The translations under genes and the position numbers were made by a program. A stretch of 64,000 nt of DNA, from positions 992,001-1,056,000 of the forward strand of contig JAPWDM010000001.1 of the NCBI GenBank assembly GCA_035578155.1. The letters run 5' to 3'. Source of the stretch: Brachynemurus nebulosus. Its lineage: Eukaryota; Arthropoda; Insecta; Neuroptera; Myrmeleontidae. Positions 1 to 64,000 of this stretch are shown piece after piece. The notes under the pieces were generated by a model. The model was not told the origin of the DNA. It ran no database searches and saw nothing but the letters and a program-made list of their open reading frames with translations. Each line of letters starts with the position of its first letter. The stretch's first letter is position 1.

Positions 1-1030
1 TCAATTCAATCATATATTTCAAAATTCTGTGCAAAATCTATTATTTATAGCACTAGACCCTGCTCGCCCAATGACTCTAAAATAACTATCTTCATATTTT
101 ATTAGCATGGCTAATTTCCGCACCGTAAGAACTTAGTATAGGTACCTATACCAGCAGTTTTAGAATTGTTTCTATTTTAGGCCCTTCAAGGCACCAAGGC
201 CCCGGGAAATCATTTTAACGTCACTGTCATCTTTTACAGAGATCTCAACAGTACTTGAGTAAAAATTGTCAAATTTTTTCAGGTTTTTAATTTACGCCCT
301 ATTTGGTGTAACTGACGGACAATGTGAGCACAAGTCTATTTAAATTTGATATTCTGAAATTTTGTACAAAATCAGTTCCTTATGTGCTTCGCTTTGCTCG
401 GTCGACGACTCTAAAGTATTATTCATATTTTCAAGTCATATTTATATTTTTATAGCATGTCTAATTTTCATAAAATTTTATCAAAATCGGTCAAGTTGTT
501 TAATTAGAGTATAGAGTTGTTTAAATCAATAGCGCTGGAGGATTCATTCCAACTTTACCTTAATTTCAAATCAGATATTCTGAAATTCTTCGCTATATTC
601 GTATTTCAATAGCATGTCTAATTTTCATACCTTGAGATCTTATCGCAGATAGTTAGATATTCATACTGACAATTTTAATAGCACTGTAATTTGTGAGACA
701 TTTTGAGATCCCAGGGCTCAGGAGAATATTTTTCAATTCACATTAATTTATTTCGGAATCTCAATAATATTTGAAAAAACTTTTGATAAGATCCGTCTGA
801 TCGTTTATTTGAAGGGTTTTTTGGATCCGCAAAAGCCTACGGGGGAATTTTAGCCTCATGTCCATTTTTTTCAGAATCTCAGTACTATTCGAGAAAAATT
901 TAGTCAAGATCCGTCTAGTCATTTATTTTGGGTTTCTTTGGAGGGCCAAAAATTTTGATAACGATACGTCCAGTCGTTTACTTTAAGCTTTCTTGGGGGT
1001 TCTCAGGTCCTACAGGACAACTTTAACTTT
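1..1030. repeat. Degenerate tandem repeat array
   Basis: Two kinds of imperfect unit follow one another. In 1-650 the blocks 'ATTCTGAAATT', 'GACTCTAAA' and 'TAGCATGTCTAATTTTCAT' recur about three times at 240-300 bp spacing (near 20-120, 350-480 and 575-625). In 720-1010 a second unit containing 'GGAATCTCAATA...GATCCGTCTGATCGTTTA' recurs about three times at roughly 120 bp. There is no coding potential. The copies are too diverged to give exact unit borders. Confidence 0.6.
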
Positions 1031-1335
1031 GATCGTTCTTTTTTTTGATTCGTATACCAATTTTACCTATAGTCTTGTTTCATTATTTTTTTTTTTTTTG
1101 ATACCTGCTACCGTTTTCTCGAAACTACTGAGGACAGATAAGTAAAGTCCATATTTCATTTTTAATATCAGGGTGACCGAGACTAGCTCGGTGGAGATTT
1201 CATCTGTATGGAATTTGCTGAGACGCACGTGCCAATTGATGATAACTGGACAGTCCAGTTGTTTATTTTCTTTAAAGTAGTATTTTTTACAGTATTAAAA
1301 TAGTATTTTGTACAGTAAATAAGTAATTTCATATA

Positions 1336-1573
1336 ACGTAAAAGCCCCCCATTATGGAACGGTATCTAATACTGGAACAGTTTTGACATTTACATATTAA
1401 TGAAGTTATTTCTGAAAGAAACGTCTGATAACAAAAATTATTATTAATAGAATGATTGTTTTTCAATTTAAATTCACCTCGCATTTAAAGTTCCCTCACT
1501 TAATTAAAGAAATAAATATGTAAATGTCAAAACTGTTCCAGTATTAGATACCGTTCCATAATGGCTTTTACGT
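1336..1573. mobile_element. TA-flanked MITE, copy A (GGAAC-motif family)
   Basis: A 238-bp element bounded by TA at 1334-1335 and 1574-1575. Its termini are inverted repeats of about 60 bp starting ACGTAAAAGCC. Each terminus contains two related words, TATGGAACGG and TACTGGAACAG. The interior is AT-rich and non-coding. It is the same element as 17032-17271 in inverse orientation, and shares its core with the longer element at 10266-10800. No transposase is present, so it must be mobilised in trans. Confidence 0.9.
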
Positions 1574-1796
1574 TAGTCATTATTGGTGGTATTGGTGGTA
1601 TCTATAGAAATATTTATTAATACTTACAAAAATTCCAAAATTATTTTTTCACAAATACTTAGCAACTATTTAAAATTTGTATGATTTTTTAAATAAATTC
1701 ATAGATTACAGTATACAGTAATAAAAAATTGATATTTTACGGTTTTTCGTAAATTTCTATAGTTAGACAAAAAATTTTGTAAAACCGTTTTTTAGG

Positions 1797-1910
1797 GAGC
1801 GCCTACGACCCAATAGGAACCTACATGTCAAATTTCAAGTTTGTAGGTATTATAATTCTGGAGATTTTGTGATAGATGAGTGAGTGAATGAGTGAATGAG
1901 TGGTATTTCG

Positions 1911-1987
<77 letters not shown>

Positions 1988-1990
1988 TTA
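1797..1990 (+). mobile_element. 3' tail of a non-LTR retrotransposon ending in (TA)n
   Basis: The segment reads through CCTACATGTCAAATTTCAAG and TTTGTGATAGATGAGTGAGTG to TTTCGCTTTTATATA, a terminal motif I know from the 3' ends of insect non-LTR elements. The last TATATA has expanded into the pure (TA)n tract at 1915-1984. Only the 3' end is present, as expected for 5'-truncated copies. Family assignment is from memory and therefore tentative. Confidence 0.5.
1915..1984. repeat. (TA)n microsatellite
   Basis: An uninterrupted run of about 35 TA units at the 3' end of the LINE-tail fragment. Confidence 0.98.
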
Positions 1991-2937
1991 AGTTTAATAT
2001 AGGTACCTAGTTCAAATACTTCCAGTTTTTTGTTAATGAATGAGTAAATTCCTACCCTACGACTCAACTATAATGTCATGGTATTATCTATGTAATACAG
2101 ATTGTGCATGTGGCATTGTATATGTACTCCACTTACCTCATCCACTCGATAAAATCAATTTTTTTTTTTTTTTTTTTGAGATAACAACGGTTTTTTTTTA
2201 TACTTTTAATCAGCACGCTAACTATACAATATTCGCTCATTTTACCACTGTGGATAATAAAAGGATAGTTATAATTAAATGAACAATAAATAATAATACA
2301 ATTACGTCTCATAGTAGATGCTTTGTTATAAATTTTGTATTTTTGGTCGATGGTTGGTTGCCATAGTATAGCGTCTCATCAAAGTTAACAAACAGTTTTG
2401 TAATGGAACAAGTAGCTGTCCGTCAGTGTGACGTATTTACTTGTAGTGGATTCAGAAAGAGGACAAAAGGATTATGTTACTGGCATTGAATAAATGTATT
2501 CATTCATCCAGTCATAATGATGTAGACGTGTATATTATTATAGCTACTAGCCATTGATGTAGGTCTATCGGTTATCATGTACATATATACAATTTTCACG
2601 TATTAATAACCGAACTTTTATACAGATTGCTTCATATAAACTGCAAGTATGGATTAAACGCGGATTAAGTCACAATTTCGTAGTTCAATAACTAGAGTTT
2701 TTCACAATTCTCGGAATAAAAAATATTTCTTGCCTTTATGTCTCTTAAATCAATGTTTCTTTATTGCCGGATCGCGGGCCGATGTCGGGCTGCTGGAAAA
2801 CGACAACTCATATAACACGATCTGATGTTATTTCAGTTAAAGGTGGAAATGATTCCAGGCTAGAAGGATTCTATTTAAAATTAAAGAATTGCTTTTAAAC
2901 ATTTATGTAATGTTTAAGAAATTGTCTTAAAAATGGT
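1991..2937. other. No gene recognised
   Basis: AT-rich spacer with a poly-T run at 2159-2177. A 28-codon ATG-started frame at 2403-2489 (+) encodes a short peptide with CysX4Cys and LCYWH at its end. It is too short to claim as a gene. The stretch 2650-2735 is similar to 26130-26250 (shared GAGTTTTTCACAATT / GGATAAAATATTTCTT-type words), so it is probably repeat-derived. Confidence 0.5.
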
Positions 2938-2939
2938 TA

Positions 2940-5165
2940 GGGAGGATCACTAGTGTGACATTTTGAAAAAATTGGATTTTTTGGCACGTTTTGATAGTCT
3001 ATACTTTTAAAAATAACATACTAAAATTTCAAGTGCGTATCTCAAATAGTTTTTGAGTTCCAGCCATCTGAAGACCGAATTCTGATTTTCATTGTCAACT
3101 TTGAGGTATTGAGAAACGTGTGAAGATTAATAGTTCGGGAGTTTTTGGATGTGGCTGCCAGTTACATGTTGTGGAGCAGCGAGACCCTGGCAAATTTAAA
3201 CGACGCAATCTAGTTTTATTATGACCTTTATAGTGAATACATCATAAATAATTTTAGTAAAAATTCTCTGTGATTAAAACCAGTGGAGACACACTCTTCC
3301 TGGGGAGACACAGTCTCTTTTACCATATTTAAATAGACTTATTTTGTATCTATTTTTATTTTGATCACTAATCAACTTTATTAAAGCTTTTTTATTGTAA
3401 CAAGACATTCTGATCCTGGACTTCGACTGTAAAACAAAAATATTGAAATTTTTGACCAGACATTTGTAATTGTTGTACCAAGAGCAAAAGATGCTGGAAT
3501 TTTTTTGTATTGTGATTGGTCTGAATTAAACATATAAAGGTCTTCAAAAAATTAGAGATTTTAAAATAACTCTAGTTATAAACTTAGTTATTTAGGTAGT
3601 GTTTAAATATATTTTAATCTAAGGTAGTGCTCATTTAAAATATTCATCAGAATTTTACTAATTGTAAGTAATTAAAAGGGGAAAGATTAAACTTCATAAA
3701 TAAAAAATTTAAATAGATATTGGAGAAAAACAAATTAAAAATAAATACACATTTTAATAAAAAGTTATAAAAAATAAACAACAAAATCTAAAATTAATTA
3801 TATTGATAAATTTAATATTAAAATTAAATCATAAATTTGATATTAAAATTAAAAAACTGAACTAAACCGAAGGACAATAGTCTATTAACACAAGATCAAA
3901 AATATTATTGAATTTCACCATTTCACAGACTGTTAGTACGTGTACGTATGTAGTACCAAATACGTATACATATAGATATTAGTACTGAAGACAAAACTCA
4001 AAATGTTTCCCTTGAATAATTGTTTCAGGTTTTTTTATTATTATTAAAAAATACTGATTATATTTTAGTGATTTTTGTACTGTTAGGAAGATTACTACAT
4101 TTTACATAGAGATTAAAAATTTTTTGCAAATTTTTTCTTAGTTTTTGAGTTATAATGGTGTAAATATGCTTACTGGAGAAGATTTGCATACATGTAATGA
4201 TATAAATTATGTCAGTGTGTGTGCGGATGTATAAAAATGGGATGTTTGTTACGCATCCACACAAAGCCAGAAGAATCAAATTGAAGATTGTCTACTTCGT
4301 TTGAATGGCATGTACTTCCGTATTATTCATTCTCTCAACCACATACACATATAAGCTTATACTTATCATGTATTGTATACATATACATATATATTATTGT
4401 AAACGTCTCTAAACGTATGCATATTGGATACCCGTAAAAGTATTTTAAGTACGTTTTATTTGGGAATGTGAATGTATGAAAATAGACAATATTATTGTAT
4501 AAATTTCATAATTATTTTAAATTTTATAAAAAATTTTGAATTTTGTGAAGGTTAATTTTTTGGGGAGACACTGTCTCTCTTGTCTACTCTCACGCGTCGT
4601 TACTGATTAAAACTAAAAGGTAAGATAAAGGAAAACTACATTTTTCAAATTTACTGCAGTTATAACTCAAAGATAAATCATCCGATCAATTTGATTATTA
4701 CTGCGGCTTCTTTTATATATGTTTCTTCGTGCCATGAACCTCCAGTTTTCCGATCGAATGAAAAATATAATTTTCGCAGGCCCAAAATCATCAAATTTTC
4801 GAGCAAAATTTGAAACTTTTTTTAAAAAAAATTCCGCCATTTTGTTAAATTTCAACTTTTTTTTTCGATTGAGGTTCACGGCACGGGCAATACCATCTAG
4901 TTTAATAGGCTTTTTGGTTTTTTTGATTTCAGGTACTGTGAATGTCGCTATCACTGCAGCAGTGGGGGAACTTTTTTTTGGAACCTTGGGAGATCGCGAA
5001 TAACTTACTGAATTTTCAATTTTTTGGTACAAAAATTTTATCATGAATTTATTATTATATCATCGAAAATATCCTTAAAATATTAAAACATTCGATGCAG
5101 TAGTATTCTTTAAAACAATTCTCAAAAATCACCTTTTTTCAGACGGTTACACTAGTGGTCCCCCT
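2940..5165. mobile_element. TIR element (GGGAGG/AGGGGG ends) carrying a nested hAT
   Basis: The left end GGGAGGATCACTAGTGT and the right end, read on the opposite strand as AGGGGGACCACTAGTGT, form an imperfect terminal inverted repeat that continues into an A-run (GAAAAA) on both sides. TA dinucleotides flank both ends (2938-2939, 5166-5167). Without the nested 1.3-kb hAT the element is about 0.9 kb. The open frame of about 125 codons at 4667-5044 is low-complexity and shadows the opposite strand. I do not regard it as a gene. Confidence 0.7.
3281..4605. mobile_element. hAT-type non-autonomous transposon, nested
   Basis: The element starts CAGTGGAGAC and ends GTTACTG. It is flanked by an exact 8-bp direct repeat ATTAAAAC (3273-3280 and 4606-4613). 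An 8-bp target duplication with CAGT termini is diagnostic of the hAT superfamily. Both subterminal regions contain GGGGAGACAC followed by GTCTC. No transposase reading frame survives; the interior is very AT-rich. It interrupts the TIR element at 2940-5165. Confidence 0.9.
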
Positions 5166-6049
5166 TAAACCGTTTTGGAGATAGATGGTAATACTCTGAA
5201 ATCTCTGTTAACCGGACAGCATTTTCATGGGAAAATTACTATTGAAATATGAAAATGGCTAATTTTGAGTCCTTTAGTGAACGAAATGGAACACTATAAA
5301 TAATATAATATTTGCTTTAAAAGAAATTTTCGTGTGAAGAAATTTACTCCGAACACATTTACCTGCTCCGTTCCATCGTGGATAAATACCTAATATTTAA
5401 CTTCAAAGAACAGTGATACATCTGTACAATAGGTAAATGATTTATGAAAAAATACAACTTGTGAAGTCACTGATTTGATATGCAATGACATGATGTGACT
5501 TGACTGGATGTGACTGATTTTATTTGAAAGTAGAAATATACTTTTTGTTGTAATTTCATTGAATCACTGTTGAAGAAATGCGTTACACTTAACATGACTT
5601 GACTGGACATGACCAGCTTGGTGTGAAATAAAGTTGGAATATTAAAAGCTCCCGGTACTTTTCTTTGTTAATATAATAAAGAACCGTGTTTCATATAAAT
5701 TATGAGTGAATGAATACATGATAGACAAGCAATGTTACTCTAACAATACAACCTTTAAACAACGAATGAAAAATGTAATGATAAAATATGATAAATTACC
5801 GTAATATACCTACAACGAACATGGAATATGAAGTTTGGTAGCAGAAAACAATACCCACTTAATTTAATTTTTGTACAAGCAGACTTTAGTTGGATAAATT
5901 TCGACAAAAGTACCCGTAAAGCTTGTCTAAATAATTTGATTTTATTGGAAAGATCCCAAATAAAGGTAGACTATTATAAGCGTGCGTCTATTACGTATAG
6001 CAATCAAAACTTATGAAAAATTGTTCTCAATTTGCTACTCAATTTAGTG
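5166..6049. other. No gene recognised
   Basis: AT-rich spacer. It contains a cluster of TGACTTGACTGGATGTGACTG-like words around 5480-5620 (short imperfect repeats of ATGACTTGACTGG). No coding frame is credible. Confidence 0.5.
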
Positions 6050-6051
6050 TA

Positions 6052-6258
6052 CGTTCACATTATGTGATTGCACCCGCGCCGTTTAATTCAAACGGCGACT
6101 CACGTGGTTGATCGCGCGTTTCTGTTTTAGTTATTTGCGCTGTCGTGGTGTTCAGTTTTCCGTTTGATACGTAGTGCTATATCTTTTCCATTTATAGAAT
6201 CGCACTATATGGACACACGATATTTAAACCGCGCAGCAAAAGCTGCGTAATGTGAGGG
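6052..6258. mobile_element. Small GC-rich MITE with TA flanks
   Basis: A 207-bp element with ends CGTTCACATTATG and TAATGTGAGGG (imperfect inverted repeats), flanked by TA at 6050-6051 and 6259-6260. It is notably more GC-rich than its surroundings. It contains a perfect 8-bp stem hairpin CGCCGTTT-AATTC-AAACGGCG at 6077-6097. Its ends resemble those of the larger element at 7257-8583. Confidence 0.65.
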
Positions 6259-6336
6259 TATATTTACTGTGTTTACTTTCACTACAATTACAAATAATAT
6301 TTTGTACTGTACCTAATTCAAGTATTCGTTATTGTA

Positions 6337-7210
6337 CACTAACAGAAATAATTAAAGGATCAAAAAAAAATTCCAAATTTTTAGCGATTTTTCGAATCGC
6401 TGTATCTTTGTGCAAAATGGTCGTATCGGCGTCGTAAGCAAAGCAATTTCAAGCTGGAAGTTTGTAGTTTTGAGATCTCGCGATAAAAAAATTTTCAAAG
6501 AAACGTGTATCTCTCAATCTTAATAAATACACTGAAAAAACCAAAATTTCGAAATTTTTCCGGTTTCTTTTTTTAGTCCACGGACTTGGAAAAAAATTTC
6601 CGACTTAACCACCAATTTGCTTTTTTTTAGACCTTTATACGACCACTTCTCGCTGAGATATCGGACTTTGAATGGAAAAGGATCATTTCGTCTTTGACCA
6701 TCGATATCTCAGCAACCAATGATCACACAGAAAATTGAAGGTGTGTTTTAAAAACTCGAATAAATTCTCTATAAGGATCAGCCATTGTTTTTTCAGAAAA
6801 TTTTTTTTTGCATACTCTACATGAATTTGTAAAATCCAGAAAAAAAGAGCTTTTGGTGGCTATTTGGAAAATCAAGCGCTGAATTAAAAATTTCAAGAAA
6901 CCCATTAATGTTAAGTGTGCCTTTTACAGTTCAATATACCCACAAAAACCCCACCGAATTTCAATTTAATCCATCCAGCGGTCTTTTGTTTCATTTGATT
7001 GAATTTTTGAAAAACTTCAAGGATCACTTCATATTCCATGTTCGTTATAAAAAGGTAGTTATAATCACAAGATCTCAAAACTAGCAGCTTTCAACTTTAA
7101 ATTGCTTTGCTTACGACTCCGATACGACCATTTTTCACGAAGATACAGCCACTCGAAAAGTCGCTAAAAATTTGGAATATTTTTTGATCCTTTAATTTTT
7201 TTCGCTAGTG
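6337..7210. mobile_element. Long-TIR foldback element (CACTA-R family), copy 1
   Basis: An 874-bp element starting CACTAACAGAAATAATTAAA and ending with the complementary CGCTAGTG, flanked by TA at 6335-6336 and 7211-7212. The terminal inverted repeats contain GGATCAAAAA, TTTTTAGCGATTTTTCGAA and AATGGTCGTATCGG. It is colinear with the complete copy at 12146-13268 but lacks much of the right subterminal region. The ends begin CACTA, but the 2-bp TA duplication argues against the CACTA/EnSpm superfamily, which makes 3-bp duplications. A host word GTACCTAATTCAAGTA occurs just outside both ends. Confidence 0.85.
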
Positions 7211-7526
7211 TACGATTGTACCTAATTCAAGTATACCTTATTCGCTAATCACCTTACGTTCCTTTCACATTGTTCGGTTTTCGTCGTATGGTAAAAACAG
7301 TACGCGGTAGCATTTTTTAAGTAAATTACATATTAATTATTGACTTTATTTGTGAAATGGATGAAATTGATGCTGAATGTGATAGCCAGCATTTCAACAA
7401 ATTGTATGCAATTTCGAAATTGTGCGTTTTGCTATTTTAACATATTTTTAAGATTGCCATGTAATTAATAAAAGAAGGTACTGGACTTCCGGAAATAAAT
7501 GAAAAATTTATTTTCGTCATTATTAG

Positions 7527-7996
7527 GCCCGATCTACACTATCGTTCCGCTCTCGGTAGGTACGATATCGCTACGGTCCCGATTCGATAAAATATTCTTA
7601 CACAAGAAAAAATGAGTGTATTCACAGCATCGCTCCGATACCTCTCTAATATCAGTCGCGGACGCTCCCGCTCCAATATCGCTCCAATACCAGTACCACT
7701 TAGGTAATATTTTATCGGAGTGATATCAAACTTATTATGACTTGTACCTATAGTGTAAACACTTTTAAGATTCCACTTTGCTCTGCTTACATTCAGTTAT
7801 TATGAAAATATGTTTGTATCGAACTGCGACCGAACTGGGAGTGTACCGAGAGCGGCATTATATTTATAATGTGAATGGAGAACGAATAGGGACCAGCATA
7901 GTATCAGCACTATAATGTGTACACAACAAGCTTATATCAGAGCGAGAACGGAGCGGGAGCGTACCGATATCGGCACTACAGTGTGGATCAGGTCTC
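7527..7996. mobile_element. GC-rich foldback element with GAGCGG words
   Basis: Inverted termini GGCCCGATCTACACTATCG and CTACAGTGTGGATCAGGTC enclose about 470 bp. The arms are strikingly GC-rich for this window and carry repeated words such as CGCTCCGATA, CGCTCCAATA, GAGCGGGAGCG and ACCGATATCGG on both sides. No coding frame is present. The target duplication could not be identified. Confidence 0.7.
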
Positions 7997-8137
7997 AAGG
8001 TCTTTAAGAAGTGTATAAAATAATTCTATTACCTCTTTTGTATGATGCTGTCAAATAAAATAAAAATATTCAGCTTACAACGGTAAACAACAGTACACTG
8101 TCAAACCAAAAATATCATGGTACATAGAAAGTCGTAT

Positions 8138-8545
8138 AGTTTTAGCGAATTTCCAGAATGGAATTCAGCTATTACAGCCACTATCATGACGCGACTTGAG
8201 TCCGGGACTATGGTAGAAATTTGTTAACTCTCGAACGAAATGTCTTACGTTTACGAAATTTGGTGAAAATGTTGGAAATGCCAAACCGTTGGACAAGTTC
8301 GTCAGCCAGGCAAGTCGGATGTCAAGAACATGGTTTTTGTTCTTGTAAAAAATTAGTTTTTTGCCAAAACTTCCACTTATTCAAAAATTTTTGCGAAATT
8401 TTTTTACAACACTTAAAAGAGGAGAAAAATTTATATAAAAAAGGTCTCTAAACTATTATTCTTTGTCAACTAGTTTCCGAGAAAAACAAATTTTTATAAA
8501 TGGAAATTCGCTATGTTATGCAGAATGCTGCGACAGGGGTATTTT
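8138..8545 (+). repeat. Interspersed repeat family alpha, copy 1
   Basis: Begins TTTTAGCGAATTTCCAGAAT, continues with GCTATTACAGCCACTATCAT and GGGACTATGGTAGAAATTTG, then jumps to CTCTCGAACGAAA and ends near GCTGCGACAGGGGTATTT. Other copies lie at 14025-14375, 14832-15050, 36270-36365 (minus) and 58978-59660. Relative to the last copy it lacks the central part that contains the (AT)n tract. No open frame is conserved between copies, so it is probably a non-autonomous transposon remnant. Confidence 0.8.
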
Positions 8546-8586
8546 TACTGTACGGTGAAAACCCGTACAATGTGAAAGGAACGTTA

Positions 8587-9400
8587 GTCAAAGAAATTAC
8601 TATGGCGCCACTTACTACCATAATGTCAAAACTATGATCACTGAGATTTAGTGAATATGATTTTATTACGTATCGTTTTACCCTATGGCTATTATACATT
8701 CTAACCCTATCCCATTATTAACTAGATATACTCGAATAATAAATAATTTGATATTTAAAATAAAACAGGCGATGATCATTATTGAAAGGTTAACATTTTA
8801 TATTAATACAATGGTGATGAATAATCTATCCAACGAACTTAATCTCTTAAGTTTGTATCACATGACAAAAAAAATCTTTAGAAGAAATACAAGATGACTT
8901 GTATAAGTAAAATCCAATGTTTTCTTCAAAAATTATATAAACAATTCGGTTAACGTCTTTCAATCTGATTGATTTGATAGACAAACACGAAACCACAATT
9001 GTTCAGGGAGCTCTAAAATATAAACCTTGCATGAAAATTTCTATTTTGGAGGTAAAAAATTTTCATATTCTAAAAGTGATCACATTTTCATATTCTGCTA
9101 CTTTAGTAGTCTCGAAAACAATAGTATAATACTTTACAAGGATCGCAAATGGCTTAAGAATCCTCGGCTTTCAGCCTCAGATTCTGTAACTAGATTCGAG
9201 GCCACAAAAATAAACTCACTGGCCGAGTAATGAATACCTAAGTTATTTTTTTCAACCGAAAAAAAATGATGAATAAATTGAAAAAAATGAATAAGAAATA
9301 ATAAAATACATCGAAAATGCTATTTTAATAAAAACTAATAGTAGGCGTCTATAAAAAAAAATATTTCCATAACAAAATCTATTTACTATTGACGGTAAGC
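8587..9400. repeat. Spacer with a dispersed repeat at 8960-9240
   Basis: No gene is recognised. The part from 8960 (GACAAACACGAAACCACAAT) to about 9110 (TAGTAGTCTCGAAAAC) has a clear relative at 57990-58165 (ACAAACACGAAACCAAAATT ... GAGTAGTCCCAGG). It is a dispersed repeat of about 170 bp of unknown class. Confidence 0.6.
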
Positions 9401-9588
9401 CAGTGGCGGATTTACCCTAAGTGTCTCTCTAGGCCTACGTGAAAAATGCCGCCCCGATAAAGCTAAACAAAATTTTCTTAATAACTTTTTCACACTTTTT
9501 CTTAGTGATGTAGGTGATGAACACAAAAAAAAAAAAAAAGCAAAAACTAGACTCCAGCCTACTCAGCCTGCTGGTAAATCCACCACTG
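9401..9588. mobile_element. hAT MITE, 188 bp
   Basis: Starts CAGTGGCGGATTTACC and ends GGTAAATCCACCACTG. It is flanked by an exact 8-bp duplication CGGTAAGC (9393-9400 and 9589-9596). The termini and duplication are diagnostic of hAT. It contains a poly-A run and no coding capacity. Confidence 0.95.
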
Positions 9589-9596
9589 CGGTAAGC

Positions 9597-10142
9597 GATT
9601 ACTTATGTTCCGATTAAGAACGTAAGTAAATTATTTACGTTCCTAGGCAGGCAAGTGTAGCCCCGTATCTTATTTGACCCAACTAGAGATTTACACAATT
9701 GTTATTTTAAAATGAATATGAAATGCAGTAAAATTACCATAAATTTCTTCTTAATTTGTATAAATTTATTATTTTTATTACTGTAGGAATTAATTTTGAA
9801 AACAAACTGTGAAAAAAAAATTAAAGTTTGTTTTTAAAAAAATTTCCAAACAAATATTTTTATAGGTAATAAATGTGCTTTTAAATTGTTAGACATATAC
9901 TCACATAAAACACATAAAATGAATGGAGGTTGACCCAGTAAAGGTATATTAAAATTGTAAGTGCTTATAAAGAAAATGTTTGACATTTTTCATGCCACTA
10001 CCTACCTTTTTAAATTATCGGCAAGTAGGTATACAGGGATGATTAGTAATTAATAAATTGTAAACAATTTAGCTTTGTGAAAATCTATAATAATTATGAG
10101 ATATTGGTCAGTTACACAAGGCAACCTATTATAGCTCTGCAG

Positions 10143-10144
<2 letters not shown>
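9597..10144. other. No gene recognised
   Basis: AT-rich spacer with A/T runs near 9820-9845. No repeat partner or frame was recognised. Confidence 0.5.

Positions 10145-10238
<94 letters not shown>
10145..10238. repeat. (AT)n microsatellite
   Basis: A pure AT run of about 47 units. Confidence 0.98.
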
Positions 10239-10241
<3 letters not shown>

Positions 10242-10265
10242 ATTATTCTGAAGAAATATCAGATA

Positions 10266-10800
10266 AGATAAAAGCCCCTATACCGGAACACTATTTTTAG
10301 GTGTGTAATTGACTTATAAAAATTGACAAATAAATTAAACACCCATTTTTGTTTTTCAATTTTTTTAATCCAATGAATATGTTTTTAAAAAAACGCAACC
10401 CAAATTTTTTTATTTATTAATGTTTTTTTTACAAAATGTCAACATCTATATCCAAACAAAGAAATATTAATGATACAAGAAGTTGGGAACCGATATACAA
10501 ACAGACGTGTAATATACTACACCGTTTCCTACTAGACGTCAAAGTAGGAAACATAGAATGGTTTAAGTATCAGACGTTAATAAAGGATCAAAATACTATA
10601 TTCAAAAAAATTGTTTAATATATTTATCTTTAATTAAGTAAGGAAACATTAAATGCGAGGTGAATTTAAATTGAAAAATAATCATTCTATTAATAATAAT
10701 TTTTGTTATCAGAGGTTTCTTTCAGAAACAACTTCATTAATATATAAATGTCAAAACTGTTCGGACATATGATCTCGTTGCGGTATAGGGCCTTTTACGT
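10266..10800 (+). mobile_element. Longer relative of the GGAAC-motif MITE
   Basis: A 535-bp element flanked by TA (10264-10265, 10801-10802). The ends, AGATAAAAGCCCC and GGCCTTTTACGT, are degraded versions of the 240-bp MITE ends. The right part from about 10620 is colinear with 17110-17240, but roughly 300 bp of extra sequence with a 60-residue ORF precede it. The terminal words are TACCGGAACA and TGTTCGGACA. It could be a less deleted ancestor, or a hybrid of two related elements. Confidence 0.8.
10436..10618 (+). CDS. Small ORF inside the 535-bp element, unknown
   Basis: An ATG-started frame of 60 residues that does not resemble the low-complexity frames around it. The peptide begins MSTSISKQRNINDTRSWEP and contains LHRFLLDVKVG and EWFKYQTLIK, a normal-looking mix of charged, aromatic and hydrophobic residues. 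It lies exactly in the part of the 535-bp element that is missing from the two 240-bp MITEs. It may be the amino-terminal stub or a relic of a protein encoded by the parent transposon. I recognise no domain and it may not be expressed. Confidence 0.3.
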   Translation: MSTSISKQRNINDTRSWEPIYKQTCNILHRFLLDVKVGNIEWFKYQTLIKDQNTIFKKIV

Positions 10801-11029
10801 TATATCTACTAATAATCGATTTAAATAGAAAAGACAAAAAGGACAACATGACACTTATGTATGTTTGAGCTGGCTTGAGGCGACATGTTAACATTATTAA
10901 ATAAGAATTGTCCCAAATATATCTTATAAAAACTGAAAAACAAAAAGTTATGTAATCTTTCCGATTATTGTCAAATGAAAAGAAGTTATCAGATAGGTAC
11001 GTCTTGATTTTTAGAAAATCATCTCCAAG

Positions 11030-11320
11030 GGCTTATATTTACAATTTAGGTATTTACACAATATGTACAAAAAATAAAAATTATTTGCAGTAAATAAAAC
11101 TTAATAATATTTACGTGCAAATATTTAAATATCCGAAACTTCCTAAAAACTAATAAACTGACATGTCTACACCGGCACAAATAAAGTGGGGGTGAGATAC
11201 TTGCACAAATAAATAGAAAATACTTGAGTCAACAGATTTTCTTACTTGAAAAAATATTAAATATAAAATATAATTATCTACATATATGTAGATAACAAAG
11301 GTACCCTTTAGTAACTTGCT
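11030..11320. repeat. Dispersed repeat, partner at 39960-40260
   Basis: Shares with 39960-40260 the ordered words ATATTTACG, ACATTGGTACAAAT-like, AATAAAGTGGGGGTRAG, TACTTGCACAA and TTAGTAACTTG. It ends near a perfect palindrome TTATCTACATATATGTAGATAA (11273-11294). No coding capacity is seen. Confidence 0.6.
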
Positions 11321-11779
11321 TTATTATAGGCGCAAGCTCAAAAGACCTCCAGAAACTGAGGTGAGGGGAACACAAATTGTATTATTTCCATAGTTACCAA
11401 TCAAACCAAGTAATTATATTTTTATATGAGTGAGTGAGTAAATTTCTATTTATCAATATGATAGACAAAGATAAATGCAGATTATTCAGGGATCGTTTCT
11501 ATAACTTGCTGTAATAATTTTGAAATAAATAGTATGCATATGTTGTGGCGTTATGGTAAGAATTCGAACTAAGTACAAAATAATTACTTAGGTACTTAAG
11601 CAAGAATTTCTAATTTTTACGGTTATCGTAGGTGAATAATGGCTTATCTTTACTTTTATCCACCTTTATGCCTGCTAAAACGTAAAAATTAAAGAACCAA
11701 ACCATATGTTAGGTCTTCAAAAAAAGAAGATTTACATTTCTTAGTGACGTTGCAAAAAAACCAGAACTGAAATAAGAGC

Positions 11780-13556
11780 AGAGCAATCCACTTTGAAAGA
11801 CTTCCAAGAGAAAGAGCAAGGAATACTTTATAGACCAAGCATTGCAGATTGATGATAAGCTAAGATTTTCACAGTTTTAATCGTACTTGAAACTTTAAAC
11901 GCGTTTTTCTGAAAACTGTGTTTTTCAAATTTTCCTCCATCATATCTCGAGAACGGTTTGACCGATTCACTTGAAATTTATAGGGTAGACTCAGCACATG
12001 TAGACGCATGGAGTGAACTCTAAAAATTCCGAGTACTTATTTATATTTTCTTCGTAACGAAAGATAAAAAAAAAATCATGAAAGTTGAAGCTTTTTTTCA
12101 GAAGTTTGCCAAAAATCAAATTTTTAATATTTTCAAATGATTCTACACTAGCGGAAATAATTAAAGGATCAAAAAAAAAAAAAAAATTCCAAATTTTTAG
12201 CGATTTTTCGAACGGGTGTATCTTCGTGAAAAATGGTCGTATCGGAGTCGTAAGCAAAGCAATTTAAAGCTGAGAGTTTCTAGTTTCGAGATCTTGTGAT
12301 AAAAAAATTTGTAAAGCAACGTATGTGGCACAATCCTAATAAATACACTGAAAAAAAATTTTCGAAATTTTTTCGGTTTTTTTTTTGGTCCACGGACTTG
12401 GAAAAAATCTTTCCGACTTAACCACCATATGTGCCGGATAACTTGTTCATTCAACTTTAATTTGCTTTTTTATAGACTTTTATACGACCACTTCTCTCTG
12501 AGATATCGGACTTTGAATGGAAAAGGATCATTTCGTCTTTGACCATCGATATCTCAGCAACCAATGATCACACAGAAAATTGAACGGGTGTTTTAAAAAC
12601 TCGAATAAATTCTCTACAAGGATTAGCTATTATTTTTTCAGAAAAAAATTTTTTTTGCATACTTTACATGAATTTGAAAAATCAAGAAAAAAAGAGCTTT
12701 TGGTGGCTCTTTGGAAAATCAAGCGCTGAATTAAAAACTTCGAGAAAACCACTAATGTTAAGTGTGCCTTTTACAGTTCAATATACCCACAAAACCCCAC
12801 CGAGTTTCAGTTTAATCCATCCAGCCGTTTTTGAGTTTCATTCGATTGAATTTTTGAAAAAATTACTGGATCATTTTTTTGATTGTAAACTAAATGAAAA
12901 AAAAATTTTCTCAGCTTTTTTCACATTTTTATTAATAACGGTATTTAGATTTATAAAAAAAAAATTTGAATGAACAAGTTATCCAGTCCATATGGTGGTT
13001 AGGTCGGAAAAATTTTTTCCAAGTCCGTGGACCAAAAAAAAACCGAAAAAATTTCGAATTTTTTTTTCAGTGTATTTATTAGGATTGCGCCACACATGTT
13101 GCTTTGAAAATTTTTTTATCATTAGATCTTGCAACTAGAAACTTTCAGCTTTAAATTGCTTTGTTTACGACTCCGATACGACCATTTTTCACGAAGATAC
13201 AGCCGTTCGAAAAATCGCTAAAAATTTGGAATTTTTTTTTTTTGATGCTTTAATTATTTCCGCTAGTGTATTTCATTCGATGCATTTAGGCTTACAGATC
13301 AAAACGCCGTTTCTTCTTCTTTCATATAAGCCAATCAGCCGAAATCGCGGAGGAAGTGAGAGTCCTTTTTTTCAAGGTGGATGTCTTCCGAGTGGTACAG
13401 CTTACGTTCTAATTATTTTTACTTAAAATTGGTTTCACATACTCTTGAAATGTAGTAAATAAGTGATAAAAAACTCAAAAATTTATCTTTTCATTGGTCG
13501 TCAAAAAAATTCCCAAAAAATGCTTAAAAAACCGGGCGTCACACGGGGGAACCCCT
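11780..13556 (+). repeat. Inverted-repeat element interrupted by a foldback insertion
   Basis: The two outer parts (11780-12145 and 13269-13556) are colinear with the uninterrupted element at 55300-55970 (words CCACTTTGAAAGACTTC, CCTCCATCATATCTC, GGTTTGACCGATTCACTTG, TTTAGGCTTACAGAT, GCCAATCAGCC). The middle is the foldback element 12146-13268. The left terminus is degraded; the right end reads GGGCGTCACACGGGGGAACC. There is no coding frame. Confidence 0.85.
12146..13268. mobile_element. Long-TIR foldback element (CACTA-R family), complete copy 2
   Basis: A 1123-bp element starting CACTAGCGGAAATAATTAAA and ending TTATTTCCGCTAGTG, flanked by TA (12144-12145, 13269-13270). The inverted repeats span about 300 bp per arm and include AGCGATTTTTCGAACGG, TGGTCGTATCGGAGTCGTAA, TGTATTTATTAGGATTG-like and GGTCCACGGACTTGG segments. 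The uninterrupted paralogue at 55672-55673 shows a single TA, confirming target duplication. A shorter copy is at 6337-7210 and a diverged right part at about 62090-62536. No transposase is encoded. Confidence 0.95.
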
Positions 13557-14024
13557 TGAATCAATTTTTAATATTTTAATAGACATACTGACATATTATA
13601 GGTATATGATTCGAAAAGTCTTAGCACTGTCTAAATAAATCCACCTGTATATAAAAATTATATCTACAAATTTAGTCTTCTCTCTTCGATGCAGAAAGAA
13701 TTTTTTTTAATAAATGAATAAAAAAATTCTCGCATTATTTTTTTATTGGAATATTTATTTGCTAATAAATTCTTGATAGCACATAAACCAAAACTTTATT
13801 CATAGTTCGAAAAATCAGATAAATATTTATGTTATTTAAAACAATATATATTCCTAAATGAATTAAATATATATTTATTTATATTCATGCGTGCCTGTTA
13901 ATGAAAGGATTTCAAGTTTAAACCACTTCCGGTCATATTAATAATTCATATCACTCATATAACAAAAACCAACCAAGCGTTTGTTGAAATTTATTTGTTA
14001 TTGCGTTTGAGAGTAGTATACATT
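13557..14024. other. No gene recognised
   Basis: AT-rich spacer without a recognised repeat or frame. Confidence 0.5.
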
Positions 14025-14375
14025 TTAGCGAATTTCCAGAATGAAAAATTTAACTACTACAGCCACTGTTATGACGCGACCTGAGCCCGAGACTATGATA
14101 GAAATTTGTTTTGAGGTCCCTAGAGACCGAAAATAATATTCACTAAAATTTGTTTCCAATAAAAGTCCCAAATATTTGGATGAGTTCTTCAGCCAGAGGT
14201 TTAACAGTATTTGCCAAAATTCAAAAGTTATTCGAAATTTTTTTACACCATTGCCAAGAACGGAAAAAATCAAATAAGATATACCTAGGTATGTTTTTAT
14301 ACCATTTTCCTATGTAAGCGGATTATCGAGGAAAAATAATATTTATAATGTAAAATTGCAGGATGCCGTTACTTT
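14025..14375 (+). repeat. Interspersed repeat family alpha, copy 2
   Basis: Starts TTTTAGCGAATTTCCAGAAT and keeps ATGACGCGACCTGAGCCC and AAAATAATATTCACTAAAAT, the central part deleted from copy 1. It ends near GCAGGATGCCG. A (TA)n tract follows shortly after. A further, more degraded piece (GGAAAATTCAGCTATTACAG ... AAGGATGCTGCAACAAGAG) lies at 14832-15050. Confidence 0.75.
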
Positions 14376-14403
14376 TGTTTTATGTAAACTATGTGTACAT
14401 ATA

Positions 14404-14406
<3 letters not shown>

Positions 14407-14479
<73 letters not shown>
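14407..14479. repeat. (TA)n microsatellite
   Basis: A pure run of about 36 TA units next to repeat family alpha. Confidence 0.98.
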
Positions 14480-14482
<3 letters not shown>

Positions 14483-15812
14483 TAAATATGTACTGTTTGC
14501 ATACGTACAATATTTGGCTTAGAGTCCGAAATAAAAATATTGAAACCTCCATACCTTCATGAAATTTTGTATGTACATTCTACAAGTACCTATAGATCTA
14601 AATTAATAAATATTAAAAAAAAAATTAAAAATTGGAAAGTAGGAATGAAAATTTTTAAAATCCCTTTTACGGTTTTTAACCTTTAGCGTTTATGAAACAT
14701 TGAACTTCAAAATGAGGTTGCTATTAATAAGTCAACAAAATAAAAGTCAGTCCGACTATTTTTCTTAATTTTTTTTTTTCGAATAAAAGAGGTTTATTGT
14801 TTTTGGATCCTTTCTAAGTATTTAGAAAATTATCGAATGGAAAATTCAGCTATTACAGTCAACTCAAAAGGTTCTCGAAATTTTTTTACACCTCTCCGTG
14901 GCAAATAGCGGAAAAAATAAGATACTTTTGAACCATTATCCGGTATGTGTATAAAAGTATGTACCTATAATTTAAAATAACTTTCATTACTGAAAATTCG
15001 CTCTGTTATGAAGGATGCTGCAACAAGAGTATTTATTTACTTTTTGAAATATTACAGACACACCAAGTTAAAATGGAAATAGTACCACATTTCTCTAACA
15101 GTGAGTGTGTATAAAGTGTGTATATTAATATGTTCAAAAAGCACGAGGAAACCCATTTTTGTGTTACTAATGTTACGCCGATCCTGCCCCAATTATCGTG
15201 AGACATAATGTATAAAACAAGTATATAGAATTCCTATAAATCTTATCTGGAAAGATAATTCCTGTTACGTATAAATCGAACACATTAATTAACTAAATGC
15301 ATTTACCTAGAAAATGTTCAGAAAGCACAGGGAAACCCATTTTTGTGTTACTAATGTTACTCCGATCCTGCTTCAGTTATCGTGAGTCACAATTAATTGA
15401 CCTATTCGACATTTAATGCCACTTTTACTCAAAAACTCAAATAAATAACAGATAACTAAATACACTTTGTACTTATATCATATTTTTAATAGTATTTAAT
15501 GTATAGGAAAATGAAGAGTAGCTCACGGAATTCAGAAAAAATATATACCTACGTGTATGTTACATATTCATATTTATTTCAAATCTTGTAAATATATTTA
15601 TAGATATTCGAAACATCATTATTAGGCTTGTTGAATACCGAATTCGACTATTCGACCAGTATCTTAACTGAATATTCGGCGAATATTATTCGATCTTTGA
15701 TTTTTTTTGTATAATACCAAATAAATACATAAAACAAATTGATAAAATATTTAAAAAATATGTTAACTATACGTTTTTAAAAAATTTTTTTAATTCAATA
15801 ATGAATTACAAT
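14480..15812. other. No gene; internal duplicated segment
   Basis: Includes an alpha-family fragment (14832-15050). A short duplication is seen at 15132-15215 and 15312-15393: both contain TTCARAAAGCAC, CCCATTTTTGTGTTACTAAT and GATCCTGCYYCARTTATCGT about 180 bp apart, so this is a two-unit tandem repeat. No coding frame is credible. Confidence 0.6.
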
Positions 15813-15994
15813 CAAAGCTGGCGAGAGAAGGGGAAGCTGGAATTGTAGTTCGGGAACCCGGGTTTGGAAGAAAGCCCGCGATCATTAGTAACAGGTCAGG
15901 ACTTTTTTTTACTCGTAAACTGTATTTTTTAGGAAAAGTTTTTAAAAAATCTTTTGTTTTTCTCCTGGACCCGTCATATCTTTCGCCAGCCCTA
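15813..15994. mobile_element. hAT MITE (GCTGGCGAGAG family)
   Basis: Left CAAAGCTGGCGAGAGAAGG and right TCTTTCGCCAGCCCTA are inverted ends. The same family occurs at 56098-56279 (CAGGGCCGGCGAGAGG ... CTCGCCAGCCCTG) and 30799-30941. Internal words include GGGAACCCGG. Flanking 8-mers ATTACAAT and GTTACAGC agree at 6 of 8 positions, consistent with an old hAT duplication. Confidence 0.7.
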
Positions 15995-16023
15995 GTTACA
16001 GCAATTAACGCCTTTTTAAATTA

Positions 16024-16888
16024 GGGGAGACCGGGGTAATAAGAGACAAGGTCGAAAAACCACCAGTAATTCAAGATCAGCTATAGCTTGCTGATAAGTT
16101 TGTAATAGTTTTTGAATCTTCTTTAGTCAATTAAAAAAAACTTTGCATTTGAATTAGGTTTAAAGTTCATGATTTCTCACTGTTTTCCTTTTTTTTCCTG
16201 TTATTGTATTAAGTTTTTGAATGTGTTTGATATGTAACTTGTTTACGAAAAGCATGACAAATAATAAACAATTATTGAAAATTTTAAAAACCTTCTTAAT
16301 AACTGGACTCTACTCTTGTCTCTTATTACCTCATGTCTAAATTTTCACGAAGTGTTAACTTTAACTTTGTTTTTGAATAATTAAAAAAATTTCGTATCTA
16401 TCTCAAATTTTTTTGTCATGTATCAGACTTGTTTCTGGTCCATATAGATTGTACAAAATAACAAGAAAGTAAAGTTTTTATTAACTGGTATTAAATATTA
16501 ATACAAACGAATTTCAGAAACCAAGTTTCGAAACTTTTTTTTTTAACCTAAGATATTTTGAGAACGGCTGTAAGTATTTGTAAGTAAAAAGATTTGGTTG
16601 ATTCAGAATTTTCTTTAGGTATCTGCTATTACTTCAATTTATTTTACATTAGTTTATATGGGCAGCTGGAGGCGTTGTCTCTCATTACCCCAGCAGAGGA
16701 TATAAGAGACAAGGATTTTTTCAAATATTAAAATATTTTTTTTACCTTTAATTTTATTTTAATAGTTACAAAAAAATAATTCAGATACGTTCATTTAATT
16801 TACTAAGTATGTAGTATTTTTTTCATAATGATTAGATTTGTAATTTAGAGTTAAATAATTTTTTGTCTCTTATTACCCCGGTTTCTCC
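16024..16888. mobile_element. TA-element with iterated GGTAATAAGAGACAA motif
   Basis: An 865-bp element flanked by TA (16022-16023, 16889-16890). The ends are GGGGAGACCGGGGTAATAAG and its imperfect complement TTATTACCCCGGTTTCTCC. The core word, read as GTCTCTTATTACC or its complement, recurs internally near 16317, 16677 and 16698 as well as at both ends. The interior is AT-rich and non-coding. It resembles the elements at 19052, 19205, 27087 and 52973 in plan but not in sequence. Confidence 0.9.
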
Positions 16889-17031
16889 TATTTCTAATTT
16901 GATTTCTAAATAAGTGTACTAAACAGTGCGCATATCGTGATTTTTGGAGTATGAGTGTAGGTATTGATCACTTTGTTTTCAGTAAAAGACATATTACACA
17001 TAATAGTTAGTAGGGAATGTTATTTAAAGTA

Positions 17032-17271
17032 ACGTAAAAGCCCCCATCATGGAACGGTATCTAATACTGGAGTAGTTTTGGCATTTACATATTTATTTCT
17101 TTAATTAAGTAAGAAAACATTAAATGTGAGGTGTATTTAAATTGAAAAACAATCATTCTATTAATAATAATTTTTGTTATCAGACGTTTCTTTCAGAAAT
17201 AACTTCATTAATATGTAAATGTCAAAACTGTTCCAGTATTAGATACCGTTCCATAATGGGGGCTTTTACGT
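17032..17271. mobile_element. TA-flanked MITE, copy C (GGAAC-motif family)
   Basis: A 240-bp element flanked by TA (17030-17031, 17272-17273) with long inverted ends ACGTAAAAGCCCCCATCATG and CATAATGGGGGCTTTTACGT. It is the inverse-orientation twin of 1336-1573 and very similar to it, so the two are relatively recent. Confidence 0.92.
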
Positions 17272-17273
17272 TA

Positions 17274-17570
17274 TGTAACATTTTCTTGTCTATTTTAAGT
17301 AGACAGATTCCATTTTCTTCGCAATTCTTTATTCAGCCGAATAGTTTTTCAATATGCAGTATTCATTCAACCGAATAGGCTAAATACTGAACAGTTATCG
17401 AATATTTACTACAAGCCCTAAATATTATATCAAGGGTTTACTAAATTCTATTTATTTTTCTTCTATATTTTTATGGAAATTCAGGGGTGAATAAAATTTA
17501 ATAACACACATCTACATAACATATAGTACAAATCTACGCACATATATATATATACAAAAAAAAAGTTATT
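17274..17570. other. Intron side, 3' of the minus-strand exon
   Basis: A TTGTTGAATACCGAATTCGACT-type word at 15630 and GCCGAATAGTTTTTC...CCGAATAGGC at 17337-17378 suggest small diverged repeats here. By position it is the beginning of the intron downstream of the exon ending at 17573 (minus strand). A short ATATATATAT run lies at 17541-17553. Confidence 0.4.
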
Positions 17571-17575
17571 ACCTG
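17569..17575 (-). other. Splice donor of the minus-strand exon
   Basis: On the minus strand the sequence is GTACAG|GTAATAAC, a strong match to the eukaryotic donor consensus, placed where the protein-like sequence ends. Confidence 0.8.
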
Positions 17576-18396
17576 TACTTTTCCAACAGGTGGCGACACC
17601 ACTAGGAAAATTCTCATGGTTGCCTTGAGAAAATCGTCCCTATTAATTTTGTGATGTTCATCGCGTGTCAGATGACTACTTGTATCACTACAACTAGTGT
17701 TAATAATGTGTGTACTGTCATCACTACTGTCTACTTTGGATTTGGACAAAGTTGCTAACGGTGTGGACGCGTCTCTAGATGATTGCTTGCAAGTGAAACT
17801 ATTTGATTTTGTGCCACTAGACTTTAACGTGTCCTTCATTTTGGTAAGTATCTCACTTTTTTTATGAACAGTTTTTGTTGATGATGACGGTTGTTCGATG
17901 GTTGTTATTGCATTACCGCCACCGGTTGCAGTGTCTTTACTTTTACTACTACTGAAACTTTTAAAGAAATCGGTTTTACGTGACGTGAATTCAACATTTT
18001 TCGTTTTGTCTTTTAAACTTTTAAAAAATTCGGTACGTGATTCATTTGTCGGTGAACTTTTGCGGCTATCTACAACACTTTCCGTTTTCGATGTCACTGA
18101 ACTTAACAATTGATAGTTTTCTTTGCTTTTCTCGCGTCGCAGGAAAGCGTGTGTCAGGGAACCTTTACGTGAAATAGACATTGATGCGTGCTGTGCCGTT
18201 GGCGAGGACTGTTGCGGGGACGTATCATTAGCCGTGGTAGTAGTGGTGGTTGTCTGTAAGACATTCGAACCCTCTGTCGAACTGCCTGATGCATGACGCT
18301 GCACGCGACGTCGGATTGAACCTACCAACCGACGCCACTCGTATGGTTGCTCGGACGCCGACGTCGTTTGTTGGGTGGTAATGGTGATTTTTGTTA
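17573..18396 (-). CDS. Exon of an unidentified Ser/Thr/Lys-rich protein
   Basis: This is the only convincing host coding segment in the window. The open frame on the minus strand runs from the stop at 18404-18406 down to a CAG|GTAATA donor (exon end 17573, phase 0); reading past the donor gives only low-complexity AT codons and a stop. Codon and base composition are much less AT-biased than the surroundings. The peptide contains PYEWRRLVGSIRRRVQR near its start, a poly-Thr stretch, many SxK/SxR phosphorylation-like sites, two FFKS repeats, and an aliphatic C-terminal block LKATMRIFLVVSPPVGKVQ. No ATG is in frame before codon 50 of the TTG-started frame (MSISRKG, ATG at 18179-18181). So it is either an internal exon with an acceptor somewhere at 18350-18396, or a first exon starting at MSISRKG. 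The conserved look of the residues upstream of that ATG favours an internal exon. I do not recognise the gene. Confidence 0.8.
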
Positions 18397-18406
18397 CTTT
18401 TGTTCA

Positions 18407-19049
18407 ATTTATAATACGGACGACACTACTAATTAAGTAATTATCAATAAAGAAACGTTGTAAATCACTTAGACTTTTATCCCATTCCATTTGGTCGTGT
18501 TCCAGTTAAAAAATTACATATGTATATTACTGAATTATTTATTAACACGTATTAAATTAAAAGTAATTGTTTCTTCCATCAGTTTTAACACACTTTTTTT
18601 TATCTTCTCATTTCATTTTAAACGAAACATACATTAAATCAAATGTCTTTCAATTCAGAAATTTTAAAGTCAACATAATTGTCTATTCATTACATAAATG
18701 TATTCAAACAATTAACTTAATCACGTATATCTCTATTTACATGTATGTGATAACTTTAATAAGTAAAATTTCGTTGTCTTCAAGTATAATTGGAAAAGTT
18801 TCACTAAAAGTAAAATTTTATATATATAATTAATTCTCTTAAAAACGGTAAATACGGGAATTCATTTTAATTAATTAAAATTTCCAATTCAAAACAGACA
18901 AATACTGATAATTAAATGCCTTATATGTAGACAGACCTATTAAGCCATTGAGTTGTACAGCTTACAGTATTGTCTTTATGTTGGGGAAAAAAATAAATTC
19001 TAAATTTAGTTACATGCATACACGTATTCATCGATCCTTTTTTTTAATG
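18407..19049. other. No gene recognised
   Basis: AT-rich sequence upstream of the minus-strand exon, presumably intron or 5' flank. No convincing coding frame. An ATTATAAATT word at about 18408-18417 (minus) is TATA-like but not supported by anything else. Confidence 0.5.
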
Positions 19050-19051
19050 TA

Positions 19052-21269
19052 CCGTAAACACGAGTTACTTGAGCCCTAAGGTGTAACTTGAGCCCAAAAT
19101 GGAAAAGGTATTATTTTTTGTTTTGTGCTTAGTGTAACCAGTAGTAAAAGTAAGTTACAGGTTTATCTGATAGGTACTAGGTTCACTGTGTTTATGTTTA
19201 GGTACCATCAGTTGGGCCGAATCTGGACAGTAGGGGCGAATCTAGACAGAGTTGCCTCTCGATATTTCTTCGTCAGTGTTATAACTGTACAAGGTCATAG
19301 ATCAATTCATGCTACTGAATTTTGTCAGTTATGAGTTAGTCATCAGAGAAAAGCGGTGAACGTGATATCTTTGTAATTTGTTATTTTACAGGCGCCTTGT
19401 TTATAATTTTAAAAAAATAACGCGCGTTTTGAAATCTTATAAAAAATTGCTGTACAAAAAAAAAAACAAAAAAAAACAGTTATATATATAAAGTAGGGAC
19501 TGCCAACAAAATGTTTGGCGTTTTTTTGACAATATATGTACCAAAAATGAAAGCTGTATTGTGCTTAATTTTTTTTATAAATTGTCTATAGGTGAGGCGA
19601 ATTCATACATCATGGTGGGTCAATATAAAAAAAAGAAAGTGGGTATACACTACATAAACTGTAATCTAGATAACATAAAATGGGCTCTTTTCGACAGACG
19701 CGCAACAACCGGGGAGGTCCAAGAGGTCCGGACCCCCTAAAATTACCTGGAAATTTTCCTTCAATTTATTTTATTTATATAAAAACGTAAAATTTTTAGT
19801 GGTTTATTAATATTTTTTATTTGAAAATCAAATTTTCGGAGACGACATTTTATTACAACATTTTTTATTGTTATCGGAGAACTGCGTTATAAAAAAATTT
19901 GATAATTTAAATTTTTGTTGGACCCCCTGTAGATATGTAGTTGTTGCACCCCTGCTTTCCGATATTAAAAATAAAGTAAAATCGCTCAGACAAGCTGCTG
20001 AATATTTCCATGTTCCCAAATAGACCTTGCATGTTAGACTCAAAGGCAAACCGAAATAAAATTCATTTAAATCCAAAATGTTTTCTTCCACCCATCAAAA
20101 GTCATTCACTGATGCAGTTATTTATCTTAGCGAACTTCCAGATTGGAAATTTAGCTATTTTTATCTTTTTATGTCCCATTTTACCCATATGCATGACTGA
20201 ATTTGATTTATATTGCAAATAAAGCACTGTCCAGATTCGCCCCACATATAGGGACGAATCTAGACGCTATATAACCAAAAAAGAAAAAGAAAAATGTTGC
20301 AGTACCAATTTTGATATTTTTATTACTGCCCCATACGCTCGTTATATTAAAGCGTTTAAATTATTTTTTTTTAGAATTTTTTAGATAAACTCTAAAGAAT
20401 TTACTGAAAAAAATTGAAAAAATCGTCCAGACTCGCTCCAAATGACGGTAGTTCTGAAAATTGACACTAGGTGTCAGGCTAGTGTTGTTTACCTCTATTT
20501 GAAGTTGCTGTTTCTGTTATGTTGCTAACTTTCAACTGTAAAAAATATTTCGATAGCTCACAAAGTAAGGTAAGTGTATAATTTTCATATTTGCTTCGTT
20601 ACTAAAGCAAATTCAGACATATTCATACGCCAGGCCAAGTATTTACTTACTTTCTTAATTTAAAGATTTAATAAACCAGTTAACGTAATCTTCGGATTAG
20701 GGTAACTTGAGTCCATTATAACTTTGGTATAAAATGATACATGGATCCAATTAAAAAGGCATAGAAGTGGTCCAAGAAGAAGGACGTATTGTACTATAAA
20801 TGGGAAAATATAGTTAAGAAAATACCTCCACCTACACTAATCAAAAAAGAATTATTCTCTTTAGGTAGACTAAAAGATACACTCTAAATCATAAAAATAA
20901 TTTGGTATCCATAACAATTTTTGCTTGAACATTTTATTCAGTTTTGGTACCTATTCATATTTTTTTAATAAATACATGTTTGTACAATGTGTTTTAGTTA
21001 GTAACCAACATCTTGCATGGTCTCAAATTGTTGTCAAATGGAAATCACTTGGAAATTTAGGTTTGGGCTCAAGTAACCCGATCTTGAAGTTAACTTGAAC
21101 CGAAATTTAAAAGCTTATAAAATTTATGAACCATCAGAACAAAATTACCGTAGTCATATACAGATTAATATAATGAATTCTCTATCCCAAATAAATATAA
21201 CAGTTACGCGAAATTTTTAAAATTATCAGATGAGTTGCAAATCTGGGCTCAAGTAATCCGTGTTTACGG
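19052..21269. mobile_element. TA-element with iterated GTTACTTGAGCCC motif, interrupted
   Basis: The ends CCGTAAACACGAGTTACTTG and its complement (right end ...AAGTAATCCGTGTTTACGG) match over about 25 bp with two mismatches, flanked by TA (19050-19051, 21270-21271). The core word GTAACTTGAGCCC or its complement recurs near 19083, 20702, 21064 and 21091. Removing the nested element (19205-20448 plus one TA) leaves about 970 bp. No reading frame encodes a transposase. Confidence 0.92.
19205..20448. mobile_element. TA-element with iterated GAATCTGGAC motif, nested
   Basis: A 1244-bp element flanked by TA (19203-19204, 20449-20450), with ends CCATCAGTTGGGCCGAATCT and CAGACTCGCTCCAAATGACGG (imperfect inverted repeats). 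The word GGGGCGAATCTAGACAG follows 15 bp after the left end, and CAGATTCGCCCC and GGGACGAATCTAGACG occur at about 20231-20270 near the right end. A truncated second copy is on the minus strand at 60333-60952. The segment 19680-19960 contains CAACAACCGGGG and GGACCCCCT-like words also present in that copy, so it belongs to the element. No transposase is present. Confidence 0.92.
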
Positions 21270-21553
21270 TATTTAATTAAATATAGCTAAAAGGATGGGA
21301 TGAAACTTAATTGTTCGTAAATGTGAAAAAGATCATGTTACAAATTATAGGTCAGTAGGTAACGTTTTATAACTGAATCATCATAAAATGTAGGTCATTG
21401 GCTATCATTTCATAATTTGGCATAAGAATGTTATTTTAATGTTGTTTGTTATTTACTGATGATGATAATAACAGGTTTTGCCTAAAAGTGGGAGCACACT
21501 TTTTATTTAGCCCAAAAATTATATTCGAGATTCATAATGTCTATTTCTTTGCA

Positions 21554-21697
21554 GGGTCTGCGGGTGCATCAACCTACGCACTGATTTTCAGTGGGTTATT
21601 GTGTAGCAACCAAGTTTGTTCAGCGGTTACCGTACGTAAAAAGCCAACTTCGTTGATGAAGTCAATTAGACTTTTCCGTTTCCGAACGATACTATAA
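21554..21697 (+). CDS. Possible exon or retroelement patch, weak
   Basis: A GC-richer island preceded by TCTATTTCTTTGCAG, which looks like a splice acceptor with a pyrimidine tract. After it the + frame reads about 48 residues (GSAGASTYALIFSGLL, then CSAVTVRKKPTSLMKS) to a TAA. The minus strand of the same patch is also nearly open (with FINEVGFLRTVTAEQTW), so strand and nature are uncertain. It could be a terminal exon or an eroded mobile-element fragment. No domain is recognised. Confidence 0.25.
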   Translation, partial: GSAGASTYALIFSGLLCSNQVCSAVTVRKKPTSLMKSIRLFRFRTIL

Positions 21698-21699
21698 CG

Positions 21700-22301
21700 T
21701 TTTTAATAGTTGTTTGTGAACGATGTGTTCCTTTCAAACCTCATTTTTTAAATAATAATTTGGGACACTATTTTTTCTATATTATTAAAAAAAATAAAAT
21801 AAAATAAAACATCTAAATCATTTTCTACCTAACTCATTTATGGTTAGTTATTGACCAACTTACAAACACTTCAAAACAGTATATTAAATTGTATTTTAAA
21901 TATATTTCAACAGCAATTTGAGTGAAAAATCGTTTAATTGCAATATAACGTGTTTAATGTTCAATAACAATATGATTTTACGATTAGGCACTATTTTTTA
22001 TTTTAAAAAAATGAAATTAACAATAAATCAAATATGCGACAAAGTAATTAATTTCAAATTTTAAATTTATTTTATATAGTCATATATACTTTAGTGTTTT
22101 TATATTACACACATATCTAAAAAATAATAATAATAATTTAACAGTAATTAAGCTTCTCGTTTTTAATTTATTTGAACGTGAATTATAGTGAACGTGTAAG
22201 CTCTACTCTCACTTAACCGATTTGAATAAATTAACTATTTTAAAGTGAAACAGTAATTTTCTGGAGCTAAAAATTGTCAGTACTGTTACTGTTCAGAGAA
22301 C
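21700..22301. other. No gene recognised
   Basis: Very AT-rich spacer. Confidence 0.5.
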
Positions 22302-22309
22302 TACTTTTA

Positions 22310-22624
22310 TTAAAGATGCGGCAAATATCAAAATATTCGTGAATGCGAATGTCAATATATATTTCCGATATTTGCGAATGGAAATATCCGCGTACAAACC
22401 GGACAGGTCGCGCATGTCCACTTGTTTAGACATATATGAAATCAAGTTTTTTTTTTTTGTTTTTGACGACAAAAAGTGTTGGTACTTTAAATTTATCTTT
22501 TTAATGAAATCTATGTCAAAAATATTCATTCTTTTCTGCAAATGCGAATACGAATACAAATTCCCAAAGAAAGGCGAACATTCGCGAATTCGAATGCGAA
22601 TATGAATATTCGTTACATCTCCAG
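22310..22624. mobile_element. hAT MITE built of CGAAT-repeat words
   Basis: A 315-bp element flanked by an exact 8-bp duplication TACTTTTA (22302-22309, 22625-22632). The right end, on the opposite strand, reads CTGGAGATGTAACGAATATT; the left end is the degraded TTAAAGATGCGGCAAATATC. The arms are filled with GCGAATGCGAATA-like words. The 8-bp duplication assigns it to hAT. Confidence 0.88.
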
Positions 22625-22632
22625 TACTTTTA

Positions 22633-23319
22633 GTAAATTATGTAAACTATATAATTAAATATGGGGAGGCAGAAACAAAATATAATTAGAATAAATTAAA
22701 TTAAATTAATAATAACGAAAGTAAATAGCAGTTTTTGAAGAAAGTTACACATTTTGAGAATTAATGAAAGAAGTAGGTGCGCTAATTTTATTTATTTTAT
22801 TTCTTTCAGGATTCTCTTTAATTAGCAAATCATTTAAAAATTTTGTAATACGAATTTTAATTTGTGAAACGAATAGAAATCTTCCATGACCTCGAATAAA
22901 TCTACCATCAAATTTTTCTATATTTTTAAAATAGATATCTCTTGAAGGCATTAGATAAACCTTTTTTCATAAATTCGAATCTACTAGAAAAGTAAAACTA
23001 AGGATTTTACTGAAGAATTGTTACTCGACAATATCTGTTAATATAATATTTTTCAGAAAGTTCGGTGATTTTTTGGTAGCAAGAGTAACAACAATTTTAT
23101 GTATTTCAAAGGTAAGCATCAGTGAAGAAAAGTTTATCGAAATCTTTGTACAAATTTTAAGTTTTAAGTTAACCTGAATTGCCACCAGTGTCTATTGTTA
23201 GTAATTTTTACCATGCAAGAATATTTAACTCAATGTTTAATTACAATTTTTTATCAGATAGCAATATATTTCCAAAATTATATACTTTAGTAATTTACAA
23301 AGAGAACTACTGGAGCTAG
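22633..23319. other. No gene recognised
   Basis: AT-rich spacer without a recognised repeat. Confidence 0.5.
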
Positions 23320-23580
23320 CAAATAAGAAAAATATCATAGAAATTGTAGAAACAAAATAGTTGATTTGGTATTTGGCATGGACATGTACAGAGAGTGAAA
23401 GGACATCGTTTACCTATTTTAATAACTAAATGGACACCTTGTAAAGGCGCAAGAGGAGCCAATCTCGAAATAGTTGGAGTGAATGGATCGCGGATACAAT
23501 GAAATGTCGGAAGTTTGTCGCGGATCAGTGGCAAAAGTCAGAGAAGCGTGGAAAGTGGGAGCCGAATGACGACAAAAGCT
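23320..23580 (+). pseudogene. Relic of a LINE ORF2 C-terminal region
   Basis: On the + strand two reading frames, joined by at least one frameshift, give WHGHVQRVKGHRLPILITKW, then PCKGARG, then SWSEWIADTMKCRKFVADQW and KSEKRGKWEPNDD. The layout W-x-GHVQR...RLP...W-P-x-KG-x-RG...W-S-x-x-IADTM-x-R...QW is the recurrent C-terminal tail downstream of reverse transcriptase in insect non-LTR retrotransposon ORF2 proteins. An upstream TAG interrupts an EIVETK-LIWY stretch that belongs to the same region. There is no reverse transcriptase domain upstream, so this is a short decayed fragment. Confidence 0.65.
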
Positions 23581-26500
23581 GTTATGAACCAACAATAGCG
23601 CAATAATGAAAAAAATTTAAGGATGTTTTTCTCTTTTTAATCGCTGGCATTTTTCAAAAGGAGTAAAACAAAATGTGATAGTGAAAAATGTGGAGCCAGA
23701 GTGAGGATAACATTCAGAGTTTCTATTGCAACTGTATTTTCTAATGATATTTTTTTGATTTAGTTACTTGAAAGTTTATTTAATTTAATTTAATTCGATA
23801 TCTATTTACCTACGTCTATAAGATAAGAAACCTGTCTTATTTGCTTCAAGAAATATTCTTTTTATTGGCATTCCACGAAAAGACTGAACGTGTAATTTAC
23901 CGCTTGTTAATACTCTTTCATTCACTCAACGGAAATTTGATTTCGTTTATAATCTGCACTTTCATTTCCGTCATTATATTTTTTTTCACCTCTCCAGCCT
24001 TCTTCCGATCAACATAAAATATATACAAAAAATGTATATCTTTGCGTACTAGAGAAGCCTCAACATTAAAATTTTTTTTCTATCACCAGTATTAAATTAT
24101 TTTTTAAAAACACTGACCGTAGTTTCTATATTTTATGATGAATTTATTGATGTGACGTTGACACAAACATACGGTGCCTTTTTAAATTAAGTGTCGTTGA
24201 AATGAACGTGGTGTTGAAAGAAGGCGTAATAATAAAACTGAAAAATTGTCATAAAAAGCGAAAAATATAATTCGTGCATTGTTTTTATATCAGTGATTGC
24301 ACGACTGGCAAATGATCGTCACAGTAAAATTTAATTACATGTCATTCCACTACCCTTTTCTCATTTTTATTAAGTTCATTCATTTAATCTTTAGAATATA
24401 GGTATAAGCAAAATAAGTTTGGCTGACCCATTTTTTATGAAAGCCTACTCTTTTGTGTACACAAGCTGGTCAAGTTTTAACGGCGTTCGATCAATCGCCA
24501 CCAATGACAATCGCTGCCAATTTTATGTTTAAGGTCGTTGTAGAGAGGAACTTGTCCGTAAAAATTATTTAAAAAGAAGAGATGTCATTAAGAGCAATAA
24601 AATTTTACAAGTCAGTTTTACACTGGAATAAAATATTAAATGAAATATATCAATTATTTTACAAAAGAAATCTCTCAATGTTTTTATGGTATTACAAAAA
24701 AGATTACAAATTATAACTAATCCATACAAGGAATAAAATTTGGAATTACTTAAACATGGAGTTCAAAAATGTTATCTATCGAGTCCAGGAAGCCGCATTT
24801 TTGCGCCGCATCGAGTCCAGCAAGACAAATTTTGAATTTATTAATGTAAGTATGTGTAACTTCAATTGTGTAGTTATAATTACTAGTTATTACCAAGGAG
24901 AGAAGCTACTACTTCGGAATTATAGATCTGAATTTTTTGTTTTATTGAATTGCTAATTTTATGTAATGTTTTTTTGCGAATTACATTTAGCGTAGAACCA
25001 GTATCCAGTAGGGTTATGTAGGAATTGTTGTTACTGGAGATTACAGTTTACAAATTTACAAAAATTATCTACAGCCGATTAATAATACACTAGAACCGTG
25101 GGTCCTAAATTATGTTTAGCTTTAAATAGAGCTAAATAATACCATAAACACTAAGACACTCAGATTAATAATGAGAAAAAAACTGTCTTTGGCAGTTTCA
25201 GTATTTTAAATAGTTATGAGTAAATTTTTCATTTATTTAATATTTATATTGCTCCATTATTAAACTGGCTCAGAAAATTTTATTTCTTTTACTTTTAATA
25301 AGTGTGGATGTAAACATAGTGGTCAGCTATGAACAATGTACTGGTGGTGATTCTCAACAGTCATACGGCCAGGCTAATGTGTGGGTGACGATTGTCGCAC
25401 ATTTTCAGTTGGTGGCATTTGTCACTGGCAGCGATTGACATAATATATCCTTATTAAAATATCTAGTAATAAGAGAAAAAACATTCTTTGACCATAAGAA
25501 ATTTTTCCTATAATTTATTTGTTCTTAGTTGCTTGAAATGTTCTCTATATATTTTGGCAATTTTTTCCTGATTACTCCTAGTTAAGCATAAAGTTCCCTT
25601 TATGTAATTTGAAATTTGTTTACGCAAACTTTCAGTGTTTACAACAAATATATTTTTATCACATTTTTAACCAAATTTTTCAACTCCAATTGTTTGACAC
25701 TCTATATCCTATTCTAAATTATTTTAATTAAATCACACAACACGAAAATTTTGATAAATAAATAATTGACTATATTTACTGACAGCACAAAATAGTTGTA
25801 ATCCCTATCCTGGATACCATCGTAAAATGCCACGTACAAAAATAATAAAAACAAATTTACAAAATAAGCAGTTGTAAAACCTCTCTTTCATTATCCTTTA
25901 CGACGGTGCCTACGACATTAATTGCGACTACACTTGGGGCCTATATTTAAGTATTACGCAAATGAATGAAAATGGTTTTTAAAGCATCCTAATTAAATTT
26001 TATTTTTCTATAATTAGTGTTGATGAATGATTATAATTATATAATTTTAAAAAAAAGTCATTACAAATTTTTTTAAGGTACATAAATTTTAAATAATTAA
26101 ATTATTTATTAGCTGTTACAAATGTATCTCAGATTTAAAAAAAAAAATCGCCAAGTACGTGTTAGACAGACATTAATTTAGGTTTTCGTAGTCAGTAACC
26201 AGAGTTTCTCACAATTGTCGGGATAAAATATTTCTTAATTTGAACATTTTACTTCACATATGAGTAAAAACTTTCAATAATACGTTTTACAAAATAATAC
26301 CGTTTACTAAATCAAGTCCGACACTGACTATGTGTCTGGAAAAGTGTCCAAGTGCCAGTAGGCCACCTAGTGCAATTACCGACATCACCGAATCCATAAA
26401 GGATTCTGTGGTAACGATTACGAAGGTATAAAACTCTAGATTTCAATATTTTCATTTTGCACCTCTTTAATTCTCCTTGAAAAAACACTCCTGTTGTAAA

Positions 26501-26739
26501 TTAATACTCATACATAAGTTAAAATACCAAGAGATGAAATTTTAAATGAAAAATTGTTTAATTACTTTTAGTGACAGCAAGTATGCTATAAGTACTTATT
26601 TTCTTTAATAACTCTTTGGTTTCTTGAGTAATATATAAGTATTCAGTCAAAAACGTTAAAAGTAATATTACGATAATAAAATATTTGTACTCCTTTCCCA
26701 CAAAAACGGTTTTCTCTTCTTTTCTTCTGTTTTCTTACT
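23581..26739. other. Long AT-rich stretch, no gene recognised
   Basis: No convincing frame over 3.1 kb. The segment 26130-26250 resembles 2650-2735 (shared GTAGT-CARTAACYAGAGTTT and CACAATTSTCGGRATAAAA words). Two patches at 24440-24530 and 25310-25440 are slightly more GC-rich with words like GGTGGTGATTCTCAAC, but nothing assignable. Confidence 0.5.
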
Positions 26740-28515
26740 AGACCGGTTTTGATCACTTTTATGATCCTCTTCAGTAGTTTTTTCGCTGAAATAAAAAGGC
26801 TATTAATTACGTACCTAAAATAGAAGATATATTAAGAACCTAAAAGAGAAAGAAAATTATGTTCTTAAATAGAAAAGAGAAAAATAGATTATGTACCTAC
26901 AAATCTATGTACAGGTACATAATGATTATGTACAGGTACATAATCTATAGAAGATTATGTACCTGTACAAATTTTTAACGTTTCTTTTTCTTTCAAGTAT
27001 TTTACCTAATTCTCTTTCCTTTTTCAGATACTTAATTTTCTTTTTTGTTTTAGATACTTAATGCATTTTCTCTTCTTTTTTAGGTAGGGGAGAAGTGTGT
27101 CAGTGGTAACAGAAGGTCAATTGTAACTTCAAAATTTGCGAGACATCTATCAATCCTATTAAACAGTATTCCATATCATAAAGTGGCTTCTAAAGTTGTG
27201 CTTTACTGACAAAACTTTCAGTTAATAACATCCGGCGGTTTTCTCTCAGCAATATCAAATGTGTTTATATAAACTAATCGTAAGTTAACAATTTTTTGAT
27301 TTTTGAAGTAAATACCCCATCAGTTGGAAGAAAAGTGATTTTATTGGAAACATAATCAATCAAATAATATTATCAGATAGGTAACATAGCTTTTTTAATC
27401 CTATTTAATATTTTATGAATTTTTTTATAAAATGAAACAGCGGTGGAACAATTGTAACAAATTCAGTAGTGTCGATTGTAACATGTACAACTGACAAAAA
27501 ATTTTAGTTGAACAAAATTAAACTTTATATTTTAAGTATGAATCGGAATAATAAAGGAGCAACACAAATCTTCCATTATTGGGATTAAAAAAATTCTTAC
27601 AATATGCAAAAACTAGGATAGAAACTATATACAATGATGTATATATGAATTCCATTAAAAGAGTAATAGAAAGAGAAAAAATTCAGATCTGTTACCTGAG
27701 ACTATGCTATTTTTTGCCACCTTCTTTACTCAATATGTAAGGAAGAATTTTTAAAACTGGATTAATTATAATAACTAACGTGTAAATTCAACTAAATAAT
27801 GAGTGTTATAGTTGAACCTAAGCCCAGTAACAATTGATTCTCTGTTGGTGACGATTGTAACATTACACTTTGGTCCACATAAATGCAGTTATTTTAAATG
27901 TTAGTCAACGTAGAGTATTTTTGTGCAGCTCATTCAAAAAATGGAAAGAACCCGTATCTTGTACCAAAAATTTAATTCTCTGTGACTAATAAATACAAAG
28001 TTACTAGCCTGTATATTTTTTTTTGTTACTATTGACACACCTCTCCCCTACATAATCTATTTTCTTTTTCCTTTTTAGGCACTTAATTTTCTCTTTTCTA
28101 TTTTAGGTACTTAACTTCCTTTTTCTTTTAGGTACTTAATTCATTTACTCTTCTTTTTTAGGCACTTAATTTTCTTTTTTACGTACTTAATTCATTTTCT
28201 CTTCTTTCTTAGGTACATAATCTATTTCTCTATTCTTTTCTAGGCACTTAATTTTCTCTTTCCTCTTTTAGGTATTTAATTCATTTTCTCTTTTTTTTAG
28301 GTACTTAATTTCCGTTTTCTCTTTTAGGTGCTTAATTAATTCTGTCTTCTTTTTTAGGTACATAATCTATTTTTCTCTTTTCTATTTAGGAACATAATTT
28401 GCTTTCTCTTTTAAGTTCTTAATATATCTTCTACTTTAGGTACGTAATTAATAACCATTTTATTTCAGCAAAAAAACTACTGAAGAGGATCCAAAAGTGA
28501 TCGAAACCGGTCATT
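26740..28515. repeat. Minisatellite bounded by inverted hairpin ends, interrupted
   Basis: Left GACCGGTTTTGATCACTTTT...CTCTTCAGTAG and right CTACTGAAGAGGATCC...GATCGAAACCGGTC are inverted copies. Between them is a minisatellite of about 22-30 bp with the theme TTTAGGTACTTAATTTTCTCTT (variants GGTACATAAT, GGCACTTAAT, GGTATTTAAT), mostly T/A-rich at 28050-28450 and in complementary orientation at 26800-26950. The array is split by the transposon at 27087-28048. The bounding word CTGAAGAGGATC-GTGATC-GAAACCGGTC has a small stem-loop followed by GAAA, like a hammerhead-ribozyme core. Confidence 0.7.
27087..28048. mobile_element. TA-element with iterated CAATTGTAAC motif, inside minisatellite
   Basis: A 962-bp element flanked by TA (27085-27086, 28049-28050), with ends GGGGAGAAGTGTGTCAGTGG and ATTGACACACCTCTCCCC. 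The word AATTGTAAC or CGATTGTAAC recurs near 27118, 27447, 27474 and 27852, with a complementary form at 27828, in addition to the ends. Excision of the element with one TA restores TTTTTAGGTACATAATCTAT, a perfect unit of the surrounding minisatellite. Non-coding. Confidence 0.92.
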
Positions 28516-29659
28516 CATTAATATTATGATATTTAAAGTATTAAAAATTGGTACTCAATCAAACATTGAAGTAGAAGTATGTATTAATGAGTTTGATATT
28601 TAAGGAAATGATTTCTATAAATTTAAAATAAATATATTTTACGCCGTGAGACAGTCTTGGAATAAAACCTATAATAAGAGTCTACATATGCGTCAATGGC
28701 TAGTGATGTCGGATAATTAGTTGATTAATCGGTATAGTCGACTAATGTTGTTTATATACCGTTGGTCATTTTTTAGTCGATTATTTTGCCTTCGACTAAA
28801 TGACTAAAATGATTAATTTTTTTTTTAAGTAACTAAAAACGACTAATTTATTAATTTTTCTGTATTATTTATTGGGCTTCAAATAATGAAAACTAAAAAA
28901 TTATCTACTTGTACAATTTTTTACTTTTATGTGATTGACACATTGTGATACGTCATATTTTTCTTTAATATACTAAAAGTTAATAATTAAATTCTAAATA
29001 AAATATCCTTTTTGAAAGAGTTACATAATATTATGTTACCCTATATTTAGAATCTCTGATATACACACACAAAATACAATTTTTCCGAAATAATGTTTTT
29101 AAAAAAAATATATATATTAATGGGTTCAAAAAATTTTTTTAATATTATTTGATGCGTAAGGACCGTAATAAAATTATAAAAATGTAATCAACGAAAAGCG
29201 GCAAATACTCTCTCTCTGTTGGTTTGGTATGTGCGCCTCTTTTTTCCTCAGTTATTTCGTCAAATTCGTGTATCGACACCACTACAAATAAATAAAAATG
29301 TCATGCTATAAAAATTTGTGATACGAAGCGAACGATATTGTTGGAAAAAAGGAACGAAATTCGCATACCCTAAATATAAGGTGAGTTACAAGCTGTTTTG
29401 AAAAAAATTAAATTTTATATTTTTTACATGTGTGCATTCATTTTTGTTATTACGCCACAAATCCAATTGTAGTGGTCGGTGCAAATTTAAGAGTAAATAC
29501 CTAAATTCGGAAGATCAGGGCGTCGGTAAACTTTTATTTCGGGAGTTGGTAAATATTATTTATCTGAATTCATTTAAAACAATATTATCTTAAGAGACAA
29601 TTTACATCTAAAATTCGGTTGTGTAGACAAAGGAAATCGAATGTTATACTAATGAATAT
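28516..29659. other. No gene; possible hAT left end at 28700-28850
   Basis: GATGTCGGATAATTAGTTGA followed by ATTAATCGG and GTCGACTAA words at 28705-28860 resembles the GAGATGTCGATT-type hAT terminus seen intact at 49385, but no matching right end was found. An AAG|GTGAGT donor-like site lies at about 29380-29386 after a somewhat GC-richer patch (29190-29380). No frame long enough supports an exon. Confidence 0.35.
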
Positions 29660-30345
29660 GAGTGACGACTTTTAGAAAACTGTTGAAAAATCAACTTCAC
29701 TATCGCGTTCATCAGCGTAAAAGACGCCAAATAGCGGAAGCTGACAAAAATTCTAAAATATTCTACTCGTGAACTAGCAAAGATACCAAAAAACAAACTT
29801 CACTATTGAATTGGGCACTAAAAATTAGATGAAGCAGCGCATTTTGACAAAAATTCTAGAATGTTCTATTCGTCAACTAACAAAGATATCGAAAAACAGA
29901 TTGCACCATTTAATTGGTCATCGAATAAAAGACGGAATAGCACATTTTGATAAATGTTCTAGAATATCCTATTCGTCAAATAGCAAAAATTGTTTATCAA
30001 AATCGGACATTTGGTTTAGTTTAATTTCGGTTGGACAATTAAGTGGCGCAATAAATTTTCCAATATCTTTGTTAGTTGACAAATAGAATATTCTAGAATA
30101 TTTCTCAAAATGTGTTATTTGGTCTCTATTTTGGTAGCCAATTCAATGTGCGACGTTTGTTTTTGAATATCTTTGCTAGTTGATGAATAGAATATTCCAG
30201 AATATTTGCCAAAATGTGTAATTTGACCTCTTTTTCAATGGAGAATTAAATGGTACAATTAAATTTTCAATATCTTTACCAGTTGACAAATAGAATACTC
30301 TAGAATTTTTGTCAAACTACACTGTTTAATCTCATTTTTAATAAC
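29660..30345. repeat. Foldback structure: three tandem units facing three inverted units
   Basis: Units of about 104-105 bp start GACAAAAATTCTARAATRTT CTAYTCGT-like at about 29743, 29846 and 29949. Their reverse complements (AAATAGAATATTCTAGAATA) occur at about 30080, 30184 and 30289, again 105 bp apart. The centre (about 29990-30040) is unique. This is a large palindrome with tandem subrepeats in both arms, as in Foldback-type transposons. No coding capacity is seen. Confidence 0.85.
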
Positions 30346-30798
30346 CAATTCAACGGCATTTGCATTTTGCATATTACGTATACAGAATATGTGCATATAT
30401 GTATGCAATAAAATTTAAAAATTTTAGTCTACGAAATCCCCATACAATATTACCCACGGCCCTGACTCTGGCTTGGTACATAAATTTTTACCAACACAGA
30501 CAAACAACAACATATCTGTGAGAGGAGAACCCCACTAAATCGCTGACGTCACTACGTAAAATCGGAATACGTACCATTGGATGGCCACTGTATTAGTTTA
30601 GCAACAAAAGCTGTAGATGCGACTTACAAATATTATAAAATTTTCGGCTTTCCCAATTTAATGGGAAGTCTATTATTATAATAAAAAAGCGCTTTGTTGA
30701 ATTATTTCTATTTATCCTTAGACAAATTACAGTTTTCATAAAATTTGAATTTTTGCATCTAAACTGACGTCCTACTGATAACTATTTTATATGTACGG
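30346..30798. other. No gene recognised
   Basis: AT-rich spacer; a perfect TGACGTCA octamer is at 30544-30551 without promoter context. Confidence 0.45.
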
Positions 30799-30941
30799 CA
30801 AGGTCGGTGAGAGAAATGACGGGTCCCTGGGCGCAAAAAGAAAGTTCCAATATTTTTATCCAAAAATACAGTTGACGAACAAAAAAAAGTTTTCTCACTT
30901 TCTCCGGGCCCCTAATCGAGGCTGCAGGTCCCCCGGCCCTG
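30799..30941 (-). mobile_element. hAT MITE (GCTGGCGAGAG family), copy 2
   Basis: Ends CAAGGTCGGTGAGAGAAATG and GGTCCCCCGGCCCTG. On the minus strand it reads CAGGGCCGGGGGACCTGCAG and then GCCTCGATTAGG, shared with 56098-56279. Flanking duplication is eroded. Confidence 0.7.
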
Positions 30942-31149
30942 TGTAAGATACTTCTTATAAACACTATAAATGGTTGTTACACCAAATAAAATATTCAATC
31001 CATCCACCCCAGCATCAGGAGATGAGGTAGAACTCGAAAGTCGGTTCTTAACATAAGAATCTTTCTTCAAAGTATAAAGAACAGTAAAATAAATTACCAA
31101 AATTAGAATTTTCCTTCCATTAAAATAAATTTTACAGTTAACAAAATCC

Positions 31150-31860
31150 TAATTTTTATCAACAAAAAAATTCACTTCGCAAAAATACCACTTTTATTTT
31201 GAAACTGTGACAATATTGTTTCGAACCGTCAGTCCATTTTCAAACAGAATAAATATTACATTCGTTGCATGCCTTATATACTAATTTTATCTACCTATAC
31301 TTATTAAGGGGGGGGGGGTGGTCTGTGATGTGGAAGTGGAAAGGGTGGAAGTGATAGGAGAATCCAAAAATCAAGAAAAACAAAATTACATTACATGTAA
31401 CAAGAGGCAAACAAACACGTGGTAAAAGATTGAACTTGAAATAGATAAAAAGACAATATTACAGTGAATACAGTTTTAAACAGAAATTAAAATTTAAATA
31501 AACTATAATATTGAAAATAAAGTTGAACTGTAAATATCAGTGTAATCATTTAAAAGGTGATCGGAGCTATGTTTATTTATTTCTATTGCTTCTAGGATTG
31601 TTAACTTCTAACCTTTGCTTGCCTCATGTAACACAGTAATTTCCTGTTCTGGTGTGAGTCCGGTGTCTATTAAGTGCCTCGCAAAAGCAGAGTCGGATTT
31701 CTCATTTCTATATGACCTAAAATGCTCTGCTCTCCGGGTTTCAAAGTTTCTGCCAGTTTGACCGATGTAAAAGCCATTACAATCTTGGCAGTTTAATTTG
31801 TAGATAACCTACAGTAACGGAATACCATAAAGTAACGCTCAAATCTATTAATATTAAAAA
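31150..31860 (-). mobile_element. Penelope-like retroelement fragment
   Basis: Contains a GIY-YIG relic (31568-31809) and, about 300 bp downstream on the minus strand, a terminal segment with GACGGTTCGAAACAATATTG and AAAAGTGGTATTTTTGCGAA that recurs as a hairpin at 36433-36542. Upstream of the coding relic is GAATACCATAAAGTAACGCTC (+ strand 31821-31841), which also occurs beside the terminal hairpin at 60115-60136. No reverse transcriptase domain remains. A run of 11 Gs is at 31309-31319. Confidence 0.75.
31568..31809 (-). pseudogene. GIY-YIG endonuclease domain of a Penelope-like element
   Basis: Translation of the minus strand gives VIYKLNCQDCNGFYIGQTGR, then NFETRRAEHFRSYRNEKSDS, AFARHLIDTGL and, after one in-frame TAG, KLTILEAIEIN. 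This matches the C-terminal endonuclease of Penelope-like elements: a Cys-x2-Cys before the YIG motif (FYIGQTGR), the conserved Arg (FETR), the EH pair, SAFARH, and the final leucine-rich LExxEI block with its glutamate. In these elements the domain follows a telomerase-like reverse transcriptase and is thought to nick the target. Here the reverse transcriptase is gone and the TAG interrupts the domain, so it is inactive. Confidence 0.85.
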
Positions 31861-32702
31861 AAAATTCACCCTGTACAAATTATACGGAAAAGGTTTTTTT
31901 ATGTTATTGCGGGTAAAAAAACGTTTTGTTGCTCATATATTTGATTTTAAAAAGCTGTTCAAAACGTGATACACTGAAAAAACTGTATAGATGCTGTTAT
32001 AAAAAAAATTTGAAATACCCATACTGTTCAATCAATAATTTTTTTTCTAAAAAAATTTAACTTTTATCTCTTCATCAAATTGATAATTTTAACAATTTTT
32101 CAATTTATCTATTTTAGTTTTTATTCAATAAAACGAACAAGAAATTATTCTATCTATTCTTAAACAAAATAGGAAAATAAAAAGTTTATTCTGCATAAGC
32201 AACATAAGCAACTGTAAAATAGTACCTATATTTACGAATAGATAGTACTGATAGTCCTATGGCCCAGTCGATAAAATCGTGCCACATTATCAATAATGAA
32301 AACACTGATGTGGTTAGCTGAAATCATAGATATTTTTATTCATATCTATATACTTAAATTGATATAAAAAATTAAATAAATACATACTTAAATGTCTAGC
32401 AAAGCGTACCATAACTTATTATTTAAGTTACTGCAACAAAATCATTTGCAATTTATGCTTAGTATTTTGATTACATTAACACCAGAATATTATTTATACA
32501 TGGTACGTCTGTAACAATAAAATCTTATTTTGTTTGTGTATCTATACGAATGTGGTTGAAGTATTGTTATTTCTTCGATTTTATTTAGTCATCAGAAATA
32601 TTTTTTTTTTAGTTATGCTAACTGAAAAGTTTATTTGATGTCGTATTTAATTAAAGAAATTCAATAGCTTTTCGACTGTGGTAACAAAAAATTTTTTCAG
32701 TG
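31861..32702. other. No gene recognised
   Basis: AT-rich spacer without recognised repeats. Confidence 0.5.
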
Positions 32703-32704
32703 TA

Positions 32705-33461
32705 TAGGGTGAGCCACTTTAATCTATGCATCTAAACATCTCGCCAGAGGTGTCACCTATCAAAAAATGACCTTTACAAAAGTTGTTATGTACAAAGGGG
32801 GACATTAAATTCTGGCCTTAAATTTGACCTTGACCTTCATTCTGAGGTCATTTTGAGGTCAAGTCGTATTTTTCAAATGGAAAGACCTATTTTTTATTTC
32901 GAATTCTGAAAGAGCGTGAAATTTCACGTCGAAAATGCTATGAACGAGTTTTTTTTATTGACCTTTAATTTTTTAGTTTTTATTTAGTTATAAAATTTAC
33001 TAGTTATGAAAAATTAATTTTTCGTAACTTTTTAGAGTCATTTTTTTCTGGATTTTGAGCTTAAAATGACCTTCAAAGGTCATTAAAAACGAACAGAAGC
33101 TCCTATTTTACGTCTCCAAAAGATGCCGACACTTTAAAGTTAGGTTTTTCCTTTAAAATCTAATTTTTTATTGTTCTTTGTTGGCCTTTACACCTCTTTA
33201 GGACAATAATAAAAAAGTCCTGTGTAGCATTTTCGACGTGAAATTTCACGCTCTTTCAGAATTTGAAATAAAATATAGGTCTTTCCATTTGAAAAATACG
33301 ACTTGACCTCATAATGACCTTGAAAATGAAGGTCAAAGTCAAATTTAAGGTCACCATTTAATGTCCCCCTTCGTACTTAATAACTTTTGTAAAGGTCATT
33401 TTTTGATAGGTGGCACCTCTGGCGAGATATTGAGATGCTTAGATTAAAATGGCCCATCCTG
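32705..33461. mobile_element. Foldback MITE with 240-bp inverted arms
   Basis: Ends TAGGGTGAGCCACTTTAATC and, complementary, GATTAAAATGGCCCATCCTG, flanked by TA (32703-32704, 33462-33463). The arms are almost identical for about 240 bp and include CTCGCCAGAGGTGYCACC, AAAATGACCTTTACAAAAG, GGGGGACATTAAAT, TTTGACCTTGACCTTCAT and GAGCGTGAAATTTCACG. A single-stranded copy would form a very stable hairpin around a loop of about 270 bp. The loop has no coding frame. Confidence 0.95.
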
Positions 33462-33469
33462 TATATTTG

Positions 33470-34353
33470 TAATGTATGCGTTGCTTTGTGTGTGTGAATG
33501 GGACTAATGTTAAAATTAGTATTATCACAGAAGAAAAAAAATGATAGCATTAAATTATTAAATTCAAAAATTAGTGATAGCTTTTAGCGTTTTGCTGTAC
33601 TGAAAAGATAATTAATTGATAGTATAGGTATAACATTTATATTTAGTCTTCTTATTTGCGAATATTCAGATTTGAATTTTATTTTTCAAAAAAAGACTTT
33701 TCAAAATTCTGCTGAAATAACAATGAAAACTAAATGCATTTATCTCAAGTCATCTCCTTTTATATTTCACCTATTGAGTAATAAAATATAGTAATGGAAA
33801 GACTTAGTACATTAAGTAGTGACCAAGAAAAGAATTTTTGAAAAAGTTGTTTTATAGGTACTTGGTTTTAGGCAAAAGTTTATCGATATCAGTTAGGTAA
33901 TATATAACTTTCTGTTTAAATTAAAATCTTGTATTACGAAGAAATACACCCATCCTCTTTGTAATCAATGGATTAAAGTGCAATAGCACCTCTATATCGT
34001 TTAGACATGGAAAATGATATAAAGGAATTGGTAAAGAGGAACAACAAAATCTTTTATTAAATTTCACAAATTCCTTTTTTATTTTCCAATTTTGGCACGT
34101 GCGTTCCCCATTGATTGAAAATCGATAAAATCAGATGGTAATTTAAATTTTATTCTGAAGAGAAATATCATAAAAAATGCTAATTTATAGAAAGAAATAA
34201 GTAAAATTCTCGCCAACTAATTTCCTACTTAAAAGTAGATAACGATGGCATCACATTTGGAAGTGATAAGTAGTTTTTAATCGAATCACAAAATAGAGAA
34301 TTTAACCTAATTTGTAAAAATATTTATTGTACGGATTCTCAGAACAGTAATAG
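33470..34353. other. No gene recognised
   Basis: AT-rich spacer. Confidence 0.5.
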
Positions 34354-34480
34354 GTTTGTTCCAACACACAGAAATGATCGTACATTGTACGGTTTTAGCA
34401 AGTAGTATGTGCACAATGAATTTAGAGTGCGCATTTTATAACCATACAATGTACGATAATTTCTGTGTGTTGGAACAAAC
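34354..34480. mobile_element. Short palindromic MITE, 127 bp
   Basis: GTTTGTTCCAACACACAGAA and its complement TTCTGTGTGTTGGAACAAAC enclose about 87 bp in which CGTACATTGTAC / GTACAATGTACG also pair. The match may extend outward (TAATAG / CAATAATG). Target duplication is not clear. Confidence 0.8.
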
Positions 34481-34972
34481 TCAATAATGTTTAAATTTAC
34501 AAAACGTCTTTAAGAAATATTAAATTTAATTTTTAATTTTTAACAATAATTAACAATTTGAAACAAAAATACACTGACAATCTATACTTATTAAGAGCGA
34601 GCTCGGTTCGCACAATTAGGGTTCCATTCAGCGAGTACTGGAACGATCCTTTATTAAAGTTTTTTTTTTTAATGTATGTATATTTCAATCTTCTTTTCCT
34701 CTTGATTTTTAATTTTTTTCCGCAACTATTATATTGTCGAAAAAAACCGTAGATTTCCAATATAATCGATTACTCAATAAAATATTAACCCTATTTAGAT
34801 CAAAATTTTAGCTTTAGAAACTTTAGAGGTCAGGAGAGGGAAATCATTTCTAGCAAATTCTGAGCTATATATAACTAAGATCGCTAGACCAAAGATTATT
34901 AAAAAATAATTTTTGGAACCTTTGCTCTTTCAAATAATGCCTCACATGACATACTAATTTTTTTTTTTTTTG
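34481..34972. other. No gene recognised
   Basis: AT-rich; two overlapping short frames here lie on opposite strands over the same bases and are not credible. Confidence 0.5.
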
Positions 34973-34980
34973 ATCAAACT

Positions 34981-35215
34981 CGAGCGCGTATACAAGGGGG
35001 AGTCAAGGGATCATGACCCCCCCCTCCTAGAATTAAAAACCTACACTAGATATTATTTAATTTTAAACACCATATCGGTAAATTTACCAGTTGACGATTT
35101 TTTTTTGGTCGTCAGAAGTATAGAAGTTTAATTTTGTATTACAAAAATTTATTTAGTCCGATTATTTTCCGCGTGACCCCTCCCCCCCTAAGAACCTCGG
35201 CTGTATATGCCCCTG
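34981..35215. mobile_element. hAT MITE with exact 8-bp duplication
   Basis: Flanked by ATCAAACT on both sides (34973-34980, 35216-35223). The right end is GTATATGCCCCTG; the left end CGAGCGCGTATACAAGGGGG is a degraded complement. C-runs (ATGACCCCCCCC, ACCCCTCCCCCCC) lie inside both ends. Non-coding. Confidence 0.88.
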
Positions 35216-35234
35216 ATCAAACTGATCGCCATTT

Positions 35235-35425
35235 TAATCTTATTCTAATCGCTAACTTGCGATATATATGCGTGTTATGAAGACTTAACACTATGCCAAA
35301 TTTCAGATTCTTACGTTACATAATTCTCATTCTTCACAAAAACTTCTGTGATAGATGGAGAGACAGACACGAGAGTGATCTTATAAGGGTACCGTTTTTC
35401 TTTTTAAGATACGGAACTCTAAATA
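35235..35425 (+). mobile_element. 3' tail of a non-LTR element (GGGTACCGTTTTT type)
   Basis: Contains ACTTCTGTGATAGATGGAGA, GACACGAGAGTGATCTTATA and AGGGTACCGTTTTTC...GATACGGAACTCTAAA. This is a decayed version of the AGGGTTCCGTTTTTC...GTACGGAACCC stem-loop that I know from the 3' ends of dispersed insect retroelements. Identification is from memory. Confidence 0.5.
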
Positions 35426-36268
<843 letters not shown>

Positions 36269-36269
36269 T

Positions 36270-36365
36270 TACCTCAAAACAAATTCACATTATAGTCTCG
36301 GGCTTCAGCTTTACCATGATAAAAACTGTAGTAGGTAAATTTTCTGTTTGGAAATTCACTAAAGT
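36270..36365 (-). repeat. Interspersed repeat family alpha, partial copy
   Basis: On the minus strand it reads TTTAGTGAATTTCCAAACAG then GTTTTTATCATGGTAAAGCT and GAAGCCCGAGACTATAATGTG, the same order as in the other alpha copies. It abuts the (TA)n tract as the 58978 copy does. Confidence 0.65.
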
Positions 36366-36432
36366 AACAAAAATTTAATAAATTTGAGCGTTATTTTATG
36401 GTATTTAATATTTGTAAATAATAAACAAATAT

Positions 36433-36542
36433 TTTATTTCGCAAAATACCACTTTCTGAAACTGTGACAATAAACTGACATGACGGTTCGAAACAATCTA
36501 GTCACAGTTTCAAAAAATAAAAGTGGTATTTTGCGAAGTAAA
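36433..36542 (+). repeat. Penelope-type terminal hairpin
   Basis: TTTCGCAAAATACCACTTT...GAAACTGTGAC (36437-36468) pairs with GTCACAGTTTC...AAAGTGGTATTTTGCGAA (36501-36538). The loop contains CTGACATGACGGTTCGAAAC, also present beside the Penelope-like relic at 31205-31250. It is a solo terminal structure without coding sequence. Confidence 0.75.
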
Positions 36543-37105
36543 AAATATTTTTTTACTATTAACAAAAATTTGTTAATGAAATAATTTATAGGCAATAATA
36601 ACGATCACAAAGAAGAAAGAGAGTAACAATGTAAATTGTTTTAAAAAAGAAATTCTAGACCATATGAAAGTAATGATTAGGTAAATTTTCTTGTTAATTC
36701 TTTTAAGGAAAAGTTATCAAGAAAAGTTTCCATTCTTTTTAGCAGACGATTCAAGTTCTAATAAAATACCTACACAAAAAGTATAAAAATAAATTTCTTA
36801 AAACAATTTATTATTATGGCATTTAAAACAATAGTTAATAATGTGCAAAAAAAAGTAGTAGTAATATCTTGAAGAAATTTCTCGTATAAATCTTTATACA
36901 ATGTAATTTTTCTTCTACCGTATGTATAGTAGGTATTATGCTTAGAGCTTCAGATAATCCATATATACAGTACAATTTCTCAAAAGTGTCGCCCCCGTAG
37001 CGCAACAGAGAGAGCCGTCTTATCAAACAGGTAGAGTAGACACTGTTCATACTGCGCAGAGGACTTGCAGACGTATATACGAAAATCTAAAAATTAAATA
37101 TGTGT
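36543..37105. other. No gene; tRNA-like promoter word at 36990
   Basis: GTAGCGCAACAGAGAGAGCC (36989-37008) matches an RNA polymerase III A box (TAGCGCAACAG). A weak B-box-like TGTTCATACT lies about 40 bp later. This could be a SINE relic, but no tail or duplication was found. Confidence 0.25.
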
Positions 37106-37113
37106 GCGTTGGT

Positions 37114-38425
37114 CAGTGCCGGATTAAGACTACTTGATGCCCTAAGCAATCCGCGCCTGTGGGCCCCCTATCCATAAGTAAACTAGTATCGATCTTTAAA
37201 AAAAAATTACACAGTCCTACAACGAATTTCCTTCTTTAAGTTCGAGTAGTGTTTCTGCTAGATTTTTATGTGCTAATTACAGGAAAAAAGTCAAAAACTT
37301 CCATCACGTCAGAATTTTGAGTCCGGAAGTAAAAATATAGTTCGACAGAATTTAGTCCCACATGAGAAAATCCTACTACTTCCTTTGCACATAAAGCTAG
37401 GTCTTATGAAAAAATTTGTAAAGGTTTAGATTCAAGTATGGCGATGGGCGAATTAAGGTGATGGATTCAGCTGTTTCTAAACAGTATTCATCTTTGGCTG
37501 AAGTTAAACTGAAGGTATTTTTGTTGGACCTGAGATACGAAAACTAACTAAAAATGAAAATTTCGATGGAAACCGGACTCCTATAAAATTGGCAGCATGG
37601 GTATCGATAAAAAAACTTTTAAGGACTTCTTAGGAAATCATAAAAGCTTCAATTATGAAAATATTATAAATAACATGCTTCAAAATTTTCAAAAATTAGG
37701 TTGCCTCATGAGTCTCTTAGTTCATTTCCTTCATTCGCATTTGAAGTACTTTCCTGAAAACTTAGGAACAATTAGTAATGAATAAGAAGAAAAATTTCAC
37801 TAGGATATAAAGGAAATGGAGCGAAGGTACCGAGGAAAGTGGAATATTAACATGATATAATCGGGCTTATAAAAGAAAATCACTCAACAAAAGTTTTATC
37901 GAAAAAAAGGAAAGGTTCCACAAGCCTCTGTAGTATTTTAAAACGTTCATCTTGACATAAACTATTCGGTAAATAAAAGCAATACTAGCTACTTAATTAC
38001 TTTTTTACTTCTGATTTTTTGTCTTGAATACCTCAGTTTTTACATGATTTTTATAAGTACGTATTGTGAAAAACTCTGATGTGATAGAAACAAACCGATT
38101 TCCGATTCGTCATTAGGAGGTCCCAAAACCCAATAAAACAGCACTGAAGTCAAAAAAGGAAAAAAAATTTAAATTTGTAGGTCTAGGTGTTATTTATTTC
38201 AAATATTACCTACGTGTTTCATATATCATTACGTACCTTAGAATATGTATGAATTTTTTTTTACCTGGAGTAGGTATTAAATACAATAGAAACCAAACGT
38301 GTGGATTTCCAAACAGCCTTACCTTTCATGTGTTAACAAATATTTTTTTGTGCTGTTTATGGTGCCCCCCAACACATGATGTCCTAAGCAATTGCTTAGT
38401 TTGCTTATAGGCTAATCCGGCACTG
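37114..38425 (+). mobile_element. hAT element carrying a captured, decayed gene
   Basis: Starts CAGTGCCGGATTAAGAC, ends CTAATCCGGCACTG, and is flanked by an exact 8-bp duplication GCGTTGGT (37106-37113, 38426-38433). The inverted repeat extends through GCCCTAAGCAA / TTGCTTAG. The interior does not encode a transposase. It holds an unrelated protein-coding relic (37361-37933) that makes up almost half the element. Confidence 0.95.
37361..37933 (+). pseudogene. Relic of a recurrent uncharacterised arthropod protein
   Basis: Pieces in three frames spell, in order: HEKILLLPLHIKLGLMKKFV; SSLAEVKLKVF; FVGPEIRKLTKNENFD; KLAAWVSIKK; FKDFLGNHKSFNYENI; LGCLMSLLVHFLHSHLKYFP followed by ENLG; EEKFH; DIKEMERRYRGKWNINM; and GLIKENHSTKVLSKKRK. 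I recognise this order from a conserved protein that recurs in many copies in arthropod genomes (typically ...HFLHSHLxxFPENLG...GERFHQDI...ERRYxGxW...), but it has no name or function I can give. At least four in-frame stops and several frameshifts make it dead. Gene capture by an hAT element, or an association of this protein with mobile DNA, would explain its position between hAT termini. Confidence 0.75.
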
Positions 38426-38476
38426 GCGTTGGTTATTAATCACTTCATTCAATAGTGTCAACAAAAGTTATCTGTA

Positions 38477-38850
38477 CAGACCAATGAACATATTATTACG
38501 TATATAGGCTAATTATATAAATGTATAATTGAGGCAGCCTGTTACGACCAGGTTCCGACCTTAGTAGTATTCTGTAATATAATAATGGATGGTATTCGTA
38601 GTAACGTTTTCAAATAGTTATTGTAAAAATATAATATTGATAATAAAATTTTAATTTTTTTAAGAAGAAACTACAAAATTTTGAAAGAAAAAAAAGTGGT
38701 ATTCGGTTTATTTTCAAAATGCGTACGTATACAAATTATGTCCTGCAATAATTATAGTTGCACTTGTTCAAAAATTGACATTATATTATTTTATTAAATT
38801 TCACCCATCTCACCCTGTTACCTGCTTCAAGAAAAATATAATAGTGTACC
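38477..38850 (+). repeat. Dispersed repeat, uninterrupted copy of 49237-50428
   Basis: Begins CAGACCAATGAACATATTAT and continues with AATTGAGGCAGCC, GGTATTCGTAGTAACGTTTTC, ATTTTGAAAGAAAAAAAAGTGG, TATTTTCAAAATGCGTACGT and CACCCATCTCACCCTGTTAC. The same words occur in the same order on the minus strand of 49237-50428, where an hAT is inserted between the halves. Confidence 0.85.
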
Positions 38851-41333
38851 TTGGGCTGTGTTATCAGCTGTACATCCCAACTACGCGGCTATACATGTGA
38901 AATACTATTTTAGTTTTTTTATTTGGTAAACTTATTTAGTAGGAGTGAAACGAAATGCGACGATTAAGAACGTACAACTGGAGGGGCTGTACAGTTTTTC
39001 AAAGAATTTTCTCCTTTACAGTAGAAATTTTGCATTACTGAGAGCTTCTACTGTATTTAAGATTTTATAATAAAATTTAAAATTTATATAGTTATTATGT
39101 GAATTTATTTCATAGCACTTCAGTACAATGGAATTTTTTAACTTCGTGGTTAGTTGTAGAAAAAAATACGATAGTAATGTTATACATAATAGTTTCAACA
39201 TGAATTTTAATATAAAAATGTTTCACGGTAAAAACTGGGAAAACTTTTTCTAATTTACATGAGTGAAAAAAATTTATTTAAAGATTTTTAATTTGCATTT
39301 TTAATAAATGTCAAAACAAAGTTATTTTCCTTTAATTTTGTTTCAATATTTTGTCCAATTCCTTTTATTTAAATTTTTAGTCGCTTGTGCAATAAAAAGA
39401 ACCTACACGAAAAGAAGGTTGAAAGTAAATATTTCATATAGAAGTATATAAAAACAAATTCTGGTGTATGTCTTCGAGTTCATCCATAATTTCACGCATT
39501 TTCAACCATGCCTTTCCCCTTTGTTACTCTGTATCACATTGTTTCCAACTGCCTACCTAACAGTACTTCAGAAAACCTGGAGCTCCCCCCTCCAATTAAA
39601 TAATTATTTTTATTATTACTAGTAACATACAAGAAAATGTCTAAACGATTGAATTTATTCATACAATCTTAGTACAATACAAAATTATTGTAATATTAAT
39701 TATTAACAATATTATATATAATATTGTTTGACAATTTATTGCACTAGTTACTAAAGTAAATTTGACGTAAGGCAAGGTGTTCAGCCAGTGATTAAAGTTT
39801 TACTTTAAATTCCGTTCCGTAATGTTTTGACTCATTATCTTGCTATAAAAGTTTTTTTTTTATTCTTATTAGATGAAGAGTGGTTGTCAGACGAGTTTTA
39901 ATTTTTTAACGAGTTGTCTTCAGTAACTTTTTTGATATTTATAATTGATATAATACAATACGTTTAAAAATTCCCCAAAAAATATTTCCAATGAATAAAT
40001 ATTTACGCGCCTATATTTGTATATTTGAAATCTACTAAACATTTTACTAAACTGATGTGTTTACATTGGTACAAATAATAGCAAGTTCAAAAAAATAAAG
40101 TGGGGGTAAGCTACTTGCACAAGTAAATAGAAGAGGCTTCTATTTACTTGACTAAACAAATTACTAAATTTCTTACTTGCACTTGCACTAAATACAACTG
40201 TCTACGTGACAAAAGTAACAAAATTTAGTAACTTGATTAAGTAACCTGCTTTAGCTACTAAACACGTGTAAATACGGCATAAGCGTGTGTGTAAAAAATT
40301 GTGGATAGCAGTGTGCCAGTGAGTGGTTCGATACCGCTTAAGTGTGTCAGTCACACAACAACTATAGCCGTGTTCAGATCGATTATTATCAAGCAGTTTC
40401 AACAATAAGCGAATACATAATATATAGTAATATGCAGGTACCGAAACACAAGCATACATATGCAGTGTAGTCCCCTCTTTCAACAAACAGAGTTTGACGT
40501 TGATACAAATACGAGCGTACATCACGCATATATTGATACGAGATTTATGTTGTAACATGTTGTGCGTTTGGAGTGGGACAGAAATTAGGTGATTTGTGAC
40601 ATAAGCTATTGTCCACATTGAGAAAGCTAGTATAGAGATACGTAGATTGCTTCTGAATATTCTGTGGTGTAGATCAACATATAGCCGCGACACTCATCAG
40701 TCGACATGTCCTCTTGCGGAACATAAGTGAACCAACCACCAGTTCCGAGGAACGTCGCCAGATGACGTCACAGTTGGGATAAAACTTAAATGAAATTCGT
40801 TAGGCAGCGACTGGACATAAATGTAAAACAAATTGCCTATATTGCGACGCTAATGAATCCCCGTGTCACAGTACCGATCAAAATTTTTTACTTCAAATAG
40901 TGAACTTAAAACAGAATGAATAAATTTGAAATCAATTTCATTGCCAGTATCTTTTTTACGAACCACTTCGTAGAATCACATACCTCGCTAGACATTTGTA
41001 CCGACTATAAGTAAGCATTATAAAACGAATACTTATAGAAGAAAACATTAAGGATCAAAAATATTACACTTCAAAGCTTTATTGATATGGATATCGAAAG
41101 AGTAATAGAAGTTATATATTGCCCGACATCATGCAATACTGTAAATTTTATTGCAATCGTAAATTATTTTTTCATTGTAAATTTACAATGCACATCAATA
41201 ATATCTATGTATATACATCCATAAATGTTCGTTGGTTTATTTTGTTCAGTGAGCCAATTGTTTACTTTGAGATAATAACAGTTCGTTGGGTATTAACACT
41301 TATTTTTAATGCTACTTTGCACTTTTCAGCTTT
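38851..41333. other. No gene recognised; dispersed repeat at 39960-40260
   Basis: AT-rich. The part 39960-40260 is the partner of 11030-11320 and contains an inverted CAAGTAAATAGAAG / CTTCTATTTACTTG at 40117-40152. A 163-residue GTG-started minus-strand frame at 40202-40693 has no recognisable domain and no ATG start. A perfect TGACGTCA lies at 40763-40770 in a slightly GC-richer patch; I see no gene it could serve. Confidence 0.5.
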
Positions 41334-41424
41334 AAAACTAAATTGTATAGCAAGTATACAAGAGCAGATATATAGGGGTTTGGGGGGTCACTACAGTCAT
41401 GACAGAATGGCGAAGCTGGACACG

Positions 41425-41433
41425 AATTATAGG
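41425..41433. repeat. LINE target-site duplication, 3' side
   Basis: AATTATAGG, identical to 47146-47154. The following T run makes the exact border ambiguous by up to four bases. Confidence 0.9.
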
Positions 41434-41459
41434 TTTTTTTTTTTTTTTTTTTTTTTTTT
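41434..41459 (-). other. LINE poly(A) tail
   Basis: 26 uninterrupted T residues on the + strand, that is a poly(A) tail on the element strand, directly inside the target duplication. Confidence 0.95.
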
Positions 41460-41820
41460 ATTTAAAAAACATTGGCCGTTGGATTGATCGTCCATTACAG
41501 CCATTAACAGCACATAATGATAAATAACAAAATGATTATCACATAATTCTAAGATACAAGGTATAACATATGTTGTATATGAATACATAATAAAAAAAAT
41601 AAAATATTATTCTAATTAAATTGATACATACGAGTATTGTAAAGGTAGCAAGTGATAAACAAAGCACAGGGATCAGGAGGACATCGTCGCCGAGACCCAT
41701 CGGGACTTTCACAAAAAGACAAACAAGTGTGGGGGGTCATGGATAGGTCAACATTAGAGAATGCAGTGTTATACACTGCACAGTGTAAAACATAAAGGGA
41801 GATAAGACAAACACAGTGCA

Positions 41821-44800
41821 TTAAACATTAATTTTTGCTGATTGAAAAAACTGGGAGATTGCGGAGAAAATTGTAGTGTGATTTAGCGAGAGAAGGAAAG
41901 ATAAGTTTACGGGGAAAGTTAAGTTTTCTTTAAGGATAATGTGGAAGAGTAGACTTCTTGGTTGAGCTAAGAGGGGACACGAAAACAGAAGATGGTTAGC
42001 GTCACAGAGATGGGCTCCGCAGCTGCAGCTTGATGTTGGCCTCATACGAAGACGATGTAAATGGACTGGCAAGGAGTTGTGTCCAGTTCTAAGTCGACTA
42101 ATTGTGACGATATTATGTCGGCTTCTTATGTCAAGCTGTTGAAACCAAGGCTGAAACGTAACAGTGGGTTGGATGTTAGCCAATGTTCGCCCTTTAAAGT
42201 TACTGGACGTCTTCCATTCTGTATCCCATTCCTCCAGAAGATGACGCCGGCATTTTGTTCGCAGGTCTGAACAGGGAATGAGGTAGTTTTCTTCGATGCC
42301 ATTGGTGATCGCCTCCTTAGCTAAAACATCGACAAATTCGTTTCCGTGTATACCAATGTGTGATGGGCACCACACAAAGGCAACATGGAAACCTCTATTA
42401 ATGATTTGATCCATATTATATCTAATTTGGGAAAGTAGATAGGAGTGATTTGAATTGAAGGATGGATTATTGATTAAGGTAAGGACGCTTTTGGCGTCAG
42501 AGATTATCACAGTTCTTTCTATATTGTGTCTAAGGATAAAACATAGGGCCTCCTCTATGGCAACACACTCAGCAGTAAAAATAGAGAAATCGGTGGAGAG
42601 TTTAATTAGTTTTTGTTGTGCGAGGCTGCCACAGTAATAGGCCGCTCCCGAGTGTAGTTGGTCGTGCATTTTGGAAGCGTCGGTATAAAGCTGAAGATAA
42701 TTCGGGAAATTTAAGGAAAGGAAATTGTTAAAAATGTAGTTATTCAAAGTAGGAGAAACCAAATCATCCTTAATCACTCCACAATCAAACCGAACGGGTA
42801 CGGCTTGGAATGTGGTGAAATAATCCAGAGTAAAGCAGGGTAAGCGTGGCGATTGAAAAATGGGGAGTTCACAAAAAGACCGGTAAGCTGAAACAAGGAG
42901 AGGAATTTGGCGATTTCGAAAGTATGAGGAATTTCTCACTGCATCACTGAGCTGGGCAAGTTTAGGTATTAAAAGGTGGTTTGATATGGATAATCTTTTT
43001 GATATAAAAATTCTTGCCAGATATAATCTACGGATATGAAAGGGGGGATCGGCAGCTTCGACTAGTAAGGAGTTAGTAGGACAGGAGCGCATGTGACCTA
43101 GAGCTATACGGATAGCTTTGAATTGAATTTTATCAAGGATAGAGGAGTGGCCCTTGGGTATGGGAGAGAACAAACAACTTCCATAATCAAAAGCACTCCT
43201 GATCACTGCACGATAAAACATTAGGAGGATTGATGGATCCGCTCCCCACCATGTAGTGGTTAAAGCCCTCATAGCATTCAAATTAGTTTGACTTTTTGCT
43301 GCGAGATTAGATAAGTGCAGTTTCCAGGAGAGCTTACGATCAAAAGTAATTCCAAGGAATTTGGTGAATGGCTGGAATTGAATAGAGGATTCGTGAAAAG
43401 GAATTGGTAACGGAATATCTCTGTGGCGGGAAAACAGAACAGCGGAAGTTTTAGAGGCTGCTATTTCTAAATTTAAGTCAGCTAAAGCATTCTCCAACTG
43501 AATTAACCCTTCAGCGATGAATCCTCTAGCTACGTCCAAACTATGAGAAGATGTATATATAACTAAATCGTCAGCGTATTGAAGAATTTGAATTTGGGGA
43601 GACAAGGCAATGTGAATTTGAGATGTATATATATTGAAAAGTAAAGGGCTAAGGACTGCACCTTGTGGAAGACCTAGGTATGCTGTTCTATGGCAGACAG
43701 GATCGTGGTTGACAAGAGTTAAATGACGGTAGAGTAATAAGTTGCTGATATACTGAGTTAATTTAGGTGGTGCATGTAATGTGGTTAGTAAGTGAATAAG
43801 CGTGTTTATATCAACGTTGTCAAAAGCACTTTTGATGTCGATGAAAGCAGCGACTAAATAGTTGTTTTGTGCAAAAGTGTTAAGGATATCTGTATACAAA
43901 ATAGAGAGATTGTCCAATGTACCCATACCTTTTCGGAACCCAAACTGGTAAGAAGGGATGATATTATGGTTTTCACACCACCATTCCATTCTTAATTTGA
44001 TTAGGTGTTCCATAAGTTTGGACATACAAGACGTCATGGTTATAGGATGATAGGATGAGGGGAGATTCGGGTCTTTGTTTGGCTTCAGTATAGGTATAAC
44101 AAGTGATGTCCTCCACTCCTTTGGCACAATGTTTTCAGCAAACAAGCTGTTAAAAACTTCCAACATAATTTGTTTAATATGATTCGGAATATTTTGAATC
44201 ATACTGTAATGTATACCATCTGAGCCAGGAGCAGAGTCACGAAGGAAAGATAAAATATATGAAAGCTCTTCATAAGTAAAAGGCTGATCTAGGGTATGGT
44301 TTGATGTAACAGGTGTAAAGGCCTTTGGGTTGGTAGGAACAAAATCAGGAGTAAGTTTTTTAAGAAATTCTGTAGTCCAAGAATTATTCTGTGGGGTAGC
44401 TAAATAAGGGACACAACTCTTTCTATAAATTTTGATAGCTTTCCAGATATCCCCAGTGGGAGTGTTTCTGGAGAGGTTTTCACAAAAATGCTTCCAGGAA
44501 GCTCTCTTTTTGCTTTGAAAAGCTCTCTTGACCCGTGCTTGTATTCTTTTATATGCGGTATAGTTGTTTAAATTGAAATTACGCCGAAGAGTTTTAGCCG
44601 CTGCTTTACGTATTTTGACCAATTCAGTACACTCATTGTCCCACCATGGGGTAGGTATTTTGGAAGAAGTGCGTGGACGAGAATAAGGAATAGATTCGGA
44701 AGATGCTTGAATGATAGAATTAGAAAGGTGGCTGTAGGAAGCAGCCGGAGAAAGATGTTGGATGGGGTCTTGAAAAGTAGTGTACAGAAAGTTGGAATAT

Positions 44801-45531
44801 TTGCTCCAATCGGCTTGTTTAATAAGCCAGCGCTGTTGAAAAATTTTTCGTTGCACTTGATGTTGACGTGCGATTTTTATAGATATTGGCCAGTGATCGC
44901 TACCATAAGTGGATTCTAAGGGTATCCATAGTGAGTAGGGACTCAGAGAAGCGGAGCATACACTGATGTCTACTGCTGTACAGTGACGTGGAGGGGGTAC
45001 ACATAAAGTGGGTAGGCCGGAGTTCAAGATGGTTAGATTATTCAGGTCAAGGAATTCACAAAATTCCTCACCTCCTCTGTCTGAGAAGTTATTTCCCCAA
45101 AGGACGTGGTGAATGTTGAGATCTCCAGCTAAGAAAATTGGAGGTGGGATGTTTGCAATAAGATCGCTCCACTGGTTAGCGGAGAGAAATTGGTTCGGAG
45201 CGTTATAGACAGAAATAAAAGAAACACCAGCTATACGAACTAAAACTACTTGGCACATGGGAGAAGGGGACTGAATAGCTAGCTGTTGGGAGGGAATAGA
45301 GGTATGAACGAGAATTGCTGCACCGCCGTAACCGTCATTTCGATCTGCGCGGTAAATATTGTAATTATTTATTTTGACAAAATAAGATGGTTTTAACCAT
45401 GTTTCGGATAGTACAGCAATCTCTATCGATTGGGACGTGAGGAGATGCAACAGATCAGGCTTATTTCTGTTGAGGCTCCTCACGTTCCATTGGAGGATTG
45501 ATAGGTTTGGGAGATGTTGGCTGTGAGCCAT
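41821..45531 (-). CDS. LINE ORF2: endonuclease, reverse transcriptase, RNase H
   Basis: Polyprotein of 1236 residues that copies the element RNA at a nicked chromosomal target. It starts at a genuine ATG (45531). APE-type endonuclease: N16 in LQWNVRS, E43 in LSETW, Y109-N110, D137/N139 in AGDLN, D188, and S211-D212-H213. Reverse transcriptase, about 430-740: motif A FIDIKSAFD with D565, motif B GLPQGAVLSPLLF, motif C YADD at 652-655, then KFLGITFDRKLSW. RNase H: D951 (LYTDAS), E988 (FTAECVA), D1012 (SDAKS), D1068 (NEFVDVLAKEA), all four acidic residues present, with CPSHIGIHGNE. C-terminal Cys-His motif C1169-x-C1171-x8-H1180-x4-C1185. No stop or frameshift. One oddity: the usually invariant Arg of the SSYRPI motif is His (SSYHPITMTS), a CGT-to-CAT change typical of CpG decay. 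It overlaps the end of ORF1 by 71 nt, so translation probably depends on termination-reinitiation or frameshifting. Confidence 0.97.
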   Translation of the reverse strand: MAHSQHLPNLSILQWNVRSLNRNKPDLLHLLTSQSIEIAVLSETWLKPSYFVKINNYNIYRADRNDGYGGAAILVHTSIPSQQLAIQSPSPMCQVVLVRIAGVSFISVYNAPNQFLSANQWSDLIANIPPPIFLAGDLNIHHVLWGNNFSDRGGEEFCEFLDLNNLTILNSGLPTLCVPPPRHCTAVDISVCSASLSPYSLWIPLESTYGSDHWPISIKIARQHQVQRKIFQQRWLIKQADWSKYSNFLYTTFQDPIQHLSPAASYSHLSNSIIQASSESIPYSRPRTSSKIPTPWWDNECTELVKIRKAAAKTLRRNFNLNNYTAYKRIQARVKRAFQSKKRASWKHFCENLSRNTPTGDIWKAIKIYRKSCVPYLATPQNNSWTTEFLKKLTPDFVPTNPKAFTPVTSNHTLDQPFTYEELSYILSFLRDSAPGSDGIHYSMIQNIPNHIKQIMLEVFNSLFAENIVPKEWRTSLVIPILKPNKDPNLPSSYHPITMTSCMSKLMEHLIKLRMEWWCENHNIIPSYQFGFRKGMGTLDNLSILYTDILNTFAQNNYLVAAFIDIKSAFDNVDINTLIHLLTTLHAPPKLTQYISNLLLYRHLTLVNHDPVCHRTAYLGLPQGAVLSPLLFNIYTSQIHIALSPQIQILQYADDLVIYTSSHSLDVARGFIAEGLIQLENALADLNLEIAASKTSAVLFSRHRDIPLPIPFHESSIQFQPFTKFLGITFDRKLSWKLHLSNLAAKSQTNLNAMRALTTTWWGADPSILLMFYRAVIRSAFDYGSCLFSPIPKGHSSILDKIQFKAIRIALGHMRSCPTNSLLVEAADPPFHIRRLYLARIFISKRLSISNHLLIPKLAQLSDAVRNSSYFRNRQIPLLVSAYRSFCELPIFQSPRLPCFTLDYFTTFQAVPVRFDCGVIKDDLVSPTLNNYIFNNFLSLNFPNYLQLYTDASKMHDQLHSGAAYYCGSLAQQKLIKLSTDFSIFTAECVAIEEALCFILRHNIERTVIISDAKSVLTLINNPSFNSNHSYLLSQIRYNMDQIINRGFHVAFVWCPSHIGIHGNEFVDVLAKEAITNGIEENYLIPCSDLRTKCRRHLLEEWDTEWKTSSNFKGRTLANIQPTVTFQPWFQQLDIRSRHNIVTISRLRTGHNSLPVHLHRLRMRPTSSCSCGAHLCDANHLLFSCPLLAQPRSLLFHIILKENLTFPVNLSFLLSLNHTTIFSAISQFFQSAKINV

Positions 45532-46891
45532 TATTGATTACAAAACAAAGGAGCTGGGTCACTTTTTTGACAAGAGCTGGGTCCGGAATTAGTTGAAGTA
45601 GTGCTTCTTCGAACTGAGTGGTGTTAGGTATAGTTGCAGCAGTTGAAACCAGATTAGGTAAATTAGTAGTAAGGTTTTGTTGGAAAACTGGTTGAGAATG
45701 GAAAGATGGGGCGCGACCGTTGGCATTTACTAAAAGGGACTGATAATTTTTAGAAACTGGAGAGTTATAGAAGGAAGTTTGAGATGATGTAATAGGAGCT
45801 TTGCGTTTTTTAGAAGTCGAGGGTTGGACAGACTGTGCATAGGACTGAGTTAGGTTTTGAGTGTTATTTTGAGAAAAACCAGAAAAACTTGGTAGTGGAG
45901 GAAAACTTTGAGGGGTGGCTAAAGAATTGAATGTTTGGGGTCTATTGATTTTTGGCACAAGTGCCGACGCTTCATGGAAAGTAATACCTTCGGTAGCCAT
46001 TAGGCGTTTTATAGCTGTTTGACGAGAAAATTCTGGGCAGGAACGGGAGCGTGAGGAGTGACTTCCTTCACAGTGAACACATTTTTTCTGTGGAGAGGAT
46101 GCATTAGGGCAAGAATTGGAAGAATGAGCTTCAGAACAATGCCAGCAACGAGGAGAACTTTTACAGAGGGTTGTGGTATGGCCGAAGCGTAAGCAGTTAA
46201 AACATTGGGTAACGGGAAAAGTATAAAGTTCTACTGATCTGTGACAATAGAATATGGATACCGAGTCAGGTAGCTTATTGCCTTCAAAAGTTACAACTAA
46301 GGATGAGGTTGGAGTATATGTTATCGTTTTGTCGGGATTTTGTACACGACGAGATAGTCGATGAACTTTTAAAATTTTGTATGGGGATTTGATGTTGGAC
46401 AGGAGAGTTTCTTCGTCAATGGATAGATCAATATTACGAATAATGCCCGATTTGGTGACGCAGTGGGTCGGGACATAGGCCTTCAAATTATTTTGGACAA
46501 GGAGAGGATTATTAATAAAATTATTTGCAGAAGATCTATTTTTAAATAGAACACAAATTCTGTTTCGTCCTAGACTGTCAATTTTTACAATATCCGGGAT
46601 CTTGAATTTAATTAACAAACTACCGATGGTTAGAGGATATAATCGACTGATGGAAGAGGAGGAGGGCTCGATAAAGATTTTAAATGGTCCAGAAGAGTTA
46701 GAAGAATATTGGTATATAGGTTTAGAATTTTGCTGAGATTGATTTGAGTCATCACTAGACAAAGTGGAAGGAGAGTGCAAATTACCAAAATTAGGGTCGG
46801 GAGTGGGGCAAATGAGGATTTTAGGAGAAGATGGGGGGCCCAGGTCTATCCGAGAGGGACCTGGAGGATCCTCTCCATCCTGCACGGTCAA
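45461..46891 (-). CDS. LINE ORF1: gag-like nucleic-acid-binding protein
   Basis: About 476 residues, expected to coat element RNA. Residues 70-210 form a region that could fold as an RRM-like domain (PFKIFIEPSS, ILKVHRLSRRV). Three CCHC zinc knuckles follow: C230-x2-C233-x4-H238-x4-C243, C249-x2-C252-x3-H256-x4-C261, and C271-x2-C274-x3-H278-x6-C285. The tail is Ser/Gln/Asn-rich with a basic SKKRK near 370. The frame opens with TTG directly after a TAG, and the first in-frame Met is residue 298. The only ATG in the 5' region (46878-46876) is in another frame and meets a stop after 10 codons. So the original ATG was lost by substitution, or one indel separates ATG and body; ORF1 of this copy is probably non-functional even though ORF2 is intact. 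Confidence 0.93.
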   Translation of the reverse strand: MTVQDGEDPPGPSRIDLGPPSSPKILICPTPDPNFGNLHSPSTLSSDDSNQSQQNSKPIYQYSSNSSGPFKIFIEPSSSSISRLYPLTIGSLLIKFKIPDIVKIDSLGRNRICVLFKNRSSANNFINNPLLVQNNLKAYVPTHCVTKSGIIRNIDLSIDEETLLSNIKSPYKILKVHRLSRRVQNPDKTITYTPTSSLVVTFEGNKLPDSVSIFYCHRSVELYTFPVTQCFNCLRFGHTTTLCKSSPRCWHCSEAHSSNSCPNASSPQKKCVHCEGSHSSRSRSCPEFSRQTAIKRLMATEGITFHEASALVPKINRPQTFNSLATPQSFPPLPSFSGFSQNNTQNLTQSYAQSVQPSTSKKRKAPITSSQTSFYNSPVSKNYQSLLVNANGRAPSFHSQPVFQQNLTTNLPNLVSTAATIPNTTQFEEALLQLIPDPALVKKVTQLLCFVINNGSQPTSPKPINPPMEREEPQQK

Positions 46892-47145
46892 CTAATTAAA
46901 ATATAATATTAAAATAAAACAACGTTCTTATACAAAAAAAATAAATAAAAGAAAAATTACTCTATTGTTTTGCTAAATTCTTAAATTAATATTTTCAAAA
47001 CAAAATTAAAATTAAAAATTATATAATGATAATCTCTGGCTTACCAATAATTAAAACAGGAAAAAACACGTATAGGTATTTTTAACAAAAACAACAATAA
47101 GAAAAATATTCCGTCCGTTCTGATCAACAGCTCGTACGAAAACTC
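46892..47145 (-). promoter_or_regulatory. LINE 5' leader, likely internal promoter
   Basis: The untranslated 5' end of the element. Non-LTR elements of this group carry an internal RNA polymerase II promoter here. CGGACGGA at positions 29-36 of the element resembles a downstream promoter element. There is no TATA box in the host sequence immediately upstream that would be needed otherwise. Confidence 0.4.
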
Positions 47146-47935
47146 AATTATAGGTTTTAAAAGTCAATCTTTTCATTTTCACCAAAATTATGCACGTAGA
47201 CCTACCAGAAAAAAGAACTGAGTCATTTTGATAGCAACAATGAAAAGTTTACACCTAAATTACCCATATCAAATTTTTAAACTCCATGAAAACCATAAGT
47301 AAATAAAATGATGAAATTGGATGCGAGTTGGTTTTCAAAGTCGTTTTTTTCTTTTCAGTTTTACCAAAATTAGGTAAATAGGACAACTATACGAAAAAGT
47401 CTTCTGTTGGATCAGTCACGCTTATAAAAGGAATTGGGTTATTTTGATAGCAAAAATTAAAAGTTTACACTCAGATTATCCTAATTCAAATCCCTTCAAT
47501 ATCGTTTACTTCGAAAAAACCAAAATTTATAATTTAGTGACGTATTCAAAGTTACTTTAAAATCGTAAGTGAAATAACAAAATGGTGAAACTGGGAATAA
47601 ATTTTAGGTTTTCAAAGTCGTTCTTTTCGTTTTTACTAAAATTAGGCAAACAAGACAACTACGAAAAAGTCTTGGATCAGTCACATTTATAGAAGGAACT
47701 GAGTCATTTTTATAGCAAAAATGAGAGAGTCACTTAGATTACTTTAATTCAAGTCACTTCAATAGAGTTTTCAATAAGAAAAAAGAAATTCCTTAATTTA
47801 TTGATGTCATTAAATTTACTAAAATTTTTCAATTCCTTATAAAAACCGTTAATAAAACGATAGAATGATTATTCGTTTTCGAAGTCATTCTTTTAAAGCT
47901 AACTTAGGACATCTTTTTAAAATTTGCAGTGCCAA
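47146..47935. repeat. Degenerate tandem array that hosts the LINE
   Basis: Starts with the LINE target duplication (47146-47154). The word GGTTTTCAAAGTCGTTCTTTTC or variants occur at about 47154, 47331, 47608 and 47875, giving units of about 177, 277 and 267 bp. Each unit also has ACCAAAATTAGG, GAACTGAGTCATTTTGATAG and AAGTTTACAC words. The sequence left of the LINE (41400-41424, GAATGGCGAAGCTGG) is the left part of the first unit (compare AAATGGTGAAACTGG at 47580-47594). Confidence 0.8.
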
Positions 47936-48254
47936 AAAAGCACAATGAAACCTTTAAAAAAATAGGAGCTCCTCCTAATTTGAAAGTTGGATCCGCCCCT
48001 GTAAGTAAGTGTACATATATTATATGGAGATATTTAATGTTTTAATATACAACATTGAATGTTATTATTATACATATGTATGTCCTACATTTTCATATAC
48101 ATAATAACTAAGTAATAAAAAACATTAGATACATGATGCTTTACATACTATTATAAAAATTATCAAAGTGGCATAATAATAATAAATTACAGCAAACGTG
48201 CTTGAGACTGCACGATGAAAGTTAAAATTTCTATGAAAGTACATAAAATAAATA
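47936..48254. other. No gene; a possible hAT right end at 47983-48001
   Basis: GGATCCGCCCCTG followed by TAAGTAAG looks like an hAT right end and duplication, but no matching left end was found. The rest is AT-rich spacer. Confidence 0.3.
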
Positions 48255-48540
48255 TACATATGAATACGATCTTACTGACTGAATCGTGGACGAACGAACG
48301 AACCTGCTGTGTCTAGAAACGCGAAATTTTGAAGAGGAGTACCTTATATAATGTAGGTCAGTACTAAGAAATGATTTTTGGAAATTCATCCCCCAAGGGG
48401 GTAAGATAAGGAATGAAAATTTATATAAAAAATTACTGGATCTCTACATGAAATTTTATACAGGGGCTCCTTATGTAAAGTAGATAAGGCCTATGAAAGG
48501 ATTTTTGGAAATTTATCCCCTATTATACTTTTTTAGAGTA
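48255..48540. repeat. Dispersed repeat with internal duplication
   Basis: TTACTGACTGAATCGTGGACGA and GAAACGCGAAATTTTG are followed by two related units: ACCTTATATAATGTAGGTCAG...GGATTTTTGGAAATTCATCC-like at 48338-48402 and CTCCTTATGTAAAGTAGATAA...GGATTTTTGGAAATTTATCC at 48468-48522. Such segments are common in dispersed insect repeats. No coding frame is present. Confidence 0.55.
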
Positions 48541-49236
48541 AAACTTCTATAAATTTCGCATTCCAATCCAAGTTTAATCGACATCGTTACGCTTTTTAAT
48601 GCAAGATAAAAATGGTTTCAAGTCGGATAAAACTATACGATCTATCTAAGTAGGTATAAATATATACCCATCTAAGCTTCCAATCACTCTTTTTCACTTT
48701 AGAATCAATCTATTTTATATTCTATGGGGGTACTTTAATCTGCAGTGGAGAAAATATTCAAGTGTGATAGTATAATATTGAATTACCCTGTAATACGAAA
48801 ATTATTTTTTTATATATGAAAATTATCTGAATATGAAGCGTGTTGGGAAGAAATTTATTCAAAAAACAATTTTTTTTTTTAATAATAATGTATACAAACT
48901 TGAAGAACGGAAACTGAACGCACGTATTTCCTTTTGTATTATAAAAATTTAATTTTACAAACATGTGTTCTTTTCATCAAGTTCTTTTAAGAGGAAAATT
49001 TACTGCTTTTTGATGAATTTTCCTTTAAAAATTTCACAAATATTTTCACCATTGAATTTTACATTTTTTAATGAATTGCATTTTTTTTAATGAATTGACG
49101 ATACCCACTTCCTTGCGCTACCACCATTATTGCAATTTTATATTTTTCAATACAACTCTATAGACACGTATAATTTTTGAATAAATTTAACTTCAATAAT
49201 TCCGTTACGTTAGCAGTTGTGAAATTGTTGTACACA
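48541..49236. other. No gene recognised
   Basis: AT-rich spacer. Confidence 0.5.
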
Positions 49237-50428
49237 CAGACCAATGAACACTATTATATTATACTACTAGACAAAGCGTAAAGCCAGTTTGTAGGCATTT
49301 TTCTTGAAGCAGGTAACAAGGTGAGACGGGTGAGATCTAAGGAATATAATGTATTGTTCATTCTTGATCAAATTGTACACATACTAGAGATGTCGATTCT
49401 CCAAAAAAAAGATCGATTTTTGGATCGATTTAAATCGAAATCAAAAAAATCGATTCAAAAAAAATCGGCTAAAAAAAATCGATTCTGTGAGATCGATTTA
49501 AAAAATCGAAATTTTGAAAAATTTAATAAAATTAGCTGATAATTTTTGTTTAAGGGACTTACTTGATAGTACATTGGTAATATCGGTAATATCGTGTCAA
49601 AACGCCTTACATTATATTTGTAAAGGCGATGAATGAGTTAACTTTTCAATTATAATTATAAAAAATAAGGCAATTGAATATGTAGGACGAATACCACGAA
49701 TTGAACCAAGTTTATTATTATTAGTTTATTATATTATATCAAACAAATTGACAAAAAAATGTTTTCTAAATAAATCGCTTTTGTGGGAAAGGGATCGTCG
49801 TTTGCACAGATAGGTTGTCTCTTCCTTCCTTTTGTATCTAGTAATAGTCTGACTTATATAGTCATAGGAGGGGTTCGTTGATATAACGAGTAAAAAGTGA
49901 CAATTAACAATAGAGTTTTTGGTGTTTCATTTTAACAAATGTTTTTTTGTAGAATTACTATTAAAATGAAGTTATTTTTGGAAAAAAATCGGTTATCGAT
50001 CTTTTACTTTTAATAATCGATTCATGAATCGATTCAAATGTAAAATATCGAAAAAAGAATCGATTTTTTAAGCTTCGATTAATCGATTTTCGATTAATTG
50101 ATTTAAAATCAACATCTCTAACACATACCTATTTTGAAAATAAAACGAATACCACTCTTTTTCTTTCAAAATTTTGCAGTTTCTTTTCAAAGAAGTAAAA
50201 TTTTATTATCAATATTATATTTTGACGATAATTATTTGAAAACGTTACTACGAATACCATCGGTTATTGCATTGATTTTAATATTACAAAATACTATTTA
50301 GTCTTTTTTTGGTCGTATCTGGCTGCCTCAATTAGACATTGATTCAATTAGTCTATATAATATTATATAGACTAATTATATTCACTTTATTATATTATAT
50401 TATATTATATTATATGTTCATTAGTCTG
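49237..50428 (-). mobile_element. TIR element interrupted by an hAT
   Basis: Inverted ends CAGACCAATGAACA (49237-49250) and TGTTCATTAGTCTG (50415-50428). The two halves outside 49385-50120 align on the minus strand with the uninterrupted repeat at 38477-38850. A TATATTATATTATAT run precedes the right end. Target duplication of the outer element was not resolved. Confidence 0.75.
49385..50120. mobile_element. hAT element full of ATCGATT words, nested
   Basis: Starts TAGAGATGTCGATTC and ends AATCAACATCTCTA. It is flanked by an exact 8-bp duplication ACACATAC (49377-49384, 50121-50128). Both arms contain iterated AATCGATTTAAATCGA-like words. The homologous uninterrupted site is at about 38718-38732. 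The 72-residue Lys-rich frame near the left end is an artefact of the repeats. Confidence 0.93.
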
Positions 50429-52972
50429 TAGTCTGTGATCAAAAACTTTTTTCTCAGTTCTTTCGTGTGAAATCTATAAAATGCTGTGAAAATCGAGAAC
50501 ATCAGAACATCAGAACATCAATTTTATTGTACGATTTCAGTGTTTATCGTTTTTTTTTTCTTTCATATATTTGTTTCAATGTCTTCTCATTTCCATAAGA
50601 CATATATATTTCTGTAAATGTCTCGTAATATAAAAACATATTCCTTACTTTTATTCTCTGTTATACACATATTATTATACAATACCCATCAATGCTACTT
50701 CTACGATAGAATTTTGGCAATCATAAAAACATAAAACTTATTTATGCAATATGTTTCCAACTGTATATAACGAGATGCTCGTAATTTGTACCGCTTAAAA
50801 CTTCCAGAGATGCTGATTAGTTCTGTCCCGCAAAAATAAGCTTTAATTCTATCTTTCACAAATTGTGTTAAATAGCATGCTATCCTACAAATTTCTAACT
50901 TTTATTATTAACTTTTTGATTCCGAGTATCGCCAGCACTCCGATTGTTACCTACCTTCTGACTACAGTACAAATCTTGAAAGAATTACAAAGTAATAGTT
51001 ACTTCAACTGAAATATTGACTCAGAATACAACACTTTAATAGCAGTATAACGTATTGTGGTTATTACGAAACGCTCACATGGACATATTACACAGTTTAC
51101 AAATAATAAATTATTGTTTCCATCGATGAGAAGAAAATAAGGAATTCATTAAATATTTATTCACAGAAGCAAATAATAAATCGCATACCAAGCTAAACAT
51201 GTTTATTTGAACGTAAGTGTTACAAAGTGTCATTGTACATAGTTTTATATAGATATGAACATTCCATCAAAGTTTGATTGAACAAACTTTATGTGAACTC
51301 AAGCAAATAATAATTTGTTAAACACCAGTTTAAAAAAGCGGTGAACCGAGATTTTCCATCATCTTCGATATTTTTAAGGTACCTAAATGTGATTGGAATT
51401 TGTTTTTATTGTATAAATATTAAAAAAAATTTCGGTTCACTTTTTAAGATTCTCTTTTCTTTTCAAAAAAATCAAAATCTACATTATTTTGTAAATAAAA
51501 ATTGACATTGATAACATCTTTAGTCGAATTTTCACCGAAAATGTAGACTACTGCACTGTATCCGAGCTTAATGGATCGAGGCGAGAGTAGATTTTAAATC
51601 CATTTTTGGACCCCATAGAACACGATTCTAGGGAAAACTTAAAATACAGTTTTTACTTTATGTAAAAATTTGAATTTTTTAAAGAACGATTAAATACTGA
51701 AAAAATTACTGGTTTCATTCCATTTCTAAAATGCAGCGAAGTCTACGATCAGCGATTGCAATAATCTAGTTATTTACAAAAATAAATAGTGCTTTAGTCT
51801 GTTATTGTAAATGAAATTCACAATATCATTCGACGGTTTTCAGGCTGCCTAATAAGTGACGAAACTTATATCTTATTTAATACCTATATATTTTTATGAA
51901 TATTTTTTTATAATTGAAGACATGAGTGGATGAAGGTGTTATGTAACATTTTTTTCAAAAATTCATTTTTTGACAAATTTTGAAATATTCTATGCTGAAG
52001 TATCATATATTAAAATTTGGTTTCATTACTTCCAATAGTTTTGTAGAAATTCAATAATAAACATGTGCTATTCCAAGGGAAGTACCTATACATGAAAATA
52101 AAAACTTTCAAATGCTTTGTAACATTGGATAAGAAATTTAAAGTTAGAAAAAACTGAAAATAAATTAAGATGATGATTGGAAGCTGAAATTTAGAAAGTA
52201 AAATGAGATAACTGAATAAACTTTAACAACGTTTATTAATCAAAACTTCTAAAGTTACAAAATTTCAAACAGAGTACGCAAAAAATCATCAGTTGCACCA
52301 AAATGAAAATATGAATTTGACCACTATGTCTACAGGTGAAATAAAAAATATTGATTTCAAAATATTACAAATTATATTTATGAAATTTACTATTAAGAAA
52401 TTCCAACAACAATGGATTAATTACTCAATGAAGATTTACCAACAAAACAATGTTATTAAACGTTCAATCGATAAATACATAAACTTTCAAAACATTTAAA
52501 GTTGTTTATTACAATTAAATGAAATGTTGTTACCTGTATGCATTATTGTAATGGTTTTATTATTTTACCTTTCGTGAAAACTGGGCGTTACCTGTTTATA
52601 TACAATACAATATTAACTATTTACACATATTAAACGTTAAGATTAATGAAAATACGTAGAGATTATCACGGAAGAAAATAATCTTAATCCTAAATAACCT
52701 TAATATTAATAAATAGAAAAAAAAAAAATAAATTCGGATAACGCAAATGTATGTAAAATAATTACAAAACATACAATTGTTTAAACAAAATGAAATAAAA
52801 TTTCATTAAAAAAAAAACTCACGTTTGTATAATAATCACCAAGTATTATTGGTGATAATATTTGGTGATATTTGGTTGTCATAAATATGGATAAATATTA
52901 AACCATTAACACTAAACTACACTAAAAATCTCCCGAATAATCCGAACGTATTGTTATACTTAATTAAAGATA
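50429..52972. other. No gene recognised; one arm of a distant inverted repeat
   Basis: AT-rich. 51912-51956 is a near-perfect inverted match to 54278-54320. A 68-residue frame at 52293-52499 is Asn/Lys/Ile-rich and not recognisable. Confidence 0.5.
51912..51956. repeat. Left arm of a 43-bp distant inverted repeat
   Basis: AATTGAAGACATGAGTGGATG followed by AAGGTGTTATGTAACATTTTT matches the complement of 54278-54320 with one or two differences. The arms are about 2.3 kb apart and enclose the TA-element at 52973-53791. No repeat was noticed beyond the arms. Confidence 0.85.
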
Positions 52973-53791
52973 AAGGGGAGGTTTACTTGAGAGTCGTTAA
53001 AAAAAAATCGATTTTTTTTTCTTTGCAGAAATTGGTAGCTAATTATGTGTAGACATATGTTCCAAAGTGATTTTTCTGAAAGTAATTTAAGAGAAGGTTT
53101 ACTTGAGATTTGATAAAAAAATCAATTTTTTTTTTAACGAAATTGATAGCAAATTATGTGTAAGAATACGTTCCCAAAGTGATTTTACTGAAAATAATTT
53201 AAAAGCAAGATTCTTGCACATTAACCGAATCCAGCTTTCTATAAAAATAAAAATTCAAAAAACGTAGTTCACGCAATAATGAGTATTAAATATAACATTT
53301 TGAAAATACATTTCTTTATATATATTTTATAATATCTCGGGACTACATTTTTGGAACTGGCAGACACGATAACTCAAAAACTATTCGATGGATCCGTTTT
53401 TTAAGTTTTTATTTTAAAGATAATTCAATTCTTCGGCACCTCTACCTAAGTTCGATACACTTTCAAGATTTTTGTTATTTTTAAGTTTACTTTAAAGAAC
53501 GAAAAATAAGATAAAAATCGTAATCAAAAGTTCAAACATCCGCCATTTTTTTTTCTTTCAGAAATTTATTGATATTATACGTAGAGGTGCCGGTACTCTT
53601 CATATATTTTATAAATCTTTTTTGTTTTTGGATTTCGGTGGTTTATTACCGGCGCTTGGATGTCCGCCAACAAGGCATTGGATTTTCGGATCGTCACACT
53701 GCAGTATCTATGAAATGGACAATTTTTTATATTTTTCCTTGATAAATTTGTGTAGTAAAATTTTTAAGGACTCTCGAGTAAACCTCCTCTT
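52973..53791. mobile_element. TIR element with iterated GAGGTTTACTTGAGA motif
   Basis: Left AAGGGGAGGTTTACTTGAGA and right, complementary, TCTCGAGTAAACCTCCTCTT. The motif recurs directly at about 53093 (GAGAAGGTTTACTTGAGATT). The left terminal block of about 115 bp is duplicated in tandem (52978-53090 and 53091-53205, sharing AATTATGTGTA and CAAAGTGATTTT). The left side is preceded by TA; the right is not, so the duplication is unresolved. Non-coding. Confidence 0.8.
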
Positions 53792-55253
53792 AATAAGTTA
53801 CATCGAAACAATCATTGTCAGGAAGTCTTAAGGACCAGGTGACTGGTGGTAATGAGACATGTTTACTGCCTACATAGTCCACTAACTTATGTATTGCAAG
53901 ATAACGGAAGGTTATCTTCAAACTGACTGAATGTAATGCAATGTAATACAACAACCTTTTTATCTCTTTAGCTAACTTAAATATGTTTGTATCTTTTGTT
54001 TGCTAGTCGCTTGCGCACTACCTATGGAATTTTCTAGATATGTAAATAAGAATTATTTATCCATGATATTATATAACGTACATACGTACCATGTGAATTA
54101 ATTACTAAATATTTTTCAACTGTATATGTCTAATACAATAATCATAAAATAGAACAGGGTTGGAATGCGTATGTATTTTAAATCTTAAAAATTAATTGTA
54201 AGAAAATTATACAGAAAATATTTAAGTAATATATCGACTACATTTAAAATACGTTGCAGCTTCTACTATAAAATTATAAAAAATGTTACATAACACCTTC
54301 ATCCACTCATGTCCTCAATTCATTAAGATGAAACTAAATTTTCTTTTATATTTAAACATATTTCCAAGAATAATGTTATACACACAAATTGCTTATAATC
54401 AAACTGTGTATGTATATAAATGGGTATGTGTTGTCAATAAAGCTTTCTCCATCACTTCTCAAAAGCTTCCAGTGTGGTAGTAATTTTAGGTCGCAGACAT
54501 TTATTTATATTGAACTACTTAAATTGCAATTTATACGAGACATAAAATAACAATGTACGTATGTACCCATTTCGTATACAGTCTAACAACATTATCCTTG
54601 AGAGCTATGTACGTAAGTTATGTATATAGGTGTGAGTGAATAATCCTATAAAAATTCATTACAGAATACCAACAGCCAACACATTCAAATATGAGCGTTG
54701 TAAAGTGAGAGGGTTGGTTACATAAATATATTTTGTAAATAAATTCAAAAATGGCAAACGTTCATCGATCTTATCAATCAAGTTTCAAATTTCATTTATC
54801 GTATTAAATCAAGAGCCAACGTACACTTTATTTCAAGAGTTTGCCATCGATTAAAAGAACATATCTGCAATTCTGGAACTAAAATATATGATTTTGCGAC
54901 ACTTTTGTCCCAATGGACTAACAATAAGAATACTCTTGCTCTAACTTTTAAGCCAATGAGCAAACAGAATTTAGAGAACGCCACCAATCAGCAAAACAGT
55001 ATATTTCATTGTCCAATTTGATTGATTTGTCGATTGCATACTTGATGTATGTAATAATATTAAGCACAATTTAAATGACATTTAAATACCCAACACTGAG
55101 AGAGTATTCATCATATTTACTAGTCAATACCCGTCTGTGATAACATCAAACACATGTGTGGTCACTGATTGCGATCGACCTCTACGGTTGTTCTGGCTAT
55201 CACACGTATGTGGTATGCTTGGACTGTAAAATATAATTATTTAATTATGAATT
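53792..55253. other. No gene recognised; right arm of the inverted repeat
   Basis: 54278-54320 pairs with 51912-51956. No further gene or repeat was recognised. Confidence 0.5.
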
Positions 55254-55970
55254 AAGGGATTCTCTCGTGTGATGGGTTAAAAAAATTTTTTTCCACTTGA
55301 AAACAATTCACTTTGAAAGACTTCTAAGAGAAGGAGAAAGTAGTACTCTATGGAAAAAGCATCACAAATTGATACAAAGTTAAGATTTTCATGCTTTTAA
55401 CCGTACTTGAAACTTTAAACGCATTTTTCTCAAAACTGTGTTTTTCAAACTTTCCTCCATCATATCTCAAGAGCGGTTTGACCGATTCACTTGAAATTTA
55501 TAGGGTTGAATCAGCACATATGTTGACACACGGAGTGTACTAGAATTGTCCACAAATTTCGAGTATTTCAATTTTTTCCGTAACAAAAAATTTTAAAAAA
55601 AATCATAAAATTTGAAACTTTTTTTTCAAAAGTCTACCAAAAACCCAGCTTTCAATATTTTCAAATGATTCTATATCACTCGATACATTTAGGCTTACAG
55701 ATTAAAACGCCGTTTTTTCTCCCTTTTTCAGATAAGCCAATCAGCCAAAACCGTGGAGGAAGTGAGCGTCCTTTTTTTCGAAGTGGGTGTCTTCGAAGTG
55801 GTACAACTTACGTTCTAATGAAGATCTTTACTTGAATTTTTTTACATAGGTACTCTTCAGATAGTAATAAATATCTGATAAAAAACTCAAAGTTCTATCT
55901 TTTAATTGATCGTCAGAAAAATTCCCCAAAAATGCTTAAAATACAGGCCGTCACATGAGAGAACTCCCTT
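55254..55970 (+). mobile_element. TIR element, uninterrupted copy
   Basis: Left AAGGGATTCTCTCGTGTGA and right TCACATGAGAGAACTCCCTT are inverted ends. The body aligns with 11780-12145 plus 13269-13556. At 55672-55673 a single TA stands where the other copy carries the 1.1-kb foldback element. TTAA-like words lie outside both ends, so a TTAA-type duplication is possible but not exact. Confidence 0.82.
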
Positions 55971-56097
55971 CCTTAAGATACGCAATTTTTATTTGAATTA
56001 CTGCAAATACTCTTATTCGTCGCTATTATTATAGTAAAAGTTGTATAACCATAGAGAAAATACTGTCAACATTTACTGTTTTTTATTATAGTATAAT

Positions 56098-56279
56098 CAG
56101 GGCCGGCGAGAGGATGGGGCAATTGCCCGGGGGCCCGAGTCTACGAAGAGGACCTGCAGCCTCGATTAGGAGCCCAGAGAGACGACTATTTTCTTTGCTC
56201 GTCAATTGAATTTACGAAAGAAATGTTTAAAAAATTTTTTGACGTGCCCGAGGGTCAGTCATTTCTCTCGCCAGCCCTG
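56098..56279 (+). mobile_element. hAT MITE (GCTGGCGAGAG family), copy 3
   Basis: Starts CAGGGCCGGCGAGAGGATGG and ends CTCTCGCCAGCCCTG. Flanking AGTATAAT and TGTACAAT agree at 6 of 8 positions. GC-rich interior with GCCCGGGGGCCC. Confidence 0.85.
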
Positions 56280-58977
56280 TGTACAATTATAAGTAATCAA
56301 AAAGTTTTCATCACTTATTTTTGTCGTAAATAGATCATACTCTGATATCAGATATTTTATTTTAAAGAGTAAATTTAACAAACCGTAAATTTAGAACCCT
56401 TTTTATCATAAATCAGTAATCAACGTTACAATGTTTTTTACTATACCCTCTTGTTAACTGAATCCAATTAGCTTCGTAAACTTTATTTGATATTTTTCAC
56501 TTTTTTAAACTGAATATAATCTAGCTACCGAACACCATCATAAAATTTAATGTAAAAAATATAACAACGTACAAAAAAATTATTTTGTGTGACGGCTAGT
56601 ATAATGAAAGCTTTTAACGTAAGTTAATTTTAAACAAAAATATAAAAATCGATAGCTTTACTTACAGTTACTTATTTAAAATTTGCTTTGTACCTAATAA
56701 CTTATGTAGGGTGGCAGTATCAAATTCAAGTACTTTTAACATCAAGTCAGTAGGAAACTTTTGAAGGAAAAAATCAACCGTTTTGAGATTTTAACAGTAC
56801 AAAAGATTTTTAAATGATCTTTCTAAACTATGATCAAAAAATGGTCGTTCAACTTTTTACTACAAAATCCTTTCTACAGAATATTCTACATCTGAAATAA
56901 AACTAAAACAACAGATTTGTAAAATCAAAATAAAATTTCATTTTTCCTTACATTCCCTGCAGGAAAGGGGGTTCTAAGTTATAACGCCCGCAATCACTCC
57001 GTTGGATCCATTATAGATCTGACTCTGTATTCTGTAACTGACTTAAAAAAAATACACTGCCAATAAGGGTGCCACATAGCTAGCTTCCTCTTGCCCGTAA
57101 CAAACTTTTATCCAATCTTCAAAATGATTTTGTGCTCAAACTGCATCTTAATCGCCCTACAATATTAATGTTATTGTTTGAAACATGGATAACTTATAGG
57201 CAAGCGCCAAGCAGGCTCGTGGATCGAAATGGTGGACCCCGGGAATAAACATTTTTTTTAAATTTTTCTCCGAAACTATAAGTGACTATCCAAAAAAAAG
57301 GGTTTTATACTTCTCCTCGGGCGTCCTTACCAACAGCTACGTGGCCCCTCTTCAGGCCCAGGCCCTGGAGCTGCAACCCCAGCTATAGACCTGAAGGCAA
57401 GAATAGGGTGAACTGCTTTTAACTTTCTTCTAATCGACTATACAATTCACAAAATTACGAAAAAACTAATTGCTTTTTTTTTTCCTAAAAATTTTAGATC
57501 AATCCGTAAAAAAAATTAAAGAGACTAATCAACATTATTTGACTTTTCGAATTGTTAAACAATTTATAAAAAATTAATATTAAAACTGTTCCATTTTCAT
57601 ACTAACAAGAAAAACAAAAAGTTCATTCCATGCACCCGGCGTTAACGCATCTTACGATTGCGCATGTACAATAACTACCTATCATTATTCTGACTATACT
57701 GAATTTCTTAAAGGAAAATATTCTTAGAGGAATCCCAATTACTCTAAATATTGAACGAAATGGAACTAGTGGTAAGTTTAAGATATCGAACATTTAATTG
57801 TATTTCATATAGAAACACCATGGCTACTATTACTTCGACTGCGATGAAATTCATAGGTAACCATTTAGGAATCAAACCGTACACTTTCTAAATTTCTGGG
57901 GAATCATCTAGAAACCAAATTTCACAATTTTTAAAAATTTCATCAAAAACGATCAAATTGTTCCGAAATTATGTCACTTGGTGGGATCTTCAAATATATA
58001 TAAATGGATAGACCGACGGACCAACAAACAAACACGAAACCAAAATTGCTCGGAAAGCTCTGAAACATAAAATGTGGGCGAAATTTTTCATTTTGAAGCA
58101 AAAGTAATTTTCATATATCTGCAATTACCACCACTTGAGTAGTCCCAGGGGTAAAAAAATATTTAATTTAAAAAAAGGCATTCAGCCATGGTTCTTAGAA
58201 TTCCTAAATGATTTAATAAATTATACATATCAAGAAATATTTGGTACAATTCAAAAAAATTTTGATACATATTAAAATTAAAACACAGAAACGAAATAAC
58301 CCGGTGAAATTACAAAGACACTAAAACAAAAACGTTCCGTAACGACAGAACAAGTAATTTGATTAGAAAAAAGTTTATCTCTTGAAGGCGAATACCGCCT
58401 CTTAACCTTTTGCCATCCGTCAACCTACGCTTTTTTCTTCTAATAACCCAAAAGGAATTTTATTTATGTGTGCGTTTCCACAAAATATAACAATACCATA
58501 TACTTATTTTTATTATTTTTGTAACAAAAAAAAAAATGCTAAGTTACAAAATGTGTGTAAATATTTATAAAACACCAAAAAAAAAAAAGGACACGGAAAA
58601 GATCGCAGCAAACAAACCCACAATAAAATCCTTTGATACCTTTTTTTTTTATTTTTCTTTTACTACATACCCAGAATATATAACAGTATACCTCTCACTC
58701 TTTCATTATTTTATGCTATTAAAGCATTAAAAAAGTTTCTATACGTTAGTTGTCGTTATACGTACAAAATTTCAATAAAGAATAAAACTAACTCGCAGCA
58801 GCATCAATACAACCATTTTGTGCAGACGTAAGAAAAATCAAAGTAATCGTGGTCGATTCTCGACATCGTTGTTTTTCACAAGTTACGCAATATAAGAAAC
58901 ACGTGATTAGTGTATCGCTTTTATGAATGAATTCTTTGGTATGTAGTTCATACCAAACCATACATAACCGTTTATTG
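56280..58977. other. No gene recognised; dispersed repeat at 57990-58165
   Basis: AT-rich. 57990-58165 is the partner of 8960-9110. A GC-richer patch at 57190-57400 (GGTGGACCCCGGG, GTGGCCCCTCTTCAGGCCC) may be an eroded transposon, but no ends were found. Confidence 0.5.
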
Positions 58978-59660
<683 letters not shown>

Positions 59661-59879
59661 AAACTAGTAAAAACTGCATAGTTTCAAGGGTGCAAATTAG
59701 AAGCAAATTGTTTGTCTGAACTTTAAGAATGAAGTGTCGATTTAACGAAAATTATCAGGACTGAATTTTTTACGTAATTTCGTTGGTACATAAAAAGAAA
59801 GCTTAATGACCAATTTTGCTTTGATCAAAATGTTGTTGTTCAATAATATTATCAACTAATAAATAAAACACTTTACTTT

Positions 59880-60150
59880 GCAAAAATGCCACTTTTATTG
59901 TTAAAATTTATGTGACATGTTTCGGCCACTATGACCATTATCAAACAAGTAAAGATTAAATTCAGTGTTACATTTTAGTATAATTAGGCATTTATATTTG
60001 AATTTTATCCTCACTTATTTGATAATGGTCATATTGACCGAAACATGTCATAAGAGATTTACCAATAAAAGTTGTATTTTTGCAAAAAGTTTTATTTATT
60101 AACAGCAACTATAGAATACCATAAAGTAACGCTCAAATCAATTAAATTTA
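59880..60150. repeat. Penelope-type terminal inverted structure
   Basis: GACATGTTTCGGCCACTATG...CATTATCAAA (59914-59945) is inverted at 60018-60050 as TTTGATAATGGTCATATTGA...CCGAAACATGTC. The outer parts GCAAAAATGCCACTTTTATT and AATAAAAGTTGTATTTTTGC also pair. The word GAATACCATAAAGTAACGCTC at 60115-60135 links it to the Penelope-like relic at 31568-31860. No coding sequence remains. Confidence 0.65.
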
Positions 60151-60332
60151 ATGATATCATTGTTGTGCTAAACGAGTATTCTTTTAAGGCATATGTTGAA
60201 ATTGAGACCGTTCACGGAACGCAGTGGTGCAAATTTGAATTTGAAACAAAATAAAAAGTATCCTCTTAAGTTATTGTACATTAGTACCTGTATATAGCTA
60301 TTGTGAATCATATAGACTATAGAGGATTTGAT

Positions 60333-60952
60333 AACGCAGTTCTCCGAAAATTTGATTTTCAAATAAAAAATATTAGTAAACCACTAAAAATTTTTAATAT
60401 AAGTAAAATAAACTGAAGGAAAATATCCAAGTAATTTTATGAGGTCCGAACCCCTTGGACTCCCCCGGTTGTTGTGCCTCTGTCGAAAAGAGCCGATTTT
60501 ATGTTATCTAGACTACAGTTCATATAGTTTATACCTACTTTCTTTTTATATTGACGCAATATGGTGTATGAATTCACCTCACCTATAGACAATTTTTTGT
60601 TAATTAATTTATCAAAAGAAAATTAAGCATAATACAGCTTTCATTTGTTGTACATATATTGTCAACAAAACACCAAACATATTGTTGCCACTCCCTATCT
60701 CATATACATACTGTTTTTTTGTACAGCAGTTTCTTTATAAAGTTTCAAAACGTGCGTTATATTTAAAAATTATAAAAGACGTGCCTGTAAAATAACAAAA
60801 TACAAAGATGTCACGTTGACCGCTTTTCCTCGACGACTAACTCATAGTTGACAAAATTCAGTAGCATAGATTGATCTATGACCTTGTGCGATTATAATAC
60901 TGACGAAGAAATATCGAGCGGCAGCTCTATCCGGATTCGCCCCAACTGATGG
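60333..60952 (-). mobile_element. Truncated copy of the GAATCTGGAC TA-element
   Basis: Its minus strand aligns with 19205 to about 19880: the terminal CCATCAGTTGGGGCGAATCC is at the right edge, followed by TA at 60953-60954. Shared words include ATCGAGAGG-like/GATATTTCTTCGTCAGT, TAGATCAATC, ACCGGGG and AACCGGGGGAG. The other end is missing. Confidence 0.88.
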
Positions 60953-60954
60953 TA

Positions 60955-62089
60955 ATAATTTTTTTGTTATATTTCAATATATGCCTAATAGCATCCTTGA
61001 ATGGTGTTTTCTTCATAGCTTTCCTTTCATTCCAAAAAAATGGCAGGAAAACATTTTTTGGTTATTATAGTGGCGTTGTTCGTTAAGAAAATAATTTATA
61101 TGGCCACATTCATAGCAGACAAGATAAAGCTCACTTTACATTCATTATTCAAATAATTTTTGAAACAAGAATTTTAATTGTCTCGTGCATGTTACTAAAT
61201 GTTTGTATACATCCATACATTCTGGGAGTCCAACACATTATTCATATATGATCTGTGTACGCATGAAAATATTTAGAATTGGTGGTGAAAAAGACTGGAT
61301 GACCAATGTCCCAGACTCCAACCCTAATTTTCAGTCGGATTTTTTTTATATTTCTACTTTCTTTTTATGCTGTTCCACCGCCAAGATTAAATATTTTCAT
61401 GTGTACGAAAATCACACATGAGAAATGTGTTCAGTTCCAGCCAGGGTTACCAACCATACTTTATAATAAAGTATCGTACTTTATTTTTCACAAACGTACT
61501 TTATACTTTTGCATAAAAATAAAGTATACTAAAATACTTTATTTTGGAATCTTGACTGTGATTACACTAAACAAAAAAATTATACGGATAATTTTTTTCT
61601 ATGTACTTTGACTTATTAATTAAATATGAAATTTGCGATTTTGGAAATTATTCGTTAATTATACTAAGATCGTTTTTAATTGCTGCTAGGTATAATTAAT
61701 ATTCAACATCATATTATACAAAAGATTACATAATTCTTGTGTAACACGTGCATGTGTGTGTGTGTGTTTGTACGTTTGCCTGTCTGTCTGGCTGTCATTC
61801 TGTGGGGGTGACTATTTATTCAGCCAGTCAAACAAGAAACAAACATACACACAAGTGTATATCAGAAGCGTAGACCCGCAACCTGTACGCAATAAGCTTT
61901 GGGTAATGCAAATGCCAGTTGTTACATGAACATGTTCCTTTAATTGTCTTCAAAGCTTCATTTAGATCAATTTTTCGGGCTGAAAAATGGTTCGATACGT
62001 CAAGTTGTGAATTTACAAGGTTACTGTGGATGCATTGAGCTGTGAAAATTACGCTAAACATTAATCATTTCATCTTTGTAAATAAACCA
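60955..62089. other. No gene; possible hAT left end at 61441
   Basis: CAGGGTTACCAACCATACTTTA followed by several ACTTTATAATAAAGT-like palindromic words (61443-61550) looks like an hAT left arm; no right end was found. A TGTGTGTGTGTGTTTGT tract is at 61754-61770. Confidence 0.35.
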
Positions 62090-62536
62090 CAAATATCCTA
62101 AAAAAACGTAAAAAGTCCGTAAAAAATCGTTCTTTTAATTTTTCGAATTAATGTGAAGGATTTTTTTTCTTTTTTGCTTTCTTTCTAAATTTGGATATCT
62201 CAGCGAAAAATTGACGTAAAAAATTTAAAAAAACAAATTATATTTGAATGAACAAGTTAACCAATACATTGATTTAACTTGGAAAAATTTTCCCAAGCTT
62301 GTGGACAAAAAAAAACGGCAAACTTTTGCTTCGCACTATTTTCTATGATTGCGCGATAACCGTAACTTACAAAACTTTTTTGCCAAAGAATCTCAAAATT
62401 ACACAGTTAAAGCTTCAAAATCCTTTTTTTTATATCATCATACGACTATCTTTCACCGATATTACAGCCTTTCAAAAATCATTAAAAGAAAAAAAATAGG
62501 AAACTCTTTTGTTTCCTTAATTTTTTCCACAGTACA
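62090..62536. mobile_element. Diverged fragment of the CACTA-R foldback family
   Basis: Aligns with the right half of 12146-13268: TTTGAATGAACAAGTTA, ACTTGGAAAAATTTTCCCAAG, GTGGACAAAAAAAAAC, ACGACTATCTTTCACCGATA and TTACAGCCTTTCAAAAATC. Strongly diverged, so an old copy; borders approximate. Confidence 0.65.
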
Positions 62537-64000
62537 CATAACAAGTTTGGATTCTTAGGTTTTTATAAACCATAGTCTTATAAACCATAAATCCCTGTAT
62601 TTTTCATTCAGTTAAATATACTTTTAAGAATAAGAGGTAATGCTATTTTAATTTCACAAGCACTCGATAATATTTGAAATTAAAATAACTGTTGCTCTCA
62701 ATATAATATGTAAGTAATACATATATATGTGATTGAATAGTTATCGAACTAAAGTGGCTCTCGAACGGAGAATGGCAAGGCCGAGGGGGCAAGGTACCTG
62801 GCTAGTTATCAGGAGATCCTGACTTCGAGTTCCAGCCGATTCAGTTTGATAATTTCTCAATCACTATATGAACTTTACTTAAGTATTGCAATAATAAAAT
62901 TACTAAAAAATTTTACGCCTTTTTATTATTAACCCTAGGTTCATACGTTGGTCTACGAGAAAAATTAATCAGACATCGTCGTAAATTTTACGAATGGACT
63001 TTTACGAAGAATTTTAGAGTTTATTTACAAAAAACATTTTTTTTACATATAACAATAGTATAAAAGCCCACAAAATTATTTAAAAATTTTCATTTGGAAA
63101 AAGTTTTTAATAAAAAGTATTTATTATTTTTTTAAAATCTTTTTATCAATCCATATTTTCGATATAAAAATTAAAAAATAGATAAATACATCAATTGTAT
63201 CATAAGACAGGTCTTTAAAATAATTAATTTATGGACTATTATGAGTCGGTGAACATGTGTAACCTTACAGTTATTTCCTCATTAGACACATTCGTAAATT
63301 TTCTAAAATTTGTTAGTAATTTTTCGAATAAGATCTCAAAAAATAATAAAAATTAAAACTTTTTTCTACAACATAAATTGTCAATCTTTTATTAAGTCAC
63401 TTGAAACGCATTCTTTGGTTTTCGATTCAATATATTAAAACTTCAGTATTATGTCGTCCCTATAAGTCTAACAGCAGCCATCATCTTTCACATTATCATT
63501 ATCACTGAATAATTTAATTATAATTTACATATCTTTAATAAATTTAAAAAAAAAAACATACGTTAATCATACATCGTCGTCAAACTGACGAACACTATTT
63601 TATTATAAACAAAATTACAGCAACTATAAACAAAATTGATAAACAAATAATTTAGACAACAAAGTTTCAGAGCAGGCAGGCAACTGCAAGTTGTAGTATT
63701 GGAGCAGGGTTAAAACTCCTTTTGTTACAGTTAAAAATATTTATTACATTTCCTATAATATGTTCCTGTTATTTTATTTAATCCGGGTATAAAAATCACT
63801 CAGTAGATTTTTTACATTATAGATTGCATAAATTCATTACCGTATAAGTGTTAAATAAATAAAACTACAATTTTACTGTAAAAATGGTACTTATTATTAT
63901 TATAATTAATATTAAAAGTTATACACGAGTATATTTAATTATGACATGTTATGTTTATGGTCATTTTTTTTAAAATAAATTATTCAATTTAAAAGTCAAT
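62537..64000. other. No gene; possible tRNA-derived SINE relic at 62756-62860
   Basis: GCAAGGTACCTGGCTAGTTA...GAGATCCTGACTTCGAGTTC CAGCC-like sequence has a plausible RNA polymerase III B box (ACTTCGAGTTCC) and a weak A box. CATACGTT...ACATCGTCGT words at 62943-62980 and 63558-63584 form a distant direct repeat. Otherwise AT-rich with nothing recognisable. Confidence 0.35.

What the first reader, a model, noticed from the sequence alone, without database searches (positions are those of the whole stretch)
16024..28048. Six unrelated TA-type TIR families share one 'iterated core motif' architecture
Elements at 1336/17032, 16024, 19052, 19205, 27087 and 52973 differ in sequence. In each, however, a short word in the terminal inverted repeat (GGAAC, GGTAATAAGAGACAA, GTTACTTGAGCCC, GAATCTGGACAG, CAATTGTAAC, GAGGTTTACTTGAGA) is repeated within tens of bases of the end, and in most cases also inside the element in both orientations. 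All are about 0.24-1.25 kb, non-coding, five of six with clear TA flanks. Three begin GGGGAG. Iterated transposase-binding sites are my inference; a shared transposase group would be a new unifying description.
Basis: partly seen in the sequence, partly recalled or inferred. Interest (0 to 1): 0.75.

Follow-up and report, generated by a model that had tools for sequence, protein, structure and literature searches.

The report
Pogo-like mini-transposons with iterated end motifs
Several short, gene-less DNA transposons in this insect-like genome carry a short word from their ends repeated further in, as do protein-coding pogo transposons of the same genome, which suggests that the word is a docking site for the cutting enzyme; this is a tidy, mostly expected pattern, and one of the six elements belongs to a different kind.

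Summary
A (16024-16888), B (27087-28048), D (19052-21269) and E (19205-20448) are TA-flanked, non-coding elements; each end is an 11-12-nt tip plus a 12-15-nt core, and only the core recurs inside. E sits inside D. A (153 end matches), B (1,293) and D (417) are genomic families. Core number varies between copies (A 3-9, D 4-6), often with tandem doublets 16-19 bp apart. Of 8 distinct pogo transposons with DDE_1 open frames whose ends I found, 7 show the same layout: tip 9-15 nt, core iterated 15-17 bp apart. Best reading: non-autonomous pogo-group (IS630-Tc1-mariner) elements whose cores are transposase-binding sites, an arrangement close to that known for pogo. Exceptions: C (8,662 end matches) lies at TTAA, and its 'iteration' is a 122-bp tandem duplication; F is largely a palindrome with only a doublet. 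Cores are unrelated except C-D. No transposase with A-E ends was found in what I could fetch, so 'one shared transposase group' is unproven and, for C, unlikely.

The parts
16024..16888 (.). Element A, 865 bp, TA-flanked; tip GGGGAGACCGG + core GGTAATAAGAGACAA; cores at 16035(+), 16316(-), 16675(-), 16698(+), 16863(-)
   Evidence: family:
16024..16034 (+). A left tip (seen only at the ends)
16035..16049 (+). A left terminal core
16316..16330 (-). A internal core, exact
16675..16689 (-). A internal core, 1 mismatch (exact in consensus)
16698..16712 (+). A internal core, 2 mismatches (1 in consensus)
16863..16877 (-). A right terminal core
19052..21269 (.). Element D, TA-flanked, 972 bp without the nested E; cores at 19064(+), 19083(+), 20702(+), 21065(-), 21245(-); first two 19 bp apart
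   Evidence: family:
19205..20448 (.). Element E, 1244 bp, TA-flanked, inserted in D; cores at 19217(+), 19236(+), 20227(-), 20423(-) and a weak one at 20254(+)
   Evidence: empty D site; second copy (left half)
27087..28048 (.). Element B, 962 bp, TA-flanked; tip GGGGAGARGTGT + core GTCARTRGTAAC; internal GTCAATTGTAAC-type cores at 27116, 27447, 27471, 27850 (+) and 27827 (-)
   Evidence: family:
52975..53789 (.). Element C, about 815 bp, TTAA-type flank; GGTTTACTTGAGA at 52980(+), 53096(+), 53772(-); 122-bp tandem duplication of the left end
17032..17271 (.). Element F copy 2, 240-bp largely palindromic mini-element, TA-flanked; GGAAC doublet 18 bp apart at each end
1336..1573 (.). Element F copy 1, TA-flanked
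10266..10800 (.). Longer relative of F (535 bp): same tip and interior, diverged core region
2940..5165 (.).

Best explanation
A, B, D and E are non-autonomous (MITE-like) relatives of pogo-type cut-and-paste transposons. Each end has an outer tip of 11-12 nt next to the TA, presumably handled by the catalytic domain, and a 12-15-nt core, presumably bound by the N-terminal helix-turn-helix domains of the transposase. Extra core copies near the ends (doublets mostly 16-19 bp apart) and further inside, in both orientations, are additional binding sites that can help recruit transposase; without a tip they cannot serve as ends. Shown here: the anatomy, TA flanks, persistence in the A and D families, variable core number, and the same anatomy in pogo elements with DDE_1 open frames of the same genome. 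Inferred: that cores are bound by a transposase, which transposase it is, and that extra sites raise mobility. F is a weak member of the pattern; C is a separate TTAA-type family that only resembles it.
For: Tip/core split: internal copies match the terminal pair in the core (0.93 A, 0.80 B, 0.92 D, 0.74 E) but not in the tip (0.20, 0.30, 0.27, 0.47); internal self-similarity apart from the TIR pair is 13-21 bp at the cores, plus a 14-bp palindrome and a 38-bp imperfect inverted pair spanning two facing cores in A. Consensus of 21 A copies has five cores (four exact, one with 1 mismatch) and of 24 D copies five cores at 0-1 mismatch, some closer to the core than the window copy is. End patterns: A 82+71, D 204+213, B 648+645 places, control 0+0 each. 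TA on both sides in 18 of 22 A and 19 of 24 D loci with well-paired ends (of 30 fetched each). Core number 3-9 in 23 A and 4-6 in 24 D elements; second core near the end in 19 of 46 A ends (15 of these at 16 or 19 bp) and 22 of 48 D ends (21 at 19 bp). Pogo yardstick: of 14 DDE_1 loci fetched, ends were found in 10, being 8 distinct elements; first core 9-15 nt from the tip, further cores at +15 to +17 or inverted at offset about 43-62, in 7 of the 8 (L073 was not in the shuffle test); all 10 of the ORFs scanned carry DDE_1 + HTH_Tnp_Tc5, 7 of 10 also CENP-B_N.
Against: No transposase was found between A or B ends in what was fetched: the longest A pair among the 100 listed places (L083, 5.7 kb) and the sampled 1.6-kb middle of a 3.4-kb B pair (L084) hold non-coding repeats; D pairs were not followed. 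None of the 14 pogo loci bears an A-G end; three weak partial matches lie inside ORFs (L078, L079) or outside the element (L073). The tips differ: pogo mostly CAGT..., A/B GGGGAG..., D/E CCGT/CCAT.... Core columns are not more conserved than the rest between copies (0.916 vs 0.936 in A; 0.948 vs 0.964 in D), as expected for neutral decay but no support for function. In the pogo elements cores cluster within 200 bp of the ends (0-1 further hits in 7 of 8), whereas A and D also carry cores further in. L070 does not iterate clearly (3 of 60 shuffles reach its count). G, with a similar GGGGG tip and TA flanks, lacks iteration.
Confidence: 0.7

Rival explanations
1. The families are TA-inserting elements of other IS630-Tc1-mariner lineages (Tc1-like, mariner-like or an undescribed lineage), which evolved iterated binding sites independently of pogo.
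For: Tips GGGGAG and CCGT differ from the mostly CAGT tips of the pogo loci of this genome; none of the 14 pogo loci fetched has these ends. Multiple binding sites adjacent to TIRs are described as frequent across transposons (PMC3143072, passages).
Against: Similar tip length, core length and doublet spacing to the local pogo elements.
Confidence: 0.22
2. The internal core copies are by-products of rearrangement (tandem duplication, gene conversion, nested ends) and have no role.
For: Extra core units at some A ends look like tandem duplications; C's inner copy is a 122-bp duplication of the end; core columns show no excess conservation.
Against: In A, B, D, E only the core recurs, in both orientations and scattered, without the tip; unrelated families and coding pogo elements share the layout.
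Confidence: 0.25
3. All six families are mobilised by one transposase group that recognises one architecture.
For: GGGGAG tips in A, B, C and a further family seen in L084; C and D cores share TTACTTGAG (11 of 2000 null sets reach the best pair score).
Against: C inserts at TTAA; 14 of 15 core pairs are no more alike than random words; F and G lack internal iteration.
Confidence: 0.08

Closest known systems
pogo superfamily (Tigger/pogoR-type) of IS630-Tc1-mariner transposons
   Same: TA target, short TIR of about 24-26 bp, iterated core near the ends as in 7 of 8 local pogo elements with DDE_1 open frames; TIRs of at most 40 bp are given for most pogo families, and TA as the classical duplication, in PMC7386202 (passages)
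   Different: A, B, D, E are non-coding, have GGGGAG or CCGT/CCAT tips instead of CAGT, and carry cores further inside
Drosophila pogo: transposase recognises a 12-bp sequence in the TIR (Wang, Hartswood and Finnegan 1999; only the title was seen, in reference lists; paper not held)
   Same: a short binding word inside a short TIR
   Different: no binding data here; whether its word is repeated in Drosophila pogo was not checked
Herves (hAT) subterminal CG/AATTCAT motif repeated at both ends (PMC3143072, passages)
   Same: short transposase-binding motif repeated near the ends
   Different: different superfamily; motif subterminal rather than in the TIR core
piggyBac-type TTAA elements (recalled; for C only)
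   Same: TTAA at both ends of 19 C pairs within 1.2 kb, my count from the 100 places listed
   Different: no transposase sought or seen; ends start GGGG, unlike the CCC start that I recall for piggyBac

Membership tests
IS630-Tc1-mariner (incl. pogo), for A, B, D, E | TA target-site duplication | tested here: met
   A 18 of 22, D 19 of 24 loci with TA both sides; E: empty D site with one TA in 5 of 30 D loci; B: window copy only
pogo superfamily, for A, B, D, E | Encoded DDE_1 transposase, or a coding relative with the same ends | tested here: inconclusive
   none found in L083, the middle of the L084 pair, or 14 DDE_1 loci; only the 150 best of 1890 DDE_1 candidates were scored and listed
pogo superfamily, for A, B, D, E | Short TIRs (at most 40 bp in most families) | tested here: met
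   24-26 bp of tip + core
pogo-like end layout (tip + iterated core) | Core iterated near the ends as in coding pogo elements of the same genome | tested here: met
   for A, B, D, E; in A the doublet is present in only some copies; weaker for F; not core-only for C
Passer (pogo lineage with BrkDBD) | BrkDBD-bearing transposases in the genome | tested here: not met
   PF09607: 2 matches from 264 candidates (150 scored), about 1.5 kb apart on one contig
TA-type element, for C | TA target-site duplication | tested here: not met
   window flanks TAAA and TTAA, another copy TTAA at its one visible end; the 100 listed places are all exact TTAA, though the pattern contained TTAA; the control count for other flanks did not complete
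piggyBac, for C | TTAA duplication and piggyBac transposase in a parent | tested here: inconclusive
   TTAA seen; no parent sought; TTAA could also be part of the TIR

The most novel reading that the evidence does not exclude
In pogo-group transposons the ends are modular: a tip shared across families (GGGGAG, CCGT or CAGT class) and a fast-diverging iterated core that grows and shrinks by whole units (3-9 copies in family A), so that mini-elements evolve arrays of binding sites that draw transposase away from its own gene-bearing element.
Probability: 0.25. Interest if true: 0.6.

Novelty: new member of a known kind. Interest (0 to 1): 0.38.

Why it matters
It gives several abundant mini-transposon families a testable mechanism and a sequence signature (tip + iterated core) by which orphan families could be tied to pogo-type transposases. 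The variable core number within one family would let the effect of binding-site number on copy number be tested directly. It also shows that a shared look (GGGGAG start, repeated word) can mislead: family C belongs to a different target class.

Tried and rejected
Transposase remnants in the elements: the longest open frame per element is 47-130 aa; tblastn with 14 local pogo ORFs finds nothing in the window or L083 and only weak matches in the flank of L042. Passer origin: no Passer-like set. Common ancestry of cores: rejected except C-D. Selection on cores seen as conserved columns: not found. Longer A pair L083 and B pair L084 as autonomous parents: non-coding repeats in the parts fetched. 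Phage, viral and prokaryote collections: A has no match in phages; 1 viral and 7 genome contigs match a 17-base A word exactly and were taken as chance, because I estimate (not computed in a call) that such a word occurs by chance some tens of times in 257 Gb. Literature for six of the words themselves: one search found one paper, on THY1, with one word, held to be chance. Papers on iterated or pogo ends. Genome searches wanted but did not complete: the E end pattern and the non-TTAA flank of C. The first iteration test was dropped because low-complexity words inflated its random-segment control and the E and C boundaries were slightly off; one search replaced it.

Full report
What was given. 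The window is AT-rich DNA (30% G+C) and is placed by the genome tool at C1:992001-1056000 of a 960-Mb assembly in 138 contigs. It holds a LINE whose two best-scoring named relatives are insect proteins (Uroleucon, Ctenocephalides), so I take the host to be an insect (inference).

The elements. A (16024-16888), B (27087-28048), D (19052-21269), E (19205-20448) and F (1336-1573, 17032-17271) are flanked by TA. E lies inside D: the D locus is 2218 bp with it and 972 bp without; 24 of the 30 fetched D loci have paired ends 956-999 bp apart (three had no pair; the others are 751, 2087 and the window's own 2218 bp), and 5 of 30 pass my ungapped test for the uninterrupted site with a single TA. None is coding: the longest open frame per element is 47-130 aa.

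Tip and core. Aligning every copy of each word in register separates an outer tip from an inner core. In A, B, D and E the tip is 11 or 12 nt and the core 12-15 nt. Internal copies reproduce the core (0.93, 0.80, 0.92, 0.74 of columns match one of the two ends) and not the tip (0.20, 0.30, 0.27, 0.47) (in E one weak copy was set in a wrong register there, which lowers its core value; one search places it correctly). Self-comparison agrees: apart from the TIR pair the matches are 13-21 bp at the cores, plus a 14-bp palindrome and a 38-bp imperfect inverted pair spanning two facing cores in A. C differs: the second copy is part of a 122-bp, 80% identical tandem duplication of the left end. F is largely palindromic, with a weak second copy 18 bp from the first (internal core match 0.58).

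Is it more than chance? Against 200 dinucleotide shuffles, A, D and E are never matched when 30 b are set aside at each end, and B is never matched when 42 b are set aside. With the other setting D (20/200), E (4/200) and A (1/200) weaken, in D and E because the doublet then falls partly into the excluded zone, and B is 125/200. C is 11-12 of 200; F has no hit and G is at chance. Random window segments reach the same counts in 1-7 of 150 for the favourable settings and in up to 26 of 150 (A, D, E) or 88 of 150 (B) for the others. Counting core hits against the rest of the window gives Poisson P of 8e-3 (A), 6e-4 (B), 7e-4 (D), 1e-4 (E), 0.06 (C) and 1 (F).

Families. The A element has 233 first-look candidates (40 scored) and the right part of D 1140 (40 scored). 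End patterns give 153 places for A (up to 2 mismatches), 417 for D (1 mismatch) and 1,293 for B (2 mismatches), each with 0 in the reversed control. Aligned copies of A (21 of 30 loci) and D (24 of 30), kept by length, give consensus sequences with five cores each. In A the internal cores are exact at 341 and 700 and have one mismatch at 723; two of the three are better than in the window copy. The A consensus is mixed at one end, where copies differ by a core unit. Core columns are not better conserved than the rest.

Core number is not fixed. Among 23 A elements it ranges from 3 to 9 and among 24 D elements from 4 to 6. A second core close to the first is present at 19 of 46 A ends, mostly 16 or 19 bp further in, and at 22 of 48 D ends, 21 of them 19 bp further in. 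Some A ends differ from others by a whole extra core unit (L018 and L010 against L021), which looks like tandem duplication or loss of a unit (inference).

A yardstick in the same genome. DDE_1 (PF03184) gives 1890 candidates, of which the best 150 were scored and listed. I fetched 14. Ends were found in 10 (nine by scan, L073 by hand) and not in L071, L072, L074, L079; in L081 a further, outer inverted pair exists and I chose the pair with the CAGT start. L076, L077 and L080 are one family by protein identity, leaving 8 distinct elements. All 10 ORFs scanned, two of them (L072, L074) from loci without ends found, carry DDE_1 and HTH_Tnp_Tc5 (partial in L074), and 7 of 10 also CENP-B_N. In 7 of the 8 the terminal core is iterated within 200 bp of the ends, starting 9-15 nt from the tip, with direct copies 15-17 bp further or inverted copies around offset 43-62; L070 is doubtful (L073 was not in the shuffle test, and its left boundary was set 3 b too far; the offset is corrected here). 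So the layout seen in A, B, D and E is the layout of coding pogo elements here. In 7 of these 8 elements almost no core lies deeper than 200 bp from the ends; in A and D some cores do.

How it most likely works. The local pogo proteins carry one or two N-terminal DNA-binding domains and a DDE catalytic domain. I infer that the core is the docking site, that doublets let a transposase or a dimer dock twice, that the tip is the cleavage site, and that internal cores recruit transposase without being cleavable. None of this is shown by a binding or excision experiment.

What does not fit one transposase group. The cores are no more alike than random words in 14 of 15 pairs; C and D share TTACTTGAG. 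Tips fall into GGGGAG (A, B, C and a further family seen in L084), CCGT/CCAT (D, E) and ACGTAAAAG (F) types, against mostly CAGT in the pogo loci. C ends carry TTAA in the listed 100 places, including 19 pairs of ends within 1.2 kb by my count, out of 8,662 places with up to 3 mismatches. Because TTAA was in the pattern, exact matches are listed first, and the control search did not complete, a TTAA duplication is likely but not proven; PMC7386202 also reports TAA and TAAA duplications in Fot and Fot-like pogo elements (passages). No transposase was found between A or B ends: the 5.7-kb A pair and the sampled middle of the 3.4-kb B pair hold related non-coding repeats.

What is known. Pogo elements have TA as the classical duplication and mostly TIRs of at most 40 bp (PMC7386202, passages). 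A 12-bp word in the pogo TIR is recognised by its transposase (Wang et al. 1999, title only, seen in reference lists). [quoted passage not shown] The finding is therefore a set of new members of a known kind. What I did not meet in the listings and passages of the papers searched (open-licence papers only, few opened) is a uniform tip + iterated core layout across many pogo families of one genome and within-family variation in core number; this is not a claim that neither is in print.

Noticed in passing
L084 (G000:C1:217700-219300), about 55-470: Another family with a GGGGAGAGC tip and an iterated core read as GAGGCTAAACCGTACA, two copies about 18 bp apart at the end and more inside.
   Followed up: partly
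window 52975-53789: Element C belongs to a family with 8,662 end matches (up to 3 mismatches), flanked by TTAA in the 100 places listed; about 4,300 elements if all ends pair.
   Followed up: partly
window 10266-10800 against 17032-17271: Two F-type elements share tip and interior while the stretch between them that holds the GGAAC words has diverged, by eye without indels, as if the binding region evolves faster.
   Followed up: no
window 26777-28477: B is inserted in a larger inverted-repeat element made of short TACCTAAAA-type repeats.
   Followed up: no
window 2940-5165: TA-flanked 2.2-kb element (AGGGGGACCACTAGTGTAAC ends) with two direct copies of TGGGGAGACACWGTCTC inside (about 3301 and 4562); a diverged relative lies in L027.
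   Followed up: partly
L023 2448-2849, L057 365-902 and 973-1445, L019 3022-3544: Further short TA-flanked inverted-repeat elements with CAGT-, CAGCT/CAGGT- or CCGT-like tips and repeated end words.
   Followed up: no
L042 712-969: Weak DDE_1-type protein match (E about 4e-4) in the flank of a D copy.
   Followed up: no
window 41821-45531: LINE with endonuclease, reverse transcriptase and RNase H domains; its two best-scoring named relatives are insect proteins.
   Followed up: partly
window 6342-7205, 12146-13268, 32705-33461: Elements with long inverted-repeat arms; the latter two scored only 1-2 internal word matches.
   Followed up: no
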